IMG/VR virus record: IMGVR_UViG_3300042463_000956
Location: 1-64,000 of that record
Strand: one strand, 5' to 3'
Length of the DNA stretch: 64,000 bases
DNA from: a virus
In this document: positions 1 to 64,000 of the stretch, one piece after another
Position numbering within the stretch: the first letter of the stretch is position 1
Layout of the letters: each line of letters opens with the position of its first letter
Program-made: the position numbers and the translations under genes
The notes under the pieces: model-generated
What the model was told of the DNA's origin: nothing
The model's database searches: none
What the model saw: only the letters and a program-made list of their open reading frames with translations

Positions 1-1
1 A

Positions 2-1498
2 GGTATAGGTAGTTTAACTAAAAAAGTATTAGGTGTTTTTGGTTATACCGATGAAGCAATGGAGGCTGTTGCTAAAAATGTTGATGTTGACGTTATTGTT
101 AAAAATGGTATTGACACTTTAGAAACAACAGCTAGAAAACAAGGTATCGATATTGCAAACGCTAGTGAAGATCAATTACTTAAATTATTTGACGAATCAC
201 CATCGTTAAAAAATGAAATTGAGACTTTATATCGAAAAGCAACAAAAGATGTGGCTGATAAATTAATTGCTAATCTAGGTATTTTACCTTCGGAAATTAC
301 CACTTTAGTTACACAAGCGACAGCAATTAAACTACATCCATCTATGGCACAAAGAGCTTCAGACCTTTATGGTGATATAGGAACAAGATTAGATAATTTA
401 ATCGATGAAACACAAAAAACTGGTAAACAAATACCAAAAGAATTACAAGAATTAAAAGATTTGATTACAGCTAAACAAATTGAAGCTGACGAAATGGTTA
501 ATTTTAAAACAAAAAAACCAAGTAACGTTAGTCAAAATATATCTAAAAATGTTAGCTCTGAAGCTGACCCACAAGCTTATTTAAAAAACTTATCTTACGA
601 TCAATTAGCAACTAAGTTAGATTATAATACCGGTTGGGTTTCAAATGGGATATCACCAAAAATTATGAGTGGCTGGAAATTTCATGTTTTTGGCGAAGAT
701 TTAGTAGATAGTGTTTTTCTTAAAGAAAAACTATGGCCAGTAACACAAAAGTGGAATGCAGGTGCTAAAGTTGGTGGTATTAAACATACAGATGGTGTAA
801 CATATCCTAGTATGCAACCAGGCGGAGTTCAATATGGAAAACAAGGCGCTACAATTTATATACCTGTTGATGTTATTAATAGTGGAAAACAACAAGAAAT
901 GTTATCCGACATACAAAATGCAATTGCTGGTTATAAAAAAGGTGGTAACATTTCTGGAGATCAAGCAATAACACCGTCTATCCATTATAGATACGAATTA
1001 TTAGGTCCAGTACCAAAAGAAGGTATTGATATGAAAACATACGATGTAATGTATAACAAAAATTCAGGAGGACCATATAAACCAGATGATGTTGAAGATT
1101 TGTTTACGAAAAAATTAGGTGGTGACCAAGGTTCAAATATTGCTAAGCCGCAAAATCTTGTTAGTACAGGATTTTTAGGGTCAAAGTTTGGAGATACAAG
1201 TGATATAAATTGGGGCTCGATAACAAATGCTAAGGATATAAAACGCTATGACGATCTTATTGATGAAGCAATGAAATCAGGGAACTTTAATTCAATATCG
1301 AGAGGTGGGTTTGAAGCATATGGTATCCCAAATTTTAGAGAATATTTAATGAATATTTATAATAAAGAAAAAGGAGTTACTTCTAATTCACAAACACCAA
1401 TAAATATAAATAGACCAAAAGAAGGTCCAAGTAATTGGTCGGACTATCAATACCCAAATAGAGGAAATAACCCATATTATGGTTCAGGTTCAAATTAA
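2..1498 (+). CDS. Putative internal head protein with a LanKC/OspF-lyase-like domain (5' partial)
   Basis: The reading frame is open from base 2, so the gene begins before the window; the first in-frame ATG (59) is not the true start, because codons 2-58 match residues 27-45 of the paralogue at 3567-4946. Residues 1-150 (numbered from ATG 59) are a helical domain shared with that paralogue. After a linker, residues 200-315 look like a separate domain: WKFH at 206-209, a GKQGATIYIP strand near 260-269 and HYRYELLG at 309-316. This order resembles the N-terminal lyase-like domain of class III/IV lanthionine synthetases, which is related to OspF/SpvC phosphothreonine lyases. That match is from memory of the family pattern and is tentative. 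The paralogue carries a capsid-targeting-like N-terminus, so this protein probably does too. Confidence 0.6.
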   Translation, partial: GIGSLTKKVLGVFGYTDEAMEAVAKNVDVDVIVKNGIDTLETTARKQGIDIANASEDQLLKLFDESPSLKNEIETLYRKATKDVADKLIANLGILPSEITTLVTQATAIKLHPSMAQRASDLYGDIGTRLDNLIDETQKTGKQIPKELQELKDLITAKQIEADEMVNFKTKKPSNVSQNISKNVSSEADPQAYLKNLSYDQLATKLDYNTGWVSNGISPKIMSGWKFHVFGEDLVDSVFLKEKLWPVTQKWNAGAKVGGIKHTDGVTYPSMQPGGVQYGKQGATIYIPVDVINSGKQQEMLSDIQNAIAGYKKGGNISGDQAITPSIHYRYELLGPVPKEGIDMKTYDVMYNKNSGGPYKPDDVEDLFTKKLGGDQGSNIAKPQNLVSTGFLGSKFGDTSDINWGSITNAKDIKRYDDLIDEAMKSGNFNSISRGGFEAYGIPNFREYLMNIYNKEKGVTSNSQTPININRPKEGPSNWSDYQYPNRGNNPYYGSGSN

Positions 1499-1505
1499 TT
1501 AAATT

Positions 1506-3527
1506 ATGGAAAAACAAATTTTATTAGAATTACAAAGAATGAAACAAATAATGGGTTACGATAGAAGTAATCCTAGTAGTGTTATATTTGAACAAGATTT
1601 AAAACTTGATAACTATGTTGACGCAGTTTCTGGAACAAACGATATAAAAAATCAACCTAAGTCAAAAGTTGGTACATTTGACGAATATGGCGTTTTAGAA
1701 ATTGGACCGGAATCGAATAAAAAATACCCAACAATAATGGCAAAACCAATTAAAATTGTTTATGACCCATACGTCGGGGAGCCACAAATTAAAAGATTTA
1801 AAGTAGGGACAACAGCAAAGAACTTTATTTCTGAAGTAAAAACTTTTGGTCTAGGCGAAAAATTATCTGACGGAACACCGGCACCAGAAGGTGTTGAGTA
1901 TATTGAGAAGAATAATAAAAAATATTGTTTACCAAGTAAAGAGTTTTGGGATGATGTACACGTTAAGGAACAGTACATATATCAATTTACAAACCCTAAA
2001 ACTAATTCAATTTTTACGATGAGGTTAAAATTATCGTCCGCAGGACAAGCATTTATTGACGGTGTTGCAATGTCAGGGGCTGAAGCCGCTATGAAATGTA
2101 AAGGAGGGAGGAATGGTTTGAATTTTGAAATAACACAAAATGGTATGGCCTTTTTCAAAAAAGGATCTGGAGAACCTTATGAATCAGACCCAAAAGAAAC
2201 TGAAACAATTTCTGATTTTGATACTTGGTGGGATTCTGGTTGGGGTATTGCAATTGAAATTGGTGTTGGTGTTCTAGCCTCACTTGTTACTGGTGGTTTA
2301 GCGGGTGTATTATTAACAGCAGCAAGAGCTGGTAGAATTGTTGGTCTTTTAGGAAGAACAATTTTAGCTCTAGATAAAATGAGATATCTTGGTGGTGGTG
2401 TAACAATGTTAACTGTATTAACAGAATCTTTAGTTGAGGCGGGATTAATGATTCCTATTGCAGTATATCAATTTAGTAGAGGAAAAGATTCTGATGGTGT
2501 ATTATCAATTGCTCTATCATTTTTACCATTTTTTACGAATGTACCAGCTGTATCAAAATATATTAAAAGTGGTAAAATATTTAGAAAAAGTGATGCCGAA
2601 ACAATTATGCAAAAAGTTACCCAAGAAGGTGGTTTTGAAGTTTTGGATGCGTCTAAAGAAAAAACCGCAAATTTTCTTTTAAGTTTAACACCAGACCAAC
2701 AAGAAATGTATAAGGCAGCTGTTACTATGTTAAAAGAAAGTCCAGATGATTTTAGTAAGGGTTTAATTGAGGTTTTAAATAAAGAAGGTGATAAGATTAC
2801 TGAAGGAATTGCAAAAAATAAAAAATTAGATAAAACAGCTTTAGAAAAAGTAGCAGAAGTTGCAAAAGAGAATGTTAGTATTAGAAGTGGTACTGGTATT
2901 TTACCACAATTTGTTAGGGCTGGAATACCAATTGCAGGACTATTTGTGTTGCCAACAGTATTCATATTTGATTACTTCAAATCCGTAGGTTTATCAGAAA
3001 AAACAGCTGGTGAACTAACAAATCAATTTGGTGAAACAATTGAGGGTTCTAAATATTTGGCGAAAATAAATACATTACACGAAAAATTAGGTCTTGGTAT
3101 AGAAACAACAAATGAAGTTGTTTTAGATACTCTTAAAAAACAAATCGCCGAAAATCCAAATATGATTAAAGAAATTATTGCTAGTGATGCCGTACAAAAA
3201 AAATATTTTAATCAGGATAAAATCAATAAAGACGCAATGGAAATTGTAAAGGCAGAACAAAAAAAATATAAGGACGCATTTCTTGGTGGACAAACAAATG
3301 AAACTATTATTTTAGATATAATGGATGAAATTGGTATAATGGACAAACAAATTGCAATTATTGAAAAAATAAACACAAAAAACTACGACGTTGAAAAATG
3401 GGATGATACGTCAAATAATACAAATTGGAAATTTACAACAACGGACGGAAAACCTGGTCTTGTTAATTTCTTAAAAGATGGTACTTTTGAAGTATTAATT
3501 AACAACATTAATATTTTTAATAGTTAA
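1506..3527 (+). CDS. Putative internal/ejected head protein with hydrophobic segments
   Basis: A 673-residue protein I do not recognise. The N-terminus MEKQILLELQRMKQIMGYDR is an amphipathic helix followed by an I-F-E|Q site at 27-30, the pattern proposed here for capsid-targeted cargo. Three hydrophobic stretches (about 245-285, 295-325 and 465-490) are glycine and alanine rich and could cross or disturb a membrane. Much of the remainder is predicted helix. It starts 8 bases after the upstream gene and is followed by a motif upstream of the next gene, so it is probably the last cistron of the first unit. An ejected, membrane-active role is inference. Confidence 0.6.
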   Translation: MEKQILLELQRMKQIMGYDRSNPSSVIFEQDLKLDNYVDAVSGTNDIKNQPKSKVGTFDEYGVLEIGPESNKKYPTIMAKPIKIVYDPYVGEPQIKRFKVGTTAKNFISEVKTFGLGEKLSDGTPAPEGVEYIEKNNKKYCLPSKEFWDDVHVKEQYIYQFTNPKTNSIFTMRLKLSSAGQAFIDGVAMSGAEAAMKCKGGRNGLNFEITQNGMAFFKKGSGEPYESDPKETETISDFDTWWDSGWGIAIEIGVGVLASLVTGGLAGVLLTAARAGRIVGLLGRTILALDKMRYLGGGVTMLTVLTESLVEAGLMIPIAVYQFSRGKDSDGVLSIALSFLPFFTNVPAVSKYIKSGKIFRKSDAETIMQKVTQEGGFEVLDASKEKTANFLLSLTPDQQEMYKAAVTMLKESPDDFSKGLIEVLNKEGDKITEGIAKNKKLDKTALEKVAEVAKENVSIRSGTGILPQFVRAGIPIAGLFVLPTVFIFDYFKSVGLSEKTAGELTNQFGETIEGSKYLAKINTLHEKLGLGIETTNEVVLDTLKKQIAENPNMIKEIIASDAVQKKYFNQDKINKDAMEIVKAEQKKYKDAFLGGQTNETIILDIMDEIGIMDKQIAIIEKINTKNYDVEKWDDTSNNTNWKFTTTDGKPGLVNFLKDGTFEVLINNINIFNS

Positions 3528-3566
3528 CTTTTTTAAAACCGATAATATTTATAAATAAAAAAAAAT

Positions 3567-4946
3567 ATGAAAAATAAAGGAAATTTACTAGTTGAGGTTA
3601 ACCGAATCAGAGAAATGATGGGGTTAAATTTAATTATGGAACAAGGTATAGGTAGTTTAACTAAAAAAGTATTAGGTGTTTTTGGTTATACCGATGAAGC
3701 AATGGAGGCTGTTGCTAAAAATGTTGATGTTGACGTTATTGTTAAAAATGGTATTGACACTTTAGAAACAGCAGCATTAAAAAAAGGTATTGATATTGCA
3801 AACGCAACTGAAGATCAATTACTTAAATTATTTGACGAATCACCATCGTTAAAAAATGAAATTGAAACTTTATATCGAAAAGCGACAAAAGATGCTGCAG
3901 ATAAATTAATTGCTAACACACCAACGGGTATTTTGGGTGTGGAAATTACTAATTTAATTACAAGAGCAACCGCAACTAAATTACACCCGTCAATTGCACA
4001 AAGAGCTTCAGACCTTTATGGTGATATAGGAACAAGCTTAGATAGAGTAATTAATCAACTTCAAAGACAAGGTACTCCAGTACCAAAAGATTTACAAGAG
4101 TTAAGAGATTTGATTACAGTTAAACAGCTTGAAGCTGACGAAATGGTTAATTTTAAAAGGCCAACTAGTGCTCCAGGTGGTTTTAAACCAGATCCAGGTG
4201 GTGTTAAAGTTGATGACCCACAAATACCTGGTAAGAAATATCAAGTAGGTATGGATCCTGAATTTGATTCTGCTTTTGATTTTGGTCTTAGTTCGGCAGC
4301 ATTTAAATTAAGTGATGAACAATCTGATAAACTTAGACAAGTTTTATATAATATATACAAACAAGGTAATTTAACTCTAACACAATTTTATAAGCAATTT
4401 GAAGATTTAGGACAAAAACTAGCTAAGTCTTCAGATGAAAGAACTGCTTCTTTTGGTAGAAAAATTTTAAATTTACTTAAAAAAGTTGCTGGTGCTTGTG
4501 GTAAAGACCTTAAAATAACGATTAAAACATTATGGATTGCACCTAGTTGTGCTTTAGGTTTTTGGGGTTTACTTACCGCCTTATCTTTGGGTGGTGATAT
4601 TATTGGTATAGATAATAATTTTTGGAAAGGTTTGCCTTGCGCTTTTGGGTCAATAGTTGAAGGTATTGGTGGTGATGGTGAACTACAAGGTTTTTGGAAA
4701 GATATGTGTGATGGTGGAGGTAAATTCTGGGAAAGTGATAACACTTCTAAAGAACCAAAAATAGAGGACGCTAAAGCTTGGATTGGCACTTTAAATGGTG
4801 TTGGTGAAGATTTAGAAGGTTTGTCTGTTACAGATCTTAAAAAGGACCCAAATGGTGTTAAAAATATGTATATAGCAACATTATCTGATGGTAGATCACA
4901 AAAACTATTATGGGACCCAACAACAAAAAATTTCACACCGCAATAA
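3567..4946 (+). CDS. Putative internal head protein, paralogue of the gene at 2-1498
   Basis: A 459-residue protein. The N-terminus (MKNKGNLLVEVNRIREMMGL, then I-M-E|Q at 23-26) fits the capsid-targeting pattern. Residues 27 to about 200 are nearly identical to the first gene of the window, and the DNA is identical for about 130 bases, so the duplication is recent or is being homogenised. The C-terminal half is unrelated to the paralogue: a helical stretch, a cysteine-containing hydrophobic segment around 310-345, and a short C-terminal domain ending in a strand-rich region. The pair therefore looks like one delivery module joined to two different C-terminal domains. An ATATTTAT motif ends exactly 14 nt before the ATG. 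Confidence 0.62.
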   Translation: MKNKGNLLVEVNRIREMMGLNLIMEQGIGSLTKKVLGVFGYTDEAMEAVAKNVDVDVIVKNGIDTLETAALKKGIDIANATEDQLLKLFDESPSLKNEIETLYRKATKDAADKLIANTPTGILGVEITNLITRATATKLHPSIAQRASDLYGDIGTSLDRVINQLQRQGTPVPKDLQELRDLITVKQLEADEMVNFKRPTSAPGGFKPDPGGVKVDDPQIPGKKYQVGMDPEFDSAFDFGLSSAAFKLSDEQSDKLRQVLYNIYKQGNLTLTQFYKQFEDLGQKLAKSSDERTASFGRKILNLLKKVAGACGKDLKITIKTLWIAPSCALGFWGLLTALSLGGDIIGIDNNFWKGLPCAFGSIVEGIGGDGELQGFWKDMCDGGGKFWESDNTSKEPKIEDAKAWIGTLNGVGEDLEGLSVTDLKKDPNGVKNMYIATLSDGRSQKLLWDPTTKNFTPQ

Positions 4947-4967
4947 AATAAAGAATTATTAACTAAT

Positions 4968-7325
4968 ATGTCTCAAATTATAAATGAAGCCCACGTAACT
5001 GGAAATTGTAGAGGTAAAGGATACACTGAGAAAATATCCTCAACTTCAGCAAAACCAGTATGGTATGAACAAGACGCCACAAGATATCAATATTGTGAAG
5101 ACGGTGTTGGTTCATCAAAACGATATTATAGAAAAACAAAAAGTGTAACCCCAACACCAACACCAACTGGAACAAGAGTTACACCTAGTCCAACACCAAC
5201 ACCAAGAGTTACACCAGTCCCAACTACAACATATTCTGTATGTTCTGGACCAACTTATTCAAATGGTTGTAAAGATAGTGGAGCACCAAATCCTAATGGT
5301 CCTATATATAAAGTACAAGGATGTATTGGTGCATCACAAGATAGTAAATTTGGGCCAAAAACTGAAAAAGCTCTTAAATTAAAAACTGGTAAAACAACTT
5401 TTAGTGATGATGATGTTTCTACAATATGTAGTGGTTCTCCAAATCAAGATAATCAAAACCAAGGTACTCAAGGTGGTAAAATGACACCAGAAAAACAAAA
5501 AGAATTTTTTGATAAATTAATTGATACTGGAAGAATTAATGACGGTTACATTCAAGAACTTAAACCTAATTCTGATTTAGCAGCTAAAGACGGTTCAATT
5601 TATAGATATTGTTACATTAAGAAATTTGAATGTACAAGAAATGAGCAAGGAAAAATAACAGCAATCGGAAATGGTACACCAATTTCTGGAAAAGCTGATG
5701 TGACATATTCACAAGAAAATTTGTTTGTAATATTATTTCCTGATTTACAATATGGTTATATGGAAAAAAGAGGTGAAATTATTACAAATCCGTCTTATAC
5801 TTGGTCACCAGGTGATGCTTCAGCTTCTAATGTCTTTTTAGAATCAAAAAGAAGAAGAAAATTAAGTGAACAAAAAATCGACTTTGCACCGATACTCGGT
5901 AGTTCTTGGAATTTCAGTCCAAGTAACACAACTAGTCAAAGTTCAAGTAGCACAACTAATCAAAGTTCAAGTAGCACAAGTGTTCCAAGTAATTTTAATG
6001 AAGTGGAAGAGACTGAAAAAGTTATGCGTCCTATAAAAGAAAAAGCTTTAAAACTTATTGACGAATGGGATAATAGTAATTCAAAAAAATTGGCTATTAA
6101 TCCAGCTAAAGGTAAGATTAATACCGAAATTGATAATGCAAGAGCACAAATACAAGGAAAAAATCCTAAAGATTTTTGTAGTCCAGAAAATAAAGCTGAA
6201 TTAGCTAAAGCAAAAGAAGATGTTGCAAAAAAGAAAGCGGAATTGGGTTTTGCTTTAACTAAAGAAGATGAATCATATATGAGTCAATTAGAATCTTTAT
6301 TAGGTCAAGTTGAATCACAATGTGCTGTAATTGAAAGGAAAAAAAGACAATCACAAAATACTAGTGGTAACCAAGGTTCTGGAAGTCAAGGTTCTGGAAG
6401 TCAAGGTTCTGGAAGTCAAGGTGTAACAACAGTTGTTACTGGAAGTAGAAAAGATGAACTTAGAAAATTATTTGGATTTGTTGATGAAGATGGAAATACT
6501 ATGTCACCAAAAACAACAATAAGTAAAATGAATAAAAACCCAGAAAGAGGTTATGTTAGTGGTATGGGTAGTCTTCAGTATGCAATAAATAATTATGAAG
6601 CAAGATCCGAATGGTTTGAAGATTTCAACGAATTAATGGATGCTGAAGGATTGTCAGAATTTAAATTAAAATTCCCAGATAATTTTGAAGATGAGGAATA
6701 TGCTGGTGAAGAAATTGATAAAGAAAATTATTCTGCGTTAACACCAATTAAATCGGACGCTAAATCACAATATAAGAAATTTACTTTCGGAAATTTTTTT
6801 GGTAACGAATCAAGACTACCAATATTCCAAGTACAATCTGGAAGTGGTGAATTTGGTGTTAAAAAAACAAAATGTAGCGGTAACCCAAGACAAAAATTAA
6901 TTGATTATTTGAACGCAGCTTTAAGTGGCTCAATGTCTTTTAGAGGTAGTAATGAATTAGATTATTTTGAAAGATGTTTAGCAACAAATAAATTACAACC
7001 ACAATTTGAAAACGAAGGACCACTTAGAAGAAGTGATTTTACAGAAGTTGACCCAGATAAGTTACCATTTAACGCTTTCAACAACAAATTAGGATTAAAA
7101 GAAATTATAAGACTATTAAGAGGTGAAGAAGTAAATGGTGCTGAAATTGAAAATGGTGAATTAATCGATAAAGATTTTTACACAGAAAGATTTTCGGTTT
7201 ACGAATCAGTAAAAAAAACTGTTAAGAAAAATTTAAGTGAAGCAATAACAAAAAAGAAAAATTTAAAACTTACTGAATCTGCTTTAACTAAAATTTTAAC
7301 AAACATAAAAAGAAAAGGATACTAA
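4968..7325 (+). CDS. Large modular protein with a peptidoglycan-binding-like domain
   Basis: A 785-residue protein. It begins MSQIINEAHV, so an I-N-E|A site lies at residues 5-8. A Pro/Thr linker (about 62-88) leads to a cysteine-bracketed segment (about 90-160) containing KVQGCIGASQDSKFGPKTEKAL, split here as KVQGCIGASQ and DSKFGPKTEKAL, which fits the PG_binding_1 fold. Low-complexity Ser/Thr/Asn and Gly-Ser-Gln repeats (bases 5930-5990 and 6374-6421) separate further helical regions. The C-terminus (KNLKLTESALTKILTNIKRK) resembles the LTESDL capsid-targeting motif found at the N-termini of other proteins here. A virion-associated cell-wall-binding role is inferred. Confidence 0.6.
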   Translation: MSQIINEAHVTGNCRGKGYTEKISSTSAKPVWYEQDATRYQYCEDGVGSSKRYYRKTKSVTPTPTPTGTRVTPSPTPTPRVTPVPTTTYSVCSGPTYSNGCKDSGAPNPNGPIYKVQGCIGASQDSKFGPKTEKALKLKTGKTTFSDDDVSTICSGSPNQDNQNQGTQGGKMTPEKQKEFFDKLIDTGRINDGYIQELKPNSDLAAKDGSIYRYCYIKKFECTRNEQGKITAIGNGTPISGKADVTYSQENLFVILFPDLQYGYMEKRGEIITNPSYTWSPGDASASNVFLESKRRRKLSEQKIDFAPILGSSWNFSPSNTTSQSSSSTTNQSSSSTSVPSNFNEVEETEKVMRPIKEKALKLIDEWDNSNSKKLAINPAKGKINTEIDNARAQIQGKNPKDFCSPENKAELAKAKEDVAKKKAELGFALTKEDESYMSQLESLLGQVESQCAVIERKKRQSQNTSGNQGSGSQGSGSQGSGSQGVTTVVTGSRKDELRKLFGFVDEDGNTMSPKTTISKMNKNPERGYVSGMGSLQYAINNYEARSEWFEDFNELMDAEGLSEFKLKFPDNFEDEEYAGEEIDKENYSALTPIKSDAKSQYKKFTFGNFFGNESRLPIFQVQSGSGEFGVKKTKCSGNPRQKLIDYLNAALSGSMSFRGSNELDYFERCLATNKLQPQFENEGPLRRSDFTEVDPDKLPFNAFNNKLGLKEIIRLLRGEEVNGAEIENGELIDKDFYTERFSVYESVKKTVKKNLSEAITKKKNLKLTESALTKILTNIKRKGY

Positions 7326-7427
7326 GGATACTTGTTTGGTGTAGTTACCGAATAAGAATAAACCATCTAAAAGAAGGAGGTGTTTAAGTATCTAGCAAGA
7401 TAGGAACTTCGGTTCCTATTTTGTTTT
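7326..7427 (+). other. Intergenic stretch with perfect anti-Shine-Dalgarno complement and terminator
   Basis: AAGGAGGTG (7374-7382) is followed by no ATG; a GTG frame of 7 codons only is possible. The segment ends in a strong terminator, ATAGGAAC-TTCG-GTTCCTAT (7400-7419) plus T run. Confidence 0.6.
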
Positions 7428-7470
7428 TCGACCTATTCATTTATTGTTTTTTTATTTTATATTTATTTTT

Positions 7471-9291
7471 ATGAATCAAACAATAGTAGAAACCGTATTT
7501 GAAAATAACATAACACCAGAATTAACCGTAGCACTTCCAGTTTACAATAGTAAAAGTATTGCTTGGATAGCTATAGAAAGTTTATGTGAACAAATCAATA
7601 TTGATTTTAATTGGGAATTAATTGTTTATGAAGAAAAACACGCACAATCTGTTTTTCCAGAACTAATTGATTTGTATATTGAAAAACTAAAATCCGTTAA
7701 TTGTTCAAGGATTATATACATAACAAATAATGAAAAAGTTTCATTAGTTGAAAAATGGATTGAAATTGGAAAAAACGTAAGTGAATCATCAAAATGTTTT
7801 TTACTTCAGGCTGCCGATTGTTATTCACCAAAAACAAGACTTAAAATAAGTTATGAAAAAATAGTAAATGAAGACTATGATTGGTATGACCAAACAAAAG
7901 GTTATTTCTATTCATTTATAAGTGATAGAGTTATTTTATACGACTATAAAGGTTTTACAAATCTTAATATGTCACTAAAAACGGAATACATCAAAACATT
8001 ACCGTTTTCACCATTAAAAAAGGGTATTGATGGGTACATATATAATCACTCAATAATTTCTTGTAAACAAGCTTCCAGAAATTTCAGAAGATATTTTGAT
8101 GATGAATTATATAATGATAGTGTTGATACACACGGTCATAATAATATAAGTCATGCCAGAGAATCATACTTTGATACAAAACCAAACATCTTTTCAAAAA
8201 CAAATTTAAGTGTTAATGACTTAGATTGGAATATTAATATAAAAAATTCAATAGATTCGACATCCATATACGAACTTACAATAATAATATCAACATATCT
8301 AAACACACAATATCTAGAAGAGTGTTTTGGTTCTATTATTAATTCAATTGGTGAAAAGAAAGTACAAGTCTTAGTTGGTATTGATTCTTGTTTAGAATCC
8401 AAAGAACATATTGAATCACATAGTTATCCAAGTTATTTTGAGTTTTTCTTTTTTGAAAAAAACAACGGGCCTTATATTGTGTTTAATACCTTATCTAAAT
8501 TAGCACTTTCAAAAAACCTTTTATTTTTTGGTTCAGATGATATTATGAATTTAAATATGGTTGAGGATTCGATTAATGGTCTTATGACCCACGACTGTGT
8601 AAAACCATATTATACAAATTTTATCGATGGAAAACCTTTTGATTCACAAACAAAAAAACACGTTGGTGAAGGTGTGTTTGCAATAAAAAAAGACATATTT
8701 GACTATATGAACGGGTTTGAACCCTGGATGTGTGCGGCAGATTCTGATTTTATGGCAAGATTATATGGTTTAAAACAATATAGATTTAAATTCACAAATA
8801 AAATTAATTTTTATAGAAGAATACATAAAAATGGTTTAACAAGTAGACCAGATACTGGTATGGGGTCAAAATTAAGGGCTCACTATGGAACTTTAGCAAG
8901 ACAAAGAAATTCTATTGGACCAATACAGAATATGGTGGTTGAACCATATGTTATAGTTCACCAACAAACACTAACAACACCAAGAAAAGAAATTACAAGT
9001 CCAAATATACCAAGAGCTGAAAAAAACATATCACCTTTAGCTTTACTACAAAATAAAAATTCCGAACCACAACCTATCAGGAACTACGTAAAACAAGAAG
9101 TTAAACAAACACCAAAATCACAAATAAAAGAAAGACCACCGATTAGTCAAGTAAAACAAGACTCCGAAACAGAAAAACCAATAGACAAAAATTCATTGGC
9201 AAATAAAGCAAAAGGTGTTTCAGTAAATAAAAAACCACAAACCCCAAAAGGTAAAGATTTTAATATTGGTAAAGATTCTTTAAGGATTTGA
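7471..9291 (+). CDS. Two-domain glycosyltransferase (GT-A, GT2-like)
   Basis: From the ATG at 7471 the protein has 606 residues. Domain 1 starts with LTVALPVYNS and domain 2 (about residue 270 onward) with LTIIISTYLN, both typical GT2 openings; domain 2 contains FGSDDIM, a likely metal/nucleotide-sugar-binding acidic motif. The last 100 residues are Pro/Gln/Lys-rich and look disordered. An in-frame ATG at 7444 is less likely because the ATATTTAT motif at 7459-7466 would then lie inside the gene; the motif ends 4 nt before 7471. Phage GT2 enzymes commonly glycosylate virion proteins or DNA bases, or alter host surface sugars; the target here is unknown. Confidence 0.72.
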   Translation: MNQTIVETVFENNITPELTVALPVYNSKSIAWIAIESLCEQINIDFNWELIVYEEKHAQSVFPELIDLYIEKLKSVNCSRIIYITNNEKVSLVEKWIEIGKNVSESSKCFLLQAADCYSPKTRLKISYEKIVNEDYDWYDQTKGYFYSFISDRVILYDYKGFTNLNMSLKTEYIKTLPFSPLKKGIDGYIYNHSIISCKQASRNFRRYFDDELYNDSVDTHGHNNISHARESYFDTKPNIFSKTNLSVNDLDWNINIKNSIDSTSIYELTIIISTYLNTQYLEECFGSIINSIGEKKVQVLVGIDSCLESKEHIESHSYPSYFEFFFFEKNNGPYIVFNTLSKLALSKNLLFFGSDDIMNLNMVEDSINGLMTHDCVKPYYTNFIDGKPFDSQTKKHVGEGVFAIKKDIFDYMNGFEPWMCAADSDFMARLYGLKQYRFKFTNKINFYRRIHKNGLTSRPDTGMGSKLRAHYGTLARQRNSIGPIQNMVVEPYVIVHQQTLTTPRKEITSPNIPRAEKNISPLALLQNKNSEPQPIRNYVKQEVKQTPKSQIKERPPISQVKQDSETEKPIDKNSLANKAKGVSVNKKPQTPKGKDFNIGKDSLRI

Positions 9292-9331
9292 TTTATTAAT
9301 GTATTATCAATATATTTTATTAAAAAATCAT

Positions 9332-9508
9332 ATGTACGTAATAATTAAACACATCAAAACAGAAAGTAAAAAAAGAGTTCCAGTAATCTTATTAAATACT
9401 CAAGGAGAAATTTGGGAATTTGATTCTCAAAAAATTGCCGAAGAGATGAGGGACATATTTGAATTAAACTCAGATTCAGGTCACAAATACGAAGTTAAAA
9501 AGATTTGA
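9332..9508 (+). CDS. Small hypothetical protein
   Basis: About 58 residues, with a strand-rich start (MYVIIKHIK) and a VILLNTQGEIWEF segment, compatible with a small mixed alpha/beta fold. I do not recognise it. An upstream in-frame ATG at 9299 would add 11 residues that look like translated AT-rich spacer, so 9332 is preferred but not certain. It lies directly before the first tRNA of the region. Confidence 0.5.
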   Translation: MYVIIKHIKTESKKRVPVILLNTQGEIWEFDSQKIAEEMRDIFELNSDSGHKYEVKKI

Positions 9509-9514
9509 TAATCT

Positions 9515-9588
9515 GGTCCCGTAGCTCAGCTGGATAGAGCAACTGCCTTCTAAGCAGTAGGTCTTTGGTTCGAATCCAAACGGGATCA
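9515..9588 (+). tRNA. tRNA-Arg(TCT)
   Basis: Acceptor GGTCCCG pairs with CGGGATC. The anticodon stem-loop ACTGC-CTTCTAA-GCAGT gives TCT. The T loop is TTCGAAT. CCA is not encoded. A second tRNA-Arg(TCT) occurs at 11760. Confidence 0.93.
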
Positions 9589-9601
9589 CTAAAAAAATAT
9601 T

Positions 9602-9715
9602 ATGGAAGACATATTTGAACAAATACATAATGAATTTATAAATTCCGAAGATTATTTTTCATATCTTCAAGATATTTATTCTTATGAAGAAAAAGATAAG
9701 ACTAACGGAATCTGA
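9602..9715 (+). CDS. Small acidic protein (37 aa)
   Basis: An ATG-started frame of 37 codons, rich in Glu, Asp and Tyr, beginning MEDIFEQIHNEF. Its 3' end overlaps the start of the gene at 9684 by 32 bases in another frame, which suggests translational coupling. Codon use matches neighbouring genes. Function unknown. Confidence 0.4.
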   Translation: MEDIFEQIHNEFINSEDYFSYLQDIYSYEEKDKTNGI

Positions 9716-10121
9716 ATTAATAAGACTTATTAAAAGGATTATTGAAGAAGAAAAGTACTCCGAAGAAGATATCAAGTACACCCACCCAATGACAGGTGAA
9801 GCCTGTAAAATCAAAGTTGCCAGAAATAAACTTACAAGTATGGAATTTAACCAATATGGGTCAATTCTTGTTTGTGTTGATGAAGAATATGGTGATGATA
9901 GAATTGAAGCTGAACTTCCAGTAAATGGAAGTACATCAGAAGAAGTTAGTGATTTTATATGTGAAAACTTAGAAAGGACATTTGAACTTTTAGATGATAT
10001 GTTAACTTACGAAGAAGAAGAACCAATATCAGAAGAAGTTTATAGTCAAAGGTGGGATATAATAGACCAACCAATTGTTTGTACAGACAAACCAAAAAAG
10101 AAAAAAAGTTGGGAATATTAA
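9684..10121 (+). CDS. Acidic small protein with capsid-targeting-like N-terminus
   Basis: A 145-residue protein that begins MKKKIRLTESELIRLIKRII and then has E-E-E, so the I-x-E site has its Glu at position 22, as in four other small proteins of this window. The rest is acidic and mixed alpha/beta, ending in a lysine run. I do not recognise the body. By the shared N-terminus I infer packaging in the head and trimming by the prohead protease. Alternatively the motif is a general interaction helix. Confidence 0.6.
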   Translation: MKKKIRLTESELIRLIKRIIEEEKYSEEDIKYTHPMTGEACKIKVARNKLTSMEFNQYGSILVCVDEEYGDDRIEAELPVNGSTSEEVSDFICENLERTFELLDDMLTYEEEEPISEEVYSQRWDIIDQPIVCTDKPKKKKSWEY

Positions 10122-10130
10122 TAAAAACAC

Positions 10131-10160
10131 TTGTTTATTAGAAAAAAATACCTATCTTTG
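10131..10160 (+). promoter_or_regulatory. Bacteroidota-type promoter
   Basis: TTG at 10131-10133, 19 bases, then TATCTTTG at 10153-10160. This is the TTG-N19-TAnnTTTG form of the primary sigma factor of Bacteroidota. It would drive the short RNA at 10166-10378. Confidence 0.7.
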
Positions 10161-10165
10161 TAACA

Positions 10166-10378
10166 GAAATTAAAACTTTTAGAAATAACGATATACTTAT
10201 AATAAAAAATGAAAACAAATCTTAGACATATGGTCATTAGCAAGCAACCGAGCAATCAGTGGTCGTTCTGCTATAATACGCTTAAACCGTCTAGGGCATT
10301 TTCATTTATGAGTTAATAACGATTAACCAACATAATAAAGGAATATAAGACCCAAGGCAACAAACCTTGGGTTTTTTG
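10166..10378 (+). ncRNA. Short terminated transcript, ncRNA or leader peptide
   Basis: It lies between a clear promoter and a strong terminator (CCCAAGG/CCTTGGG plus a T run, 10350-10378). It contains one 35-codon frame (10209-10316, MKTNLRHMVISKQ...), but that frame uses codons such as CCG, TCG, ACG and AGC that are rare in the neighbouring genes, so a structured RNA is more likely than a peptide. Function unknown. Confidence 0.4.
10350..10378 (+). terminator. Rho-independent terminator
   Basis: Stem CCCAAGG (10351-10357) and CCTTGGG (10365-10371), followed by a run of six T. Confidence 0.85.
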
Positions 10379-10388
10379 TTTTATACCT

Positions 10389-10460
10389 GCTCTGTAAGCA
10401 TTGATGGCGATGCGCTTGACTTGTAATCAAGAAAAATCAGTTCGAATCTGGTACGGAGCT
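10389..10460 (+). tRNA. tRNA-Thr(TGT)
   Basis: Acceptor GCTCTGT/ACGGAGC; anticodon stem-loop CTTGA-CTTGTAA-TCAAG gives TGT; T loop TTCGAAT. No encoded CCA. Confidence 0.9.
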
Positions 10461-10471
10461 CAAAAGAAAAA

Positions 10472-10480
10472 GTTCTTTGA
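10472..10480 (+). promoter_or_regulatory. boxA-like element
   Basis: GTTCTTTGA followed by CATATT, 16 bases before tRNA-Gln. The same nonamer occurs at 13518, 14121, 20329 and, on the minus strand, at 22914-22922, each time in or just before a stable RNA. It resembles the rRNA antitermination boxA. Confidence 0.5.
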
Positions 10481-10496
10481 CATATTGGCCTTATAA

Positions 10497-10567
10497 TGTT
10501 CCCTCGTCTAATGGCAGGACACGCGGTTTTGGTCCGTGGAATCGAGGTTCGAGTCCTTGGGGAACAA
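10497..10567 (+). tRNA. tRNA-Gln(TTG)
   Basis: Acceptor TGTTCCC/GGGAACA; anticodon loop TTTTGGT between CGCGG and CCGTG gives TTG; T loop TTCGAGT. Confidence 0.92.
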
Positions 10568-10576
10568 CAATAAATT

Positions 10577-10665
10577 GGAAGTCTAATTTAGCCGGCGCTA
10601 AACCTAGTCTTGAAAACTAGTGGTACTGAAACACGTATGGGGATCGACACCTCAGGCTTCCTCCA
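10577..10665 (+). tRNA. tRNA-Ser(TGA)
   Basis: Acceptor GGAAGTC/GGCTTCC; anticodon stem-loop CTAGT-CTTGAAA-ACTAG gives TGA. It has a long variable arm, and CCA is encoded (10663-10665). The T loop is ATCGACA. Confidence 0.9.
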
Positions 10666-10674
10666 AAAAATAAC

Positions 10675-10743
10675 GAGTGTGTGGTGTAATGGTTGCACAG
10701 GATGTTTGGGACATTCGGGAGACGTTCGATTCGTACACATTCG
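10675..10743 (+). tRNA. tRNA-Pro(TGG)
   Basis: Acceptor GAGTGTG/CACATTC; anticodon stem-loop GGATG-TTTGGGA-CATTC gives TGG. The T stem is weak (about 3 pairs), so the molecule may be somewhat degenerate. Confidence 0.75.
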
Positions 10744-10803
10744 ACTAACAAATAAACAAATAAAAACAAGTGTTATGGAAAGTGACAAGTATGACAAACA
10801 AAA

Positions 10804-10876
10804 CCCCTCGTAGCTTAATCGGGAAAGCACCATACTTTTAATATGGGGAGAGTCGGATCGTAACCGGCCGGGGGGA
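10804..10876 (+). tRNA. tRNA-Lys(TTT)
   Basis: Acceptor CCCCTCG/CGGGGGG; anticodon stem-loop CCATA-CTTTTAA-TATGG gives TTT; T stem GTCGG/CCGGC. Confidence 0.92.
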
Positions 10877-10884
10877 CAAAAAAT

Positions 10885-10914
10885 TTGGTAGATTAAAAAA
10901 AAGTATTATCTTTG
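10885..10914 (+). promoter_or_regulatory. Bacteroidota-type promoter inside the tRNA cluster
   Basis: TTG at 10885-10887 and TATCTTTG at 10907-10914, spacing 19. The block TTTGGTAGATT...TATCTTTGTAA recurs at 13638, 14070 and 14823. It reads directly into tRNA-Tyr. Confidence 0.75.
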
Positions 10915-10923
10915 TAAAAATAA

Positions 10924-11004
10924 GGAAGTGTTGAGCATTTGGCTGGCTCGCTTGACTGTAAATCAAGTCCGAAAGGCGTGTAGGTTCGACCCCTACCACT
11001 TCCA
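10924..11004 (+). tRNA. tRNA-Tyr(GTA)
   Basis: Acceptor GGAAGTG/CACTTCC; anticodon stem-loop CTTGA-CTGTAAA-TCAAG gives GTA; long variable arm; T loop TTCGACC. Confidence 0.93.
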
Positions 11005-11012
11005 CAACAAAA

Positions 11013-11087
11013 GGACAAGTAGCTCAGAGGCAGAGCAACGAGCTGTTAACTCGAAGGTCATAGGTTCGACCCCTATCTAGTCCGCCA
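11013..11087 (+). tRNA. tRNA-Asn(GTT)
   Basis: Acceptor GGACAAG/CTAGTCC with one A-A mismatch; anticodon loop CTGTTAA gives GTT; T loop TTCGACC. The 3' CCA is encoded (11085-11087). Confidence 0.88.
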
Positions 11088-11088
11088 A

Positions 11089-11189
11089 AGATACAATGTT
11101 GGGCTCCCCGTAGTGGTAACGTCTTAAGTAAGTAGACCACAAGAATCTAGTAAGAAGTGACAGATGGGTTCGTCACGACTAAAGTATCT
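11089..11189 (+). ncRNA. Closed structured RNA between tRNAs (unknown)
   Basis: A 101-base segment bounded by AGATAC and GTATCT, which pair end to end. Inside are GGG/CCC, GTCT/AGAC and GTGAC/GTCAC hairpins. It sits where a tRNA would be expected, but I cannot find a T arm or an anticodon arm. It would be released by processing of the flanking tRNAs. Confidence 0.4.
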
Positions 11190-11193
11190 AATT

Positions 11194-11266
11194 GTTCACG
11201 TAGCTCAATTGGTAGAGCGCCGATCTGATACGTCGGAGGTAATGGGATCGTAACCCGTCGTGAACA
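11194..11266 (+). tRNA. tRNA-Ile(GAT)
   Basis: Acceptor GTTCACG/CGTGAAC; anticodon stem-loop CCGAT-CTGATAC-GTCGG gives GAT; T loop ATCGTAA. Confidence 0.93.
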
Positions 11267-11270
11267 CTAC

Positions 11271-11354
11271 GGAAGATAAACCTTGATGGAGATAGGGTCC
11301 ACCTGCTAAGCGAGATGTACCTTCGGGTATTTGGCTCGATTCCAATATCTTCTT
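11271..11354 (+). tRNA. tRNA-Ser(GCT), imperfect anticodon stem
   Basis: Acceptor GGAAGAT/ATCTTCT, long variable arm with TACC-TTCG-GGTA, and a loop CTGCTAA giving GCT. The anticodon stem TCCAC/GCGAG has two mismatches, and the T stem is only four pairs. Exact ends are uncertain by one base. Confidence 0.62.
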
Positions 11355-11360
11355 CAACTT

Positions 11361-11430
11361 GCCGATAGAAAAGGTTTTCGGTCCGGGCTCATATCCTGGA
11401 TGTCATTGGGTTCGATACCCTTTATCGGTA
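11361..11430 (+). tRNA. tRNA-Met(CAT) or tRNA-Ile2(CAT)
   Basis: Acceptor GCCGATA/TATCGGT; anticodon stem-loop CCGGG-CTCATAT-CCTGG gives CAT. It lacks the three consecutive G-C pairs in initiator arrangement seen in the CAT tRNA at 14442. Lysidine modification to read ATA cannot be excluded. Confidence 0.85.
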
Positions 11431-11438
11431 CTTATATG

Positions 11439-11511
11439 GTGTATGTAGCTCAGTTGGTAGAGTGCTGGATTGTGATTCCAGAGGTCGTGGGATCGTGACC
11501 CATCATACACA
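11439..11511 (+). tRNA. tRNA-His(GTG)
   Basis: Acceptor GTGTATG/CATACAC; anticodon stem-loop CTGGA-TTGTGAT-TCCAG gives GTG. Confidence 0.93.
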
Positions 11512-11517
11512 CAATAT

Positions 11518-11589
11518 ACCTTCGTAGCTTAATGGAAAAGCCTCAGAATACGAATCTGATGATTGGGAGTTCGACCCTCTCCGAAGGTA
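11518..11589 (+). tRNA. tRNA-Arg(ACG)
   Basis: Acceptor ACCTTCG/CGAAGGT; anticodon stem-loop TCAGA-ATACGAA-TCTGA gives ACG; T loop TTCGACC. A wobble A34 needs an A-to-I editing enzyme (TadA), presumably from the host. Confidence 0.9.
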
Positions 11590-11590
11590 C

Positions 11591-11755
11591 AAAAGATGAT
11601 AAAAGGCGTAGAACAACGGACACGGAGAGGTGTTCGCAAGGGTGCAAACTAAGGATAGGTATTCAATCTTAATTGTATTGATGTAATAACCCGACTCTCT
11701 AATGGTGTGTGAAGTATAATTACGGGATTCCTGATAAAGTTGTTCATCATCTTTT
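11591..11755 (+). ncRNA. Closed structured RNA between tRNAs (unknown)
   Basis: A 165-base segment bounded by a perfect 10-bp helix, AAAAGATGAT with ATCATCTTTT. It contains GGACAC/GTGTTC-type and CCCG/CGGG pairings and no credible reading frame. It lies between tRNA-Arg(ACG) and tRNA-Arg(TCT) with 1 and 4 bases to spare. Not a tRNA and not a terminator; function unknown. Confidence 0.45.
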
Positions 11756-11759
11756 ATTT

Positions 11760-11831
11760 GCCCCTTTCGTATAATGGAAGTACAACACTCTTCTAAGGTG
11801 TCAGGTCGGAGTTCGAGTCTCTGAGGGGGTA
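11760..11831 (+). tRNA. tRNA-Arg(TCT), second copy
   Basis: Acceptor GCCCCTT/AGGGGGT; anticodon stem-loop ACACT-CTTCTAA-GGTGT gives TCT. The sequence differs from the copy at 9515, so it is not a recent duplicate. Confidence 0.9.
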
Positions 11832-11869
11832 CGGATCCGATGTCGGTCCCGAGCTAGGTCGGGCAATTT

Positions 11870-11940
11870 ACGTGGTACAGACAGGGCGTCGGGCAGGTCT
11901 CCAAAACCTCGCCGGGTAGGTTCGATCCCTACACCACGTG
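11870..11940 (+). tRNA. tRNA-Trp(CCA)
   Basis: Acceptor ACGTGGT/ACCACGT; anticodon loop CTCCAAA gives CCA; T stem GTAGG/CCTAC. The anticodon stem has one mismatch at its base. Confidence 0.88.
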
Positions 11941-11949
11941 CTAAAATAA

Positions 11950-12022
11950 GGACAGGTAGCTCAGTTGGTAGAGCTCAGGATTGAAGATCCTGGAGTCGGG
12001 GGTTCGACACCCTCCCTGTCCA
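11950..12022 (+). tRNA. tRNA-Phe(GAA)
   Basis: Acceptor GGACAGG/CCTGTCC; anticodon stem-loop CAGGA-TTGAAGA-TCCTG gives GAA. Confidence 0.94.
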
Positions 12023-12044
12023 CAAACAATTAAAATTAACTAAA

Positions 12045-12500
12045 ATGAACAGAGTTTTTAGAACGGTTAATGGTGTTGCAATACCAGATGTGGTTAATCA
12101 CACTTTGGGTGTTCTAAAAGAATGTCCCTGGGTGGAAGTCCACATTGGGACTGACTCACAAAACCACAGAAGATCAACCGTGTATGTTACGGTGATAGCG
12201 TATAGGTATGGAAATAGAGGTGTTCATTATATTCTTCACAAACAAAAAGTGAAAAAAATAAAAGATAAATGGACACGTCTTTGGAATGAGGCCGATTATT
12301 CAATTGAGGTTGCCGAATGGTTAACCCAGAAAGTAAAAGTAAAAGTTGAAATTGACTTGGACTTTAATAGTGATGAAAAACATTTCAGTTCAAAACTGGT
12401 TCAACCAGCTGTTGGGTGGGCGACATCCTTGGGGTATAAAACAAATATAAAACCCCATAATCAAATTGCAACAAAAGCGGCAGATTACCACTGCCGTTAA
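12045..12500 (+). CDS. RNase H-like protein (DUF458/YkuK-type)
   Basis: A 151-residue protein with VEVHIGTDSQ at 30-39 followed by a VYVTVIAYRYG strand pair, the arrangement of the YkuK (DUF458) branch of the RNase H fold; D37 would be the first catalytic acid, and further acids lie in EIDLDFNSDEKH near 113-124. Members occur in bacteria and phages, and their substrate is not established. The gene lies inside the tRNA cluster, between tRNA-Phe and tRNA-Cys, with no promoter of its own visible, so it may be co-transcribed with the tRNAs. A role in RNA processing is only a guess from the context. Confidence 0.65.
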   Translation: MNRVFRTVNGVAIPDVVNHTLGVLKECPWVEVHIGTDSQNHRRSTVYVTVIAYRYGNRGVHYILHKQKVKKIKDKWTRLWNEADYSIEVAEWLTQKVKVKVEIDLDFNSDEKHFSSKLVQPAVGWATSLGYKTNIKPHNQIATKAADYHCR

Positions 12501-12507
12501 TATATTA

Positions 12508-12578
12508 GCTCAGGTGGCCGAGGGGTTAGGCACCGGTCTGCAAAACCGAGTACGGGGGTTCAAATCCCTCCTTGAGCT
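12508..12578 (+). tRNA. tRNA-Cys(GCA)
   Basis: Acceptor GCTCAGG/CTTGAGC with discriminator T, as is usual for Cys; anticodon loop CTGCAAA gives GCA; T stem GGGGG/CCCTC. Confidence 0.9.
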
Positions 12579-12587
12579 CAACAAAAT

Positions 12588-12667
12588 GCCCCTGTGATGG
12601 AATGCAGACATGCTGGTTTTAGACACCAGTGCCGAAGGGTGTGAGAGTTCAAGTCTCTCCGGGGGTA
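12588..12667 (+). tRNA. tRNA-Leu(TAG)
   Basis: Acceptor GCCCCTG/CGGGGGT; anticodon stem-loop CTGGT-TTTAGAC-ACCAG gives TAG; variable arm present; T loop TTCAAGT. Confidence 0.92.
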
Positions 12668-12684
12668 CAAAACTTATTATCAAT

Positions 12685-12692
12685 ATATTTAT
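12685..12692 (+). promoter_or_regulatory. Putative late promoter motif
   Basis: ATATTTAT ending exactly 14 nt before the ATG at 12707. The same 14-nt spacing is found at 3545-3552, 40783-40790 and 42253-42260. Confidence 0.5.
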
Positions 12693-12706
12693 ATTAAAAT
12701 GTTGAT

Positions 12707-13045
12707 ATGAAAAAAATTATAAGACTAACAGAATCAGATTTAGCTCGTATTGTTAAACGAGTAATCCAGGAAGGAAATATTGAAAAATCATCAAAGGAAA
12801 AAGACCTTGATGTTAAGATGGAAAATTTCCGAGATAAAATAAAAGATTTTTTAAAATCTAAAGATTGTAAAGTAAAACAAGTTGGAACCGATTTTGAGGT
12901 TCATTGTGATGGAGAACACGTAGGTCAAGTTATGTTTAGAAGAAATGCTATTACAGTAAAAAAAGAAGGTAGTAGGTTTGGAAAAGATTTTAAATTTAAC
13001 GAAATGGGTGATATTAAAGCTGAATTATCAAAAATGTTAAAATGA
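12707..13045 (+). CDS. Small protein with capsid-targeting-like N-terminus
   Basis: A 112-residue protein starting MKKIIRLTESDLARIVKRVI, then Q-E|G, so the predicted cut is after E22. The remainder is a small lysine-rich domain with a CDGEHVGQVMFRR hairpin-like segment. The stop overlaps the start of the next gene (ATGA-type, 4 bases), which has an almost identical N-terminus; 40 or more bases of DNA encoding the helix are shared between the two. Function unknown; head packaging is inferred. Confidence 0.65.
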   Translation: MKKIIRLTESDLARIVKRVIQEGNIEKSSKEKDLDVKMENFRDKIKDFLKSKDCKVKQVGTDFEVHCDGEHVGQVMFRRNAITVKKEGSRFGKDFKFNEMGDIKAELSKMLK

Positions 13046-13326
13046 AAAAAGTAATCAGACTAACAGAATCAGATTTAGCTCGTATTGTTAAACGAGTAAT
13101 TCGGGAAAACGAAGAAAACAAATTTGACTTCTATATGGAAGAACTAGGTGAATTTGCAAATAAACTTGATTGGGAAGGTCTTGATATTGAAAGTGAGGAA
13201 ATGGAATATTTTGTTGATGACATATATCAGATAGTTTATGACGCAAAACAAGATGATACTTTATCTAAAGACGAAATTTCTCACATTGAAGGATTTGCTA
13301 TGGGTATTGTTAGTAGATTAGATTAA
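13042..13326 (+). CDS. Small acidic protein with capsid-targeting-like N-terminus
   Basis: A 94-residue protein starting MKKVIRLTESDLARIVKRVI, then R-E|N (E22). Its body is acidic and helical and unrelated to that of the upstream gene, so the shared helix behaves as a portable tag. Coupled to the upstream gene by a 4-base overlap. Function unknown. Confidence 0.65.
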   Translation: MKKVIRLTESDLARIVKRVIRENEENKFDFYMEELGEFANKLDWEGLDIESEEMEYFVDDIYQIVYDAKQDDTLSKDEISHIEGFAMGIVSRLD

Positions 13327-13393
13327 AAAATTAAATAAAACTTGACACTTTTAAAATTATTAGTATATTTATAAAAAAATTAAAAAACCGCAA

Positions 13394-13462
13394 ATGAAAA
13401 ATTTACACATATCATTGATAGGAGGCGATTTAGCTGAGGATTCTTTCAAGGAGAGGGTGTAA
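13394..13462 (+). CDS. Possible 22-residue peptide in a short terminated transcript
   Basis: The frame MKNLHISLIGGDLAEDSFKE... ends before a strong terminator (13489-13518). Upstream are TTGACA (13344) and a TATATTTAT block. The codon pattern is compatible with coding, but the segment could equally be a small RNA of about 140 bases that contains GGAGGCGA and GGAGAGGGTG purine stretches. Confidence 0.3.
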   Translation: MKNLHISLIGGDLAEDSFKERV

Positions 13463-13488
13463 TATTTTATACATATAAAAATTTTGAA

Positions 13489-13518
13489 GCCCCTCTCTAA
13501 AAAAGAGGGGTTTTTTTG
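13489..13518 (+). terminator. Rho-independent terminator
   Basis: CCCCTCT (13490-13496) pairs with AGAGGGG (13504-13510), followed by seven T. Confidence 0.85.
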
Positions 13519-13526
13519 TTCTTTGA
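13518..13526 (+). promoter_or_regulatory. boxA-like element
   Basis: GTTCTTTGA followed by AATATT, 16 bases before tRNA-Leu(TAA), directly after the terminator T run. Confidence 0.5.
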
Positions 13527-13542
13527 AATATTGGTGAATAAT

Positions 13543-13625
13543 GGTCCGATGTTGGAATTGGTATACAAGACAGACTTAAAATCTGTTACCCATTGGGTGT
13601 GAGGGTTCAAGTCCCTCTCGGACTA
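13543..13625 (+). tRNA. tRNA-Leu(TAA)
   Basis: Acceptor GGTCCGA/TCGGACT; anticodon stem-loop ACAGA-CTTAAAA-TCTGT gives TAA; variable arm ACCCATTGGGT; T loop TTCAAGT. Confidence 0.93.
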
Positions 13626-13637
13626 CAAAAAATAAAT

Positions 13638-13668
13638 TTGGTAGATTAAAAAATTATTTATACTTTTG
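13638..13668 (+). promoter_or_regulatory. Bacteroidota-type promoter, leaderless spacing
   Basis: TTG (13638-13640), 20 bases, TACTTTTG (13661-13668), then 4 bases and the ATG of the gene at 13673. Confidence 0.7.
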
Positions 13669-13672
13669 TTTT

Positions 13673-13978
13673 ATGATAACATTTAAGGATATAGAGTTTA
13701 GACAACATAATGCTGGTGAAGGATCACAAGGGTTGATTTTTTTTCCTGGTGGATACGGACTTTCTGTTGTTAGATTTAAACATCCTTATAGTACCAGATA
13801 TTCGTCTTACACAGATGATAAAACCTGGGAGGTTGCAATTTTAAAAGGAACAAAAAATCATTGGGATATCTGTTATGATACAGAACTAACAAATGATGTT
13901 TTGACTTTCCAAACAGAAGAAGATATAAATAAAATAATTAAACACGTTCAAAGACTATATAACGATGAAAACAATTGA
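13673..13978 (+). CDS. Small hypothetical protein
   Basis: A 101-residue mixed alpha/beta protein with a GSQGLIFFPGGYGLSVVRF beta-hairpin-like region and conserved-looking Trp residues near the C-terminal half. I do not recognise the family. It has its own host-type promoter, with only 4 nt between the -7 element and the ATG, so its mRNA is probably leaderless. Its end overlaps the start of the small gene at 13965. Confidence 0.6.
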   Translation: MITFKDIEFRQHNAGEGSQGLIFFPGGYGLSVVRFKHPYSTRYSSYTDDKTWEVAILKGTKNHWDICYDTELTNDVLTFQTEEDINKIIKHVQRLYNDENN

Positions 13979-14081
13979 GATTACATATCAGGAGATTAAG
14001 ATGGCAACAAGACCAAATGTGTATCGTAATAAAAAAAAATACACAAGAAAAGAAAAGTTTAAAAAAGATTTGGTAGATTGA
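13965..14081 (+). CDS. Small basic protein (38 aa)
   Basis: MKTIEITYQEIKMATRPNVY... followed by a lysine-rich tail. The ATG overlaps the previous gene by 14 bases. The 3' end contains the TTTGGTAGATT part of the next promoter, so the promoter starts inside the gene. A nucleic-acid-binding role would fit the charge but is not shown. Confidence 0.4.
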   Translation: MKTIEITYQEIKMATRPNVYRNKKKYTRKEKFKKDLVD

Positions 14082-14100
14082 AATAAAATACATATCTTTG
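14070..14100 (+). promoter_or_regulatory. Bacteroidota-type promoter
   Basis: TTG (14070-14072), 20 bases, TATCTTTG (14093-14100). It would start an RNA that enters a boxA-like element (14121) and two structured segments before a tRNA. Confidence 0.75.
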
Positions 14101-14120
14101 TAAAACAAATAAGGAAAAGG

Positions 14121-14129
14121 GTTCTTTGA
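14121..14129 (+). promoter_or_regulatory. boxA-like element
   Basis: GTTCTTTGA followed by AATATT, about 15-20 bases after the expected transcription start. Confidence 0.5.
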
Positions 14130-14142
14130 AATATTAAAAATA

Positions 14143-14224
14143 AAAATCACGGGTGGCTCCCTTAATAGTTAAGGCTGACCTTAAGCATCTGACGTATGTC
14201 TATACAGGGGGTGAAAGTGATTTT
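14143..14224 (+). ncRNA. Cloverleaf-like structured RNA, not a tRNA
   Basis: AAAATCAC (14143-14150) pairs with GTGATTTT (14217-14224). Three hairpins lie inside: GGG-TGGCT-CCC, TTAAGG-CTGA-CCTTAA (14169-14184) and GTAT-GTCT-ATAC (14194-14205). This is a four-way junction of tRNA size, but no T loop or recognisable anticodon arm is present. Confidence 0.45.
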
Positions 14225-14230
14225 AAAATA

Positions 14231-14323
14231 TTGTGGTTGTAAGAAACGGGAAACTCGTAAAGTGTATCAACCTGTTAAATCAAGATAGTGAAACGAGAGT
14301 TTGATTTAACTACTGAACTACAA
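14231..14323 (+). ncRNA. Closed two-hairpin RNA (unknown)
   Basis: TTGTGGT (14231-14237) pairs with ACTACAA (14317-14323). Inside are GGTTG/CAACC and a long hairpin GTTAAATCAA/TTGATTTAAC. It lies directly between the cloverleaf-like RNA and the unusual tRNA-Leu, in the same transcription unit. Confidence 0.42.
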
Positions 14324-14328
14324 AAAAC

Positions 14329-14438
14329 AGTCAAGTGGCGGAATTGGTAGACGCTGGGAGATAATACTCAAAACTCCTTGGGGTAAGGTGATTTTCACAT
14401 TTATCTCGTGATAGGTTCGAATCCTTCTTTGACTACCA
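14329..14438 (+). tRNA. tRNA-Leu-like, 13-nt anticodon loop
   Basis: Acceptor AGTCAAG/TTTGACT, encoded A-CCA (14435-14438), a leucine-type D arm (GGCGGAATTGGTAGACGC) and a long variable arm (GGTAAGGTGA with TCACATTTATC). The anticodon stem GGGAG/CTCCT encloses ATAATACTCAAAA, 13 bases instead of 7. The last seven, CTCAAAA, would give anticodon CAA. Six bases appear to be inserted; whether the RNA is functional is unclear. Confidence 0.6.
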
Positions 14439-14441
14439 TAT

Positions 14442-14513
14442 TGCGGGGTAGAGCAGTGGTAGCTCGGCGGGCTCATAACCCGTAGGTCGCAGGTTCGAAT
14501 CCTGCCCCCGCAA
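14442..14513 (+). tRNA. tRNA-fMet(CAT), initiator-like
   Basis: The anticodon arm GGGCTCATAACCC has the three G-C pairs of initiator tRNAs, and the D arm GAGCAGTGGTAGCTC fits. The acceptor TGCGGGG/CCCCGCA has a T1-A72 pair instead of the C1xA72 mismatch typical of bacterial initiators. Confidence 0.88.
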
Positions 14514-14520
14514 CTAAAAT

Positions 14521-14601
14521 GCTGACGTACCAGTGGATGCTTATATCATCTATGCCTGTAGTGGTAAGTTTAAAACGTTGGTTCGAATCCAACCGTCAGT
14601 A
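14521..14601 (+). ncRNA. tRNA-like RNA with abnormal body (possible Ile TAT)
   Basis: Acceptor GCTGACG/CGTCAGT and T arm GTTGG-TTCGAAT-CCAAC are canonical. Between them a helix TACCA (14528-14532)/TGGTA (14562-14566) encloses a hairpin TGGATG-CTTATAT-CATCTA. No D arm is found in the usual place. The hairpin loop would read TAT (Ile, ATA codons), so it may be a D-arm-deficient tRNA or a tRNA-like RNA. Confidence 0.5.
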
Positions 14602-14607
14602 CAATAA

Positions 14608-14680
14608 GCGGAAGTAGCTCAATTGGTAGAGCTCCTGCCTTCCAAGCAGGTGGTTGAGGGTTCGAGTCCCTTCTTCCGCT
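14608..14680 (+). tRNA. tRNA-Gly(TCC)
   Basis: Acceptor GCGGAAG/CTTCCGC; anticodon stem-loop CCTGC-CTTCCAA-GCAGG gives TCC. Confidence 0.94.
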
Positions 14681-14707
14681 CAAAAAATAAACGAGTAAAA
14701 AGAATAA

Positions 14708-14839
14708 ATGATGGAAAATATGGTTTTATCAGGAACTTCAGAATCATCAAAAGTTAAATTTGTTAAGACTAATTTTAAATCTGATTTTGCAAAAACATTA
14801 AAGAAAAAACTTAAAAAAAGATTTGGTAGATTAAAATAA
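14708..14839 (+). CDS. Small basic protein (43 aa)
   Basis: MMENMVLSGTSESSKVKFVK..., ending in a lysine/arginine-rich tail (KKRFGRLK). As with the gene at 13965, its 3' end carries the TTTGGTAGATT segment of a promoter that fires the following RNA genes. Between tRNA-Gly and tRNA-Glu. Function unknown. Confidence 0.4.
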   Translation: MMENMVLSGTSESSKVKFVKTNFKSDFAKTLKKKLKKRFGRLK

Positions 14840-14853
14840 ACTAACTATCTTTG
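14823..14853 (+). promoter_or_regulatory. Bacteroidota-type promoter
   Basis: TTG (14823-14825), 20 bases, TATCTTTG (14846-14853), 17 bases before tRNA-Glu. Confidence 0.75.
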
Positions 14854-14870
14854 TAAAACCAAATTAAAAC

Positions 14871-14942
14871 GGTCTGTTCGACAAGGGGTTAAGTCGTCGC
14901 CCTTTCACGGCGAAGTCACGGGTTCGAATCCCGTACAGACTA
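14871..14942 (+). tRNA. tRNA-Glu(TTC)
   Basis: Acceptor GGTCTGT/ACAGACT; anticodon loop CTTTCAC between CGCC and GGCG gives TTC; T loop TTCGAAT. Confidence 0.92.
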
Positions 14943-14951
14943 CAAAATTTT

Positions 14952-15027
14952 GGCTCTATGGTTGAATGGCTACAATACCGCCCTGTCACGGCGTGTGGTA
15001 CGGGTTCGAATCCCGTTAGAGCCGCCA
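14952..15027 (+). tRNA. tRNA-Asp(GTC)
   Basis: Acceptor GGCTCTA/TAGAGCC; anticodon loop CTGTCAC gives GTC; CCA encoded (15025-15027). Confidence 0.92.
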
Positions 15028-15033
15028 AAATAT

Positions 15034-15113
15034 AGTTAGGTAATGTGTAATGTGAAAATGGTATCACATCCTTAATGGTTACATTGTTGCAGGTTCGAGT
15101 CCTGTCCTGACTA
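15034..15113 (+). ncRNA. tRNA-like RNA with abnormal body
   Basis: Acceptor AGTTAGG/CCTGACT and T arm GCAGG-TTCGAGT-CCTGT are canonical. The middle folds as an outer helix TGTAA (15046-15050)/TTACA (15079-15083) enclosing TGTGA-AAATGGTA-TCACA. No normal D or anticodon arm can be drawn. Same plan as the RNAs at 14521 and 15391. Confidence 0.5.
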
Positions 15114-15284
15114 CAATCGGTTGCTTGATTCCTGGTAGTAGAGTAACAACCGTTGGAGAATTCGGGATATCTCGTGAATGGTGGTGTAAGATATAAAAGG
15201 GAAACTTACAATGGTGGAGTACCAAAAACAAAAGAAACGAGACATGTGGGTGATCATATGTTGGTGCAAATCTCCACCTTTTTT
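15114..15284 (+). ncRNA. Structured 3' segment of the RNA operon with terminator
   Basis: Contains CGGTTG/CAACCG (15118-15152), GTAAG/CTTAC, and a closing pair GGTGGAG (15213-15219)/CTCCACC (15272-15278) followed by six T, which would terminate the tRNA-Glu transcription unit. No coding frame is apparent. It may be a separate RNA or a trailer. Confidence 0.4.
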
Positions 15285-15298
15285 AAAATTAAAAAAAG

Positions 15299-15386
15299 AC
15301 GATGAACTTCAGTTCCCACACAGCGGTGAGATGGGCTAAGCTATATACAGGTTCTCGGTGCTGGAAGTAGAAGGCTGAAGAGTCGT
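15299..15386 (+). ncRNA. Closed structured RNA (unknown)
   Basis: ACGA (15299-15302) and CTTCAG (15307-15312) pair with CTGAAG (15375-15380) and TCGT (15383-15386). Internal CCCA/TGGG pairing is visible. It directly precedes the tRNA-like RNA at 15391. No promoter is seen between the upstream terminator and this element. Confidence 0.38.
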
Positions 15387-15390
15387 TGTT

Positions 15391-15506
15391 TGTCAGGAGT
15401 GTAATGAGGCATGGTGCCGAGTCCCCAAGACACCACGGTCCAAGAGCAATTTGGACGCGAGAAGTTATAAGGTCGCTCATTGTGGGTTCGAATCCCACCC
15501 TGACAT
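15391..15506 (+). ncRNA. Large tRNA-like RNA (116 nt)
   Basis: Perfect acceptor TGTCAGG/CCTGACA and T arm GTGGG-TTCGAAT-CCCAC. The middle is closed by AATGAG (15403-15408)/CTCATT (15476-15481) and holds GGCA-TGG-TGCC, GTCCAA/TTGGAC and GCGA/TCGC hairpins. It recalls the layout of tmRNA, where a tRNA-like domain carries a long helix in place of the anticodon arm, but it is much shorter and has no tag frame that I can identify. Confidence 0.5.
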
Positions 15507-15521
15507 CTAAAATTATATATT

Positions 15522-15734
15522 ATGAAAGATGCGTTATTAACAGTTTTGGCAACCGTTCTATCGGTTGTTTTTGTAGGATTTGGTTCAATTTTATTTGTGA
15601 ATTTTCTAGAAGGTGAATTTGCAATTATACCATTTTTAATTGGTCTTGTTGGTTATTTCATCGCTCTTAGACCTGCTATTAATGAGTGGGAAAGTACTTT
15701 TAAAAAATTATTTAAAGTTAAAGATGAAGAATAG
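15522..15734 (+). CDS. Small membrane protein, two TM segments
   Basis: 70 residues with two hydrophobic helices (about 5-28 and 34-48), then a basic/acidic C-terminal tail ending KVKDEE. The size and topology are compatible with an inner-membrane accessory such as a superinfection or lysis-timing protein, but nothing in the sequence decides this. It follows the last tRNA-like RNA by 15 bases. Confidence 0.55.
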   Translation: MKDALLTVLATVLSVVFVGFGSILFVNFLEGEFAIIPFLIGLVGYFIALRPAINEWESTFKKLFKVKDEE

Positions 15735-15735
15735 T

Positions 15736-15765
15736 TTGTAAATTAAAAAAAACTTTATATCTTTG
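15736..15765 (+). promoter_or_regulatory. Bacteroidota-type promoter, leaderless spacing
   Basis: TTG (15736-15738), 19 bases, TATCTTTG (15758-15765), then 4 nt and the ATG at 15770. Confidence 0.72.
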
Positions 15766-15769
15766 TTGT

Positions 15770-16186
15770 ATGAAAACAATTATAACAACCTTATTTATCC
15801 TATTTTATTTTGTTTATTTTTCTCAAATGAGTGATTTGGAAAAAGCCGTATTTGAAGAATTTAAAATCTATAAAAAAAATTACAATGGTAATACAGTAAA
15901 ACTCGATACAACACTAAGTTTTGGTTGTAAAGAACATAGTATTACTATGTATAAAGTTGTTAATCTTTTCCATGCTAAAATGGACGGAGTTAGTTTTAAA
16001 TCTGAAATATGTCAAGAAAGTTTTGCAACAAGTAAAAGTACAAAAGAAAATTCAAAATTTATTCTTGATGGATTTTTAGTGTCATCTGAACACACAAAGT
16101 TACTTAGAGAAAAATCAGAATATATGGGTGTTGGTATTTTTGTTGACCAATACGATAATTATTGGGTTACAATACGTTTTCGTTAG
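15770..16186 (+). CDS. Secreted CAP/SCP-like domain protein
   Basis: 138 residues with an N-terminal hydrophobic segment (1-18). The order LSFGCKEHSITMYKVVN ... DGFLVSSEHTKLLREKSEYMGVGIF ... YWVTIRF resembles the SCP/CAP fold (YkwD-type), with an HS-like first helix motif, S-x-EH in the third, and a GVG-YWV ending. Function of bacterial CAP proteins is poorly known; some act at the cell wall or in extracellular signalling. It has its own early-type promoter with leaderless spacing, so it is probably made early and exported. Its end overlaps the end of the convergent gene by 4 bases. Confidence 0.55.
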   Translation: MKTIITTLFILFYFVYFSQMSDLEKAVFEEFKIYKKNYNGNTVKLDTTLSFGCKEHSITMYKVVNLFHAKMDGVSFKSEICQESFATSKSTKENSKFILDGFLVSSEHTKLLREKSEYMGVGIFVDQYDNYWVTIRFR

Positions 16187-18126
16187 AAATTACCAACACC
16201 AGAACTAATAACAGCGGTTGCTTTATCGTTACTACAAGGATTATATCTTATAACAAATTGAGCCTCACATTCTGGAGCTCCCCCACATCCACCACACCTT
16301 GGGAAAGTACCGTATGGCATACCTAAATCAACCACAGTTCCGTTTGGTTTTGTAAATTTAATAAATGGAGTTTCCATGTGTGTTGTCATACAAGCATTAT
16401 TCGGATCAGTCATATCAAGATAGTTTTTATATCTATCAGAATAGTATTTATGACCCTTACCCTTTAACCAGATTTCAACTTCACCAACTTTACTTTTTGC
16501 CATAACTTTTTCAGCAAAAGCTGCTGTTATTGTAAATGTATTTGTTCTGGTACCACCAACATTTCTATCACCACCAACAGTTTTTAAGTTTAAATTTTGT
16601 CCTGTTTGTTTTTTTCCTTTTTCATCTAAGATAATACCAGAACTACATAAAACACCATTTCCAATGTCAGCCGTACCAATTAACACTTCACCGTTCAAAT
16701 ATAAATCAAATGTTGCCTTATCACACGAGTGATTGTTTCCTTGATAATAATCAATTGATATTTTTGAATTTGTTAAACAAGGTTTACTTGTTTGGGTTCC
16801 ATTAGGCATATTTTTTAACACTCTAATTGTGAGTTTAAAATACACCTGTTGACCAGGTACTTTAGATACTCCGTTAGTACCTGTCCAAGTTCTTTCTGGA
16901 CTATCATCAGGAACACCACCTGTATTAACTGTGTAAGCAACAACTTTATCTTTAGAAAAACCAGCCACTTTAATTCCAACACCATTTGCATCTTTTTTTG
17001 GTAGAGCAGCTTTTAGATTACCTAAAAACTCTGTAGCTCTTTGTAATGCTAAAGTGTTATTACTAGCATAATTTTTACCATATAGTGCTTGATCTAATTT
17101 ATCACTATTAAAAATTGGGTTTTTATAATCATCACCTTTAAAAGTAATATCCCAACCAATTTTTTGTCCGTTCATAATATTGCTAGCACCACCACGAACT
17201 TCAGCTAAAGTCATGTGTAAGTTACCGTTTTTTCCTTCGGCAACTAATGTTGTGTTTTTTAAAATCTGAGCTCTAATTGCTTCGTTAACCTTTTTTACTA
17301 ATGAGGCACTATCAGTACCCATAGTCGCAAGTGAAGCAAAACCTTCAACAGTGTAACTTTTTAAATTATCGTTATATGTTATATTAACAATTGCATCACT
17401 AAAAATTTGATTCATACTACCACCGCCAGTTGTTCCTGGTTTTGTTGTTGCTGTTGTTCCTGGTTTTGTTGTTGCTGTTGTTCCTGGTTTTGCTGTTGCT
17501 GTTGTTCCTGGTTTTGCTGTTGTTCCTGGCTTTGCTGTTGTTTTTTGTTGTGAATCAGACTCAACCTTTTTTATACTTTCAATTCGTTCTGTAACATCTT
17601 CACCTTTAGATTTAAGTGTTATTAACTCACCAACGCTAGTAGCAATTGATAATGTTACTTTATCAAACGCGGCTCTTAATTTTGCATTATCGGCATCTAC
17701 TTTTGCATATTTTTTTGTATAACTTTCTCTAAAAGGTACAGTATTAAGACCAGTATTACTTGGGGGGTTTTCCAATTTATTATTTACTGGGTTTTTAAAT
17801 TTTTCAACAGAACCTAATGGGTAACTAAAAAAAATTTCACTATAGATTTCGTTGAAGTATGTTATTTGGTTATTTGATTTTAAACCTATAACTTTTGGGG
17901 TTCCAGTATAATTTTCTGTTAAATTTTTTTGTTCATCAATACCATATAATTTGATTTCATTAAAACCATATTTGTTTAATGTTGCACTATATGCACTAGT
18001 AAGTTCACTAGCAATCTGGTCATAGTCAGTTTTATCTTGTTCTAATAGTATTTTTTGTTCTGAAATTACAACACCTCTTTGATATCCAAGAAGGTATTTC
18101 ATATATTTTAATTCTTCGTTAATCAT
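16183..18126 (-). CDS. Large putative internal head protein with KPGTTA repeats
   Basis: 647 residues. The N-terminus MINEELKYMKYLLGYQRGVV is followed by I-S-E|Q (21-24) and L-L-E|Q (27-30), the second type of capsid-targeting-like end, also seen at 1506 and 3567. A Thr/Ala/Lys/Pro/Gly linker of 24-base repeats (bases 17435-17545) separates an N-terminal helical part from a larger beta-rich C-terminal part with eight or more cysteines (for example FPRCGGCGGAPECEA). I do not recognise it. An ATATTTAT motif lies upstream on the minus strand. A virion-delivered effector is inferred from the N-terminus. Confidence 0.58.
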   Translation of the reverse strand: MINEELKYMKYLLGYQRGVVISEQKILLEQDKTDYDQIASELTSAYSATLNKYGFNEIKLYGIDEQKNLTENYTGTPKVIGLKSNNQITYFNEIYSEIFFSYPLGSVEKFKNPVNNKLENPPSNTGLNTVPFRESYTKKYAKVDADNAKLRAAFDKVTLSIATSVGELITLKSKGEDVTERIESIKKVESDSQQKTTAKPGTTAKPGTTATAKPGTTATTKPGTTATTKPGTTGGGSMNQIFSDAIVNITYNDNLKSYTVEGFASLATMGTDSASLVKKVNEAIRAQILKNTTLVAEGKNGNLHMTLAEVRGGASNIMNGQKIGWDITFKGDDYKNPIFNSDKLDQALYGKNYASNNTLALQRATEFLGNLKAALPKKDANGVGIKVAGFSKDKVVAYTVNTGGVPDDSPERTWTGTNGVSKVPGQQVYFKLTIRVLKNMPNGTQTSKPCLTNSKISIDYYQGNNHSCDKATFDLYLNGEVLIGTADIGNGVLCSSGIILDEKGKKQTGQNLNLKTVGGDRNVGGTRTNTFTITAAFAEKVMAKSKVGEVEIWLKGKGHKYYSDRYKNYLDMTDPNNACMTTHMETPFIKFTKPNGTVVDLGMPYGTFPRCGGCGGAPECEAQFVIRYNPCSNDKATAVISSGVGNF

Positions 18127-18194
18127 ACCAACATCTAATTTTATAATATATAAATATATTTATAGATATAAATAAACTTTAAAAACAAAAAAAA

Positions 18195-18362
18195 ATGAAG
18201 TTAACAAAAGAACAAGTTTTAGGAATTGTTAGACACGCTTTAACATTTGTTGGTGGTATTGTTGTTATGAAAGGATTAGCCGAAGCAGGTGTTGTTGCAG
18301 AAATTACTGGTGGTGTTATGACACTTGTTGGTGCTATCTGGTCAATCGTTGCTAAAAAATAA
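18195..18362 (+). CDS. Holin-like protein (Pam3-gp28-type)
   Basis: 55 residues: MKLTKEQVLGIVRHALTFVG, a first hydrophobic helix, a GLAEAGVVAEITG turn, then a second helix and a KK tail. This pattern (KEQVLG-RHALTFVGG ... VTLVGAIWS) matches small phage holins of the Pam3-gp28 family as I remember them. It would make the membrane lesion for a nearby wall-degrading enzyme; the M15 peptidase at 18932 is 0.6 kb away. It is followed by a strong terminator. Confidence 0.72.
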   Translation: MKLTKEQVLGIVRHALTFVGGIVVMKGLAEAGVVAEITGGVMTLVGAIWSIVAKK

Positions 18363-18382
18363 ATTTATTATTATTTTTTGTA

Positions 18383-18410
18383 AACCCCATCTTTTAGGTG
18401 GGGTTTTTTG
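18383..18410 (+). terminator. Rho-independent terminator
   Basis: ACCCCA (18384-18389) pairs with TGGGGT (18399-18404), followed by a T run, just after the holin-like gene. Confidence 0.85.
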
Positions 18411-18437
18411 TTGATTAAAAAATATTTTATATCTTTG
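18408..18437 (+). promoter_or_regulatory. Bacteroidota-type promoter, leaderless spacing
   Basis: TTG (18408-18410), 19 bases, TATCTTTG (18430-18437), then 4 nt and the ATG at 18442. Confidence 0.72.
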
Positions 18438-18441
18438 TTTT

Positions 18442-18909
18442 ATGAATATATTTTTTTTAGATTTTGATACACAAAAATGTGCACAATATCATTGTGATAA
18501 ACACGTAGTTAAGATGATACTTGAAACAGCACAACTTTTATGTGGTGTACATTGGGTTATTGGTTCTGAAGCCCCATATAAGTTATCCCATAAAAACCAT
18601 CCTTGCGCAATCTGGACTAGGGAATCTCTTTCAAATTATTTATATCTTTGCGACCTTGGTTTGGAGTTGTGTAAAGAATATACATATAGATACGGTAAAA
18701 GACACAAATCACAAGATATTATAGAATGGTGTTTAGATAACAAACCAAATATCCCAGATAAAGACTTTACCCAACCGGCAAAAGCAATGCCAGACGAATA
18801 TAAGACTGAATCTGTTATTGATTCCTATAGGAATTACTATATAAATGCAAAAAAATCTTTTGTTAATTGGAAAAATAGAAATATACCAGAATGGTTTTTA
18901 ATTCATTGA
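18442..18909 (+). CDS. Conserved phage protein of unknown function
   Basis: 155 residues with dense, conserved-looking motifs: DTQKCAQYHCDKHVVKMILE, HKNHPCAIW and ELCKEYTYRYGK, then AMPDEYK and YRNYY. I remember this arrangement from proteins in T4-like and other large phages annotated as hypothetical, but I know no activity. Several His, Cys and Asp residues are placed as if to bind a metal. Expressed from a host-type promoter with leaderless spacing, so probably early. Confidence 0.6.
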   Translation: MNIFFLDFDTQKCAQYHCDKHVVKMILETAQLLCGVHWVIGSEAPYKLSHKNHPCAIWTRESLSNYLYLCDLGLELCKEYTYRYGKRHKSQDIIEWCLDNKPNIPDKDFTQPAKAMPDEYKTESVIDSYRNYYINAKKSFVNWKNRNIPEWFLIH

Positions 18910-18931
18910 TGTATTTATATAGAAAATCTAA

Positions 18932-20041
18932 ATGGGTTATACTCCTAGAAAAAAGAACGAGCTTATGGATATTGATAGACTTTATGAGTCTATTTCTACT
19001 TTTAGTTTTAATAAAAATATATTAAATGAAGCACCACAATCCGTGGACACTTCAAAATATAAGAATATTAATTTTAAAGATAGAGTTGTTGGTAGTAGCA
19101 CACCATCAAAAGATAAGATTAACCCATCTTTACTGGCAGATGTTGATAAAGCTGCTGGTATTGCCGGAACTAAAGCGTCAATTACAACTGCGGTAACAGG
19201 TCATAAAAGAGGTACAAGACACGAATCTGGTTTAGCTGTGGATGTTGCAATGTTTGATGGTAAAGGATATAGTGGTGTTAATAGTGCAAAAAAATTAGGG
19301 ATTTACGATAAAATTGTAAAATTTGTTAATGCTCTAGAAGATATGGGTTATAAAGTTAATTCAGAAAGGGGTAATGATAAAGCTGTTTTGTGGTTCGGAT
19401 TTCCAAACCATCACCACCACGTACATATTTCGAGAAAGTCAGATGACGGTAGCTCAACTTATGAAAAATCAGATGACGAATCTAAAGATGAAACACAAAA
19501 ACCTGATCAAACAACACCAAAAATTAAAAAAATATTTTACACAGCATTTTCTTCAGGTGAACAATCAATAATTAAAGGTGTTTTAGAAAAATTAGATTCA
19601 GTAGGAGTTAAAGACAATTTTTCAAAAATTGTTTTAGCATCACTTGTAATATATAAAAAAGACTCAATAGTGAAAGGCGAAACAATATCAAATTCAGAAG
19701 CTGAAACTTTCATAGGTGATTTAAAAGATAAAACATTTAACACTCTAGATGAATGTTTAGATTTTTTTGAAGAGGAGCTGGGTAAAAGGGAATTTAATAA
19801 AAGTGAAATAAAAACAATTGCCGAAAAGTTTGATGTTAAGGTTTCTGATGAAGGTGGTGGTGAAATCAAACTTGATTTGGAAAAATTTAAATCTTTTATG
19901 ACTAAATTTGAAAAGATTTTTGGTGGTAGTGAGGTAAAAGAAATTCAGGAACCTAAAATTGATTTAAAAAAAGAAGAGGAAGCTATCAAATTGAATGAAG
20001 AAATTACTCGAATTAAAAATTTTATAAAAAAAATTCTTTAG
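18932..20041 (+). CDS. M15-family peptidase (D-Ala-D-Ala/endolysin-like) with cargo-type N-terminus
   Basis: 369 residues. A zinc-peptidase core at 75-170 contains H97-x6-D104 (RHESGLAVDVA) and H163-V-H165, as in M15 carboxypeptidases and phage L-Ala-D-Glu/D-Ala endopeptidases that cut peptidoglycan stem peptides. Residues 30-34 are I-L-N-E|A, matching the cleavage pattern proposed for head cargo. The last 170 residues are helical and lysine/glutamate rich. It may be an endolysin paired with the holin at 18195, or a virion-packed wall hydrolase used at entry. GTATTTAT ends 13 nt before the ATG, which favours late expression. Confidence 0.7.
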   Translation: MGYTPRKKNELMDIDRLYESISTFSFNKNILNEAPQSVDTSKYKNINFKDRVVGSSTPSKDKINPSLLADVDKAAGIAGTKASITTAVTGHKRGTRHESGLAVDVAMFDGKGYSGVNSAKKLGIYDKIVKFVNALEDMGYKVNSERGNDKAVLWFGFPNHHHHVHISRKSDDGSSTYEKSDDESKDETQKPDQTTPKIKKIFYTAFSSGEQSIIKGVLEKLDSVGVKDNFSKIVLASLVIYKKDSIVKGETISNSEAETFIGDLKDKTFNTLDECLDFFEEELGKREFNKSEIKTIAEKFDVKVSDEGGGEIKLDLEKFKSFMTKFEKIFGGSEVKEIQEPKIDLKKEEEAIKLNEEITRIKNFIKKIL

Positions 20042-20046
20042 CTTTC

Positions 20047-20077
20047 TTGACACAATCAAATATTTAATATATGTTTG
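20047..20077 (+). promoter_or_regulatory. Bacteroidota-type promoter
   Basis: TTG (20047-20049), 20 bases, TATGTTTG (20070-20077), upstream of the small gene at 20102. Confidence 0.68.
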
Positions 20078-20101
20078 TAATGTATTTAAAAACAAACAAA
20101 A

Positions 20102-20251
20102 ATGACAGAACAAGAAACACAAGTAATTGAAGTTGAAATCTACGGATACGTTAACAATGAAGGACAAAGAGTTTTTACACCAAATTTAGAGTTTGCACAT
20201 ATAATGGCAACAAAATATGGTACAAACCACGTCTTTGTAGAAAAAAAATAA
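20102..20251 (+). CDS. Small acidic protein (49 aa)
   Basis: MTEQETQVIEVEIYGYVNNE..., ending FVEKK. It has a host-type promoter 25 bases upstream and codon use like its neighbours. No family recognised. It lies directly before the promoter of the large non-coding RNA. Confidence 0.5.
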   Translation: MTEQETQVIEVEIYGYVNNEGQRVFTPNLEFAHIMATKYGTNHVFVEKK

Positions 20252-20269
20252 AAAAAGTTCACAAAGTAC

Positions 20270-20300
20270 TTGACAAATCAAAATAAAAGTCTTAACTTTG
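20270..20300 (+). promoter_or_regulatory. Bacteroidota-type promoter of the large ncRNA
   Basis: TTG within TTGACA (20270-20272), 20 bases, TAACTTTG (20293-20300). Transcription would start near 20305. Confidence 0.75.
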
Positions 20301-20328
20301 TAAAACAAATTCGGAAATGACCGAAAAC

Positions 20329-20337
20329 GTTCTTTGA
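20329..20337 (+). promoter_or_regulatory. boxA-like element in the large ncRNA
   Basis: GTTCTTTGA followed by AAA, about 25 bases after the expected start, after a TTCGG/CCGAA hairpin. Confidence 0.5.
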
Positions 20338-21226
20338 AAACAAGATTATCCGTTCAGGAGTAAGTAATGAAACTGATAAAGATATTGGGCCGTGTATAGT
20401 CCATAAAATAAACTGGGAAACCAGGATAAAGTGAATCATTTGTGTAAGTGGTTTGCGGTTTAGGTAACTAAACTTGAGTACACAAGCGGGATACCGTTTA
20501 ACCTTTAGTACCGAGGGCAACGCTGTAGGGAAAGTGGTTAAGTGATTGGGCGATGTGGGTCGTCTAGTTGAGGTGGGAACACCAATAGGAATAACTCGTA
20601 GGAATATTGCAAAAAATAGAATTATCCGATTTTATCATTGCGTGTTCCAGTATCATAGGAAACTTAAAACCGAAAGGTATGTTGATGTACAGGTGGTGCT
20701 GTTATTAACCTTGATTCGACCCCACCAAGGGTTAAATCTCGAAGTAGTCTTGAAATATTGAGATGGGGACATTTCACAGAGTAGTTGAGTATCGATTCGT
20801 TCAAAAGATGGGTTGGCTCGGTTGACAGACCACTACTTTGATAATCCACAACACAAATACTTTATGGAAAGTAATAAAACTAAATTATTAACTACAAAAA
20901 GGAAAAGTGTCTGTCAGGTTTGGATGAAAGGTGACTACATAGTAATGAGCCGTTCATTGCACACAAGGATCCCAAGTCTAAGTGTAATTATCCGAAAAAC
21001 CTTTAGTCCCGCAAGGACGAACTGGGGAGGCATCCTCGGAAAGAGTCAAGTAAGATGAGAGTAATTCAAACCTCAAGGAGTGGTAAACCTAAAAGACCGT
21101 CACTGAGAAATACTTTCCAAAAGAAAGTGGATAAGAGTAGAATAAATAATGACTCTAAAGGTTCTCAATAACAGGTGTAATCTCAGCCTTATTTTTAAAA
21201 TCTAAGATCTTATTAAAAAAAATTAG

Positions 21227-21253
21227 GAGACAACAATTAGTTGTCTTTTTTTT
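21227..21253 (+). terminator. Terminator of the large ncRNA
   Basis: GACAAC (21229-21234) pairs with GTTGTC (21240-21245), followed by eight T. Confidence 0.85.
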
Positions 21254-21271
21254 ATTGATATATTTATTAGT

Positions 21272-21757
21272 ATGATAATTATAATTTCAGAAAGACAACA
21301 CGAATTAATCAAAGAACAATTATGGTTAAATGCTGCAAGATTTGGTGCGCACGAAACAAACACTGGTAGTGGTTGGGAGCAAGGACTTCAAAAAACTACG
21401 ATATATACAAAAAATTATTCCGACCAACAAAAAGTTGCAAATTTATTTAAACTTGCAAAAGGTTGGTCGTCTACACCCCAAGATTGGAATACAATTAAAA
21501 ATACCGCAACACAAATAAAAACGGCATTAGAAGGTATGGGTTCTGGTAATTTTTTAACACTTTTAAGTCAGATAAATACAAAAGCCAAACTAGCCGCATT
21601 AATTAAAAATTGGAGTTACGGTGGAAAAAATCTTTTTCAGTGGTTAACAGAAGAATATACAATAAGCTGGGGAGACATTCTAAATGTCTTAAAAAAATAT
21701 TTCTCAAGTTATATTGTAAATACATACGCTGTTAATAACCAAAATCTATCCGCTTAA
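21272..21757 (+). CDS. Hypothetical protein with cargo-type N-terminus
   Basis: 161 residues beginning MIIIISERQHELIKEQLWLN, a strand and an amphipathic helix like those of other candidate cargo proteins, though the I-x-E site is less clear (L-I-K-E at 12-15). The body is rich in Asn, Thr and Trp, with helical repeats such as TKAKLAALIKNW. Not recognised. ATATTTAT ends 4 nt before the ATG, so the transcript may be leaderless. Confidence 0.55.
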   Translation: MIIIISERQHELIKEQLWLNAARFGAHETNTGSGWEQGLQKTTIYTKNYSDQQKVANLFKLAKGWSSTPQDWNTIKNTATQIKTALEGMGSGNFLTLLSQINTKAKLAALIKNWSYGGKNLFQWLTEEYTISWGDILNVLKKYFSSYIVNTYAVNNQNLSA

Positions 21758-21832
21758 CTTTTATTTTGTTGATTTTTACAAAAAATGTACTATATATATA
21801 GTATAATAAACTTTAATTAAACCTTATTCGAA

Positions 21833-21994
21833 ATGAAAAAATTATTTTTAATTTCTTTAACAATTTTCACGACAATCTCTCTTATGACATCTTGTGGTGA
21901 AAAAGGAACAGGAAACGCAACACCAGAAGCAACTGCTGTAGAATCTACAACTAATGCAACTGAGGTAGTAAAAGACACTACTTCTGTTAAGTAA
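21833..21994 (+). CDS. Small lipoprotein (53 aa)
   Basis: MKKLFLISLTIFTTISLMTS followed by C-G gives a lipobox (L-M-T-S|C). The mature part is about 32 residues, Thr/Glu/Ala-rich and acidic. It probably sits in a host membrane. Small phage lipoproteins can act in superinfection exclusion or receptor blocking; no direct evidence here. It is followed by the first copy of a 58-base repeat that contains a terminator. Confidence 0.62.
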   Translation: MKKLFLISLTIFTTISLMTSCGEKGTGNATPEATAVESTTNATEVVKDTTSVK

Positions 21995-22048
21995 TTAGGA
22001 TATCTCCTAAAAAAGAAAACCCACTTCAAAAGAGTGGGTTTTTTAATT
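21991..22048 (+). repeat. 58-base direct repeat with terminator, copy 1
   Basis: Contains a palindrome AGGATATCCT-like core (AGGATATCTCCT) and the terminator stem ACCCACT (22019-22025)/AGTGGGT (22033-22039) plus T run. Copy 2 is at 22460-22517. Confidence 0.8.
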
Positions 22049-22106
22049 AGTGGGTGGTAAATCAAAAAAAAATCTAAGTTAATTTATTTTTTTTTGTTTT
22101 TATATA

Positions 22107-22114
22107 ATATTTAT
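22107..22114 (+). promoter_or_regulatory. Putative late promoter motif
   Basis: ATATTTAT, 19 nt before the ATG at 22134. Confidence 0.42.
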
Positions 22115-22133
22115 ATCTAAATAAAAAGATATT

Positions 22134-22460
22134 ATGAAAAGAATAATTAGATTAACTGAGTCGGATCTTACAAGAATTATAAGACGTGTAATTATGGAGG
22201 GTAATTTAAAAGTTGGTGAAATAGTTAAAGTGACAGATGGTTTTGGTACTTTGGAAATTGAAATTGATGAATCCACTCCTAATGGATACCAAGGAATAAT
22301 TGTTGACCATTCTGGTGATTTTGGTGTAAGTAGTAAACAGGTAAAAATGTCAAATATCGCAATTGGAAATTTGGCAACAATTAAAATGATTGATGATAGT
22401 AATGTTAGTGTTACTTTATCTGATACATATAAAAAATCAGTAAAAGCTAAAATCAAATAG
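22134..22460 (+). CDS. Small beta-rich protein with capsid-targeting-like N-terminus
   Basis: 108 residues starting MKRIIRLTESDLTRIIRRVI, then M-E|G (E22). The remaining 86 residues look like a compact beta-barrel (LKVGEIVKVTDGFGTLEIEI ... GIIVDHSGDFGVSSKQV), reminiscent of small SH3/KOW-type folds, without a firm assignment. Flanked by the two copies of the 58-base repeat. Packaging in the head is inferred from the N-terminus. Confidence 0.62.
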   Translation: MKRIIRLTESDLTRIIRRVIMEGNLKVGEIVKVTDGFGTLEIEIDESTPNGYQGIIVDHSGDFGVSSKQVKMSNIAIGNLATIKMIDDSNVSVTLSDTYKKSVKAKIK

Positions 22461-22517
22461 TAATTAGGATATCTCCTAAAAAAGAAAACCCACTTCAAAA
22501 GAGTGGGTTTTTTAATT
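22460..22517 (+). repeat. 58-base direct repeat with terminator, copy 2
   Basis: Same sequence as 21991-22048. It touches the 3' end of the tmRNA on the other strand; its T and A runs let the hairpin serve as terminator in both directions. Confidence 0.8.
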
Positions 22518-22907
22518 GGTGGAGGTGGAGGGACTCGAACCCTCGTCCATAATATCCTGTCAGATAAGGACTACACGTTTAGGTTGGTATTTTCTAATAC
22601 CCCAAAATATTTGATTTGTTCTTCACCATCGTAAATCAACAACCAATGGTCCCGAATCGGATTTAGAGAGCCATCCGGTGTGCTCTATCAAACTACGACT
22701 TCTGTTGCTAGGTTATATGTCTGCCGACCCCCCGTTTCCGTAAACTTCTTAAGCTACAGTAACTTCAGAACCTCTTACTAATCCAAGAGTTTCCATTTTG
22801 TTTAGCACATTGCCAGTTGTTTTCTAAGTCAGTTTTTAAAGAGATTAACTCAGTCCCTACGTGCCCTTATTCCTCAGCCGATACCTGTCAAATCCAAAAA
22901 CACCCCC
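22517..22907 (-). ncRNA. ssrA: tmRNA (SsrA) with unusual tag
   Basis: Read on the minus strand it begins GGGGGTG (22907-22901) and ends CACCTCC-A-CCA (to 22517); these form a 7-bp acceptor stem with one G-T pair. The T arm GAGGG-TTCGAGT-CCCTC and a tRNA-like GGATTTGACAGG segment near the 5' end are typical of tmRNA. The likely tag frame runs from GGC (22814) to TAA (22749): 21 residues beginning GNVLNK and ending GSEVTVA. Bacteroidota tags start with Gly, which supports GGC as resume codon, but they end in ALAA, unlike this one. It has its own promoter and boxA-like element. Confidence 0.88.
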
Positions 22908-22913
22908 ATATTA

Positions 22914-22922
22914 TCAAAGAAC
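22914..22922 (-). promoter_or_regulatory. boxA-like element before the tmRNA
   Basis: GTTCTTTGA followed by TAATAT on the minus strand, 6 bases before the tmRNA 5' end. Confidence 0.5.
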
Positions 22923-22934
22923 TATATATAAATA

Positions 22935-22965
22935 CAAATATAATTATATTTATCTAATATGGCAA
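22935..22965 (-). promoter_or_regulatory. Promoter of the tmRNA
   Basis: On the minus strand TTG (22965-22963), 20 bases, TATATTTG (22942-22935). It overlaps the start of the divergent gene at 22959. Confidence 0.72.
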
Positions 22966-24008
22966 GTGAAACCTATGAATTTTTAAAAAAAATAGCTAAA
23001 GGAGAAGAAGTTAATAGATGGTCTTATCCTGATGAGCTAATAAATCACATTTACTATACAAAAGGTAAATCACCAAAAGTTGAAATTACATTTGATGATG
23101 ACGATGATTTTTTAGAAGTTTTAGGTGTTACAGATGAAGATGATTTATATACCTGGAGAAGATTTATGGGTAGGTATAGTTACGACTATGATTTTGATAT
23201 GTGGAGATACGAAGAAGACTGGAAAGAAGGTTATGCTGTTTCAGCTTTCAAGGGAGAAAATATTGAAATTACAAATAAAATACTAAGATTAATAAATCCT
23301 ACTTTACGTCTTACAAATAATGAAGTTGAGTATTCTACCATTGCAAGAGTTTTAGGTTCAAAATTTCCAGATGAAGTCTCTGATATTACATATGAATACG
23401 GAAGATACCACGAAGAATGTATTTCAAGGGCCGTACAAATACAATTAATGGACGAAACAAATGACCCATTTAGAAATTTTGGTGTCATACAAAAACAACA
23501 CGCTTATAAATTTGTAACATCTGTAAATATTTTATTAAATTTATATAAAATGTTAAACGCTGAAGACGAGGATTTAAAAGGAATGTTAAAATTACTATAT
23601 GAAAATTATGGTGGTATAACTGTTGGTGGTTGGTATGATTTAGAATATAATGTTTGGTGTAATGATTATGATGATGAAGGATTCCAAAAAGAACTTACTC
23701 GAAATCTTGAAAAGATTTTAGAAAAAACTGAAGAAGATTTTGACGGTGTTGATCAAGAAGAATATAATAAAATGCTTGATGCTGTTATAAAAATTGGTGG
23801 GTTAAATAATGTTATTGAGTTACCAGGGAAAAATATGCAAGTTATTTTCCATAGGTTTGACCCAGAAACAAATAGGTTATATTTTGATGTTTGGAAAGGA
23901 ACTAAGAAAGAAGAAAGATCTGTTAGTAACCTTGAGGATTTGAATTTAGCTTTATATCATCCTGAATTACTTGAAAATATAAGAAAAGTATTAAAAAAAC
24001 TTTTGTAA
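22959..24008 (+). CDS. Hypothetical acidic protein
   Basis: 349 residues, rich in Asp, Glu, Tyr and Trp, largely helical; no motif I can name. Segments such as FDDDDDFLEVLGVTDEDD and YSYDYDFDMWRYEEDW are strongly acidic. ATATTTAT (22946-22953) ends 5 nt before the ATG, pointing to late transcription divergent from the tmRNA. The downstream M20 peptidase has its own early-type promoter, so the two need not be functionally linked. Confidence 0.55.
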   Translation: MASETYEFLKKIAKGEEVNRWSYPDELINHIYYTKGKSPKVEITFDDDDDFLEVLGVTDEDDLYTWRRFMGRYSYDYDFDMWRYEEDWKEGYAVSAFKGENIEITNKILRLINPTLRLTNNEVEYSTIARVLGSKFPDEVSDITYEYGRYHEECISRAVQIQLMDETNDPFRNFGVIQKQHAYKFVTSVNILLNLYKMLNAEDEDLKGMLKLLYENYGGITVGGWYDLEYNVWCNDYDDEGFQKELTRNLEKILEKTEEDFDGVDQEEYNKMLDAVIKIGGLNNVIELPGKNMQVIFHRFDPETNRLYFDVWKGTKKEERSVSNLEDLNLALYHPELLENIRKVLKKLL

Positions 24009-24036
24009 ATCAAAATAATATTTCTATATTTGTGGT

Positions 24037-24822
24037 ATGGAAAGAAATTTTGAATTATTAAAACAAGTGTTGTCTATACCAACAAAAACTTATCAAGAAG
24101 ATTTGATGATTGATTTTATCACAGAATGGTTGGATGAAAATAAAATCCCGTATTATGTTGATAACTTCTACAACATATATGCAACAAAACAAACCGACGA
24201 AAATATTGAGTACTTCCCTTGTGTTGTGGCACACACAGATACGGTCCATACAATCGATTCAATTAATGTCGTTGAGGAACAACTACCAAATGCACAAAAA
24301 GAGGTTAAATTATCCCTTAAAGCCTATAACGATAAAGGAGAACCGACTGGTATTGGTGGTGATGATAAGTGTGGTGTATATGCTTGTCTTGAATTACTAA
24401 AAGAATTACCCAATCTTAAAGCGGCTTTTTTTGTTGCCGAAGAAACTGGGTGTAAAGGATCATTTAATGCGGACCCAAAATTCTTTACAAATATTGGTTA
24501 TGCGATTCAATTTGATGCACCAGAAAACAATATGATTTCCGAGTTCTTAATGAATAAACCAATGTTTAAAAGAGATACTGATTTCTTTAACACCGGAAGT
24601 CGTTTAATTACCGAGCACTTTCCAGGTGATACCAAATACCACAGACACCCCTATACGGACATATTTCCGTTAAACCAAAATTTTGGTCTATCCTGTTTTA
24701 ATATTTCAATTGGTTATTACAACTATCACACAAGAAATGAATATGTTGTTGTGGAAGATACCTATAACGGTATTAAGGTTGGTAAACTAATGATAGAAGA
24801 ACTTGGTTATACTAAACATTAA
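24037..24822 (+). CDS. M20-family metallopeptidase (PepT-like)
   Basis: 261 residues with the M20 metal-site series: H66-T-D68 (VAHTDTV), a D109-D110 motif (GIGGDDKCG), E135-E136 (VAEETGCKG), D160 (QFDAP) and a C-terminal H231 (YNYHTRN). Spacing and context fit a short tripeptidase T-like enzyme without the usual dimerisation lid domain, which would normally bring the length to about 400. It probably cleaves small peptides in the cytoplasm, perhaps recycling amino acids from proteolysis next to the ClpC-like unfoldase. The host-type promoter (TATATTTG at 24025-24032) stands 4 nt before the ATG. Confidence 0.78.
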   Translation: MERNFELLKQVLSIPTKTYQEDLMIDFITEWLDENKIPYYVDNFYNIYATKQTDENIEYFPCVVAHTDTVHTIDSINVVEEQLPNAQKEVKLSLKAYNDKGEPTGIGGDDKCGVYACLELLKELPNLKAAFFVAEETGCKGSFNADPKFFTNIGYAIQFDAPENNMISEFLMNKPMFKRDTDFFNTGSRLITEHFPGDTKYHRHPYTDIFPLNQNFGLSCFNISIGYYNYHTRNEYVVVEDTYNGIKVGKLMIEELGYTKH

Positions 24823-24828
24823 CAAAAA

Positions 24829-24855
24829 AAGGAGGGTTTTAATCCTCCTTTTTCT
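24829..24855. terminator. Bidirectional terminator between convergent genes
   Basis: AGGAGG pairs with CCTCCT, with A runs on one side and T runs on the other, between the M20 peptidase and the ClpC-like gene. Confidence 0.75.
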
Positions 24856-26899
24856 TTCTACCTTTTTTCTTTGGTTCTGGTTTTGTCCTATCTTCAATTT
24901 CTATTGTTTGGTCTTCACCTTCTCCTTTTACAAATAACATATATTCTTTTTCTTCCAAGACTTCACTTGTTAATATTTTTTCAGAAATAAGATCCTCTAT
25001 TTTATCCTGTATTGCACGTTTAATTGGTCTAGCACCATATTGTTCATCAAAACCAACTTTGGCGATTAAATCAATAACAGACGATTCATAAGAAACTTTA
25101 TATTTCATTGCTATTAATCTATCAATAAGTTTATCAATTTCTAGTTTTACAATTTTATCAATGTGTTCTTTTACTAAAGAATTAAAAATAACAACATCGT
25201 CAATTCTATTTAAAAATTCTGGTGCAAAAAACTTACGCAACTCTTTTTTCAAAACATCTCTTTTATACTCTTCCTGGACTGCATCACTATTATTATTTGT
25301 TTTGAATCCAACACCACTTCCAAAATCTTGAACTTTTCTAACCCCAATGTTTGAAGTCATAATAATCAAACAGTTTTTAAAATTAATTTTTCTACCAAGA
25401 CCATCCGTCATATGTCCATCATCTAACATTTGAAGTAATGTAGCAAAAATATCTTTATTTGCCTTTTCAATTTCATCAAAAAGAATAACAGAGTATGGTT
25501 TATTTTTTACTTGTTCTGTTAACTGTCCACCTTCTTCGTGACCAACATATCCTGGAGGAGAACCAATAAGTCTTGAGATGGTGTGTTTTTCTTGGTATTC
25601 AGACATATCAACACGAATCAAACTATCTTCACTACCAAAAATTTCTTTTGCCAGTTTTTTAGCTAAAAATGTTTTACCAACACCAGTTGAGCCTAGAAAT
25701 ATAAATGAACCAATTGGTCTATTTGGGTCTTTAATACCAACCCTATTTCTTCTGATTGCTTTTGATATTTTTTTAACAGCTTCATCCTGACCAATTACGT
25801 AACTATTTAAAGAATCTTCCAAATTAACGAGTGAATTTTTTTCATCAATATTAATTTTACTTACTGGTATTTTAGTCATATTTGATACAACCTCATAAAT
25901 TAAATCTTCTGGAATACCACGTTTACTAGTTCTCAACCCTTCCTCAAACTTCTTTTTTTCTTCGTCAAGTTTCATCAAGATATTTTTTTCACGGTCACGA
26001 AGTTCTGCAGCCATTTCATATTTTTGTTTTTTAATAACATCTGCTTTTTCTTGTTTAATATCTGAAGCTTCTTGTTTTAATTTTTCAATATGTTCTGGAA
26101 GTTTAATATCTATTTGCATACGTGAACCAACCTCATCTAAAATATCAAATGCTTTATCTGGAAATTCACGGTCTGTAATATACCTATCTGCTAACTCAAC
26201 ACACAACCAAAGTGATTCATCTGTATAGTTAACTTTGTGGTGTTCTTCGTATTTATCCTTACTTTGTTTTAGAATCTCAAAAGTTTCTTGTTTTGTTGAT
26301 GGGTCAACAATGATTTTTTGAAATCTTCTTTCTAATGCACCATCTTTTTCAAAATGTTTTCTATATTCATCAAGAGTTGTCGCACCAATACATTGAATCT
26401 CACCTCTTGATAATGCTGGTTTAAAGATGTTTGAAGCATCTAAAGAACCAGAACTATTACCAGCTCCAACCATCGTGTGTATCTCATCAATAAAGATTAT
26501 AATGTTTGGGCTTGTTTGTAACTCTTCAATTATAACCTTCATTCTTTCCTCAAATTGTCCGCGATATTTTGTACCAGCAACAATAGAATTAATATCTAAA
26601 GACACAATACGTTTATCCGCCAAGTTTTTTGGGCATTCACCAGCGTGAATCATCATAGCTAAACCTTCCACAATTGCCGTTTTACCAGCACCAGGTTCAC
26701 CAATAATAATTGGATTATTTTTTTTTCTTCTAGATAATACTTGAGCAATACGTAGGATTTCTTTTTGTCTTCCAATTACTGGATCTAGTTTTCCTTGTTC
26801 TGCTAGTTTAATCAAATCCTTACTGAAATTATCTAAAACTGGGGTACCACCATCTTTCTTTTTACCCTTATCACCGTCATCTACAAATTCTATAGCCAT
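24839..26899 (-). CDS. ClpC-like AAA+ unfoldase without the N domain
   Basis: 686 residues with two AAA+ modules: Walker A GEPGAGKT (67-74) and Walker B IIFIDE (134-139); second Walker A GSTGVGKT (403-410) and Walker B VILFDE (471-476), then an FFAPEFLNRID segment. A UVR-like coiled segment (about 283-312, KYEMAAELRDREK) lies between the modules as in ClpC. The Clp_N domain (about 140 residues) is missing; the first 20 residues are a charged linker. V530-G531-F532, in the position of the ClpP-docking loop, is present, so it can probably dock on host ClpP. It is divergent from the UVR-motif gene at 27050. Confidence 0.88.
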   Translation of the reverse strand: MAIEFVDDGDKGKKKDGGTPVLDNFSKDLIKLAEQGKLDPVIGRQKEILRIAQVLSRRKKNNPIIIGEPGAGKTAIVEGLAMMIHAGECPKNLADKRIVSLDINSIVAGTKYRGQFEERMKVIIEELQTSPNIIIFIDEIHTMVGAGNSSGSLDASNIFKPALSRGEIQCIGATTLDEYRKHFEKDGALERRFQKIIVDPSTKQETFEILKQSKDKYEEHHKVNYTDESLWLCVELADRYITDREFPDKAFDILDEVGSRMQIDIKLPEHIEKLKQEASDIKQEKADVIKKQKYEMAAELRDREKNILMKLDEEKKKFEEGLRTSKRGIPEDLIYEVVSNMTKIPVSKINIDEKNSLVNLEDSLNSYVIGQDEAVKKISKAIRRNRVGIKDPNRPIGSFIFLGSTGVGKTFLAKKLAKEIFGSEDSLIRVDMSEYQEKHTISRLIGSPPGYVGHEEGGQLTEQVKNKPYSVILFDEIEKANKDIFATLLQMLDDGHMTDGLGRKINFKNCLIIMTSNIGVRKVQDFGSGVGFKTNNNSDAVQEEYKRDVLKKELRKFFAPEFLNRIDDVVIFNSLVKEHIDKIVKLEIDKLIDRLIAMKYKVSYESSVIDLIAKVGFDEQYGARPIKRAIQDKIEDLISEKILTSEVLEEKEYMLFVKGEGEDQTIEIEDRTKPEPKKKGRKKKED

Positions 26900-26925
26900 A
26901 TTTAATTTTTTATTTAATTTTAGAC

Positions 26926-26933
26926 ATAAATAG
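26926..26933 (-). promoter_or_regulatory. Putative late promoter motif of the clpC-like gene
   Basis: CTATTTAT on the minus strand, 26 nt before the ATG at 26899. Confidence 0.38.
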
Positions 26934-26956
26934 GTTCGTAGTCAATATTTGACTTT

Positions 26957-26991
26957 ATGTCAGATATACTGACATTTTGTCAGTTTTTTTT
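26957..26991 (+). promoter_or_regulatory. Alternative hairpins TGTCAG/CTGACA/TGTCAG with T run
   Basis: TGTCAG (26958-26963) can pair with CTGACA (26969-26974); that CTGACA can instead pair with a third element TGTCAG (26978-26983), which is followed by eight T. The second pairing is a terminator and the first would prevent it, as in an attenuator. A DNA operator for a dimeric repressor is the alternative reading. Confidence 0.42.
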
Positions 26992-27049
26992 GTTTTGGTA
27001 TAAAATTCGTCAAAAATAAACCAAAATAAACTTATAAAAAAATAAAATT

Positions 27050-27421
27050 ATGTTTGGTAGAAACTTTGATAAACTTTTTAACGAATTGTTTAATTCAGAA
27101 AATCCATTCTTTGGTGGTTTAAATAACCTTGAAAAAAGAACTTACAAATCGGAAGATGGTTCGATTACATTTACTTACATTACAAATGTAAAAGGAGACT
27201 TAAATAAATTAGATGAATTAGATTTATTAAAACAAAAACTTGAAATGGCTGTTGATGAACAGAATTTTGAAGAGGCTGTGGAGTTGAGGGATAAGATTAA
27301 AAATCTAGAACAAAACAAAGAAAAAATAAGTAAGCTTAATAAAGAACTGGAAGAATGTATTAAAACCCAGAACTTTGAAAAGGCGATAGAACTAAGAGAC
27401 AAAATCAACTCCCTAAAATAA
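27050..27421 (+). CDS. UVR-motif protein, possible ClpC adaptor (McsA-like)
   Basis: 123 residues. The last 70 contain two UVR motifs: LKQKLEMAVDEQNFEEAVEL (60-79) with RDKI, and ELEECIKTQNFEKAIELRDK (99-118). UVR motifs occur in UvrB, UvrC, ClpC and in the ClpC adaptor McsA. The first 55 residues (FDKLFNELFNSENPFFGG...) lack the zinc-finger cysteines of McsA. Placed head-to-head with the only ClpC-like gene of the window and containing the same kind of motif as that unfoldase, it is a good candidate for its partner. Expression may be controlled by the alternative hairpins upstream. Confidence 0.62.
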   Translation: MFGRNFDKLFNELFNSENPFFGGLNNLEKRTYKSEDGSITFTYITNVKGDLNKLDELDLLKQKLEMAVDEQNFEEAVELRDKIKNLEQNKEKISKLNKELEECIKTQNFEKAIELRDKINSLK

Positions 27422-27426
27422 CAAGG

Positions 27427-27455
27427 TCCACCCCAAAAGGGTGGATTTTTGTTTT
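27427..27455 (+). terminator. Rho-independent terminator
   Basis: TCCACCC pairs with GGTGGA across CAAAAG, followed by a T-rich tail. Confidence 0.75.
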
Positions 27456-27484
27456 ATATAAAATATATTTAAAATAAAAAAGTT

Positions 27485-27730
27485 ATGGCAATTACTAAAG
27501 AAGAAATTAAAGGAACAAAAATCATAAATGAAGTTGAGTCTTCAAATATCGTTAGAACTGAATATGATACCGAGACAAAAAAAATGATTACAGAATTTAA
27601 AAACGGTATGAAATACGAATATGAAGATGTCCCACACCAAACTTACACTTCATTTAGATCAGCAAAATCACAAGGTTCGTTTTTTAATACAAACATTTCA
27701 AAAGCTTTTAAGTATAAGAAATTAAGTTAA
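27485..27730 (+). CDS. KTSC-domain protein
   Basis: 81 residues. The order SSNIVRTEYDTETKKMITEF ... GMKYEYEDVP ... YTSFRSAKSQGSFFNTNI matches the KTSC domain (name from a lysyl-tRNA-synthetase C-terminal version), a small beta-rich domain found alone in many phages and bacteria. In the lysyl-tRNA synthetase fusion it may touch tRNA, but the function of free KTSC proteins is unknown. Confidence 0.75.
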   Translation: MAITKEEIKGTKIINEVESSNIVRTEYDTETKKMITEFKNGMKYEYEDVPHQTYTSFRSAKSQGSFFNTNISKAFKYKKLS

Positions 27731-27754
27731 TTCATTTTTCGAGTATTTATTATT

Positions 27755-28492
27755 ATGAATAATTCGGAAATTTTAAAAAGTTTTGAGACACAAGACGAAC
27801 TTAATTCTAAAATCTGGGATAAAAAAGGTAAAAGTTACAAAATAAATTCAGAAGTTAGAGAAAAATTATTAGAAGTTTCAAATTTGTTTATAGATTTTTT
27901 AGGTATAGATGTCCTAATTACAGATATAATAATGATTGGTTCTTTGACTAACTATAATTGGTCAAAATATTCTGATGTTGATTTACATATTGTTCTAAAC
28001 TATTCTCAATTTCCTGAAAACACAAAAGAATTATATGTTGAATTTTTTGATTTAAAAAAAATAGTTTTTAACCAAAAACATAATATAAAATTGTTTGGTT
28101 ATGATGTTGAGTGCTTTGTTCAAGACGAAACTGAAGTAGCATTTAGTTCTGGTGTATATTCAATTCTTTACGATATGTGGGTTAATGAACCAAAGAAAGA
28201 AGAAATGAGAAATATTGATAAAAACTTAATTAAAGAAAAATCAAAACAATGGATGAATATTATAGACGGTGTTGTTGATAATATCAAAGATGAAAGTCCA
28301 GACGAAATAAAATCAATTGTAAAAAAATATAAAGAAAAACTTAAAAAGTTTAGAAGCTGCGGATTAGAGAAAGGTGGGGAAATGTCCCTTGAAAATTTGG
28401 TTTTTAAACTACTTAGAAGAAATGGTTATATAGAAAAACTATATAATATACCAACAGAATTGATAGATAAGAAATTATCTATGAATCAATAA
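27755..28492 (+). CDS. Nucleotidyltransferase (pol-beta superfamily, MNT-like)
   Basis: 245 residues with IMIGSLTNYNWSKYSDVDLH near 66-85: a G-S then D-x-D (DVD) arrangement that marks the nucleotidyltransferase fold; a further acid sits in FGYDVECFVQD. The C-terminal half is helical. Substrates in this superfamily range from tRNA ends to proteins and antibiotics; the nearby tRNA cluster makes an RNA substrate attractive but unproven. GTATTTAT (27743-27750) ends 4 nt before the ATG. Confidence 0.7.
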   Translation: MNNSEILKSFETQDELNSKIWDKKGKSYKINSEVREKLLEVSNLFIDFLGIDVLITDIIMIGSLTNYNWSKYSDVDLHIVLNYSQFPENTKELYVEFFDLKKIVFNQKHNIKLFGYDVECFVQDETEVAFSSGVYSILYDMWVNEPKKEEMRNIDKNLIKEKSKQWMNIIDGVVDNIKDESPDEIKSIVKKYKEKLKKFRSCGLEKGGEMSLENLVFKLLRRNGYIEKLYNIPTELIDKKLSMNQ

Positions 28493-28566
28493 TTTATTAA
28501 AAAATAAAATAATCTTAATAATCGATATATTTATTAAGAAAAATAATTAATTCAAAAAAAGATACT

Positions 28567-30060
28567 ATGGGAGGATTAAGACCTATCGGAAGTGAAAAGT
28601 TGGAAGGGATGGATAAAATTCGTAGAATTATGGAAATTGCCAGATACAACGAATCTATTCCACAACCAGTAAATGAAGATAAAAAAACAGAATATACAGC
28701 TGAATTAGCTGACGGTAAAACATATACAATCGTAAGAGAAAGATTGGGATATATAATCAAAGAAAGCTATGATGGTCTTGAAAATGAATATATTGAACCT
28801 ATCCAAAATAGAAAATATTTTCCTTCTTACTCACAGGCATTGAAAAAGTTAAACCTTATGGCTAAAGACTTTAATCAAATGTACGGAAATGAAGAAGGTA
28901 TGTCTTTATTTACCGAACAAAAAAAAAAGTTCAAACTAAAGCTTCCTGGTAAAAAAAAAGCTGAACCAACTGGAGATGAAGGAGCTTTACCTCCACCAGA
29001 ACCAGTAGCAGCTCCGGCACCAATGCCGGCAGCACCACCTATGGATGATATGGGCGGAGAAGGATTACCTCCACCACCAGATATGAGTGCAACTGGAGGA
29101 GAAGAAGGATTGCCTCCACCACCTATGGATGATATGGGCGGAGAAGGATTACCTCCACCACCAGATATGAGTGCAACTGGAGGAGAAGAAGGATTGCCTC
29201 CACCACCTATGGATGATATGGGTGATGAAGAAGAATCGGAAGATGGAGGAAAATCAAAAAAAGAAGGTGGAACAACATTTAAAGTAATTCAAAAACTTAC
29301 AGGTAAATTAGCACAAAGAATTAGAAAATATAATAGTGAAGATGATATGGATCCTAATGATGTTAAGTACATCATAAATTCTATTTTGTCCGCACTTGAC
29401 GTTGATTTGTTAGATGATGACGATTTAGAGGAAATAATATCTAGATTAGAAGGTGACTTAGATGAAGAAGGGGATGAAGAAGATGATGAAGATTTGGAAG
29501 ATGAAGAAATGAGTGATGAAGAATTACCAGAACCAACATCTGATGAAGAAGAGGGTGCGTTACCTCCACCACCACCAGCTGGCGGTGAAATGACAGAATA
29601 TGATTTAGGTGAAATGGCGACACTTGGTCAAGCAATTAATCATCGTGTTAAATCAGAAATGGCACAAGGTCTAAAAGATATGACAAGTGAATGGGGTGAA
29701 GAATATACTAGACGTGGTGCTAGAGAACCAAGACACACTTATAATCATTTTTCACACGGAACATTTGGGGAATCAAAAGTTGATAAAATTATTTCACAAT
29801 ATTTTACAACACAGAAAAAAGAAATAATTTCTGAAGAAACGAAAAAAATTCAAAAATTAGAAAAATACGAAAAAATAAAAGAAACAAATTCTAAAAATGT
29901 TAAGATGCTTTCTGAAAACATTAAACAAGAAAGAATGGCATTAAAATATATGGAAAAAAATCCAATTTCAGTTCTTGTCGGAAAAACAAATAAAGGAAGT
30001 TTGGTTTTTAAAGAAGGAGTTGTTAATACAAAAATTACTATCAACGGATTAGTAATATGA
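28567..30060 (+). CDS. Structural/internal protein with Pro-rich tandem repeats
   Basis: 497 residues. An N-terminal helix (KIRRIMEIARYNES) is followed by a small domain, then a Pro/Gly/Met-rich region built of a 28-residue unit repeated twice (bases 29041-29208, 84-base unit), an acidic middle (DEEGDEEDDEDLEDEE) and a basic helical C-terminus. Not recognised. Position before the terminase and the charge pattern suggest a virion or head-core component. ATATTTAT lies 32 nt upstream. Confidence 0.6.
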   Translation: MGGLRPIGSEKLEGMDKIRRIMEIARYNESIPQPVNEDKKTEYTAELADGKTYTIVRERLGYIIKESYDGLENEYIEPIQNRKYFPSYSQALKKLNLMAKDFNQMYGNEEGMSLFTEQKKKFKLKLPGKKKAEPTGDEGALPPPEPVAAPAPMPAAPPMDDMGGEGLPPPPDMSATGGEEGLPPPPMDDMGGEGLPPPPDMSATGGEEGLPPPPMDDMGDEEESEDGGKSKKEGGTTFKVIQKLTGKLAQRIRKYNSEDDMDPNDVKYIINSILSALDVDLLDDDDLEEIISRLEGDLDEEGDEEDDEDLEDEEMSDEELPEPTSDEEEGALPPPPPAGGEMTEYDLGEMATLGQAINHRVKSEMAQGLKDMTSEWGEEYTRRGAREPRHTYNHFSHGTFGESKVDKIISQYFTTQKKEIISEETKKIQKLEKYEKIKETNSKNVKMLSENIKQERMALKYMEKNPISVLVGKTNKGSLVFKEGVVNTKITINGLVI

Positions 30061-30464
30061 GTTACTTATTATACATAAATGGTTTGGGACCTAATTATAA
30101 AGGTGAAAACATTTATGAATTTATTTTTGGTGACTCTTTGGAAGATGTTTGGGGTGAAAATTGGGAAGCAAGACCGGCAAACGGTTACCCAAGTCCACCA
30201 GATGTTGACCACGTAAAAAAAGTTGGGACATTAACACATAATGAAATTACATTGGAGTTGGTACAAAATTCCGATGTATTTTCAGTTCAAGATTCAATTG
30301 ATGGTGTTATTGCCCTAGGTTGGGAAAAAGAAGATGAAATTGATTTTTCATTGGTGAAAAGATTGGTTTTCAAATATGGGGACCAAGAACAGGATGTAAA
30401 AGATAAATTATACGAGAGAGATCTTGTGTTGCAATTTGAAAAAAAAGTTGTTTATGAAAACTAA
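30057..30464 (+). CDS. Conserved hypothetical phage protein
   Basis: 135 residues, mixed alpha/beta, with SYLLYINGLGPNYKGENIYEF and a WGENWEARPANGYPSPPDV segment. The start overlaps the previous gene by 4 bases and the end overlaps the next by 11, so the three are translated as a unit. Similar proteins occur, as far as I recall, in other T4-like phages without known function. Confidence 0.58.
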   Translation: MSYLLYINGLGPNYKGENIYEFIFGDSLEDVWGENWEARPANGYPSPPDVDHVKKVGTLTHNEITLELVQNSDVFSVQDSIDGVIALGWEKEDEIDFSLVKRLVFKYGDQEQDVKDKLYERDLVLQFEKKVVYEN

Positions 30465-31668
30465 CAGAAACGTCAGTATATTATTAGAAAATGGATTCCA
30501 TTTTAGTACAATTTCTAAAATGAAACCAAACGAAGTTAAATTATTATCTGAAAAATTTTTTAAATCCAGACCTATGGGTGATGTTGGGCAAGCAAAAAAA
30601 GATTCTTTGAAATCTATGAAGGCTTTTATTAAAAAATATTTAGGTATTGAAAATCCAGATGGTTTATCCTATAAAGAAGCATTGGAAAAAATGAAAATGG
30701 TTGCTCGTCACGCAAAATCACCTAACTCCAATAGAATTACTGACTTAGGTGCTGAAGTATATAGAATAGCAAAAGATTTAGATATACCTGAAGATAAAAA
30801 AGAAGAATCAACAGAGGCCGTTTCAATAAGTCAAGAACAAGACAATATGAAAAACGTTAACGTAACTGGTTCTGGAAAAGTTAATGTAAATGGTATAAAT
30901 ATGGATTTAAATGGTTCTTTAAAAGCTCAATTACCATCAAATGCTAAAGTTGAACCGATTAGTGAAAAATTTGAATCAAAAGCACAACAAGGATTCTTTT
31001 GGGCTAAATGTAATACAAGTAAAGGTGTTAAGAAAAAAAAATGGTGTGAAATGGCTAGAGAATTTTCCGATAGTACATCAAAAAAACAATATAAAAATAT
31101 GCCAGAAAAAAAACATCCAGAAAAAACTGTCAAAAGAAAAACAAGAAAAAATACAGACGAAAATTATGAAAAGTATTTAGAAGAACAAATATTCAATATG
31201 ATTGAAAAACATATTGAGCCTAGTATGTCAAAAGGTGAGTTGTTAAAAACAATCCAAGAAAAAGTCGATAAGTCTGAAAAGTTTATGTTGAACAATCCAA
31301 AGAAAAATACTATGTTTCAACCAGAAACAAAAGAAGGTATGATGAAAAAACCAATAGGAAAAATGTTTAGTATGGAAAAAGAATTGGGTGAAAACACAAA
31401 AGAAAAAGAAAGAACTAAAGAAAGAGAAAAAACTAAAACACCAACAAGACGAAAAAATCCTTTTAAGGACCCAAGTCCAGGTGTTGAAGAACAACCAAAA
31501 GCAGATACAAAAGAAAAAGAAAGAACTAAAACAAAACCAGGAACAAAAAATCCAACAAGAAGGAAAAACCCTTTCAAAGATCCAAGTCCAGGTGTTGAAG
31601 AACAACCAAAAGCTGAAGACCAAAAAAATGATTTTATGTCAGCAATAACATCAATTCTAAGAAATTAA
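30454..31668 (+). CDS. Lysine-rich putative virion protein
   Basis: 405 residues from the ATG at 30454, which overlaps the end of the previous gene by 11 bases; an in-frame ATG at 30424 would add ten residues lying within that gene and is less likely. The start MKTNRNVSILLENGFHFSTI has an L-L-E site at 10-12. Very basic, with a segment FFWAKCNTSKGVKKKKWCEM and two copies of an 18-residue RRKNPFKDPSPGVEEQPK unit. A DNA- or capsid-binding role is possible. Confidence 0.58.
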   Translation: MKTNRNVSILLENGFHFSTISKMKPNEVKLLSEKFFKSRPMGDVGQAKKDSLKSMKAFIKKYLGIENPDGLSYKEALEKMKMVARHAKSPNSNRITDLGAEVYRIAKDLDIPEDKKEESTEAVSISQEQDNMKNVNVTGSGKVNVNGINMDLNGSLKAQLPSNAKVEPISEKFESKAQQGFFWAKCNTSKGVKKKKWCEMAREFSDSTSKKQYKNMPEKKHPEKTVKRKTRKNTDENYEKYLEEQIFNMIEKHIEPSMSKGELLKTIQEKVDKSEKFMLNNPKKNTMFQPETKEGMMKKPIGKMFSMEKELGENTKEKERTKEREKTKTPTRRKNPFKDPSPGVEEQPKADTKEKERTKTKPGTKNPTRRKNPFKDPSPGVEEQPKAEDQKNDFMSAITSILRN

Positions 31669-31672
31669 AAAA

Positions 31673-33052
31673 ATGGGAAATAAAGATTTAGAAAGACTTG
31701 TAAGAAAAATAGTAAAGGAAGCACCTGTTGATTATGGTGATTACGAAGAAAGAATGCACCCAAGAACTCAACAAAGAATTGAGGACCCAGAAGGTATCTA
31801 CGCAAAAAATAGAGCTTTTAGAGGTGGTGTTTCAGATGTTGAAAAAATTGCTGGTAAAAGATTTAAAGAAGTTGTTGATTACGTAAAAAGGTATTTTGGT
31901 ACTGAACAAAATATTACAAACCCACAAGTTAAAATGGCAATACAAATAGCACAAATGCAAGCTGTTAGACAAGCTATGCAACTTGAACCTAGGTATAAAG
32001 AACAATTAAGAGATTTGGCTGTTGAGATTGCGGCAAAAGAAGAAGGTTGGTTACCTTACTCTGATAATATGGAGCAAGCGATTGAAAAAGGATTGGTTGT
32101 TAAGGAAAGAAAAGATGGTGGTGTTGTATATGAATTTGATTTTGTTAATATGCTAACATTTTTAGGTGAACAAGCAATTGACCCAGGAATTTTTAAGATG
32201 AAACCACAAAAAGAACAAAAACTTCCATTACCCCCAAATTTTTCTTTTGATATTGATGAACTTACACCAGAAGAACAGAAACAATTAGAAATTGAAAAGA
32301 GAAATGTAATCAACGCAATTATAATGGGTAAAGGAAAACGTGGTCAGTTTGCATACCAAATGTATAAAGATAGACTAGACGCAATTGATCCAGGATTATA
32401 TCCACTTTATAATAAAATTATGGGTGCAAACGATTTGATGTATTTTACCGATGAAGATTTAATTGAAGCTCTTGGTGGAAATGCTGCTGGTGCCGCAGGT
32501 AAAAAACAAGAAAGTAACGATGATGAAGATGAGGACGATGATGAGGGTGGTGAAGAACAAGATGACAATGACACTTATTACGCTAATGGGTTAATTTTTC
32601 CAATTTTACTTCACGAATTATTCAAATCATTTTCAATGATACAATCTAGAGCACAATGGAAAGATATGGACCCAGAAATGGCAACTCAAGTTATTGGTCA
32701 AACAGATACAATGGTTAATGAACCAATGAATTTCCGAGTTGGTGGTGAACTTGTAAGAAAATTAAGGACATTACTTCCAGATGAATTAACTTTAGATAAC
32801 GAAGGTAAAAAATACATTCCTTTCTTTGAGCAACTACTTTATAGTATTCCAGCTGAAGAATTTTTAAAAAATGTAATTGCAAATGTTGTTTCAGATAGTC
32901 CATCAGATAACGAAAAAGCAAAGAAAAAGTTTAATGAGTTATTACAACAAGCAAAAGCTAATTACAAAAAATACAAAGAAGGTGATGACGATGATGATGA
33001 CTACGATGACGACGAAGAGGACGACGATATTTTAACAAGATTAGGTTTGTAA
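31673..33052 (+). CDS. Putative virion protein with cargo-type N-terminus
   Basis: 459 residues beginning MGNKDLERLVRKIVKEAPVD: an amphipathic helix and a V-K-E|A site at 14-17. Two highly acidic stretches (about 280-300 and the C-terminus) flank helical regions, and the last 30 residues are nearly all Asp/Glu. Start 4 bases after the upstream stop. Not recognised. It could be a head-core or internal protein made together with the two basic genes before it. Confidence 0.6.
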   Translation: MGNKDLERLVRKIVKEAPVDYGDYEERMHPRTQQRIEDPEGIYAKNRAFRGGVSDVEKIAGKRFKEVVDYVKRYFGTEQNITNPQVKMAIQIAQMQAVRQAMQLEPRYKEQLRDLAVEIAAKEEGWLPYSDNMEQAIEKGLVVKERKDGGVVYEFDFVNMLTFLGEQAIDPGIFKMKPQKEQKLPLPPNFSFDIDELTPEEQKQLEIEKRNVINAIIMGKGKRGQFAYQMYKDRLDAIDPGLYPLYNKIMGANDLMYFTDEDLIEALGGNAAGAAGKKQESNDDEDEDDDEGGEEQDDNDTYYANGLIFPILLHELFKSFSMIQSRAQWKDMDPEMATQVIGQTDTMVNEPMNFRVGGELVRKLRTLLPDELTLDNEGKKYIPFFEQLLYSIPAEEFLKNVIANVVSDSPSDNEKAKKKFNELLQQAKANYKKYKEGDDDDDDYDDDEEDDDILTRLGL

Positions 33053-33062
33053 AATTTTTATT

Positions 33063-33392
33063 ATGAAAAAAATAATTAAATTAAGTGAAAATGATTTAGT
33101 AAAAATTATAAAAAAAGTTATTACTGAAAGTAAGGACTATACAACATTGTATTCACATGCTCTAACAAATAAAAATAATGAAAAATTTATAGTAAACAAA
33201 AGCACAATTTGGAAAAATAAAACTATAAATAATGAACAAGTTTGGTTAGGACCTAAAGGTTTATTTTTTACTTGTTCTGGATTAACACCTAGTAGTTTTG
33301 AGGAAGAAGATACATATTCACCTAAAAATATAAGTAAAATGTCTGGTTCTAAATCTTTGGTTTCTGTTATGAAAGAAAAACTTTGTAAATAA
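33063..33392 (+). CDS. Small protein with capsid-targeting-like N-terminus
   Basis: 109 residues starting MKKIIKLSENDLVKIIKKVI, then T-E|S (E22). The body is a small basic domain with two cysteines and Trp residues (IWKNKTINNEQVWLGPKGLF). Unknown function. Follows the acidic virion protein by 10 bases, so probably in the same late unit. Confidence 0.62.
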   Translation: MKKIIKLSENDLVKIIKKVITESKDYTTLYSHALTNKNNEKFIVNKSTIWKNKTINNEQVWLGPKGLFFTCSGLTPSSFEEEDTYSPKNISKMSGSKSLVSVMKEKLCK

Positions 33393-33394
33393 TT

Positions 33395-33424
33395 TTGTCA
33401 ATACAAATAAAGTTTATATATTTG
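33395..33424 (+). promoter_or_regulatory. Bacteroidota-type promoter
   Basis: TTG (33395-33397), 19 bases, TATATTTG (33417-33424), 22 nt before the GH25-like gene. Confidence 0.68.
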
Positions 33425-33446
33425 TTAAACACTAAAAAAAACAAAT

Positions 33447-34166
33447 ATGAAACTAAAAAACAAAATTTATTTATTTACTGTACTAGTATTAATTTTACCT
33501 TTTAATTTTTTTTCTAAAACAAACAAAACAGAAAAATATTTGATTGGTGCTGATTTATCACATCACCAGGGAAAAATAAAATGGTCTAAAGGTGACAAAG
33601 AACTTTTTGATTTTATTTATATTAAATCAACCGAAGGTAAATCATTTAAAGATAGTGAATTTAAAAACAACTGGATTGGAACTAAAAAAGTTGGTATTTT
33701 AAGAGGTGCGTACCATGTTTTCAGACCAGAAATAAGTGGTAAAGTACAATCAAAAAATTTTATTGAGATAGTACCAAAAGAAAAAAATTCTTTACCTCCT
33801 GCTGTAGATTTAGTCTCACTATATGAAGTTGATATAAAAGACAAAAATAAAGTTCAAAAAGAAATTAAAATTCTTTTAAATACTTTGGAAAATCATTATG
33901 GTAAAAAACCAATTATTTATGTCTCAAGAGACATGTTTAATAAATTTTTAAAAGGTAATTTCAATAATGTTATTTGGACTTGGAATTATAAGTCTAAAAA
34001 AGAACCTAAAAATTTTAATAAGAATCAAACAATAATTTGGCAACACACTATTGCGGTCGGAAAAAAAACAAAATATAAAAAATTTACTAAGAATTTTGGT
34101 CTAGACTTGGATTTCTTTATCAAAGACAAATCAAAATTTGAAAGCTTAATGTTGGTAAAATTTTAA
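33447..34166 (+). CDS. GH25 lysozyme-like protein, catalytic Glu apparently missing
   Basis: 239 residues: an N-terminal signal segment (1-24), then IGADLSHHQGKIKW (33-46), FIYIKSTEGKSFKDSEF (56-72), LRGAYHVFRP (85-94) and a GRIIY-type strand near 155, in the order of GH25 muramidases. D36 is in place, but the usual D-x-E motif reads D121-L-V123, so the catalytic glutamate is absent. It may bind rather than cut peptidoglycan, or use another acid. Exported and expressed from a host-type promoter, unlike a classic virion lysozyme. Overlaps the end of the convergent gene by 4 bases. Confidence 0.72.
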   Translation: MKLKNKIYLFTVLVLILPFNFFSKTNKTEKYLIGADLSHHQGKIKWSKGDKELFDFIYIKSTEGKSFKDSEFKNNWIGTKKVGILRGAYHVFRPEISGKVQSKNFIEIVPKEKNSLPPAVDLVSLYEVDIKDKNKVQKEIKILLNTLENHYGKKPIIYVSRDMFNKFLKGNFNNVIWTWNYKSKKEPKNFNKNQTIIWQHTIAVGKKTKYKKFTKNFGLDLDFFIKDKSKFESLMLVKF

Positions 34167-35554
34167 ACTGAATAACTACCTCCGTAATTTTTTGATTTGT
34201 TTGGTTGTATAGTATCTATTTTAGTACCAGTAAGTTTTACACAACCATAATTTTGTATCTTATTTGCTACGTACTCAACCATAGTTTTACTATCAACGCC
34301 ACCACCAACAATATCACCATGAGCACCTCTAAGTAAAGGAAAATAATTTAAAATTGGTTTATTTCTCAACACTTTAATTTTACCAGGATATGTCATTTTT
34401 GTTTTTTTGACAAACTGTTGAAGCTCTGGTGTTGAGTTTAACCATTCTTTCCATTTAGCTTCATTTTGGAATGGTTCATAAGTATCGGAATTACAAGGTC
34501 CTGCAAAAAATGGACTTGCTGTTTCACAGTATTTAGTTACCATTTTTTCTTTTGGCCAAGAATGCAACGATATTGCAATATCCCATAAATGGTTTCCAGT
34601 ACCGTTTATACCATTTTTCCAAAAACCATTATTTTTCGCTATTTCGTTTTCAGAAGGCTGTGATGATAAACCAATTTTTTTAGCGTCAAGGTAACCATTC
34701 CAAGTTGTAACCATTGCAGCTAAGCCAGACCCAATCACACTCTCGATACCATAACCAAATTCCTTTTCAATACCCGTGTCTTCATATTTTGAAATTTGAA
34801 ACTCGGCCGGACCAAAACTAGGTTCTGATTTATTTGAGTATTTTGCGTATTGTTTTAAAGCTGAAGAACCAACTGGTTTTGTGTAAACATCATAAGGATT
34901 AATCTCAACACCTAAAATATTTTTTGTCTCAACATCATATAGTCTGTCAATTTTCCCATAATTTGATTGCCAAGCTAATAAACCAATTGCAATTTTAGTT
35001 AGTGTTAATAATTCATCATCAGAAATACCACTTAATTTTGTTTTAATTTTTTCGTAATTCTTTCTTATTGTAGTTAAAAAACAAGATATTTCTTTACTTA
35101 TACAAAATGGTTTACAATAATTTTCACCTTGGGTTAAATCTGGCCTATCTTGTCTTTCAATATTATATTTTAAAGTATCACTATATTTTTTTTGATCATA
35201 ATCAACACCATATTTGTCTAAAATTTTTTGTAATTCGGTAAATTCGTCTGGTTTTAAATATTGTTTTTTTCCTGGTGTACATCTAAATTTTGAGGCTGTG
35301 TATTTAAAAATTATTGGAGCACAATTTAATGATGTTGGTGATTCACAACCTTTTACTTCAGACCAACCACATTTTTTTGCGTTTAGTAGTAATTGTGAGG
35401 GACATTTCCAATTATTTTTTTTGTATTGTTCTAGAGTTGTGTAACCACACTTGTATGCGTTTTTTAATGCAACATTTGTGTCAACCTCATTAATTTGAGT
35501 TTTTAACCTTAATATTAAATTTTTTAGTTGTTCTTCTGTGATTAAAACTTTCAT
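34163..35554 (-). CDS. Putative virion wall-active protein, cargo-type N-terminus
   Basis: 463 residues starting MKVLITEEQLKNLILRLKTQ, then I-N-E|V at 21-24. Cysteine-rich between 30 and 170. The middle (about 190-345) has an LLAWQSNYGKID segment followed by GPAEFQISKY and a long helical region, which recalls the lysozyme/transglycosylase fold where an E or equivalent precedes a substrate groove; this is a weak resemblance. Encoded 4 bases after the gene at 35559-36791, so the two form an operon. Confidence 0.52.
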   Translation of the reverse strand: MKVLITEEQLKNLILRLKTQINEVDTNVALKNAYKCGYTTLEQYKKNNWKCPSQLLLNAKKCGWSEVKGCESPTSLNCAPIIFKYTASKFRCTPGKKQYLKPDEFTELQKILDKYGVDYDQKKYSDTLKYNIERQDRPDLTQGENYCKPFCISKEISCFLTTIRKNYEKIKTKLSGISDDELLTLTKIAIGLLAWQSNYGKIDRLYDVETKNILGVEINPYDVYTKPVGSSALKQYAKYSNKSEPSFGPAEFQISKYEDTGIEKEFGYGIESVIGSGLAAMVTTWNGYLDAKKIGLSSQPSENEIAKNNGFWKNGINGTGNHLWDIAISLHSWPKEKMVTKYCETASPFFAGPCNSDTYEPFQNEAKWKEWLNSTPELQQFVKKTKMTYPGKIKVLRNKPILNYFPLLRGAHGDIVGGGVDSKTMVEYVANKIQNYGCVKLTGTKIDTIQPNKSKNYGGSYSV

Positions 35555-35558
35555 AAAA

Positions 35559-36791
35559 TTATTTTACCTCATCTGGATTGCCAGCCCATATTATTGAAAG
35601 GGTTTGACCAGGAACCATCTTTGAAACGGGGTAAGCATAAACCGTTTTATGAACACTATGTACGACATATGGTTCACCTTTTTCATCTATATATCCTATA
35701 AAACCTAAATGTGTATTTGGTATAAAAGACTTACCACTTTTTAATGTTGGTCCAGCTTTAAATTGAGTTGTAGTTTTATCATCCTCAACTTTCCATCTAG
35801 TACCATAACAGTTATTTGGGTCTTTACAAAAATATGGTGCACGTAAAGGATAATAAGTACCGTTTTGGTCTCTAAATTTACCTATAGCCGATTGAAAAAA
35901 TGCTAAATCAAAATTTGATGAGTCTGGATAATATAAACCAACAACAGTCCCTAAACCTAAACTAGAAAATTTACTTTGATTTGGTATTAGATCTATAATT
36001 ATACTTTTTGCCGTCTCATCGTCATCTGTAACTTGATTTAATCCTGGTGAACCTTTTTTATTTATACTATTGAAAAGAGTTTCCATTTTTGAAACAAGGC
36101 TAGAATTAACACTTGAGTAAACGTCAAAATCTTTATAAGCTTGCCAAGCGTCACCAAATTTCTGACCAATCATGTCGTATGTATATTCAGCACAACCAGC
36201 CTGTGTACATTTATCAACATAATAACCAAGATTTTCCTCCCACCTGTTTTCATTTATTTTAAAACCAGTTTTTACTAATGATGGTAATGTTTTACCTGGT
36301 TCATCACTTGTATACGAAGCTTTTTTATTTAATTTAAAAAATATGTATCCTAATTTTTTGTTATCAAAATTTTTAGTTGTAACCCTAGTGTTTGCGACTT
36401 TTTTAATTGTTTCATCATTGTAAGGTCCAGTCGGTTCAAGGTTGTATTTTTTAGCCGTGTTTGGGAAATTTTTTATAATCCAAGCTCTAAACATGTCAGA
36501 TTGAGTTTCATTCTTAAAAAAAGAATATAAGTCGCTTTGAATTTTTTTACCAAATAGTTTTGCAACTTCAATTTCAGCATTTCCACTAACTTTAGTCCAT
36601 CTATTTGATAAGTCGCCCTTTTTTTTAACAAAATAACTATTTCCAACCTCTTTGTATTCCCAAGGGTCATTTTTTTTACCCTGAACTATATTAGACTCAA
36701 TTAATGGGGTTAAACTTGTACCAACATAATTATTTTTATAAAAATTATGAAGATTTAGTATTCTATTTTTTTCATTTTCATCAAGCATCAC
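35559..36791 (-). CDS. Putative cysteine-peptidase-like virion protein
   Basis: 410 residues. The N-terminus (MMLDENEKNRILNLHNFYKN) is an amphipathic helix with P-L-I-E|S at 30-34. Near 195-220 there is AGCAEYTYDMIGQKFGDAWQ, and near 360-385 NTHLGFIGYIDEKG ... YVVHSVHKT, the Cys-helix then His-strand order of NlpC/P60 and CHAP amidases. The resemblance is moderate. If real, it would cut peptidoglycan cross-bridges or stem peptides. ATATTTAT on the minus strand ends 13 nt before the ATG. Confidence 0.55.
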   Translation of the reverse strand: MMLDENEKNRILNLHNFYKNNYVGTSLTPLIESNIVQGKKNDPWEYKEVGNSYFVKKKGDLSNRWTKVSGNAEIEVAKLFGKKIQSDLYSFFKNETQSDMFRAWIIKNFPNTAKKYNLEPTGPYNDETIKKVANTRVTTKNFDNKKLGYIFFKLNKKASYTSDEPGKTLPSLVKTGFKINENRWEENLGYYVDKCTQAGCAEYTYDMIGQKFGDAWQAYKDFDVYSSVNSSLVSKMETLFNSINKKGSPGLNQVTDDDETAKSIIIDLIPNQSKFSSLGLGTVVGLYYPDSSNFDLAFFQSAIGKFRDQNGTYYPLRAPYFCKDPNNCYGTRWKVEDDKTTTQFKAGPTLKSGKSFIPNTHLGFIGYIDEKGEPYVVHSVHKTVYAYPVSKMVPGQTLSIIWAGNPDEVK

Positions 36792-36851
36792 TTCAATTTT
36801 TTAAATAAATATCATAATAATTTAATTTTATTTAAAAGATTTTTTTTCTGA

Positions 36852-36859
36852 ATATTTAT
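36852..36859 (+). promoter_or_regulatory. Putative late promoter motif of the head cassette
   Basis: ATATTTAT, 16 nt before the terminase ATG at 36876. Confidence 0.48.
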
Positions 36860-36875
36860 TTTATAAAATATCTTT

Positions 36876-38648
36876 ATGAGTTTATCAAAAGAACAAATAA
36901 TGCTTGAGTATGTAAGATGTATGAAAGATACACCATACGCATTAAGAACATACTTACAGACATATGATAATACCGTTTCACAATACGTACCTTTAGAGTT
37001 ATTCCCAGATCAAGTATCACTTCTCAAGGATTACGAAGATTACGAAGAAAACATTGCATTAAAATATCGTCAGGCCGGAGTATCAACAGTAACTGCGGCA
37101 TGGGTCTCAAAAAAACTTGTATTTGCCAAAAAAGAACGTCCAGAAAAAATATTGATTATTGCCAACAAACTTGATACATCAATGGAAATGGCAAATAAAA
37201 TTAGAGCCTTTGTTGACCAATGGCCTAAATGGGTTGGGGCTTCATTTTCACCAGATAAAAATTCACAAAGACATTATAAACTGACAAATGGTTGTGAAGT
37301 AAAAGCTGTTGCAACATCAAGAGATGCCTTGAGGGGTTATACCCCTACGGTACTTGTATTTGATGAGGCTGCGTTTATAGAAGCTGATGGTGATTTCTGG
37401 GCTGCTTGTATGGCATCTCTATCTACTGGTGGTAAAGTAATTGTTGTTTCAACTCCGAATGGATACGACCCAATTTATTATGATGTATATAATCAAGCAG
37501 TAAAAGGGATTAACAACTTTAAAATTTCTGAAATGTTTTGGTGGAAAGACCCAAGATATTCTAAAGATTTATTTTTGGTTCCGACTGATGATATGGTTGA
37601 TTATCTACTAAATAAAGACGAAAAAGACCACTCTAAAAATATATCATTTGCCGATACAGACCCATATGAAAGAGATTATGAAAAAATAAAAGAATATTTT
37701 TCACAAGGATATAAACCTTGTTCTACTTGGTATGAAAAAATGGTTAAAAAGTTAAAATACGATAAACGTAAAATTAACCAAGAGCTTAACTGTGAATTTC
37801 TAGGATCAGGTGATAACGTATTTGATTCTAAAGAATTGGAATGGATAAAAACAAATACAATACAAGATGCCCCAAATAAAATGATGGGAAATTCTTTGTG
37901 GATGTGGAAAGAACCAGAACAAGGACATAAATACATTATGGGTGTTGACGTATCCCGTGGGGATAGTGAAGACTTTTCGTCTATTCAAATAATTGATTTT
38001 GATGAAAGAGAACAAGTTTTAGAATATGTTGGGAAAATACCACCAGACGCTCTAGCTGAAATTGCATATAAATGGGGATTAATGTATAACGCATTTTGTG
38101 TTGTCGATATAACAGGTGGTATGGGAATTACAACGGTAAGAAAAATGCAAGAACTTGGGTATAAAAATTTATACATTGATGGTGTCGATTCTACAAATAT
38201 TTGGTCTTATAATCCAAAAAATCAAGATAAAATCCCTGGAATAAATTTTAACAACAAACGTGTTCAAATTATTGCTGCCTTTGAGGAGTATGTTAGACAT
38301 AAATTTAAAATTAAAAGTGTTCGTTTATATAACGAGATGAACACTTTTGTTTATGTGAATGGAAGACCTGACCATCAAAGGGGTCAGCACGATGACCTTA
38401 TAATGGGAATTTCAATGGCAATATATGTTGGTGAATCTTCATTTACAAAATTAGAAAAAGTTGTTGAGAAAACAAAAGTTATGATAGAATCTTGGACCGT
38501 AGCAAACAACGATTCTGTTGGTAAACAAATTCATTTTGACCCAGTAATTCCAAATGGTCATATGCTTAATGAACGTATGAAAATGAATTCTGGACCATCA
38601 AAAGATGATTACATAAAATATGGTTGGTTATTTGGGGGTAAAAGATAA
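36876..38648 (+). CDS. Terminase large subunit (T4 gp17-like)
   Basis: 590 residues. ATPase domain: Walker A variant YRQAGVST (64-71) and Walker B VLVFDEAAF (159-167). Nuclease domain: D358 in MGVDVSRGD, D411 in VVDITGG and D506/D507 in QHDDLIMG, the three-acid RNase H-like site of headful packaging nucleases. Length matches gp17 (610). It pumps DNA into proheads at the portal and cuts it when full. First gene of the head operon, with portal, protease, scaffold and capsid following in T4 order. Confidence 0.95.
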   Translation: MSLSKEQIMLEYVRCMKDTPYALRTYLQTYDNTVSQYVPLELFPDQVSLLKDYEDYEENIALKYRQAGVSTVTAAWVSKKLVFAKKERPEKILIIANKLDTSMEMANKIRAFVDQWPKWVGASFSPDKNSQRHYKLTNGCEVKAVATSRDALRGYTPTVLVFDEAAFIEADGDFWAACMASLSTGGKVIVVSTPNGYDPIYYDVYNQAVKGINNFKISEMFWWKDPRYSKDLFLVPTDDMVDYLLNKDEKDHSKNISFADTDPYERDYEKIKEYFSQGYKPCSTWYEKMVKKLKYDKRKINQELNCEFLGSGDNVFDSKELEWIKTNTIQDAPNKMMGNSLWMWKEPEQGHKYIMGVDVSRGDSEDFSSIQIIDFDEREQVLEYVGKIPPDALAEIAYKWGLMYNAFCVVDITGGMGITTVRKMQELGYKNLYIDGVDSTNIWSYNPKNQDKIPGINFNNKRVQIIAAFEEYVRHKFKIKSVRLYNEMNTFVYVNGRPDHQRGQHDDLIMGISMAIYVGESSFTKLEKVVEKTKVMIESWTVANNDSVGKQIHFDPVIPNGHMLNERMKMNSGPSKDDYIKYGWLFGGKR

Positions 38649-38653
38649 TTAAA

Positions 38654-38956
38654 ATGGGATTAGATAGAAGAAAAACTTCGGGTAGAATATTTGGTGGAGC
38701 TAATTTAGTAGTACCTGACCAACCAATATATTCGGTAAAAAATTTTCCACCAACTTTTCAATATAAAAGAGGAACCCCAAAAGATACTTTTAGGGAAATA
38801 CCACAACCAACACCAACACCAACACCAAGTCAAACACCAACACCGAGCCCTACACCACCTACACCAAGTCCAACACCGACTGTTGAGACTTTTTACATTC
38901 TAACTGAAACACAAGAGCCAATACTAACAGAAAGTGGTGAAAACATTATATACTAG
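38654..38956 (+). CDS. Small Pro/Thr-rich protein
   Basis: 100 residues. An N-terminal basic part (MGLDRRKTSGRIFGGANLVV) is followed by a PTPTPTPSQ-type linker of about 30 residues and a C-terminal FYILTETQEPILTESGENII segment, which looks like a small beta hairpin unit often seen repeated in phage surface proteins. Five bases after the terminase. Possibly a neck or head-decoration component; not recognised. Confidence 0.55.
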   Translation: MGLDRRKTSGRIFGGANLVVPDQPIYSVKNFPPTFQYKRGTPKDTFREIPQPTPTPTPSQTPTPSPTPPTPSPTPTVETFYILTETQEPILTESGENIIY

Positions 38957-38996
38957 TGAATATTTATATTTGATAATTATAAATTAAATTTCTATT

Positions 38997-40781
38997 ATGG
39001 AACAAAATACAAATCAACTTACAGTTTGGCAAAGACTTAATAAAGCATTTGGTCCTAATTCATTATTAGGACAAGATGTACCAACACATAAGTTTAGTAA
39101 ACAAGACCTATTAAAAACAAGAGATAAAAATGAATTTGAGAAGGAAAAACTCCAAGCTCAACAAACACTATATTTATCAAATCAATGGCAAAAAATAGAA
39201 AGCAATCTTTATACTCAAGCAATTTATTACGAACCAACAAGACTAGCGGCATTTTATGATTACGAATCTATGGAGTTCACACCAGAAATTTCAACAGCAC
39301 TTGATATATACGCTGAAGAATCTACAACCCCAAATGAAGACGGACATATTTTACAAATATATTCTGAATCAAAAAGAATAAAAGCAATTCTTGCAGATTT
39401 ATTTAATAACACATTAGATATTAACACAAACTTACAAATGTGGATTAGAAACACTTGTAAGTATGGTGATAATTTTGTTTATTTAAAATTAGACCCTGAA
39501 AAAGGAATTATTGGTGGTGTACAATTACCAAACATCGAGATTGAAAGATTAGAAAGGGGGATGACGCCAAAGACGGCAAATTCTGAAAATAACCCAGCTG
39601 AAAAAGGATTAAGGTTTAACTGGAAAGAAAAGAATATGTCTTTCAACACTTTTGAAATTGCACACTTTAGATTACTTGGTGATGATAGAAAACTTCCTTA
39701 TGGTACATCTATGCTTGAAAAAGCAAGACGTATTTGGAAACAACTTGTATTGGCCGAAGATGCGATGTTAATTTATCGTACATCTAGAGCACCAGAAAGA
39801 AGGGTTTTTAAAGTATTTGTTGGAAATATGGATGATAAAGATGTTGAACCATATGTACAACGTGTTGCAAACAAATTTAAAAGAGATCAGGTTGTTGATT
39901 CTAAAACAGGTAATGTCGATTTAAGGTTTAATCAAATGGCTGTTGACCAAGATTATTTTATTCCAGTAAGAGATGCAACACAAACAATGCCAATTGAAAC
40001 TTTGCCAGGTGGAACAAATCTATCGGAAATTGCGGATATTGAGTACATCCAAAAGAAACTTGTTACAGCACTAAGAATACCAAAAGCTTATTTAGGTTTT
40101 GAAGAAGTTGTTGGTGATGGTAAAAACTTATCATTACTTGATATTCGTTTTGCAAGAACAATTAATAGAATACAAAAAAATATTTTATCAGAATTAAATA
40201 AAGTTGCAATCATTCATTTATTTCTATTAGGTTTTGAAGATGAATTACAAAACTTTACTTTAGGGTTAAATAATCCATCAAAACAAGCAGACCTTTTAAT
40301 GGTTGATGTGTGGAAAGAAAAAGTAACACTATACAAAGATATGGTTACAGAAATCCCAAATACATTAGCACCAACATCTGCTACTTGGGCTAAAAAACAC
40401 ATTTTTGGGTTTTCAGATGAGGATATTAAACTGGATACTCAAAGACAAAGAATGGAAAGAGCTGTTGCGGCAGAACTTGCAAATACCGCAACAATTATTA
40501 CTCATACTGGTTTGTTTGATAATATCGATAAATTATATAAAACTGTAAGTGGAACAACTGAAGGTGGAGAAGCAGCTGGAGGAGCACCACCACCAGGAGG
40601 AGGACCACCACCAGGAGGAGGACCACCACCACCGCCAGGAGGAGGTGATTTAGGTGGTTTACCAGAAAGTAGAGCTAAACTAGAAAACCTATTATTAGAA
40701 TCAAATGATGATGATTTTATAATAAAAAATAGTTCTCTTGGTGATATGGAAAATGAATTATTAAAAATACTTAAAGATTGA
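38997..40781 (+). CDS. Portal protein (T4 gp20-like)
   Basis: 594 residues between terminase and protease, the place of gp20. Typical features: an N-terminal crown/wing with YYEPTRLAAFYDYESME and DIYAEESTTPNEDG, then AHFRLLGDDRKLPYGTSMLE, KQLVLAEDAMLIYRTSRAPE and RRVFKVFVGNM, a pattern shared by T4-type portals. A proline/glycine tail (about 540-560) precedes the C-terminus. It forms the dodecameric channel for DNA. ATATTTAT (38959-38966) lies 30 nt upstream. Confidence 0.92.
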   Translation: MEQNTNQLTVWQRLNKAFGPNSLLGQDVPTHKFSKQDLLKTRDKNEFEKEKLQAQQTLYLSNQWQKIESNLYTQAIYYEPTRLAAFYDYESMEFTPEISTALDIYAEESTTPNEDGHILQIYSESKRIKAILADLFNNTLDINTNLQMWIRNTCKYGDNFVYLKLDPEKGIIGGVQLPNIEIERLERGMTPKTANSENNPAEKGLRFNWKEKNMSFNTFEIAHFRLLGDDRKLPYGTSMLEKARRIWKQLVLAEDAMLIYRTSRAPERRVFKVFVGNMDDKDVEPYVQRVANKFKRDQVVDSKTGNVDLRFNQMAVDQDYFIPVRDATQTMPIETLPGGTNLSEIADIEYIQKKLVTALRIPKAYLGFEEVVGDGKNLSLLDIRFARTINRIQKNILSELNKVAIIHLFLLGFEDELQNFTLGLNNPSKQADLLMVDVWKEKVTLYKDMVTEIPNTLAPTSATWAKKHIFGFSDEDIKLDTQRQRMERAVAAELANTATIITHTGLFDNIDKLYKTVSGTTEGGEAAGGAPPPGGGPPPGGGPPPPPGGGDLGGLPESRAKLENLLLESNDDDFIIKNSSLGDMENELLKILKD

Positions 40782-40782
40782 T

Positions 40783-40790
40783 ATATTTAT
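40783..40790 (+). promoter_or_regulatory. Putative late promoter motif
   Basis: ATATTTAT ending exactly 14 nt before the ATG at 40805. Confidence 0.5.
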
Positions 40791-40804
40791 AATTAAAAAT
40801 AATT

Positions 40805-41521
40805 ATGAAATTTGGTTTAATAAAAAGTAAAATTGAAAAATTACTTACAGAGTCATACAAAAAAAATTCTTTTAAGAACACATTATTTGTTTTTAATGAA
40901 TTAGTATTAGAAAATAAAAACATTAGTAAACTTTATTATTTGTATGATGAACTATCAAGTAACAAGGGATTAAACGAATCTATTGCTTCGGAACTAATAA
41001 ACCAATCAATAGTTATATATGAAAACACAATTAATAAAATTTCTAAAAAAAATTTAGAAGAATTAAGTTTATGGGTTGGACACATTAAAACTAAAAATAA
41101 TTATGAAAATTTAGATAATTTGTTTTCAACAAGTGTTTTAACATTAGAAAATAAAGTTAAAAGTAAAAAAATTATTCTTGAAAATTTAAAAAATAGTCCG
41201 AAACAAATGGAAACCGTAAAAAATTTACCGGTAGAAAAATTGGTAAATGTTGCAAATAAAACATTAAGTAAATTTATTAATTCATTAAATGAAGAAAGTA
41301 AAAAGACTTTAACAAAAATTTTATCTGAAGATGAAAATAAATTAAAGTTAAAATATGAACTTCTAAAAGAAGATGTTGTTGATAAATTAGAAGATATCAA
41401 AAAAAATGAAGCGGATTCTGAAGTTATTAAAACAATAGATGAAACATTAAATAGACTACAAAATGAAAATTTTGATAGAATTTCGTTTTTTAAATTACAA
41501 GAACTAAATAGAAGTATTTAA
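40805..41521 (+). CDS. Putative prohead core protein
   Basis: 238 residues, almost entirely helical and lysine/glutamate/asparagine rich, starting MKFGLIKSKIEKLLTESYKK (an L-T-E|S site at 14-17). In T4 the corresponding place between portal and protease holds the small core proteins gp67 and gp68, which the protease degrades. Position and composition suggest the same role; no sequence match is claimed. A terminator for this transcript lies inside the antisense bS21 gene. Confidence 0.58.
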   Translation: MKFGLIKSKIEKLLTESYKKNSFKNTLFVFNELVLENKNISKLYYLYDELSSNKGLNESIASELINQSIVIYENTINKISKKNLEELSLWVGHIKTKNNYENLDNLFSTSVLTLENKVKSKKIILENLKNSPKQMETVKNLPVEKLVNVANKTLSKFINSLNEESKKTLTKILSEDENKLKLKYELLKEDVVDKLEDIKKNEADSEVIKTIDETLNRLQNENFDRISFFKLQELNRSI

Positions 41522-41703
41522 TCTAGATTTTTAAGTCTTTGTATGTAAATAGCCTTTTGTAAAGTCTGTCTTTTTTCGACAGACTTTTTTGTAAATTCTT
41601 TTCTATTATTAAGATGGGAATTTTGTCTGGTTCTGATTACCTTACTTTTTAATTCTTTTAGGGCTCTTTCGATGTCGTTTTTTTTTACTTGTACTATTAA
41701 CAT
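41518..41703 (-). CDS. Ribosomal protein bS21 homologue
   Basis: 61 residues: MLIVQVKKNDIERALKELKS, then KVIRTRQNSHLNNRKEFTKK and SVEKRQTLQKAIYIQRLKNL. The order V-x-V-K-x-(I)-E/D-x-A-L-K near the N-terminus and KSVEKR--LQKAIY near the C-terminus is that of bS21, including the basic end that contacts 16S rRNA near the anti-Shine-Dalgarno. Phage-encoded bS21 genes are known from other large phages. It is the only minus-strand gene in the head cassette, overlaps the end of the core-protein gene by 4 bases, and its coding sequence includes a perfect hairpin that acts as terminator for the other strand. Confidence 0.8.
   Translation of the reverse strand: MLIVQVKKNDIERALKELKSKVIRTRQNSHLNNRKEFTKKSVEKRQTLQKAIYIQRLKNLD
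41561..41590 (+). terminator. Terminator embedded in the antisense bS21 gene
   Basis: AAAGTCTGTC (41561-41570) and GACAGACTTT (41578-41587) pair perfectly over a 7-base loop, followed by a T run on the plus strand. It would end transcripts from the portal and core genes. Confidence 0.75.
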
Positions 41704-41785
41704 AAATGATTTTATTATATTTGATATATATTACAAAATTATGTAAATTTTACTAAAATAAACATTGAGACTATGAAAAATTTTT

Positions 41786-42253
41786 ATGAAAAAGGGAAAA
41801 ACCTCAAAAATTAACGGATTTCGAACATCCAAAGTAAGTTATGGAACAGTAGATTCCAAAGAATTCAAATCACTTTATTTGAATATCCAAACCTGGGTAG
41901 AACCCAAAAAAGAAGCAGAAAACTGGACAAGAGTTGTTCTGAATATGAATAGAAGTGTTAAACACTCTGTTTTTAACAACATAAACAAAGAACTTTTTGA
42001 CGATAAATTTATTGTAGATTTAGATTTAAGAACAAGTGGATTACAAATGAAAAAAAAATCTTTTATGAATTTAGAAATAAATTTATATTTAACACAAGAA
42101 ATTGACTTCAAATCAGTGAAATTAAAAAAATATCTAAAAAATATCACCAAAGAAATTTATTCAGACGTATTTAACAAGAATGATTATTTTAAGTTTTATC
42201 TAACAAAAAATGGAAATACCAAACCTTTAAAAGTAAAAACCGAAAAAGTTTAA
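41786..42253 (+). CDS. Hypothetical protein of the head operon
   Basis: 155 residues, basic and beta-rich, with a GTVDSKEFKSLYLNIQTWVE segment and paired strands that look like a small sandwich or barrel. The ATG at 41786 is preceded by an out-of-frame ATG at 41774. It lies between the bS21 gene and the protease, so a head-assembly role is plausible, but I know no homologue. It follows a transcription terminator, and I see no clear ATATTTAT motif immediately before it. Confidence 0.55.
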   Translation: MKKGKTSKINGFRTSKVSYGTVDSKEFKSLYLNIQTWVEPKKEAENWTRVVLNMNRSVKHSVFNNINKELFDDKFIVDLDLRTSGLQMKKKSFMNLEINLYLTQEIDFKSVKLKKYLKNITKEIYSDVFNKNDYFKFYLTKNGNTKPLKVKTEKV

Positions 42254-42260
42254 TATTTAT
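42253..42260 (+). promoter_or_regulatory. Putative late promoter motif
   Basis: ATATTTAT ending exactly 14 nt before the protease ATG at 42275; it begins on the last base of the upstream stop codon. Confidence 0.5.
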
Positions 42261-42274
42261 AATAAAATTTAAAT

Positions 42275-42991
42275 ATGAAAATTTTAGGACCAAACGAAAC
42301 TGGTAAAGGAATCCTTATCGAATATGACGCTGGATATATAAATCCAAAATCACAAAATAACCATTACATTATGGAATCTCAAAACTTCTTGGATTATTCA
42401 AAACCATTTGAGTTCTATGCCGTATTACAAAAATACGATACCCCAAATAGAAATGGTAGGGTTTATCCAGAAAAGATATTAAAAAGAGAAGCTGAGAATT
42501 ATAAAAAGATGATTGAGAAAGGAACATCCCTTTCAGAACTTAACCACCCTGAATCTTCTTTAATTGATCTTGATAGGGTATCACATATGATTACCGAAGT
42601 ATGGTGGGACGGACCAGTATTATTGGGTAAATTAAAATTACTTACAAGTCCAGGTTTTCACGAAAGAGGGATTGTATCAACAAAAGGTGATATGGCGGCA
42701 AACTATCTTAGACAAGGTGTAACACTTGGCATTTCTTCTAGAGGTGTTGGGTCACTTAAAAAAGTTGGGGAACAAAATGAAGTACAAGATGATTTTGAAT
42801 TAATTTGTTTTGATTTAGTTTCTTCACCGTCAACACCTGGTGCTTATTTATTTTTAGATAAAAATGATAGACATAAATTTGATGAGAATTTAGAAGAAGA
42901 AAAAAGAATGACCGTAGAAAGAAATGTTGGTGGATCTGGTAACAAATCTCTTGACTTAATGAAAAGATTATCCGATTATTTGGGTAAATAA
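42275..42991 (+). CDS. Prohead maturation protease (T4 gp21-like)
   Basis: 238 residues. H91 in ELNHPESS and S154/S155 in LGISSRGVGS give the His-Ser pair of herpesvirus-assemblin-type prohead proteases, and the fold markers RNGRVYPEKI and PSTPGAYL are present. It is assembled inside the prohead, digests the scaffold and trims capsid and internal proteins. In T4 the enzyme cuts after (I/L)-x-E; the LINE|A site in the capsid protein here and the N-termini of many other proteins fit that rule. Confidence 0.92.
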   Translation: MKILGPNETGKGILIEYDAGYINPKSQNNHYIMESQNFLDYSKPFEFYAVLQKYDTPNRNGRVYPEKILKREAENYKKMIEKGTSLSELNHPESSLIDLDRVSHMITEVWWDGPVLLGKLKLLTSPGFHERGIVSTKGDMAANYLRQGVTLGISSRGVGSLKKVGEQNEVQDDFELICFDLVSSPSTPGAYLFLDKNDRHKFDENLEEEKRMTVERNVGGSGNKSLDLMKRLSDYLGK

Positions 42992-42999
42992 AAAAAATT

Positions 43000-43215
43000 A
43001 TGGAACAAGGAGAAAAATATTTTGTAGCAAAGATTACATCAGATTTGTTAGATTCAGAATCTGGAAGAGTAAAAAAAGTAAAAGAAGAAAAATTAGTTTT
43101 AGGTTACACACCAACAGATGTTGAGGCAAAAGTAACTAAAATCTATGAAAACTACACAATGGACTGGAGGATTACATCAATTACCGAAAGTAAAATTGAT
43201 GAGGTTATAGAATAA
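43000..43215 (+). CDS. Small hypothetical protein
   Basis: 71 residues: MEQGEKYFVAKITSDLLDSE, then a basic turn, a KLVLGYTPTDVEAKVTKIYE segment and a C-terminal ITSITESKIDEVI. It looks like a small alpha/beta domain. Eight bases after the protease and followed by a terminator. Unrecognised. Confidence 0.58.
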   Translation: MEQGEKYFVAKITSDLLDSESGRVKKVKEEKLVLGYTPTDVEAKVTKIYENYTMDWRITSITESKIDEVIE

Positions 43216-43239
43216 AAACTTAAAAAATATTTTTTACAA

Positions 43240-43271
43240 AAAGGGAGTAACATTAGTTATTCCCTTTTTTT
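43240..43271 (+). terminator. Rho-independent terminator
   Basis: AAAGGGAGTAAC pairs with GTTATTCCCTTT over ATTA (one mismatch), followed by a T run. Confidence 0.75.
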
Positions 43272-43335
43272 ATTATCTAAAATTAAACTTTTTCAAAAAC
43301 CAATGTATTTATTTGAATAAAGTCAAAAAATAAAA

Positions 43336-44964
43336 ATGGCAAGAAACCAAAGAGAAGTAGAAGACGCATTATTCCAGATTAAGAATTTGGAAGAGTCTTT
43401 AAAAAGAAACGCACAAGGAATACTTTCATCGACGATGAAGGAAGAAATCAATTCATTAGTAAAAGAATCTCTCAAAGAACAAGATGAGGTTGAGGATGAA
43501 GAAGAAGTTGATGTGGACATTGAGGACACTGATACTGATAACGAAGAATTTACTGACGACGAAGTATATGCTACAGATGATGTAGAAGATGATGAAATGA
43601 TGGGTCAACCAGTAATGCCTTCAGATGATGACACAGTAGATATGACCCAAGCTTCAGATGCTGAAGTTTTAAGAGTATTTAGAGCGATGGGAGATAACGA
43701 TGGTGTTGTAGTAAAAAGAGATGATAATATGATACATTTATCTGATAACGAAAACGATACAGAATACATTATCCAACTTTCTGAATCAATGATGGATGAT
43801 AGTGAATTAAAAGAATTTGGTAAATCTGAATTTGATATGTATTCACATCATTTTGGTGAAGATGATTTTGAAGACGAGGATGAAGATGAAAACGAATTTG
43901 GTGACTATATGCCTATGAACAAATTGGATATGGGTATTAGAGAAAAAGGAATGTTAAATCAAGATCCATTTGCTAGTAAATTTAAATTTAATAAATTTGA
44001 AGATGATTTTGAAGATGATTTTGAAGATGATTTTGATTATTCGTCTTTGGAAGAAGAAATGGAATTTCAAGACGACGACACACCAATGTCAGGTGTTGAA
44101 ACAACTGAAAACATTTACGAATTAGAATTGGATGAAGAGGATGATAACATTTTCGATGGAAGTAAAAAAAGTAGATTTGAATTCGAAGAGGAAGAACTTG
44201 AACCTCAACTGACACTAAAGTCTGATCTATCAAAAGGTGATGCTGAAGTAATGGAAAGCGTAAGAAAAGCCTTTAAAGCTATAGGAACTGGAATGGGTAA
44301 CGCTTCTAAATATAGAATGAGTAAAAAACCAAACATGGATGGTGGGTTTAAAACAGTTAAGAAAAACGCCAACAAAACTATGGGTACTGGTAAAGCAAAA
44401 TTTGAATATAAAGAGGGTAAAAACTTAGACGGTGAATTCAATGTAAAACCTTCTATGAGAAAATCAGAATTTAAAGAAGCTTCAAGAACTTTAGGTAGTG
44501 GTAAATCTTGGGGTAAACCTGGTGTAGACAAAAGAAGAGCAGCACCGGCTAACCTAAGAAAAGAAAGTACCGAAGAACTTGAATTATTAAGAGCAAAAAA
44601 TGATGAATACAGAAAAGCACTTGATTTGTTTAGAACTAAATTAAATGAAGTTGCTGTATTTAATTCAAACCTTGCTTACGCAACTAGATTGTTCACAGAA
44701 CATTCAACAACTAAACAAGAAAAGATTAATATTCTTAGAAGATTCGACAATGCTGAAACTTTAAAAGAATCTAAAAATCTTTACAGAGCACTTAAGTCAG
44801 AGTTAGATTCGCCAAAAGCTAGTGAAAATACAATCACAGAATCAGTACAAAGAAGAGTAGAGATTACTCCATCTACTGGATCTGCGGTAAATTTAATTGA
44901 ATCAAAAACGTATGAAAATCCACAGTTTTTACGAATGAAAGACTTAATGACTAAAATAAAATAA
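43336..44964 (+). CDS. Prohead scaffold/core protein (T4 gp22-like)
   Basis: 542 residues, very acidic in the first 300 (long Asp/Glu runs, including three copies of E-D-D-F at bases 43999-44035), then basic and helical in the last 240. Charge pattern, position between protease and capsid protein, and a helical C-terminus are those of T4-type scaffolds. It is expected to be digested by the protease during maturation. GTATTTAT (43305-43312) lies 23 nt upstream. Confidence 0.82.
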   Translation: MARNQREVEDALFQIKNLEESLKRNAQGILSSTMKEEINSLVKESLKEQDEVEDEEEVDVDIEDTDTDNEEFTDDEVYATDDVEDDEMMGQPVMPSDDDTVDMTQASDAEVLRVFRAMGDNDGVVVKRDDNMIHLSDNENDTEYIIQLSESMMDDSELKEFGKSEFDMYSHHFGEDDFEDEDEDENEFGDYMPMNKLDMGIREKGMLNQDPFASKFKFNKFEDDFEDDFEDDFDYSSLEEEMEFQDDDTPMSGVETTENIYELELDEEDDNIFDGSKKSRFEFEEEELEPQLTLKSDLSKGDAEVMESVRKAFKAIGTGMGNASKYRMSKKPNMDGGFKTVKKNANKTMGTGKAKFEYKEGKNLDGEFNVKPSMRKSEFKEASRTLGSGKSWGKPGVDKRRAAPANLRKESTEELELLRAKNDEYRKALDLFRTKLNEVAVFNSNLAYATRLFTEHSTTKQEKINILRRFDNAETLKESKNLYRALKSELDSPKASENTITESVQRRVEITPSTGSAVNLIESKTYENPQFLRMKDLMTKIK

Positions 44965-44982
44965 ACTTTTTAAAAGTACAGT

Positions 44983-44990
44983 ATATTTAT
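44983..44990 (+). promoter_or_regulatory. Putative late promoter motif of the capsid gene
   Basis: ATATTTAT inside GTATATTTATAATATAC, 41 nt before the capsid ATG. Confidence 0.5.
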
Positions 44991-45031
44991 AATATACATA
45001 AATAAAAAATAAAGCCAAAAAACAAATAAAA

Positions 45032-46906
45032 ATGGGAGCATTATTAGAATCAGGTCTTGTTGGTAACATTGGGTTAAAACACCTTAAAGTTATCAAAGAA
45101 GATACAATTAACAAATGGGATAGATTAGGATTCCTAGAAGGTCTTAAAGGACATTTAAAAGAGAACGTTGCGCAGTTGTATGAAAACCAAGCGTCTCACT
45201 TAATTAACGAAGCAACTTCTGAAGGTTCAAACGGAGCTTTCGAAACTGTTGTTTTCCCTATCGTTAGAAGAGTATTCTCTAAATTATTAGCTAACGATAT
45301 CGTATCTGTACAAGCTATGAACTTACCAATTGGTAAATTGTTCTACTTCGTACCTAAAATCCAAGGATATGCTACTGACATAACTACAGGTAATGCGGTT
45401 CATTATCCACCAATTGGATCTCCAGAAGCAGTATCTGCAACTCCACCACAAAATGACCCACAACAAGGTTATAACAATGGATATCCTTACGCAAAAAATC
45501 TTTATGATTTATTCTACGAAGGTGCTGAACCAGGATTAGATCCAGGTGGATTATTTGACTATTCAAAAGGTCGTTGGTCTGCAATTACAGCTCCATCAAC
45601 AGTTGTTGTTTGGTCTAATGGTGACTTAGTTAACGCTGGTGACAATAACCCACAATATATTGGTAACACAAGAAAAGTTCTTATCAGACTTTGTGGGTGG
45701 AATAATGTACCAGGTGCAGGTAAATTAATCGGACCTGATGGAAATGAGATTGATTCTGAAACTTTCCTTTCAGATTTGAAAATCTTACCAAATTACACTG
45801 GTTTAGGTTTTGCATCTGGAAATACTTGTCCATTACCTACAGCCGCTACACCACTTTTATTTAGAGTTGTAACTCAAAAGTATGGTAAAGGAATTGTAGA
45901 ATATGGTCAACAATCACAAACTTATTTCCCTGGTGGAAGTCCTTCAGGAACTGCATCTAACACAGGTAATGGTGGATCTTTCTACGATATCTGTGATGCA
46001 AATGGTTGTATCTTCTTAGAAGTTGACCTTTCTTGTCCTGCTTGTGCTAGCTGTGGTAGCGATTCATTAGACGGATACACAGGTTCTTCTATTTCTGCAA
46101 TTACTTCTGGTACATCATTTACAGCTGTATGGAGAAGATATGAAGAACTAGAATTTGAAGAAAAAATCGGAGAAGTTTCTTTTGATTTAGAGTCTGTAAC
46201 AGTTTCTGTATCTGAAAGAAAATTAAGAGCACAATGGTCTCCAGAGCTTGCTCAAGACGTTGCTGCATTCCATAACATTGATGCTGAAGCTGAACTTACA
46301 GCATTACTTTCTGAGCAAGTTGCTGCTGAAATTGATAGAGAAATCTTGAGAGATTTGAGAAAAGGTGCTGCTTGGAACTTGAGATGGGATTACAACGGAT
46401 GGAGAAGAATTGCACAAACAACTTCTTACACTCAAAAAGATTGGAACCAAACTTTGATTACTGCAATCAACCAATTGTCTGCACAAATTCACAAATCAAC
46501 TTTGAGAGGTGGTGCTAACTGGATTGTTGTATCTTCTGAGGTTTCTGCAATCTTTGATGACTTAGAATACTTCCACGTATCTAACGCGTCTCCTGAGCAA
46601 GACCAATACAACATGGGTATTGAGAGAGTTGGTACTTTAGCTGGTCGTTACCAAGTGTATAGAGACCCTTACTTCCCACCAAACACAGTATTGTTGGGTC
46701 ACAAAGGAACGTCTTTATTAGACACAGGTTACATCTACGCACCGTATGTACCTCTACAATTGACACCTACAATGTATAACCCATTCAACTTTACACCTAT
46801 CAAAGGTATAATGACTAGATATGCGAAAAAAATGGTGAACAACAGATTTTACGCCCGTATTACTGTTGATGGTGTTCGTACATTTGATTTAAGAGAATTG
46901 AGATAA
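45032..46906 (+). CDS. Major capsid protein (T4 gp23-like)
   Basis: 624 residues. The N-terminal 60 residues form a helical delta domain ending SHLINE|ATSEGSNGAF, a maturation site at E60|A61 that matches gp23 cleavage at E65. The rest carries the HK97-type core with VVFPIVRRVFSKLLANDIVS, LPIGKLFYFVPKIQG and, near the end, TGYIYAPYVPLQLTPTMYNP and GIMTRYAKKMVNNRFYARIT, a familiar gp23 ending. The insert with several cysteines (about 320-355) is not typical of T4. Codons are less AT-biased than in neighbouring genes, as often seen for highly expressed genes. Confidence 0.95.
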   Translation: MGALLESGLVGNIGLKHLKVIKEDTINKWDRLGFLEGLKGHLKENVAQLYENQASHLINEATSEGSNGAFETVVFPIVRRVFSKLLANDIVSVQAMNLPIGKLFYFVPKIQGYATDITTGNAVHYPPIGSPEAVSATPPQNDPQQGYNNGYPYAKNLYDLFYEGAEPGLDPGGLFDYSKGRWSAITAPSTVVVWSNGDLVNAGDNNPQYIGNTRKVLIRLCGWNNVPGAGKLIGPDGNEIDSETFLSDLKILPNYTGLGFASGNTCPLPTAATPLLFRVVTQKYGKGIVEYGQQSQTYFPGGSPSGTASNTGNGGSFYDICDANGCIFLEVDLSCPACASCGSDSLDGYTGSSISAITSGTSFTAVWRRYEELEFEEKIGEVSFDLESVTVSVSERKLRAQWSPELAQDVAAFHNIDAEAELTALLSEQVAAEIDREILRDLRKGAAWNLRWDYNGWRRIAQTTSYTQKDWNQTLITAINQLSAQIHKSTLRGGANWIVVSSEVSAIFDDLEYFHVSNASPEQDQYNMGIERVGTLAGRYQVYRDPYFPPNTVLLGHKGTSLLDTGYIYAPYVPLQLTPTMYNPFNFTPIKGIMTRYAKKMVNNRFYARITVDGVRTFDLRELR

Positions 46907-46930
46907 TCAAAATCTTAAAAATATAAGGAA

Positions 46931-46958
46931 AAGGTCAGAGAAATCTGACCTTTTTTTA
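46931..46958 (+). terminator. Terminator after the capsid gene
   Basis: AAGGTCAGA pairs with TCTGACCTT over GAAA, followed by seven T. Confidence 0.88.
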
Positions 46959-47001
46959 TTTATTATTTATAATAATAGGTTCTATGTTATATTTATATTA
47001 T

Positions 47002-47679
47002 ATGAAAAAAATAATAATTGATAAGGATGTTGAAAATGAAATTATTAGACTTTATAACGAAGAATATTTAGGTAGTCCTTCCATATCTGAAAAGTTGAAT
47101 ATAAAAAGACATATAGTGTTAAGAGTTTTAAAAGAAAATAATGTTAAAATTGGCCCATCTGGTATGAAATATAAAGGTGGTAAAAGTGCGTCCGATAAAA
47201 GACATTACCAAAAACACAAAGAAAAAAAATTAACATATCATAAAAAATGGTCTGAAAATAAAAGAGAACATTTAATTAAATACCACAAAGAATGGAGAGA
47301 AAAAAATATTGATAAACACAGAGAAAATAAAAGAAACTACGAAAGAACTCGTAAAGCAAACGACCCCATCTATAAATTAATTAATAATTTTAGAACCGCA
47401 ATATACCAAGTATTAAAAGAAAACCAAGTTCAAAAAAACGGACACTATTTTGACATACTTAAATATTCACCAGAAAATCTAATAGAACATTTAGAAAATA
47501 AATTTAAAGATAATATGACTTGGGATAATTATGGTGAGTGGCACGTAGACCATATAAAACCAATATCATCGTTTAAAATTACAGAAATTGGTGATAAAGA
47601 ATTTATGTCTTGTTGGTCATTAGAAAACCTTCAACCATTATGGGGTGAAGAAAATATCCGTAAATCAAACAAATTATAA
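47002..47679 (+). CDS. HNH endonuclease (free-standing homing type)
   Basis: 226 residues from the ATG at 47002. An N-terminal helix-turn-helix-like part (SISEKLNIKRHIVLRVLKEN) is followed by basic helical repeats (about 70-120), then WHVDHIKPISSF and CWSLENLQPLWGEENIRKSN, the H-N-H metal site of this family. Free-standing HNH genes after major structural genes are common in T4-like phages. An in-frame ATG at 46984 would put the ATATTTAT motif (46989-46996) inside the gene, so 47002 is preferred. It lies behind a terminator and outside the head operon. Confidence 0.85.
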   Translation: MKKIIIDKDVENEIIRLYNEEYLGSPSISEKLNIKRHIVLRVLKENNVKIGPSGMKYKGGKSASDKRHYQKHKEKKLTYHKKWSENKREHLIKYHKEWREKNIDKHRENKRNYERTRKANDPIYKLINNFRTAIYQVLKENQVQKNGHYFDILKYSPENLIEHLENKFKDNMTWDNYGEWHVDHIKPISSFKITEIGDKEFMSCWSLENLQPLWGEENIRKSNKL

Positions 47680-47739
47680 TCTATCACCACTAAATGTTCA
47701 TTTGACACAAAATTTACTTTATAATTAAACTTTTTCAAA

Positions 47740-47747
47740 GTATTTAT
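47740..47747 (+). promoter_or_regulatory. Putative late promoter motif
   Basis: GTATTTAT, 19 nt before the ATG at 47767. Confidence 0.42.
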
Positions 47748-47766
47748 TAAGAAAAAATACTTAATT

Positions 47767-48825
47767 ATGAAAAACATTTTTTTAACCCTATTGATGTTGG
47801 TTACAACAAATTTAATATCACAAACACTTTATAAATTTGATTATGTAGAAACATTTGATGTTGATTGGTCAGGTGTTTGGTGGATTCCAGCTGCTACAAC
47901 CGGTTATTATACAAATGCCTTTGTTTCATCAACCTCTAGTGCTGTAATCTATGGTACAGGTAATGGTACATCGGCATATGAATCAGATTGGTATTCATTT
48001 CCTAACTTAGTTGTAGACGCCGCATATGATTATCAATTCAAATTTAGATTAGGGTCTTACCGTTTTACATCAACATCAGGAACACGGGGAGTTGATATTG
48101 GTGATTATATCACAGTGCAATTATCAACAAACGGTGGTACTTCATATGTTAATGAACTTCGTATTACTGGCGCTTCAAACGCATTTTGGAACTATAATTC
48201 AACAGCATATACTAAAACTGCCAATGGTACTTTAACGACCATAGGACCATCTGCAGGAGGTGATAGAACATCCACAGGCGATGGTTACTCTGTAATACAA
48301 CTTAATATTCCTGCAGGGACTTCGCAAATTGCAATTGATATATTTGCTAGAGCTAATTCAGCTGGTGAAGAATGGTGGATGGATAATTTTGAATTAACTA
48401 GAATAGGTGGCCCATTACCAGTTGAGTTAAGTCAGTTTGAGGGTATTGAATATACAATGTTTAATTTAATTAATTGGACAACTGAATCTGAAAACAACTC
48501 AAGTCATTTTGATTTAGAATCAAGTATTGATGGTGAAAATTGGAAATTAGTTACAATTAAAAATGCGGCTAATAATAGTAATGAAAAAATTAATTACTCA
48601 TATATTGATAATAATTTAAGTGAAATTGTTTATTATAGATTACAACAATTTGATATTGATGGAAAATCTGAAACATTTGGGCCAATTGTTATTACAAGGG
48701 ACGTTACAGATAAAAAAATTATAGGTTATATTAATTTATTAGGACAAAAGGTTGATCCTATATATACTACTGGTGTTATCATTGAAATTTATGACGACGG
48801 AACAATGGTCAAAAAGATTAAATAA
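47767..48825 (+). CDS. Secreted beta-rich protein with T9SS-cargo-like C-terminus
   Basis: 352 residues. A signal peptide (1-19, ending LISQ as in flavobacterial secreted proteins) precedes a beta-sandwich region (25-212) ending in WWMDNFELTRI, a lectin/jelly-roll-like pattern. Residues about 216-310 (LPVELSQFEGIE ... FNLINWTTESENNSSHFDLE ... YYRLQQFDIDGKSE) match the domain that usually precedes type IX sorting signals, and the end (GYINLLGQKVDP ... TTGVIIEIYDDGTMVKKIK) resembles a sorting domain. In the host it could be sent to the cell surface through the T9SS, perhaps masking receptors. A virion location is the alternative. Confidence 0.7.
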   Translation: MKNIFLTLLMLVTTNLISQTLYKFDYVETFDVDWSGVWWIPAATTGYYTNAFVSSTSSAVIYGTGNGTSAYESDWYSFPNLVVDAAYDYQFKFRLGSYRFTSTSGTRGVDIGDYITVQLSTNGGTSYVNELRITGASNAFWNYNSTAYTKTANGTLTTIGPSAGGDRTSTGDGYSVIQLNIPAGTSQIAIDIFARANSAGEEWWMDNFELTRIGGPLPVELSQFEGIEYTMFNLINWTTESENNSSHFDLESSIDGENWKLVTIKNAANNSNEKINYSYIDNNLSEIVYYRLQQFDIDGKSETFGPIVITRDVTDKKIIGYINLLGQKVDPIYTTGVIIEIYDDGTMVKKIK

Positions 48826-48828
48826 ATA

Positions 48829-48857
48829 AAAGGGGTTACTAAGGTGACCCTTTTTTA
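48829..48857 (+). terminator. Rho-independent terminator
   Basis: AAAGGGGTTAC pairs imperfectly with GTGACCCTTT over TAAG, followed by T. It touches the end of the convergent gene at 48855. Confidence 0.7.
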
Positions 48858-49064
48858 ATTTGATAAAGTACGTATTGCTTTTGATATTACTTCAACTTCA
48901 CCAATTGTAAAAGCACCTCGTTTATGGGCGGCTTTAACCGATTCAACTAAATAGTAAATTGCGTGTTCTCCATCCATAGTAGAAAGTATAATATCTAAAT
49001 GTTCTTCAGATTTTAAATCTATAGAACTAAATAAAGTACCAAATAGTTTATTTTCATTTTCCAT
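48855..49064 (-). CDS. Small conserved phage protein
   Basis: 69 residues: MENENKLFGTLFSSIDLKSE, then LDIILSTMDGEHAIYYLVES and VKAAHKRGAFTIGEVEVISK. Helical, with conserved-looking His and Gly residues. I remember similar short proteins in large T4-like phages, without known function. It is divergent from the gene at 49088. Confidence 0.58.
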   Translation of the reverse strand: MENENKLFGTLFSSIDLKSEEHLDIILSTMDGEHAIYYLVESVKAAHKRGAFTIGEVEVISKAIRTLSN

Positions 49065-49072
49065 ATATTATG

Positions 49073-49080
49073 ATATTTAT
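49073..49080 (+). promoter_or_regulatory. Putative late promoter motif
   Basis: ATATTTAT, 7 nt before the ATG at 49088; it overlaps an alternative ATG at 49070, which argues against that start. Confidence 0.42.
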
Positions 49081-49087
49081 TATAGTA

Positions 49088-50455
49088 ATGATAATTGAGG
49101 ATTTAATAAAGAAAATATTAAAAGAAGCGACCGGTGATTCAACTGGAAGTAGGGGATCCTATGTACCACCATTACAACCAGGTATGAGAGACTTTGACAA
49201 ATCTGAACTGGCACCATTTACCGACTCTGTGTCAGAATATAAAAGTCCTTTAGTTTCTTATGATAGTTATGACCACGATTGGGATTTAAGAAGTGACCAA
49301 ATACGAGCATTAGAAAAAACAGCAAGAAAAATATCAAATTTTATAAAAAAACATCCAGACGCTACAAATAGTGATGAAGATGGTAATGTTTTAAATAGAA
49401 CACCAAGTGGTAAAGAAAAAAAAATTGGTAAAAAAAAGGAAATTGTACCAATAAAAGAAGCGGACACATCAAAATCAGCTGGGGAATATACAGGTCCTGT
49501 TGAATTAGGATTAAAAAAATGGAAAAATAACATTTTAGCACCATTTACAGAATTTATTGATACTGAGTTTAATCATCAAAAAAAACAAAAAACAGTTAAA
49601 AATAATGTTAAAAAAACTGTTGGTATATGGGAAAAAAACTCAGACGGTACTTACAAACAAGATGAATATGATACACATACAATAAATGAAGATTTAGCTG
49701 TTTGGTTTGGTAAAAAGAAAAAACCAAAAGGTTCGTCACAACCAAAAGGACCTTGGGTTGATATATGTAGAAAGGTAGACGGTAAACATCCACCTTGTGG
49801 TAGATCAGATGCCAGTAAAGGTTCTTACCCAAAATGTAGAGCTGCCGGTGTTGCGGGTAAAATGTCAGATTCTGAAAAAAGAAATGCTTGTAGTCAAAAA
49901 AGAAAAGCAGAAAAAAATGACCCACAATCTGGTAAAGGACAAAAACCAGTAATGGTATCACATAAGAAAAAAACAAATGAAAGTATGAAAAGAAAAATTA
50001 TTACATTAACAGAAAATGATTTAACAAGAATTGTTAGAAGGGTTTTAAATGAACAAACAAAACCAAATCCAGGAGCAAAATTAAATTTACTTTGTCAAAA
50101 TGATATTATTGGTGACAATTTTAGAGAATATGGATTATTGTATGGTGGAGATTCTGATTATCGTGGTGGTATTGATGGTGGTGGTGTTAAAAGAGTAGAA
50201 TTAAAATACGCACCAAACCCAACTAGACAAACTTATGAATCAGATTCTAAAACTTTTACTTTAGATGTTACACCAGAAAAGTCGTTATCATCTAATTTTT
50301 TAGAACGTACAGAACTTGATGACGAAAAAAGTATTGGTCAAGGAAAAAATGGTGAAAAAATGTTTTTAATTGGTCTTAGAAAAAGTCATTTATATTTTTG
50401 TTCTATGGATTATGGTACTGACCCATCTTGGGAAACATACTTTAATAGTCTATAA
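49088..50455 (+). CDS. Composite cargo-type protein with an internal second tag
   Basis: 455 residues from the ATG at 49088 (49070 is also in frame but overlaps the promoter motif). It begins MIIEDLIKKILKEATGD, with L-K-E|A at 11-14. A region near 230-275 (WVDICRKVDGKHPPCGRSDA ... SYPKCRAAG) matches a short Cys-containing domain widespread in T4-like phages (DUF5872, as I recall). At base 49985 the protein contains MKRKIITLTENDLTRIVRRV then L-N-E|Q, a complete second targeting motif in the middle of the chain, followed by a separate beta-rich domain. It looks like a fusion of two cargo genes. Confidence 0.62.
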   Translation: MIIEDLIKKILKEATGDSTGSRGSYVPPLQPGMRDFDKSELAPFTDSVSEYKSPLVSYDSYDHDWDLRSDQIRALEKTARKISNFIKKHPDATNSDEDGNVLNRTPSGKEKKIGKKKEIVPIKEADTSKSAGEYTGPVELGLKKWKNNILAPFTEFIDTEFNHQKKQKTVKNNVKKTVGIWEKNSDGTYKQDEYDTHTINEDLAVWFGKKKKPKGSSQPKGPWVDICRKVDGKHPPCGRSDASKGSYPKCRAAGVAGKMSDSEKRNACSQKRKAEKNDPQSGKGQKPVMVSHKKKTNESMKRKIITLTENDLTRIVRRVLNEQTKPNPGAKLNLLCQNDIIGDNFREYGLLYGGDSDYRGGIDGGGVKRVELKYAPNPTRQTYESDSKTFTLDVTPEKSLSSNFLERTELDDEKSIGQGKNGEKMFLIGLRKSHLYFCSMDYGTDPSWETYFNSL

Positions 50456-50456
50456 A

Positions 50457-50714
50457 TTAAGGTTTATATAATGTAAGAGGTTTATCTGGTATTCTAAAAT
50501 TACCTCTAGTATATACAAAAGTTTTGTTAAAATGTTCTAATCTTTCTTTAGACCACGTTTCCATTTCTTTAGAATATTCTGAAGTGAAATTTAAATGTTG
50601 ACCCATAACATTTATGGTATCCGAAACAATATTTTCTGAATGATTGTTTTCTACGGTTTGACCAAATGAGTTCAAAGCTAAAAACATTGTGAAAACTAAA
50701 ACTAACTTTTTCAT
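50457..50714 (-). CDS. Small secreted protein
   Basis: 85 residues from the ATG at 50714: MKKLVLVFTMFLALNSFGQ is a signal peptide with a flavobacterial-looking FGQ|T cut. The mature 66 residues are polar, with no known motif. An upstream in-frame ATG at 50738 would put eight residues before the signal peptide and overlaps the previous gene by 14 bases. Convergent with the gene ending at 50455. Confidence 0.58.
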   Translation of the reverse strand: MKKLVLVFTMFLALNSFGQTVENNHSENIVSDTINVMGQHLNFTSEYSKEMETWSKERLEHFNKTFVYTRGNFRIPDKPLTLYKP

Positions 50715-50724
50715 ATTATATAAA

Positions 50725-51156
50725 TTATTTGTTAACATTATTTGAAATTCTCTCTAATACATTGTGTAATGAATTTTTAATCTGAGAGTTGATTATTTCT
50801 TCATATTTTAAACGTCTTTTTTCTGTTTCCATATCATAAATATATGTAACTCTTTCCCAATCTCTACCTGTCAATTTTACACTATAATGGTATACGTGAT
50901 TCGTAATATCAACTCTACCATAGTCCATCGTAATAAAAAGGTCCATTTCTTTATTTTCAATATACCTTTTATTAGACATTGGTGCAATCATAAATTTGGT
51001 TGATGGGTGTTTTATCATTTGTAAACAAATCTGGAAACATGTCTTTTCATATGAGGAAACTTCTTCTTCATATGTTTTAAACATCTTACCTTTTTTACCA
51101 AATAAATAAAATCTAAGTTTTAATCTTTTAAAAAATCTAATTATTCTTTTTGTCAT
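50725..51156 (-). CDS. Hypothetical basic protein
   Basis: 143 residues starting with a strongly basic helix (MTKRIIRFFKRLKLRFYLFG), then a mixed alpha/beta domain with KHPSTKFMIAPMSNKRYIEN and ITMDYGRVDITNHVYHYSVK. Not recognised. Driven by a host-type promoter on the minus strand, so probably early, and followed by the small secreted protein in the same unit. Confidence 0.58.
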   Translation of the reverse strand: MTKRIIRFFKRLKLRFYLFGKKGKMFKTYEEEVSSYEKTCFQICLQMIKHPSTKFMIAPMSNKRYIENKEMDLFITMDYGRVDITNHVYHYSVKLTGRDWERVTYIYDMETEKRRLKYEEIINSQIKNSLHNVLERISNNVNK

Positions 51157-51174
51157 ATCTTTATTTTAATAATA

Positions 51175-51206
51175 CAAAGATACAGAAAAAATAATTACAA
51201 CACCAA
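51175..51206 (-). promoter_or_regulatory. Bacteroidota-type promoter (minus strand)
   Basis: TATCTTTG (51182-51175) with a TTG about 21 bases upstream (51206-51204), before the gene ending at 50725. Confidence 0.6.
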
Positions 51207-51223
51207 ACTATTTTGATATTTTT

Positions 51224-51688
51224 TTAACAATAAACTCCAGAACAATGTTTTTTACCATCAAGTCCAGGTTTTTTTCCTTGGCAAACCTGAATTCCGTAGC
51301 CATTTGAATATGCGCTGGGGTAAACATCATACTTAGCTTTAGCCGCAGCTTTTCCTCTGGCACATAGTTTTGTTCCGGTTTTCTTTCTTCCTTCTGACAT
51401 AACCATATCCTTATCATCAATATTCATAGACATTTCCATACCATCCTTTTTTGATTCGTTCATAATAAAATCAAATACTTGATCCATATTATTTTTTGCT
51501 TCGGCTATATGGTCTTGAGCCCAATCGTGACCGTTTTCTAAAATAGATTCTACCATTTGTTGGTCTAAATCTAACAATAAATCACACTGTCTTCTCATTT
51601 GTTGAAGATTTGAGAAGAACATATATCTTGATGACCCATGTTCTTCTTCTCTTAAAACTTTTCTAATTATTCTATCTAAATTCTTCAT
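51224..51688 (-). CDS. Cargo-type protein with a conserved Cys/Gly C-terminal domain
   Basis: 154 residues starting MKNLDRIIRKVLREEEHGSS, with L-R-E|E at 12-15. The middle is helical; the last 60 residues (GRKKTGTKLCARGKAAAKAK ... YSNGYGIQVCQGKKPGLDG) form a basic Cys/Gly-rich domain found in many T4-like phages, related in style to the domain in the gene at 49088. Function unknown. Last gene of the tail-adhesin unit on this strand. Confidence 0.62.
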   Translation of the reverse strand: MKNLDRIIRKVLREEEHGSSRYMFFSNLQQMRRQCDLLLDLDQQMVESILENGHDWAQDHIAEAKNNMDQVFDFIMNESKKDGMEMSMNIDDKDMVMSEGRKKTGTKLCARGKAAAKAKYDVYPSAYSNGYGIQVCQGKKPGLDGKKHCSGVYC

Positions 51689-51692
51689 ATTA

Positions 51693-54482
51693 TTATGCGT
51701 TTAATCCATTAGGCCCTCCAAGAACAATCATATTAAGTTGTGTAACAGGAGTACCATAACCGTCTGTCCATACTGGATGTGGTGGTGTTATTTGATTTAC
51801 TGTGCTACCGGTTGCACCACAATCACAACAAATTTCACAAATTGTAGATTCTGTATTTGCACTTCTTGGAGCATTGTCTGGATTTTCATCAGAACAAATA
51901 AAACAATTCAAATAAAACTCAACCGGTGTAAAACTTTCTTCAGTTAAAGGTATTGGGCATAAATTTGTAATTGTAAAACAATTTCCATTTTGGTCGCTAA
52001 CACTATAATTTGTTAAACCACCAACGTTATAAATCTGTAAATAATTATTTAAAGTTATACTAACAAATTGTTCTGTATATGGTGCCTCACAACTTACAAG
52101 TGTAACAGCAATAAGTCCTTGTGAATTACAATTTTCACAACTATCATATCTTAATGTTGTTCCAGAACCATTATTTTGTGTATTAAAGTAAGTGTAATAA
52201 CCACTATAAGAAGATACGGTATTTAATAATTGAACACAACCAAATTCATTTGATCCCCACATTGTTTTAACAATATCACCTTGTACTGCTGTCAAATCTG
52301 TTGTGACATAAAGAGTAATATAGACATTTGATGCCGTACATGCTGACGCGTTCCATATTTGTATATTTGGTTGACCATTAGTTGCACATTCTAAACAATC
52401 GTCATCATTTCCTGTAAATGTAACAACACTATATAATGTATCTTCACCATCATATCCAGAGGCGGTTCCAGTAATATTGCAACATTCATTAATTGCTGGA
52501 TTGTAAAAAACTGAATTGTTTGGTAAATATTGGTGTGATTTAATATAGCCACTTTGTGAACCATTGTTTTGAAGTTCAAAATACCTTAAACCGTCATCAC
52601 CAGTATAATCATTTGTATTAACGTATGGTCTATTATTTAAACCATAAAAATCAAAACCAAAACAACACATTGAACCACCTAAACCAGTGGTTTGTACTAC
52701 AATTTCATCTATTAACGGGTTAATAATTAATAAACCACTTGACGTTGTTACATACATATAACCATCAGTACTATTATATCTTATTTTTCCTGGATTTTCT
52801 GTCGTATTAATTGTTTTAATAACCGTTTTTGTGTTTGTATCAATTACTTTTACATTGTTATAACCACTACAAGTAACATACATATTACTACTATTTGGTG
52901 CGTAAGCAATATCATATGGCCCATCTGTTAACCCAATTGATTGTAAATGTGATAGTGTTGCAACATCATAAACTTCAACGGTATAATAATTACTTACGGT
53001 TGTGTATATTTCATTGTTTATTGGGTCGTAAGCTAAAAATTGCTCAAGGTATCCACTTGCTGTTGAGATTGAAGACGCGACTGTATTTGTATTTGTATCA
53101 AATATTTTTACAGAATAATCACTACAAGTAACAAATAATCTATTATTTGGTAAATCGCCATCAAGTTGATATGAATATACATATACACCACTTAAACTAT
53201 ATGCTGTTGTTGTTCCTATAACACCAAGTGAAGTATCGTACCCAATTATACCACCACTACCTGTTGAATTTGTTAGATACATTAAATCTGTATTATAATA
53301 TAATATATCTTGAGCTTGTATATTAGGTATTGAATTTCTTGAAGACTCTGTGTTTGTTCCCGGATCAATAATAATCATTCTTGTTGATTGTGTTGTAACA
53401 TACATATGTTGTGTGTCTGGATTATAACCAACAGCTAAAGGTTCTTCACTTTCGCTACCAAAACCAATAAAGCCTTGTTCTGTAAATCCAGAAACACCAT
53501 AACAAGTTTCATAAGAATAAACAATTCCATTACACTCAATACAAGGTTCACAACCAGGTTGTGGGTCAAAGTTTAAAAATGTATTTATTGTAACATCAAG
53601 TTCTGTTAAACCGCTTACAATAAAACAACCAGTATCTAATGATAGGTTTGAAACTTCACCTCCATCATATAAAGCTGAAGCCCAAACAACTTGTGAAACT
53701 TCAGAATCTGTACAACTTACAAGTAATATCTTTTCGTTTTCAGTTGCAAGACACTGATCACAAGTTGCACTACCATCGTCGCCACCTAAACCATAATCAT
53801 TAATAAATGTCCAAATAGGTGTTCCAGTACCAATTTGTTGTACGGTTCCACAATATTGTTCAAACCCATTTGAATAAGATATTATATGACCAATATATGT
53901 ATCATTAATTAATGACACATAATCTGTATCACCACCTAAACACCTTTTAACTTCATATGTAAAAGAATTATTTGCAAGACAATCTTGACAACCTGTTTCT
54001 AATACTGGCGTTGTTGTTAGTGTAAAAAAACTACTCCCTGCGTTAAGGTTTTTTTCATAATCCGCTTTAGATAACATTGTTAACTCTCTAAATTGAAAAC
54101 AACTTGTATATTCCTCTATTTGACCACTTCTTCCAATTCGTTGTATTGTCATATAAAATATTTCCCCTGTATTTGGTAGTGACCCAAATTCTTCGGCTGT
54201 TATTATAAAATTTAAATCAAGACCACCTCTGATACAATTAGAAAAATTATATATTGCATAATTGTTTGTTAAACAATCATAACAATCTGTGTAAGATTGT
54301 ACTAATAATGGTGAACCACCAGGATCATTAGTATCAGTCATTTTAACACAATACCTTTTTGTTTGTTCAGGGGATGATACATCATCCCAAGCCGACCAGA
54401 TTTCATCTACGGTAACTGTTTCTCCATTTAAATTTACATTTAACTCAATGTCACTATAACAATAAATTGCATTACTTGCCAT
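51693..54482 (-). CDS. Large tail adhesin: Cys-rich repeats plus beta-propeller
   Basis: 929 residues. Several modules of 60-90 residues begin with a C-x-x-C-type pair (DCYDCLTNN, CQDCLANNSF, CDQCLATENE, CEPCIECNG, CLECATNG, CENCNSQG) and end with a third cysteine. Between about 330 and 630 there is a YVTN-type beta-propeller (NPDTQHMYVTTQSTRMIIID, SSNMYVTCSGYNNVKVIDTN and similar blades). The C-terminal 55 residues (PRSANTESTICEICCDCGAT onward) are nearly identical to those of the next protein. Likely a receptor-binding tail fibre or spike; the shared end may be an attachment or trimerisation module. Confidence 0.72.
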   Translation of the reverse strand: MASNAIYCYSDIELNVNLNGETVTVDEIWSAWDDVSSPEQTKRYCVKMTDTNDPGGSPLLVQSYTDCYDCLTNNYAIYNFSNCIRGGLDLNFIITAEEFGSLPNTGEIFYMTIQRIGRSGQIEEYTSCFQFRELTMLSKADYEKNLNAGSSFFTLTTTPVLETGCQDCLANNSFTYEVKRCLGGDTDYVSLINDTYIGHIISYSNGFEQYCGTVQQIGTGTPIWTFINDYGLGGDDGSATCDQCLATENEKILLVSCTDSEVSQVVWASALYDGGEVSNLSLDTGCFIVSGLTELDVTINTFLNFDPQPGCEPCIECNGIVYSYETCYGVSGFTEQGFIGFGSESEEPLAVGYNPDTQHMYVTTQSTRMIIIDPGTNTESSRNSIPNIQAQDILYYNTDLMYLTNSTGSGGIIGYDTSLGVIGTTTAYSLSGVYVYSYQLDGDLPNNRLFVTCSDYSVKIFDTNTNTVASSISTASGYLEQFLAYDPINNEIYTTVSNYYTVEVYDVATLSHLQSIGLTDGPYDIAYAPNSSNMYVTCSGYNNVKVIDTNTKTVIKTINTTENPGKIRYNSTDGYMYVTTSSGLLIINPLIDEIVVQTTGLGGSMCCFGFDFYGLNNRPYVNTNDYTGDDGLRYFELQNNGSQSGYIKSHQYLPNNSVFYNPAINECCNITGTASGYDGEDTLYSVVTFTGNDDDCLECATNGQPNIQIWNASACTASNVYITLYVTTDLTAVQGDIVKTMWGSNEFGCVQLLNTVSSYSGYYTYFNTQNNGSGTTLRYDSCENCNSQGLIAVTLVSCEAPYTEQFVSITLNNYLQIYNVGGLTNYSVSDQNGNCFTITNLCPIPLTEESFTPVEFYLNCFICSDENPDNAPRSANTESTICEICCDCGATGSTVNQITPPHPVWTDGYGTPVTQLNMIVLGGPNGLNA

Positions 54483-54495
54483 TTTTTATATTTTT

Positions 54496-55116
54496 TTAAT
54501 TGTTTAACCCATTAGGTCCACCTAATGTAACCATATTTAATTGAGTTACTTCAGTTCCATAACCATCAGTCCAAACTGGATGTGGTGGTGTTATTTGATT
54601 TACTGTGCTACCGGTTGCACCACAATCACAACAAATTTCACAAATTGTAGATTCTGTATTTGCACTTCTTGGTGGCTCTTGTCCACACTCTTCACAAATT
54701 AAAAAAGGTCCTGAAACGTATGAATAATTTGTTTCACCCAATTCGCTTAACCCTTCGAAAGTTGCACAAAATGGTACATCAGAATCAAATTGTATTTCAT
54801 AAGTAATACCTGTTGTTGGTGTACCAAATTGTTCGCAAAAGTTAGTTGATTCTATATTAATTTCTTCTAATGTACCACATTTTATAAATTTAAAATTTAA
54901 AGATTCTGTAAAACTATTTAAACACTCACAACAATCTGTAAAAGTAGAATCGTATAATGAAAGTGGTGTTATAGGTTCGGTTGTTACTTGTCCAACAATG
55001 CCACAAAAGAAATCTTCACCAATAAAAAACCCTATTGTTTCTCCTTCTGAAAATGTTGTTCCAGAAACATTATATGAAATATTGGTTAAACATTGGTTTA
55101 TAATATAAGTTGCCAT
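54496..55116 (-). CDS. Tail protein with one Cys-rich module and the shared C-terminal module
   Basis: 206 residues: a small beta-rich N-terminal domain, one CCECLNSFTE ... FIKC module, and a C-terminal module almost identical to that of the 929-residue adhesin (PRSANTESTICEICCDCGAT ... GGPNGLN). It looks like a short version of the adhesin. It lies upstream of the adhesin in the same minus-strand unit, 13 bases away. Probably a companion fibre subunit, or a competing end of a recombining adhesin locus. Confidence 0.65.
   Translation of the reverse strand: MATYIINQCLTNISYNVSGTTFSEGETIGFFIGEDFFCGIVGQVTTEPITPLSLYDSTFTDCCECLNSFTESLNFKFIKCGTLEEINIESTNFCEQFGTPTTGITYEIQFDSDVPFCATFEGLSELGETNYSYVSGPFLICEECGQEPPRSANTESTICEICCDCGATGSTVNQITPPHPVWTDGYGTEVTQLNMVTLGGPNGLNN
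54570..54680 (-). repeat. Repeat shared by two tail genes
   Basis: About 100 bases nearly identical to 51770-51875. They encode the common C-terminal module of the 929- and 206-residue proteins. Confidence 0.8.
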
Positions 55117-55131
55117 TTTTTATATATTTTT

Positions 55132-56589
55132 TTATTTTTTATTCACTATTTGAAACTTTATTGTTCTTTTATAAGTATTTACTTCACCAGAAGAAATTAC
55201 CTTTAAGTCTATATAATATTCATTAGGTATCTTATCTCTTGTATCAAAAATTAAGTAGTATTCATTTGGTGTTCTATTTAACATTGTCCAGTCTTGTACT
55301 TGCACTTCAGTTTGACCCTCTCTAACATACACCCTATAATAAGCCTCAACTTTTGGTAGTTGTTGGTTTTTTGTGTATGCCTTTTTAATTATCACACCAA
55401 CTTTTCTGATATCTGTATTTAATATTTTTTCATCTTGTTTAATACCATAAAAATCAAACCCATAGATTGATGGATCATTTGTTGTTGTCCCAAACTGTAA
55501 TGAACTTTCTAATGGTTTGATTACAAATTCATTAACAACATTTGGTAAAGAAAAATTATTTAATTTTATGTTACTCCAAGTATCTGTAAAAATACAAGGT
55601 GAGTGATAATTTAATAATGGTGGTATTGCAATTTCATAAACACCTTTTGTTCTTTGGCAACTATCTAAATTAATAAGTCCGGGTATTGGTGTTCCAGTTT
55701 GATCTGCAATTGTTACTTTTGGTATTTCGTCCAAATTTACAAAATCACCATCCTCATATGTATAAAGATATAATTTGTTAACCTTACCTAATGAAAAGTT
55801 ATTTCTATTATCCTGGATTAAATCATCATAGATTGTTTCAAGTCTTGGTTCATAAAATGTTTGAGTATGTCTAGAAAAAAAACCAACATAATATGATGTT
55901 GTTGTCCCAGTTAAATTTTCAAGTTGAGGTAAAAAAGATATCCCCCAACCAACTGGATTAACAAATGAACCATCCAAAATCGCTTCAATTTCACTTGTCA
56001 TATCAATCTCCAAATCTTCATTACCAAATTCAAAGTGTTGAATACCAACAATTGTTAATGCCGAAAATGGAAAATTTCCGTAGTTTTCGTTATTGTAAAT
56101 ACCTTGTTCTTGCCAAGGTGTAAGAGTTTGTCTTAAATACCAATTTGATGGTCTTGTTGAGTAATTTCTATCACCAGGTACGGAATCTAAATCAGAAAAA
56201 TCATAACCAACACCTTCGTCCCAATATTGAGGTAAAGTTTCATTAAAATCTTCATAAGGTATTCTCCAGACAATTAAATCAAACGATGTTGCCCTTTCCT
56301 TTTCTTCTGATGTTTTTGTGTTTAAAAAATCTCTACTAAATGATGACGTATTAATCATACGTAATACGTGTCTTATATTTGTTGTACAGCCAGTTGAAAT
56401 AATTTTTTGGTTATACTTTTCTTGAAGTTCTGTTAAATCAATATCAAATATACATCTAGAAAACCCAATAGGTATTTTTACACCTCCATCGGCATAAAAT
56501 AACTCAATTATAGGATTTCTACCCGTGTTTGTTTCACCACTATAAACAATAGTATTATTTCTACTGAAATATGAATTATGAATCGACAT
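55132..56589 (-). CDS. Tail/neck structural protein
   Basis: 485 residues, beta-rich, without signal peptide or membrane segments. Segments such as GVKIPIGFSRCIFDIDLTEL, SNWYLRQTLTPWQEQGIYNN and IEDVGWGISFLP-like strands suggest two or more beta sandwiches joined by short helices. Not recognised. Between the baseplate-type gene and the adhesins, so probably a baseplate or fibre-attachment protein. ATATTTAT on the minus strand (56610-56603) ends 13 nt before its ATG. Confidence 0.62.
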   Translation of the reverse strand: MSIHNSYFSRNNTIVYSGETNTGRNPIIELFYADGGVKIPIGFSRCIFDIDLTELQEKYNQKIISTGCTTNIRHVLRMINTSSFSRDFLNTKTSEEKERATSFDLIVWRIPYEDFNETLPQYWDEGVGYDFSDLDSVPGDRNYSTRPSNWYLRQTLTPWQEQGIYNNENYGNFPFSALTIVGIQHFEFGNEDLEIDMTSEIEAILDGSFVNPVGWGISFLPQLENLTGTTTSYYVGFFSRHTQTFYEPRLETIYDDLIQDNRNNFSLGKVNKLYLYTYEDGDFVNLDEIPKVTIADQTGTPIPGLINLDSCQRTKGVYEIAIPPLLNYHSPCIFTDTWSNIKLNNFSLPNVVNEFVIKPLESSLQFGTTTNDPSIYGFDFYGIKQDEKILNTDIRKVGVIIKKAYTKNQQLPKVEAYYRVYVREGQTEVQVQDWTMLNRTPNEYYLIFDTRDKIPNEYYIDLKVISSGEVNTYKRTIKFQIVNKK

Positions 56590-56609
56590 TTACTTTTTTA
56601 ATATAAATA

Positions 56610-58166
56610 TCAATTAATTCGAATATTTGGATTTAAAAATCTTTTTGAGTTTAATTCTTTTTGTATGTCGTCTAGACTAACACTATTTTCACCTTCACCA
56701 GATAGATAACAAGGCGGTTCAATTGGGTTATGAACATGTCCTGATATCCATCTTATTATTTTATCTAATAGATTATATAGTTCTTCACCTCTAACCATAG
56801 AATTTGTCCTATCTTTTAGATAATCTGTAAATGTCGGTTGGTCAATACCATATAAAGTGTTTTTTAAATCGATTGTAAATTTATCATCAGTTGTTTGGTG
56901 AGTAAGAAAATAAAGAAAATCACCACCCATTGTTCCATAAGTAACTGGATTATCTTTATATTCTGCTCTTTCAATATCTGCTGAGCTTTTAATTGTCTGT
57001 GGGCCAACCCTATTATAATCCCAAATAACAGCAAAACCTGGTTGATCGCTTGAGTCAAAAAGTTTTATTTTGTTATAAATGTTAATTACCACACTATTTT
57101 TCACAGAATCTATTGTTGGACTTGGACTTGTGTCTAATATTTTTGCGTTGGTTGAAATACTTGGACCAAAAACAAAGGGAAATTGTCCTATTAAATTTCC
57201 AGAATTTGGGTATTTGTTATAACCATCAATATTGATAAAACCTTTATTAAAACCTCTAATATACGTATTAATAAAAATAATGGAATCCTCAACACTTAAT
57301 CCAGTAAACGCATATTTTGAATTAGGGATTAAAGTACAATTTACGGTAGTACCAGTATTAAACCCAAAATCAGATGTTGTAACATTTTTTACAGTACTTA
57401 CTTGTACATAACCACCAACAGTATTTGCGGTAAGGTTAATATTTGAAATATCCCATTCAACAAAGTTTTTCACATCTTTATCAACAAACTTTGTTATATC
57501 AATAGTTTCGGTGCCAACATCTACCAATTCTTGGTCAAATATTGATAATTGTAAGAAGGATCTTTTATCGTATGGTCTAACATTTGGTTGTGTAATTTCA
57601 CCAACACCACTTGATTGTTCTACAACTATTTTTCTATATTTACCAGCTCTTAATAAAACATCATTTTTCTTTAATACAACATCTGTTGTACCTCGACTTA
57701 AAAGTGCATTATCACCAGGCAATGGGTATATGTCTTTTACAATTTCTTGTACAACACCAGTTTTACTATTTCTAGGTTCGTAACTTTTTTGAATTGATGT
57801 CCCATTATCTAAAACTGATTGGGCGTTTAAAAATGTTTCTCTTTCGTTATTCCAAGGTCTACTTAAAGGTCCTTGAACATAAAATTTATTATTTGATAAA
57901 GGTTCAACTCTTGTTGAATAAATAATATTAACGTATTCGCCGACTTCTGGAACTTGATTAACATAATATGGCAATAACGGAATAAAGATAAATGGGTCTT
58001 CTGAAGTCCAAGCATAATCATCAACTGATTTTGGTGAACCATCTGGTTTTGTTGGTACTGACTGGTTTTCAAGTTTTGTTTGGGGTTCAATTCTTACTCT
58101 TCCCAACATTAGCGGATCAACATTATCTAAAACCTTACCAGGAAGAACTATTCTTTTATCTTGCAT
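56610..58166 (-). CDS. Baseplate hub protein with gp5-like OB domain
   Basis: 518 residues starting MQDKRIVLPGKVLDNVDPLM, then LGRVRIEPQTK: the V-x-D-N-x-D-P-L-x-L-G-R-V-R-V pattern of the N-terminal OB fold of T4 gp5 and VgrG-type hubs. The lysozyme domain and the long beta-helix repeats of gp5 are not seen; instead there are mixed strands and, at the end, an HVHNPIEPPCY segment. It probably sits at the centre of the baseplate below the tail tube. Overlaps the small gene at 58156 by 11 bases. Confidence 0.72.
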   Translation of the reverse strand: MQDKRIVLPGKVLDNVDPLMLGRVRIEPQTKLENQSVPTKPDGSPKSVDDYAWTSEDPFIFIPLLPYYVNQVPEVGEYVNIIYSTRVEPLSNNKFYVQGPLSRPWNNERETFLNAQSVLDNGTSIQKSYEPRNSKTGVVQEIVKDIYPLPGDNALLSRGTTDVVLKKNDVLLRAGKYRKIVVEQSSGVGEITQPNVRPYDKRSFLQLSIFDQELVDVGTETIDITKFVDKDVKNFVEWDISNINLTANTVGGYVQVSTVKNVTTSDFGFNTGTTVNCTLIPNSKYAFTGLSVEDSIIFINTYIRGFNKGFINIDGYNKYPNSGNLIGQFPFVFGPSISTNAKILDTSPSPTIDSVKNSVVINIYNKIKLFDSSDQPGFAVIWDYNRVGPQTIKSSADIERAEYKDNPVTYGTMGGDFLYFLTHQTTDDKFTIDLKNTLYGIDQPTFTDYLKDRTNSMVRGEELYNLLDKIIRWISGHVHNPIEPPCYLSGEGENSVSLDDIQKELNSKRFLNPNIRIN

Positions 58167-58365
58167 TTCTATTTTTATATTCCTTTAATATTGTATTATA
58201 TGTAATTTCTAACTTATCTAAATGGTCGGTTAACTTAATAAGATTTTCTTTTGTCTTTTCAAATTCCGTGTTTATAAATTCAAGGGCAATTTCTAAATCT
58301 TTATTCGATTTTTCCTTGTATTTTGATACCGTTTCTAATATTTCTTCTTTTGTAACCTTTTCCAT
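58156..58365 (-). CDS. Small coiled-coil protein
   Basis: 69 residues, continuous amphipathic helix (ETVSKYKEKSNKDLEIALEF, then LTDHLDKLEITYNTILKEYK). It overlaps the hub gene by 11 bases, so the two are coupled. Probably a small baseplate assembly factor or chaperone; no family recognised. Confidence 0.58.
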   Translation of the reverse strand: MEKVTKEEILETVSKYKEKSNKDLEIALEFINTEFEKTKENLIKLTDHLDKLEITYNTILKEYKNRNAR

Positions 58366-58367
58366 AT

Positions 58368-60323
58368 TTATACTTTTTTTCCAAACGCAATACTTGGTAA
58401 TGTTGTACCAATTGGTGTTATTGATAGTGGGTCAATTGCAATTTGTACTTGACCATTTTCTGCTTCTTCTTTATCCATACCGTCAATAAGTGCTTTCATT
58501 GCAATTACGAATTTATTTGGCGTACCATCAGGAAGTGGTCCAGTTGGTATTCCAAGTTTTTCAAATTCTTCAATAACATTAAGATAAGCCCTAGTTGATG
58601 AAAAACCACTTAAAAATCTTGTTGCTAATAATAAAGGAAGTGGTATTTGATTTCCAAAACCTCTAGATGCTAATTTTAATAATTTTAATAAATTATCTAT
58701 AACACTTTTACATTCACGAACATCAACAATAATGTCTGCAATTTTTAATAGTATTTGTGTTAATGCAAATATTATTGATAAAGATTTTTTATTTTTTTCT
58801 AATTTTATATCGACAGTTATTGTTGAAATTAATTGTTTAATGTCCTGAACAACTAAGTCAAAAATAATTTTAATAAAAATTGCATAAATTTTTGAAACCA
58901 AATTAACAACCAAATCTTTAAATTTTTTGAAAAAATCAACATATGATTTTACTAAATTAAGTCCTTGATTACCTAAAGCTAAAAGTACTATCGCCAAAGG
59001 TAATATTACTTTTGGTGTTAATAGTGCAAATACAACCGCTTTTGGAAACTCTTTAATCATCGATTCATCAATGTTTATTTGTAACGGTAACCAATCTGGA
59101 TTTTGAGTTAATGAATTTGTTATATTAGTTGCGTCTTCGATTGTGTTTGAATTATTTGAACCAGGGACAAAAATTAGATTTGATACGGCTGTAACTATTG
59201 CTGTAGTATCAACCGGTAATTTAATTGTTAAACATTCCTCAAATTCAACAACACCATTTAAAACGTCAGAAATAGATTGGTCAATAAATAAAGTCTCAAG
59301 TTCATCAAATTCAAAAAAAGAATCGTCAATATTATCGTTTTCTGAAATTTTAGCAGAACCAGAAACATCAATTTCTTTTGTTCCGTCAAAACATAAACCT
59401 AATATTCTTTGTATTACTAATGATACTTTATAAAAATCACCCAAATCATTTTTTCCATCACCCTTCTCAATAGAAATTGCACCAGTAAGGATATTCATTA
59501 AATTTGCAAAAATATTTTTGAAGTCTATAATTTCTATTGATTGGTAATAATCTTTAACAAATTCTTTTATTTTTTGACCACTAACCCTTTGTTTTGGTGT
59601 TACTTTAAAGTAATTTCCAGAAACACCATTATTGTCCAATTCAGTATATTCAATATCAAATAAATCTTGTAATGACTTACCTTGGTAATTTGACGAGTAC
59701 TGAACAGAAAATTGTTGGTTAATATTTTGTATTCTTTGGTACAATTCCTTATTCATTGAAAATGGATAATTAGGAAAATTTAAATTAGCCTCTTCATATG
59801 AAATTTTACCAATATTACTTGTTGGGTCAACTTTTAATAACCCTAAAAAGTCTATTGATTTTACGTTAATATATAAGTCTTGATTTGGTTGGTATTCTTG
59901 GTCATCAGAACAACCAGTTGTATTAAAAATCTCTTGTTGTAATAAGTCTAATATTTTTGGTTTTAATTCGTTTAATGCTGTGATAAATTTACCAATAATA
60001 TATTTTTTTACATCCCCACCCTTTTTAAATTTTTCTAACTTATTTGGGTCAAGGTCTTTTAAACCGTCTGTAAATTGATCATTAGCTGAAAGGAATTTTA
60101 TTTTTAATAACTCATCTAACTGACTATTTTGTTTTTTTTGCCACTTATTAAATTTAGATTTTCCCTTTTCAAAACGTTTTGTGACTTTTGATTTCTTTTT
60201 TTCAAAAGAACTCCCTACCTTCTTCTTTAACTTTTTATAGTCTTTAGAAAGTTGTTTGTAGGTTTGATTTTTTTGTATCGAACCACCAATAGCTTCATAT
60301 CCTTCTTGAATATCAATTGGCAT
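58368..60323 (-). CDS. Large baseplate/tail protein with hydrophobic helices
   Basis: 651 residues. N-terminal 60 residues are strongly basic (KKLKKKVGSSFEKKKSKVTK), then a mixed domain; residues about 440-545 hold two or three hydrophobic helices (AVVFALLTPKVILPLAIVLL, ...LVNLVSKIYAIFIKIIFDLV). C-terminal part ends GTTLPSIAFGKKV. Not recognised. Long hydrophobic helices are unusual for a baseplate protein and would suit one that enters the host membrane during infection, as tape-measure or hub proteins do. Confidence 0.58.
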   Translation of the reverse strand: MPIDIQEGYEAIGGSIQKNQTYKQLSKDYKKLKKKVGSSFEKKKSKVTKRFEKGKSKFNKWQKKQNSQLDELLKIKFLSANDQFTDGLKDLDPNKLEKFKKGGDVKKYIIGKFITALNELKPKILDLLQQEIFNTTGCSDDQEYQPNQDLYINVKSIDFLGLLKVDPTSNIGKISYEEANLNFPNYPFSMNKELYQRIQNINQQFSVQYSSNYQGKSLQDLFDIEYTELDNNGVSGNYFKVTPKQRVSGQKIKEFVKDYYQSIEIIDFKNIFANLMNILTGAISIEKGDGKNDLGDFYKVSLVIQRILGLCFDGTKEIDVSGSAKISENDNIDDSFFEFDELETLFIDQSISDVLNGVVEFEECLTIKLPVDTTAIVTAVSNLIFVPGSNNSNTIEDATNITNSLTQNPDWLPLQINIDESMIKEFPKAVVFALLTPKVILPLAIVLLALGNQGLNLVKSYVDFFKKFKDLVVNLVSKIYAIFIKIIFDLVVQDIKQLISTITVDIKLEKNKKSLSIIFALTQILLKIADIIVDVRECKSVIDNLLKLLKLASRGFGNQIPLPLLLATRFLSGFSSTRAYLNVIEEFEKLGIPTGPLPDGTPNKFVIAMKALIDGMDKEEAENGQVQIAIDPLSITPIGTTLPSIAFGKKV

Positions 60324-60691
60324 TATTTTTTCATTTTGTAACTTTTATCTGATGTGTCTTTTTCTATCAATGATTTCATAACACTATCATCTAAATCTAA
60401 ATCAGATAAAGTAAATTCTTCATCTCTATCATTTGATTTTTGCCAGATTTGTGCTTGAAGCTTTGAAAGTGAGAGTTTTTTTTCAACACAATCATTTATT
60501 ATTTTTTGTTGTTTTTCAATTACAGGACCAATAAGAGTCATATCTTCTGGTTCTTTCATCATAGTCAACATTTTATTTTGGATTCTAATTGCTGTATTTC
60601 TTTGTTCTACAAGTTCATTATAGATTTCTTGCATCAAAGATAACATTGATTCCTTTGTTAGATTAATTTGTTTTTTTTGAGGTCTTGGCAT
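60323..60691 (-). CDS. Small helical protein
   Basis: 122 residues, helical and polar (ESMLSLMQEIYNELVEQRNT, then IEKQQKIINDCVEKKLSLSK). Its stop overlaps the next start by 1 base. GTATTTAT on the minus strand ends 4 nt before the ATG, so the transcript is probably leaderless and begins the tail unit. Possibly a baseplate chaperone or tail-assembly factor. Confidence 0.58.
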   Translation of the reverse strand: MPRPQKKQINLTKESMLSLMQEIYNELVEQRNTAIRIQNKMLTMMKEPEDMTLIGPVIEKQQKIINDCVEKKLSLSKLQAQIWQKSNDRDEEFTLSDLDLDDSVMKSLIEKDTSDKSYKMKK

Positions 60692-60702
60692 AATAATAAA
60701 TA

Positions 60703-61455
60703 CTAATCTTTCAAAATATCCTGTAATAATTCAGAATATAATTTTTTATATCTTTTCATTGAAGACCTAATTTCTTTTGTTGTGAGATTTGTCATCTCCC
60801 TTAATTCAAATAAAATTATATTTTTATTAAATTTATTGTTGTTATTTGTTTCAATAAAAAGGTTTTTGTAATTTTCAAAAAGATCAAATAACGACTGACC
60901 AAGTTTATGTTCTTGTTCTGTTATTTTTTTATCATCTAATGAAAATTTTAATTTTTCAAGAAATTTTTTCATAATTTCTTCACTAGTAATATCTTCATTA
61001 TCGATATAATAAACCATATCAGGACTATTTTGTAAATCACTAGAAATGTCTTCATACGAAATTTTTCTGTTCATTTCTTTTTGATCTTTCATTATTTGAC
61101 CCATCAAATAATTTTTACAAATAGTACCAAAATATGAATATGCTTTTTTTTCTTTTGATGGTTTAAATTTATCAATTTTAGTCATCAAAAAAGAATGTGT
61201 ATCAATATGGACTTCTTCGTAATCCATATCTTTTCTGTATAATTTGTATCGTCGTATTATTGACGATATCATTTTATCTAAAGGATGTTTTAAAAAATCA
61301 TTGTAAATTTTATTTTTTTCCTCAAATGTGGTTGCTTTAAGATAATCTCTTACGGCATTCTCTTCTATTTCAGCAAAATAATTTTTTACTTTTGGTTTTC
61401 TTCCTTTCTTTTTCTTATCATCACATTGTTCGTTGTTCTCTTCATTAATCAACAT
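60703..61455 (-). CDS. Late-transcription sigma factor (T4 gp55-like)
   Basis: 250 residues. The KPSKEKKAYSYFGTICKNYL segment (about 112-131) is the region-2-like signature of sigma-70 family proteins and of gp55-type factors, and DKMISSIIRRYKLYRKDMDY fits region 2.1-2.2. Region 4 is not evident beyond a C-terminal helix-turn-helix-like segment (MTNLTTKEIRSSMKRYKKLY). In T4, gp55 directs host RNA polymerase to TATAAATA late promoters; here the corresponding motif would be ATATTTAT/GTATTTAT, which precedes the head, tail and cargo genes. Confidence 0.82.
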   Translation of the reverse strand: MLINEENNEQCDDKKKKGRKPKVKNYFAEIEENAVRDYLKATTFEEKNKIYNDFLKHPLDKMISSIIRRYKLYRKDMDYEEVHIDTHSFLMTKIDKFKPSKEKKAYSYFGTICKNYLMGQIMKDQKEMNRKISYEDISSDLQNSPDMVYYIDNEDITSEEIMKKFLEKLKFSLDDKKITEQEHKLGQSLFDLFENYKNLFIETNNNNKFNKNIILFELREMTNLTTKEIRSSMKRYKKLYSELLQDILKD

Positions 61456-62261
61456 TAAACTTCTTGTGGTTCATATTTTATATCTCGTTCTTTGATGTAT
61501 AGATATTCTTTTTTAGCTGAATCAATCCAAAATTTTACCTCATCTTCAGACAATCTATCGTCACTATTTTTGTAGTTCCAGAAAATTGACCCCTCTCTTA
61601 AGTTCATATGTTTATAACCAATTCTTGGAATCGTCATAATTTTAACGTTGTTATTAGTCATTCTTAATAAGAACTCATATCCAAATGTTAACTTAAATGA
61701 GTCTTTTAACATTCCAAAATCAACAAAAGATTTTTTTCTTATCACCATTCCAGATATTTGAAAGTTTTGATATGTAAGTAGAGTTTCATTGTCTAAGTAT
61801 CCCATTTCAGTTGAGAAGTTTGCGGCAAAAGTTGCCTCATTAGTAAACCCAACAAAAACACCTTTATAATCTACATCAACAACAATTGGTAAAAAAGCGT
61901 CAACATCACCATAGATATCCATATAACTTTTTGCGTTCTTAAACCATATATTTGAATATTCATCATCGAACTCTAAAATAGAAACCCATTCAGATGTCGC
62001 TTTACTTACACCGTAATTAACCTGGTTTGCAAAACTAGGAGTACCATCATATTCTTCGATGAATACATTTATGTCTCCAAAATCAAAAGCAGAAACATAA
62101 TTTCTAAAATAATCTTCACCTACGTGTACAATTATTAATTCACTAACTAAACCTTCTTGGTTTTTTACTGAAGTTATTGCCTTTTCAAAAAATTCTTCAA
62201 AGTCTATTGCTTTACCAGACTTTATTGGTAATATAACCGATATTGTATTTTTACTTTCCAT
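61455..62261 (-). CDS. Family 2 glycosyltransferase
   Basis: 268 residues from the ATG at 62261, directly after the stop of the upstream gene; an in-frame ATG at 62279 overlaps that gene. GT-A fold markers: ISVILPIKSGKAIDFEEFFE, ELIIVHVGEDYF, then SFANQVNYGVSKATSEWVSI and LEFDDEYS, the D-x-D-like site. The substrate is unknown. It pairs with the GT-B enzyme next to it, overlaps the sigma-factor gene by 1 base, and belongs to a group of three phage glycosyltransferases in the window. Confidence 0.75.
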   Translation of the reverse strand: MESKNTISVILPIKSGKAIDFEEFFEKAITSVKNQEGLVSELIIVHVGEDYFRNYVSAFDFGDINVFIEEYDGTPSFANQVNYGVSKATSEWVSILEFDDEYSNIWFKNAKSYMDIYGDVDAFLPIVVDVDYKGVFVGFTNEATFAANFSTEMGYLDNETLLTYQNFQISGMVIRKKSFVDFGMLKDSFKLTFGYEFLLRMTNNNVKIMTIPRIGYKHMNLREGSIFWNYKNSDDRLSEDEVKFWIDSAKKEYLYIKERDIKYEPQEV

Positions 62262-62262
62262 A

Positions 62263-63324
62263 TTAATCAATTGTTTCAAATTTATTTAGTTGTTCTTCGA
62301 ATGTTTTCATTCTTGTTTCAATCATTTCTGAAAAAACACTTAAAACATTATGTTCAAATTTATCCAAGTCAGAATGTTTACTAACTGTTTTATCCATAGC
62401 TTCAAAAAGTTCTGGGTTTAAGTTATCTTCTAACCAATTTTGTGTGAAATCAGCAATAACCTCAACCAATGAATTTTTGTTTGCTAACCAAATTCCATTA
62501 TCTTCGTTTAACCATTCTGGCTGTAAGTGAGGTAACATACCGATTACAGGAACACCAGATTTCATAGATTCTAGTGGGAAAGTACCAAAACCACTTGTCT
62601 GATCAATCCAAACAGAAACAAAACTTTCTTTTAGTGCTTGAGCAAATTCATTTTCTGTAAGACCTCTTAAATCTCTAAATGTAATCCATCTATATTGTGG
62701 GAATTTAACATAAAACTGTTTAATTAAATTAACAGTATCTCTTTGATCTCTTGAATGAATAGAAATAATAGTTTTTGCTGGTTTTTCATTTTTTACAAAA
62801 CACTCGCTAATTACTGGCTCAATAATTTCAAATGAAACTTTTCTCATAAATTGCTCAATGTATTTTTTCTGAGTTTCAGAAGTTGTTATACATTTAAAAA
62901 ACCCAAGTTGTTGCCAGTTCTCACCTGGTTGCAACGTTTCAAAAATATGGTCATAAGCTTGTGCTAATACAACTTTACCACAAGGTAATTTTTTAACTTG
63001 GTCCATAATGTAACCAAAAATTTCAGGGATGATAAGAATGTCATCTGGTGAAATTTCTAAATTACCATCATCTATTGATTTGTGTTGTAGTTCTGACATA
63101 TAGTTTTCGCCTAACCATTCAGCAACACCAATATATTCTTTGTTTTCGTGAAGGATGATTGGATTATAACCATTCTTTTTTAACGTCATTGCAATTTGAT
63201 AAGTCAGTCTAACTGAACCTTTTGCGTTTCCTTTGGTATCTTGGACAACAAAATACAATCTAGATTTTTTGTCCTTCATACTTTGAACCGCTTTTTCTAA
63301 TTTTTTTATCTGTTCGGTATTCAT
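62263..63324 (-). CDS. GT-B glycosyltransferase (GT4-like)
   Basis: 353 residues. N-terminal domain RLYFVVQDTKGNAKGSVRLT (a GT-B opening), C-terminal domain with SVWIDQTSGFGTFPLESMKS, GVPVIGMLPH: the E-x7-E-like sugar-nucleotide site of GT4 enzymes (only the first Glu is clear). Together with the GT2 enzyme downstream it may add a short glycan to a virion protein, to phage DNA or to the host surface. Start chosen at the first ATG after the upstream gene's stop. Confidence 0.75.
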   Translation of the reverse strand: MNTEQIKKLEKAVQSMKDKKSRLYFVVQDTKGNAKGSVRLTYQIAMTLKKNGYNPIILHENKEYIGVAEWLGENYMSELQHKSIDDGNLEISPDDILIIPEIFGYIMDQVKKLPCGKVVLAQAYDHIFETLQPGENWQQLGFFKCITTSETQKKYIEQFMRKVSFEIIEPVISECFVKNEKPAKTIISIHSRDQRDTVNLIKQFYVKFPQYRWITFRDLRGLTENEFAQALKESFVSVWIDQTSGFGTFPLESMKSGVPVIGMLPHLQPEWLNEDNGIWLANKNSLVEVIADFTQNWLEDNLNPELFEAMDKTVSKHSDLDKFEHNVLSVFSEMIETRMKTFEEQLNKFETID

Positions 63325-63331
63325 ACTTTTT

Positions 63332-63631
63332 TTATATTTTATTTATTATTTTCTTAATTAATAACGAATTAAATGCAATTTTAAATGGTATAGAAACTTC
63401 GTTTGATTTCATACCTAAATCTTCATCAACTTCATTTGCTTCTGTTAATACAGTTTCTAAGAAATTTTTAACCAATTCATATTTTACTAAATGAATTTGT
63501 TTTTCTTCTTTTAGTTCTGCGACATCACCTTCAGTTTCGACATCATCTTCCAGCACTTCAGCCGTAAATTGTACATATTCATCAATAGCATCAATGTCAA
63601 CGTAATAGATTTCATTAAATATTTTAAACAT
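63332..63631 (-). CDS. Small acidic hypothetical protein
   Basis: 99 residues, acidic, helical in the second half (EEKQIHLVKYELVKNFLETV), with strand-like ends. It overlaps the upstream gene by 8 bases and precedes the glycosyltransferases by 7. Not recognised. Confidence 0.55.
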   Translation of the reverse strand: MFKIFNEIYYVDIDAIDEYVQFTAEVLEDDVETEGDVAELKEEKQIHLVKYELVKNFLETVLTEANEVDEDLGMKSNEVSIPFKIAFNSLLIKKIINKI

Positions 63632-63980
63632 ATTCTTTAGTTATTTTTTTTAATAATAAGTTAAAATCTGATAAAGTAGATATTTCCAATTCAGACTTAA
63701 TGTTTTTATTGTAATCACGTAAAAATTTTACAACAATTTTACCTTCTGGTTTGTTAAGTATTAAATCTGGATTTGATGTGATTAAAATATCTACATTGTC
63801 CCACATATCATTCTTTGTTGTTTCAGAATAAAAAATTATTTTTTCTAATAAACAACCAAATTTTGAAAGGAAGAAAAGTGAAGCTGGTTTTGATTTACCA
63901 ATCTCATCAGAAACTATGAGTAAATCATATTCATCTCTTAAATCATAATATAACTCATTAAGAACATTAAACGTATTCAT
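63624..63980 (-). CDS. Hypothetical protein at the window edge
   Basis: 118 residues: MNTFNVLNELYYDLRDEYDL, then LLIVSDEIGKSKPASLFFLS and ILITSNPDLIL. The alternating strands and helices (a DLLIVSDE then LITSNPDL pattern) recall a HAD-like or Rossmann-like half-domain, but catalytic residues are not clear. The start is 20 bases from the window edge, so an upstream start cannot be ruled out. Coupled by overlap to the gene at 63332. Confidence 0.5.
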   Translation of the reverse strand: MNTFNVLNELYYDLRDEYDLLIVSDEIGKSKPASLFFLSKFGCLLEKIIFYSETTKNDMWDNVDILITSNPDLILNKPEGKIVVKFLRDYNKNIKSELEISTLSDFNLLLKKITKEYV

Positions 63981-64000
63981 TTCTGATGATGGTGCGTGAC

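What the first reader, a model, noticed from the sequence alone, without database searches (positions are those of the whole stretch)
600..960. Lanthionine-synthetase/OspF-like domain on a putative head protein
WKFH, GKQGATIYIP and HYRYELLG are spaced as in the N-terminal domain of LanKC/LanL enzymes, related to OspF/SpvC phosphothreonine lyases, where a K-x-H and later Arg/Tyr residues bind and process phosphothreonine. An ejected phosphothreonine lyase would be a new kind of early phage effector against host kinase signalling.
Basis: inference. Interest (0 to 1): 0.6.

Follow-up and report, generated by a model that had tools for sequence, protein, structure and literature searches.

The report
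Phage head-cargo phosphothreonine lyase domain
A T4-like phage carries, on a protein that looks built to be packed in its head and injected, a domain with the fold and core active site of enzymes that strip phosphate irreversibly from phosphothreonine or phosphoserine, an enzyme type our searches did not find in described phages.

Summary
The window opens inside a 498-aa ORF (2-1498, +); bases 632-1105 encode a compact domain. Profile searches put LanKC/LanL lyase domains on top (PDB E 0.001; NCBIfam LanL E 3e-4), and HHalign against 38 LanKC lyase domains gives E 7.5e-7 (shuffled controls score less than half). The AlphaFold model's 23 best fold matches by Z are all phosphothreonine/phosphoserine lyases (LanKC Z 10.5; LanY, VirA, SpvC, OspF, HopA1 7-9). 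Seven catalytic or phosphate-binding residues known from ThurKC/SpvC are identical in 9 of 9 phage homologues; an eighth (SpvC R220) could not be placed. No kinase or LanC cyclase was found in the phage contigs. Homologues with a readable start carry a short leader ending in L/I-x-E, the T4 gp21 prohead-protease motif, and the window encodes a gp21-type protease. N-terminal bodies, an ART-like cassette and C-terminal tails are swapped around the lyase. Best reading: a head-packaged, ejected phospho-Thr/Ser lyase acting on host kinase signalling or kinase-based defence. Fold and active site are well supported; activity and packaging are inferred; the substrate is unknown.

The parts
2..1498 (+). 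ORF carrying the lyase domain (498 aa readable; 5' end cut off by the contig start)
2..508 (+). N-terminal body (about 169 aa), 82% identical to residues 27-197 of the neighbouring ORF 3567-4946, whose first 26 aa are the leader MKNKGNLLVEVNRIREMMGLNLIMEQ; the contig starts about where the mature N terminus of this protein would be
632..1105 (+). Phosphothreonine/phosphoserine-lyase domain of LanKC/LanL type
   Evidence: PDB profile hits, HHalign E 7.5e-7, NCBIfam LanL, AF2 + Foldseek/VIA
677..685 (+). K34 and H36 of WKFH (equivalents of ThurKC K65/H67, SpvC K104/H106)
   Evidence: invariant 9/9
767..769 (+). K64 of AKVGG (equivalent of ThurKC K94, SpvC K136, the proposed catalytic base)
   Evidence: invariant 9/9
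839..859 (+). K88 (GKQG; ThurKC K117, SpvC R148 position) and Y94 (TIYIP; SpvC Y158 position)
   Evidence: invariant 9/9
959..961 (+). D128 of SGD (ThurKC D152, SpvC D201)
   Evidence: invariant 9/9
989..991 (+). R138 of HYRYE (ThurKC R163, SpvC R213, phosphate binding)
   Evidence: invariant 9/9
1061..1105 (+). NSGGPYKPDDVEDLF stretch (invariant N, GG, KP, V, D, F); place where an R191/R220 equivalent would be expected, assignment open
   Evidence: LanKC counterpart DxRxPxFxxP read
1193..1369 (+). C-terminal tail module (DTSDINWGSITNAK...ISRGGFEAYGIPNFREYL), absent from L005 and L009
1506..3527 (+). Downstream ORF (673 aa) with its own leader ending SVIFEQ; a similar-looking ORF follows the lyase gene in the closest relative L111
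   Evidence: synteny by inspection
3567..4946 (+). Paralogue with intact leader (ends LIMEQ), the same N-terminal body and a different C-terminal part: same scaffold, different cargo
42275..42991 (+). gp21-type prohead protease (Peptidase_S77), candidate to remove the leaders
   Evidence: E 2.3e-23; E 6.7e-22
45032..46906 (+). gp23-type major capsid protein with a candidate LINE|A processing site (by inspection)
   Evidence: (E 1.5e-73)

Best explanation
The domain is a stand-alone, catalytically competent phospho-threonine/serine lyase of the LanKC/LanL-SpvC-HopA1 fold, carried as swappable cargo on a T4-like phage protein. The protein is made with a short N-terminal leader, drawn into the prohead, trimmed by the phage's gp21-type protease after L/I-x-E, and ejected with the DNA. 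In the cell it removes phosphate irreversibly from phosphothreonine or phosphoserine by beta-elimination: K64 takes the alpha proton, H36 protonates the leaving phosphate, K34, K88 and R138 hold the phosphate, Y94 and D128 assist. This would switch off a host Ser/Thr-kinase pathway or a kinase-based defence before phage genes are expressed. Supported by computation: homology, fold, conserved active site, leader motif, protease gene. Inferred: activity, packaging, ejection, target. Probabilities: lyase fold and homology about 0.95; active enzyme about 0.8; head-packaged about 0.65; the whole chain acting on host phosphoproteins about 0.5-0.6.
For: Top five PDB profile hits are LanKC lyases, E 0.001-0.008 (repeated). 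HHalign against 38 LanKC lyase domains E 7.5e-7, all seven catalytic positions aligned letter for letter, shuffles and reversal far lower. NCBIfam LanL matched by 5 of 8 members, best E 3.2e-4; Pfam RamC_N by one member, E 0.01. AF2 model confident over the domain; Foldseek ranks 1-13 are LanKC chains, E 5e-5 to 9e-4; VIA Z 10.5 LanKC, 8.8 LanY, 8.7 VirA, 8.4 SpvC, 7.5 HopA1, 7.4 OspF, lyases filling ranks 1-23 ahead of eIF4E at 6.4. Seven active-site residues invariant in 9/9 homologues, matching residues tested by mutation in ThurKC (PMC10604976) and the SpvC mechanism (PMC4159009). Leaders: [LI]-x-E-[QS] in all eight proteins tested, joint shuffle probability 4e-11, and L/I-x-E in L111; T4 gp21 cleaves after L/I-x-E and such leaders target cargo to the head (PMC9026906); gp21-type protease in the window and in the 187-kb relative. 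Of 40 window ORFs over 145 aa, 16 have such a site in the first 42 aa and 2 in an internal stretch. Modularity: ART-like insert in L007/L015/L016, absent in L018; N-terminal bodies differ between homologues.
Against: No activity assay, virion proteome or experimental structure. The equivalent of SpvC R220/ThurKC R191 could not be placed. The RamC_N match is below its curated cut-off (15.8 vs 27 bits). Most homologue contigs show no gp21-type protease, though these are fragments. The leader of the window's own gene is not visible. No phosphorylated target is known. Similar leaders also occur on small ORFs near the tRNA genes, so they may serve another role.
Confidence: 0.58

Rival explanations
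1. The lyase is real but is made inside the infected cell and not packaged; the leader serves another purpose. It would act during infection, for example against a Hanks-type kinase defence.
For: No direct evidence for packaging; similar leaders sit on several small ORFs near the tRNA genes.
Against: Leaders end in the gp21 motif in all proteins with readable starts and a gp21-type protease is present; the scaffold-plus-swapped-cargo layout resembles ejected internal proteins.
Confidence: 0.22
2. The lyase works with a host kinase to install dehydroamino acids that are then used for crosslinking or lanthionine-like modification of a phage or host protein; it is a protein-maturation enzyme and not a signalling eraser.
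For: The closest relatives are lanthipeptide synthetase lyases and not the OspF/SpvC effectors.
Against: No kinase and no LanC-like cyclase in the phage contigs; no precursor peptide gene recognised; the domain sits in a scaffold with a leader.
Confidence: 0.08
3. The domain keeps the fold but is a binding module (as eIF4E keeps it without lyase activity), for example a phosphopeptide-binding head or ejection component.
For: The fold is shared with the non-lyase eIF4E (PMC4159009); one catalytic arginine could not be placed.
Against: All seven locatable catalytic or phosphate-binding residues are invariant in 9/9 divergent homologues, including the base and acid that eIF4E lacks.
Confidence: 0.1

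Closest known systems
Lyase domain of class III/IV lanthionine synthetases (LanKC: ThurKC, CuvL, PneKC, SalKC; LanL: VenL; Pfam RamC_N PF25816)
   Same: Fold (Z up to 10.5), co-linear motifs GWK-x-H, K, GK..TIY.P, D, YR; seven active-site residues identical
   Different: Stand-alone on a phage protein without kinase or cyclase; lacks the loop lysine (ThurKC K108) that faces the kinase; about 20% sequence identity; below the RamC_N cut-off
OspF/SpvC/VirA phosphothreonine lyase effectors and HopA1/LanY
   Same: Fold (Z 7.2-8.8), catalytic K-x-H, base Lys, Tyr, Asp and one phosphate-binding Arg; proposed delivery into another cell
   Different: Not the nearest sequence relatives; delivered (if at all) by a virion into bacteria; R148 position is Lys as in LanKC; MAPK docking and phosphotyrosine pocket not tested
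T4 internal proteins and Alt (head-packaged, ejected; Alt is an ADP-ribosyltransferase)
   Same: Short N-terminal leader ending in L/I-x-E, gp21-type protease, cargo enzyme acting right after ejection (proposed); some homologues also carry an ART-like domain
   Different: Different enzyme; large N-terminal body shared between paralogues; packaging not shown

Membership tests
LanKC/LanL lyase domain (RamC_N) | Sequence match above curated family cut-off | tested here: not met
   PF25816 15.8 bits vs cut-off 27 for the best member, L009; NCBIfam LanL best E 3.2e-4, its cut-off not shown
LanKC/LanL lyase domain (RamC_N) | Lyase fold | tested here: met
   Foldseek E 5e-5, prob 1.00; VIA Z 10.5 over 153 residues, rmsd 3.7
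LanKC/LanL lyase domain (RamC_N) | Catalytic K65, H67, K94, K117, D152, R163 (ThurKC numbering) | tested here: met
   Aligned and identical, invariant 9/9; residue roles from PMC10604976
LanKC/LanL lyase domain (RamC_N) | R191 (SpvC R220) | tested here: inconclusive
   HHalign ends before it; a conserved N.GG.YKP..D.F stretch lies where LanKC has DxRxPxFxxP
Class III/IV lanthionine synthetase | Fused kinase and LanC-like cyclase | tested here: not met
   None in the ORF; none in 8 phage contigs for PF00069 or PF05147; contigs are fragments
OspF/SpvC phosphothreonine lyases | Same fold and catalytic K104, H106, K136, Y158 | tested here: met
   Z 7.2-8.7; residue positions by way of ThurKC
OspF/SpvC phosphothreonine lyases | Sequence membership in that effector family | tested here: inconclusive
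   No match in Pfam scans and not among PDB profile hits; absence of a sequence match does not exclude distant kinship
OspF/SpvC phosphothreonine lyases | Beta-elimination activity on pThr | not testable with these tools
   needs an enzyme assay
T4-type head-packaged ejection protein | N-terminal leader ending L/I-x-E, gp21-type protease present | tested here: met
   Lyase homologues and the window paralogue, plus the protease; not visible for the window gene itself, cut by the contig start
T4-type head-packaged ejection protein | Presence in the virion and entry into the host | not testable with these tools
   needs virion proteomics and infection experiments
ADP-ribosyltransferase (ART-PolyVal), for the cassette in L007/L015/L016 | Curated match or fold | tested here: inconclusive
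   PF18760 E 0.006, 17.8 vs 31.2 bits; AF2 model unusable, pLDDT 40

The most novel reading that the evidence does not exclude
Phages of a T4-like lineage inject, from the virion, an irreversible phospho-Thr/Ser eraser that breaks host kinase signalling or kinase-based immunity before transcription starts, in some lineages fused to an ADP-ribosyltransferase: the phage counterpart of type III phosphothreonine lyase effectors.
Probability: 0.45. Interest if true: 0.85.

Novelty: new variant of a known kind. Interest (0 to 1): 0.66.

Why it matters
Phosphothreonine lyases are known as secreted effectors against eukaryotes and as parts of peptide-tailoring enzymes. None was found here in 50,697 phage records by tblastn with three family members, in BFVD by fold (no match at E 0.001 or better), or in the open literature searched. 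A virion-borne one would show that phages attack bacterial protein phosphorylation irreversibly at the moment of infection, would suggest that Ser/Thr kinases matter to these phages' hosts in defence, and would offer a stand-alone enzyme for making dehydroamino acids.

Tried and rejected
Single-sequence searches of Pfam, PHROGs and PDB with the window protein gave only chance-level hits. The top PDB hit of the 3-sequence profile (Ig-like protein) was repeat noise and vanished with 6 sequences. A weak tblastn hit in MT835558 lies in an ORF that by eye looks like an amidase and lacks the motifs. A hit in phage AugustePiccard (E 0.6) was dismissed. No bacterial relatives were found with the phage profile. 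The window's N-terminal body alone found no relatives in IMG/VR. Flavobacterium phage immuto, among the nearest annotated phages by capsid protein, shows no such leaders in the 49-kb stretch read. The ART model failed. The first leader statistic (first part) counted an LTES/ITES at the start of the leader in some proteins and was redone. PADLOC gave nothing useful.

Full report
What is there. The window is bases 1-64000 of a 78,541-bp viral record with T4-type terminase, gp20 portal and gp23 capsid protein, a gp21-type protease and 19 tRNA genes. The finding lies in an ORF at 2-1498 (+) that runs off the start of the contig. The three quoted motifs are present; HYRYELLG lies at 983-1006, beyond the stated end.

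Relatives. Iterated searches of IMG/VR gave eight further distinct homologues (L002, L003, L005, L007, L016, L018, L009, L111; identical or near-identical copies in L006, L010, L015). Domain identity to the window is 48-72%. No homologue was found in bacterial genomes with the phage profile or, beyond chance hits, in 50,697 phage records.

Homology to lyases. The 6-sequence profile finds LanKC structures as its top five hits in the PDB at E 0.0011 to 0.0077, co-linear from GWK-x-H to YRY; the 8-sequence profile repeats this. NCBIfam's LanL model is matched by 5 of 8 members, best E 3.2e-4, and Pfam RamC_N by L009 at E 0.01. Against 38 LanKC lyase domains taken from bacterial genomes, HHalign gives E 7.5e-7 and score 46.7; 60 column-shuffled profiles reach at most 20.6 and the reversed profile 13.0.

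Fold. AlphaFold2 with eight homologues gives block-average pLDDT mostly 73-93 over the domain (58 in the variable loop around residues 71-80) and low confidence for the C-terminal end. The best Foldseek matches are LanKC chains (E 5e-5), then LanY, HopA1 and SpvC. By VIA-align the first 23 rows are all lyases: LanKC Z 10.5, LanY 8.8, VirA 8.7, SpvC 8.4, HopA1 7.5, OspF 7.4; eIF4E, known to share the fold without the activity, follows at 6.4. In BFVD no viral protein matches at E 0.001 or better.

Active site. In ThurKC, K65, H67, K94, K117, D152, R163 and R191 matter for dehydration, corresponding to SpvC K104, H106, K136, R148, D201, R213 and R220 (PMC10604976); SpvC Y158 also takes part (PMC4159009). 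In the phage protein (numbering from window 578) these are K34, H36, K64, K88, D128 and R138, with Y94 for Y158: aligned letter for letter and invariant in 9 of 9 homologues. The chance that seven random columns are all invariant was 1.5e-4 with eight sequences. R191/R220 could not be placed; a conserved N-x-GG-x-(Y/H)-KP...D-x-F stretch lies where LanKC has DxRxPxFxxP. ThurKC K108, in a loop facing the kinase domain, has no evident counterpart, as expected without a kinase. No protein kinase (PF00069) or LanC (PF05147) is found in the eight phage contigs searched.

Delivery. The T4 protease gp21 cuts after L/I-x-E, and short leaders (CTS) cut this way send cargo into the head (PMC9026906; PMC5694885). 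Seven lyase homologues plus the window's paralogue at 3567 each have L/I-x-E followed by Q or S, the Glu at residues 15-29; shuffles give 4e-11 for all eight. L111, the closest relative, has a leader ending LLLE|IG. The contig begins about at the residue where the window protein would start after trimming, judged from the 82%-identical paralogue. Among 40 window ORFs over 145 aa, 16 have such a site in their first 42 aa and 2 in an internal stretch of the same length. This is evidence for a leader class, not proof of packaging.

Modularity. The N-terminal body of the window protein is shared with its neighbour at 3567-4946 but not detectably with L002, L005 or L009, while L111 shares 72% of the lyase domain under an N-terminal body that looks different (by inspection). 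In L002 the upstream gene has a related N-terminal body (32% over 240 residues) and a different C-terminal part. L007, L015 and L016 carry an extra cassette of about 140 aa between the N-terminal part and the lyase that L018 lacks; it resembles ADP-ribosyltransferases only weakly (PF18760 E 0.006; model unusable). Such swapping is what one would expect of delivered effectors (inference).

Mechanism. I conclude that this is a phospho-Thr/Ser lyase domain riding on head cargo, ejected to act on host phosphoproteins. Shown by computation: homology, fold, active-site conservation, leader motif, protease. Inferred: activity, packaging, ejection, targets. Host: capsid relatives include Flavobacterium phage immuto and a Microcystis phage, so a Bacteroidota host is plausible but not shown; a Bacteroides control genome does carry a Pkinase match, so Ser/Thr kinases exist in that phylum.

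Novelty. The enzyme type is known; the setting is new as far as the searched literature goes. It is a new variant of a known kind.

Noticed in passing
window 12707-13045, 13042-13326, 22134-22460, 33063-33392 (+) and others: Several small ORFs begin with nearly the same leader, MKKIIRLTESDLxRIVKRVIxE, and many longer ORFs with variants ending in L/I/V-x-E; may be a general head-cargo tag in these phages.
   Followed up: partly
L016 5491-5922, L007 4488-4919: ART-like cassette between N-terminal part and lyase domain, 93% identical between two proteins whose N-terminal parts differ, absent from the otherwise similar L018 protein.
   Followed up: partly
window 51693-54482 (-): 929-aa protein with a WD40-type beta-propeller match (THOC3, E 8.5e-16).
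   Followed up: no
window 24839-26899 (-): Clp-like ATP-dependent protease (phrog_4871, E 5e-236).
   Followed up: no
window 9515-15027: 19 tRNA genes in a cluster with small leader-bearing ORFs between them.
   Followed up: no
window 1-509 and 3644-4158: Direct repeat, 88% identical over about 510 bases, between paralogous genes; the contig start falls inside the first copy, so the assembly may have broken at the repeat.
   Followed up: partly
window 33447-34166 (+): GH25 lysozyme (PF01183, E 1.3e-29), next to a leader-bearing small ORF.
   Followed up: no
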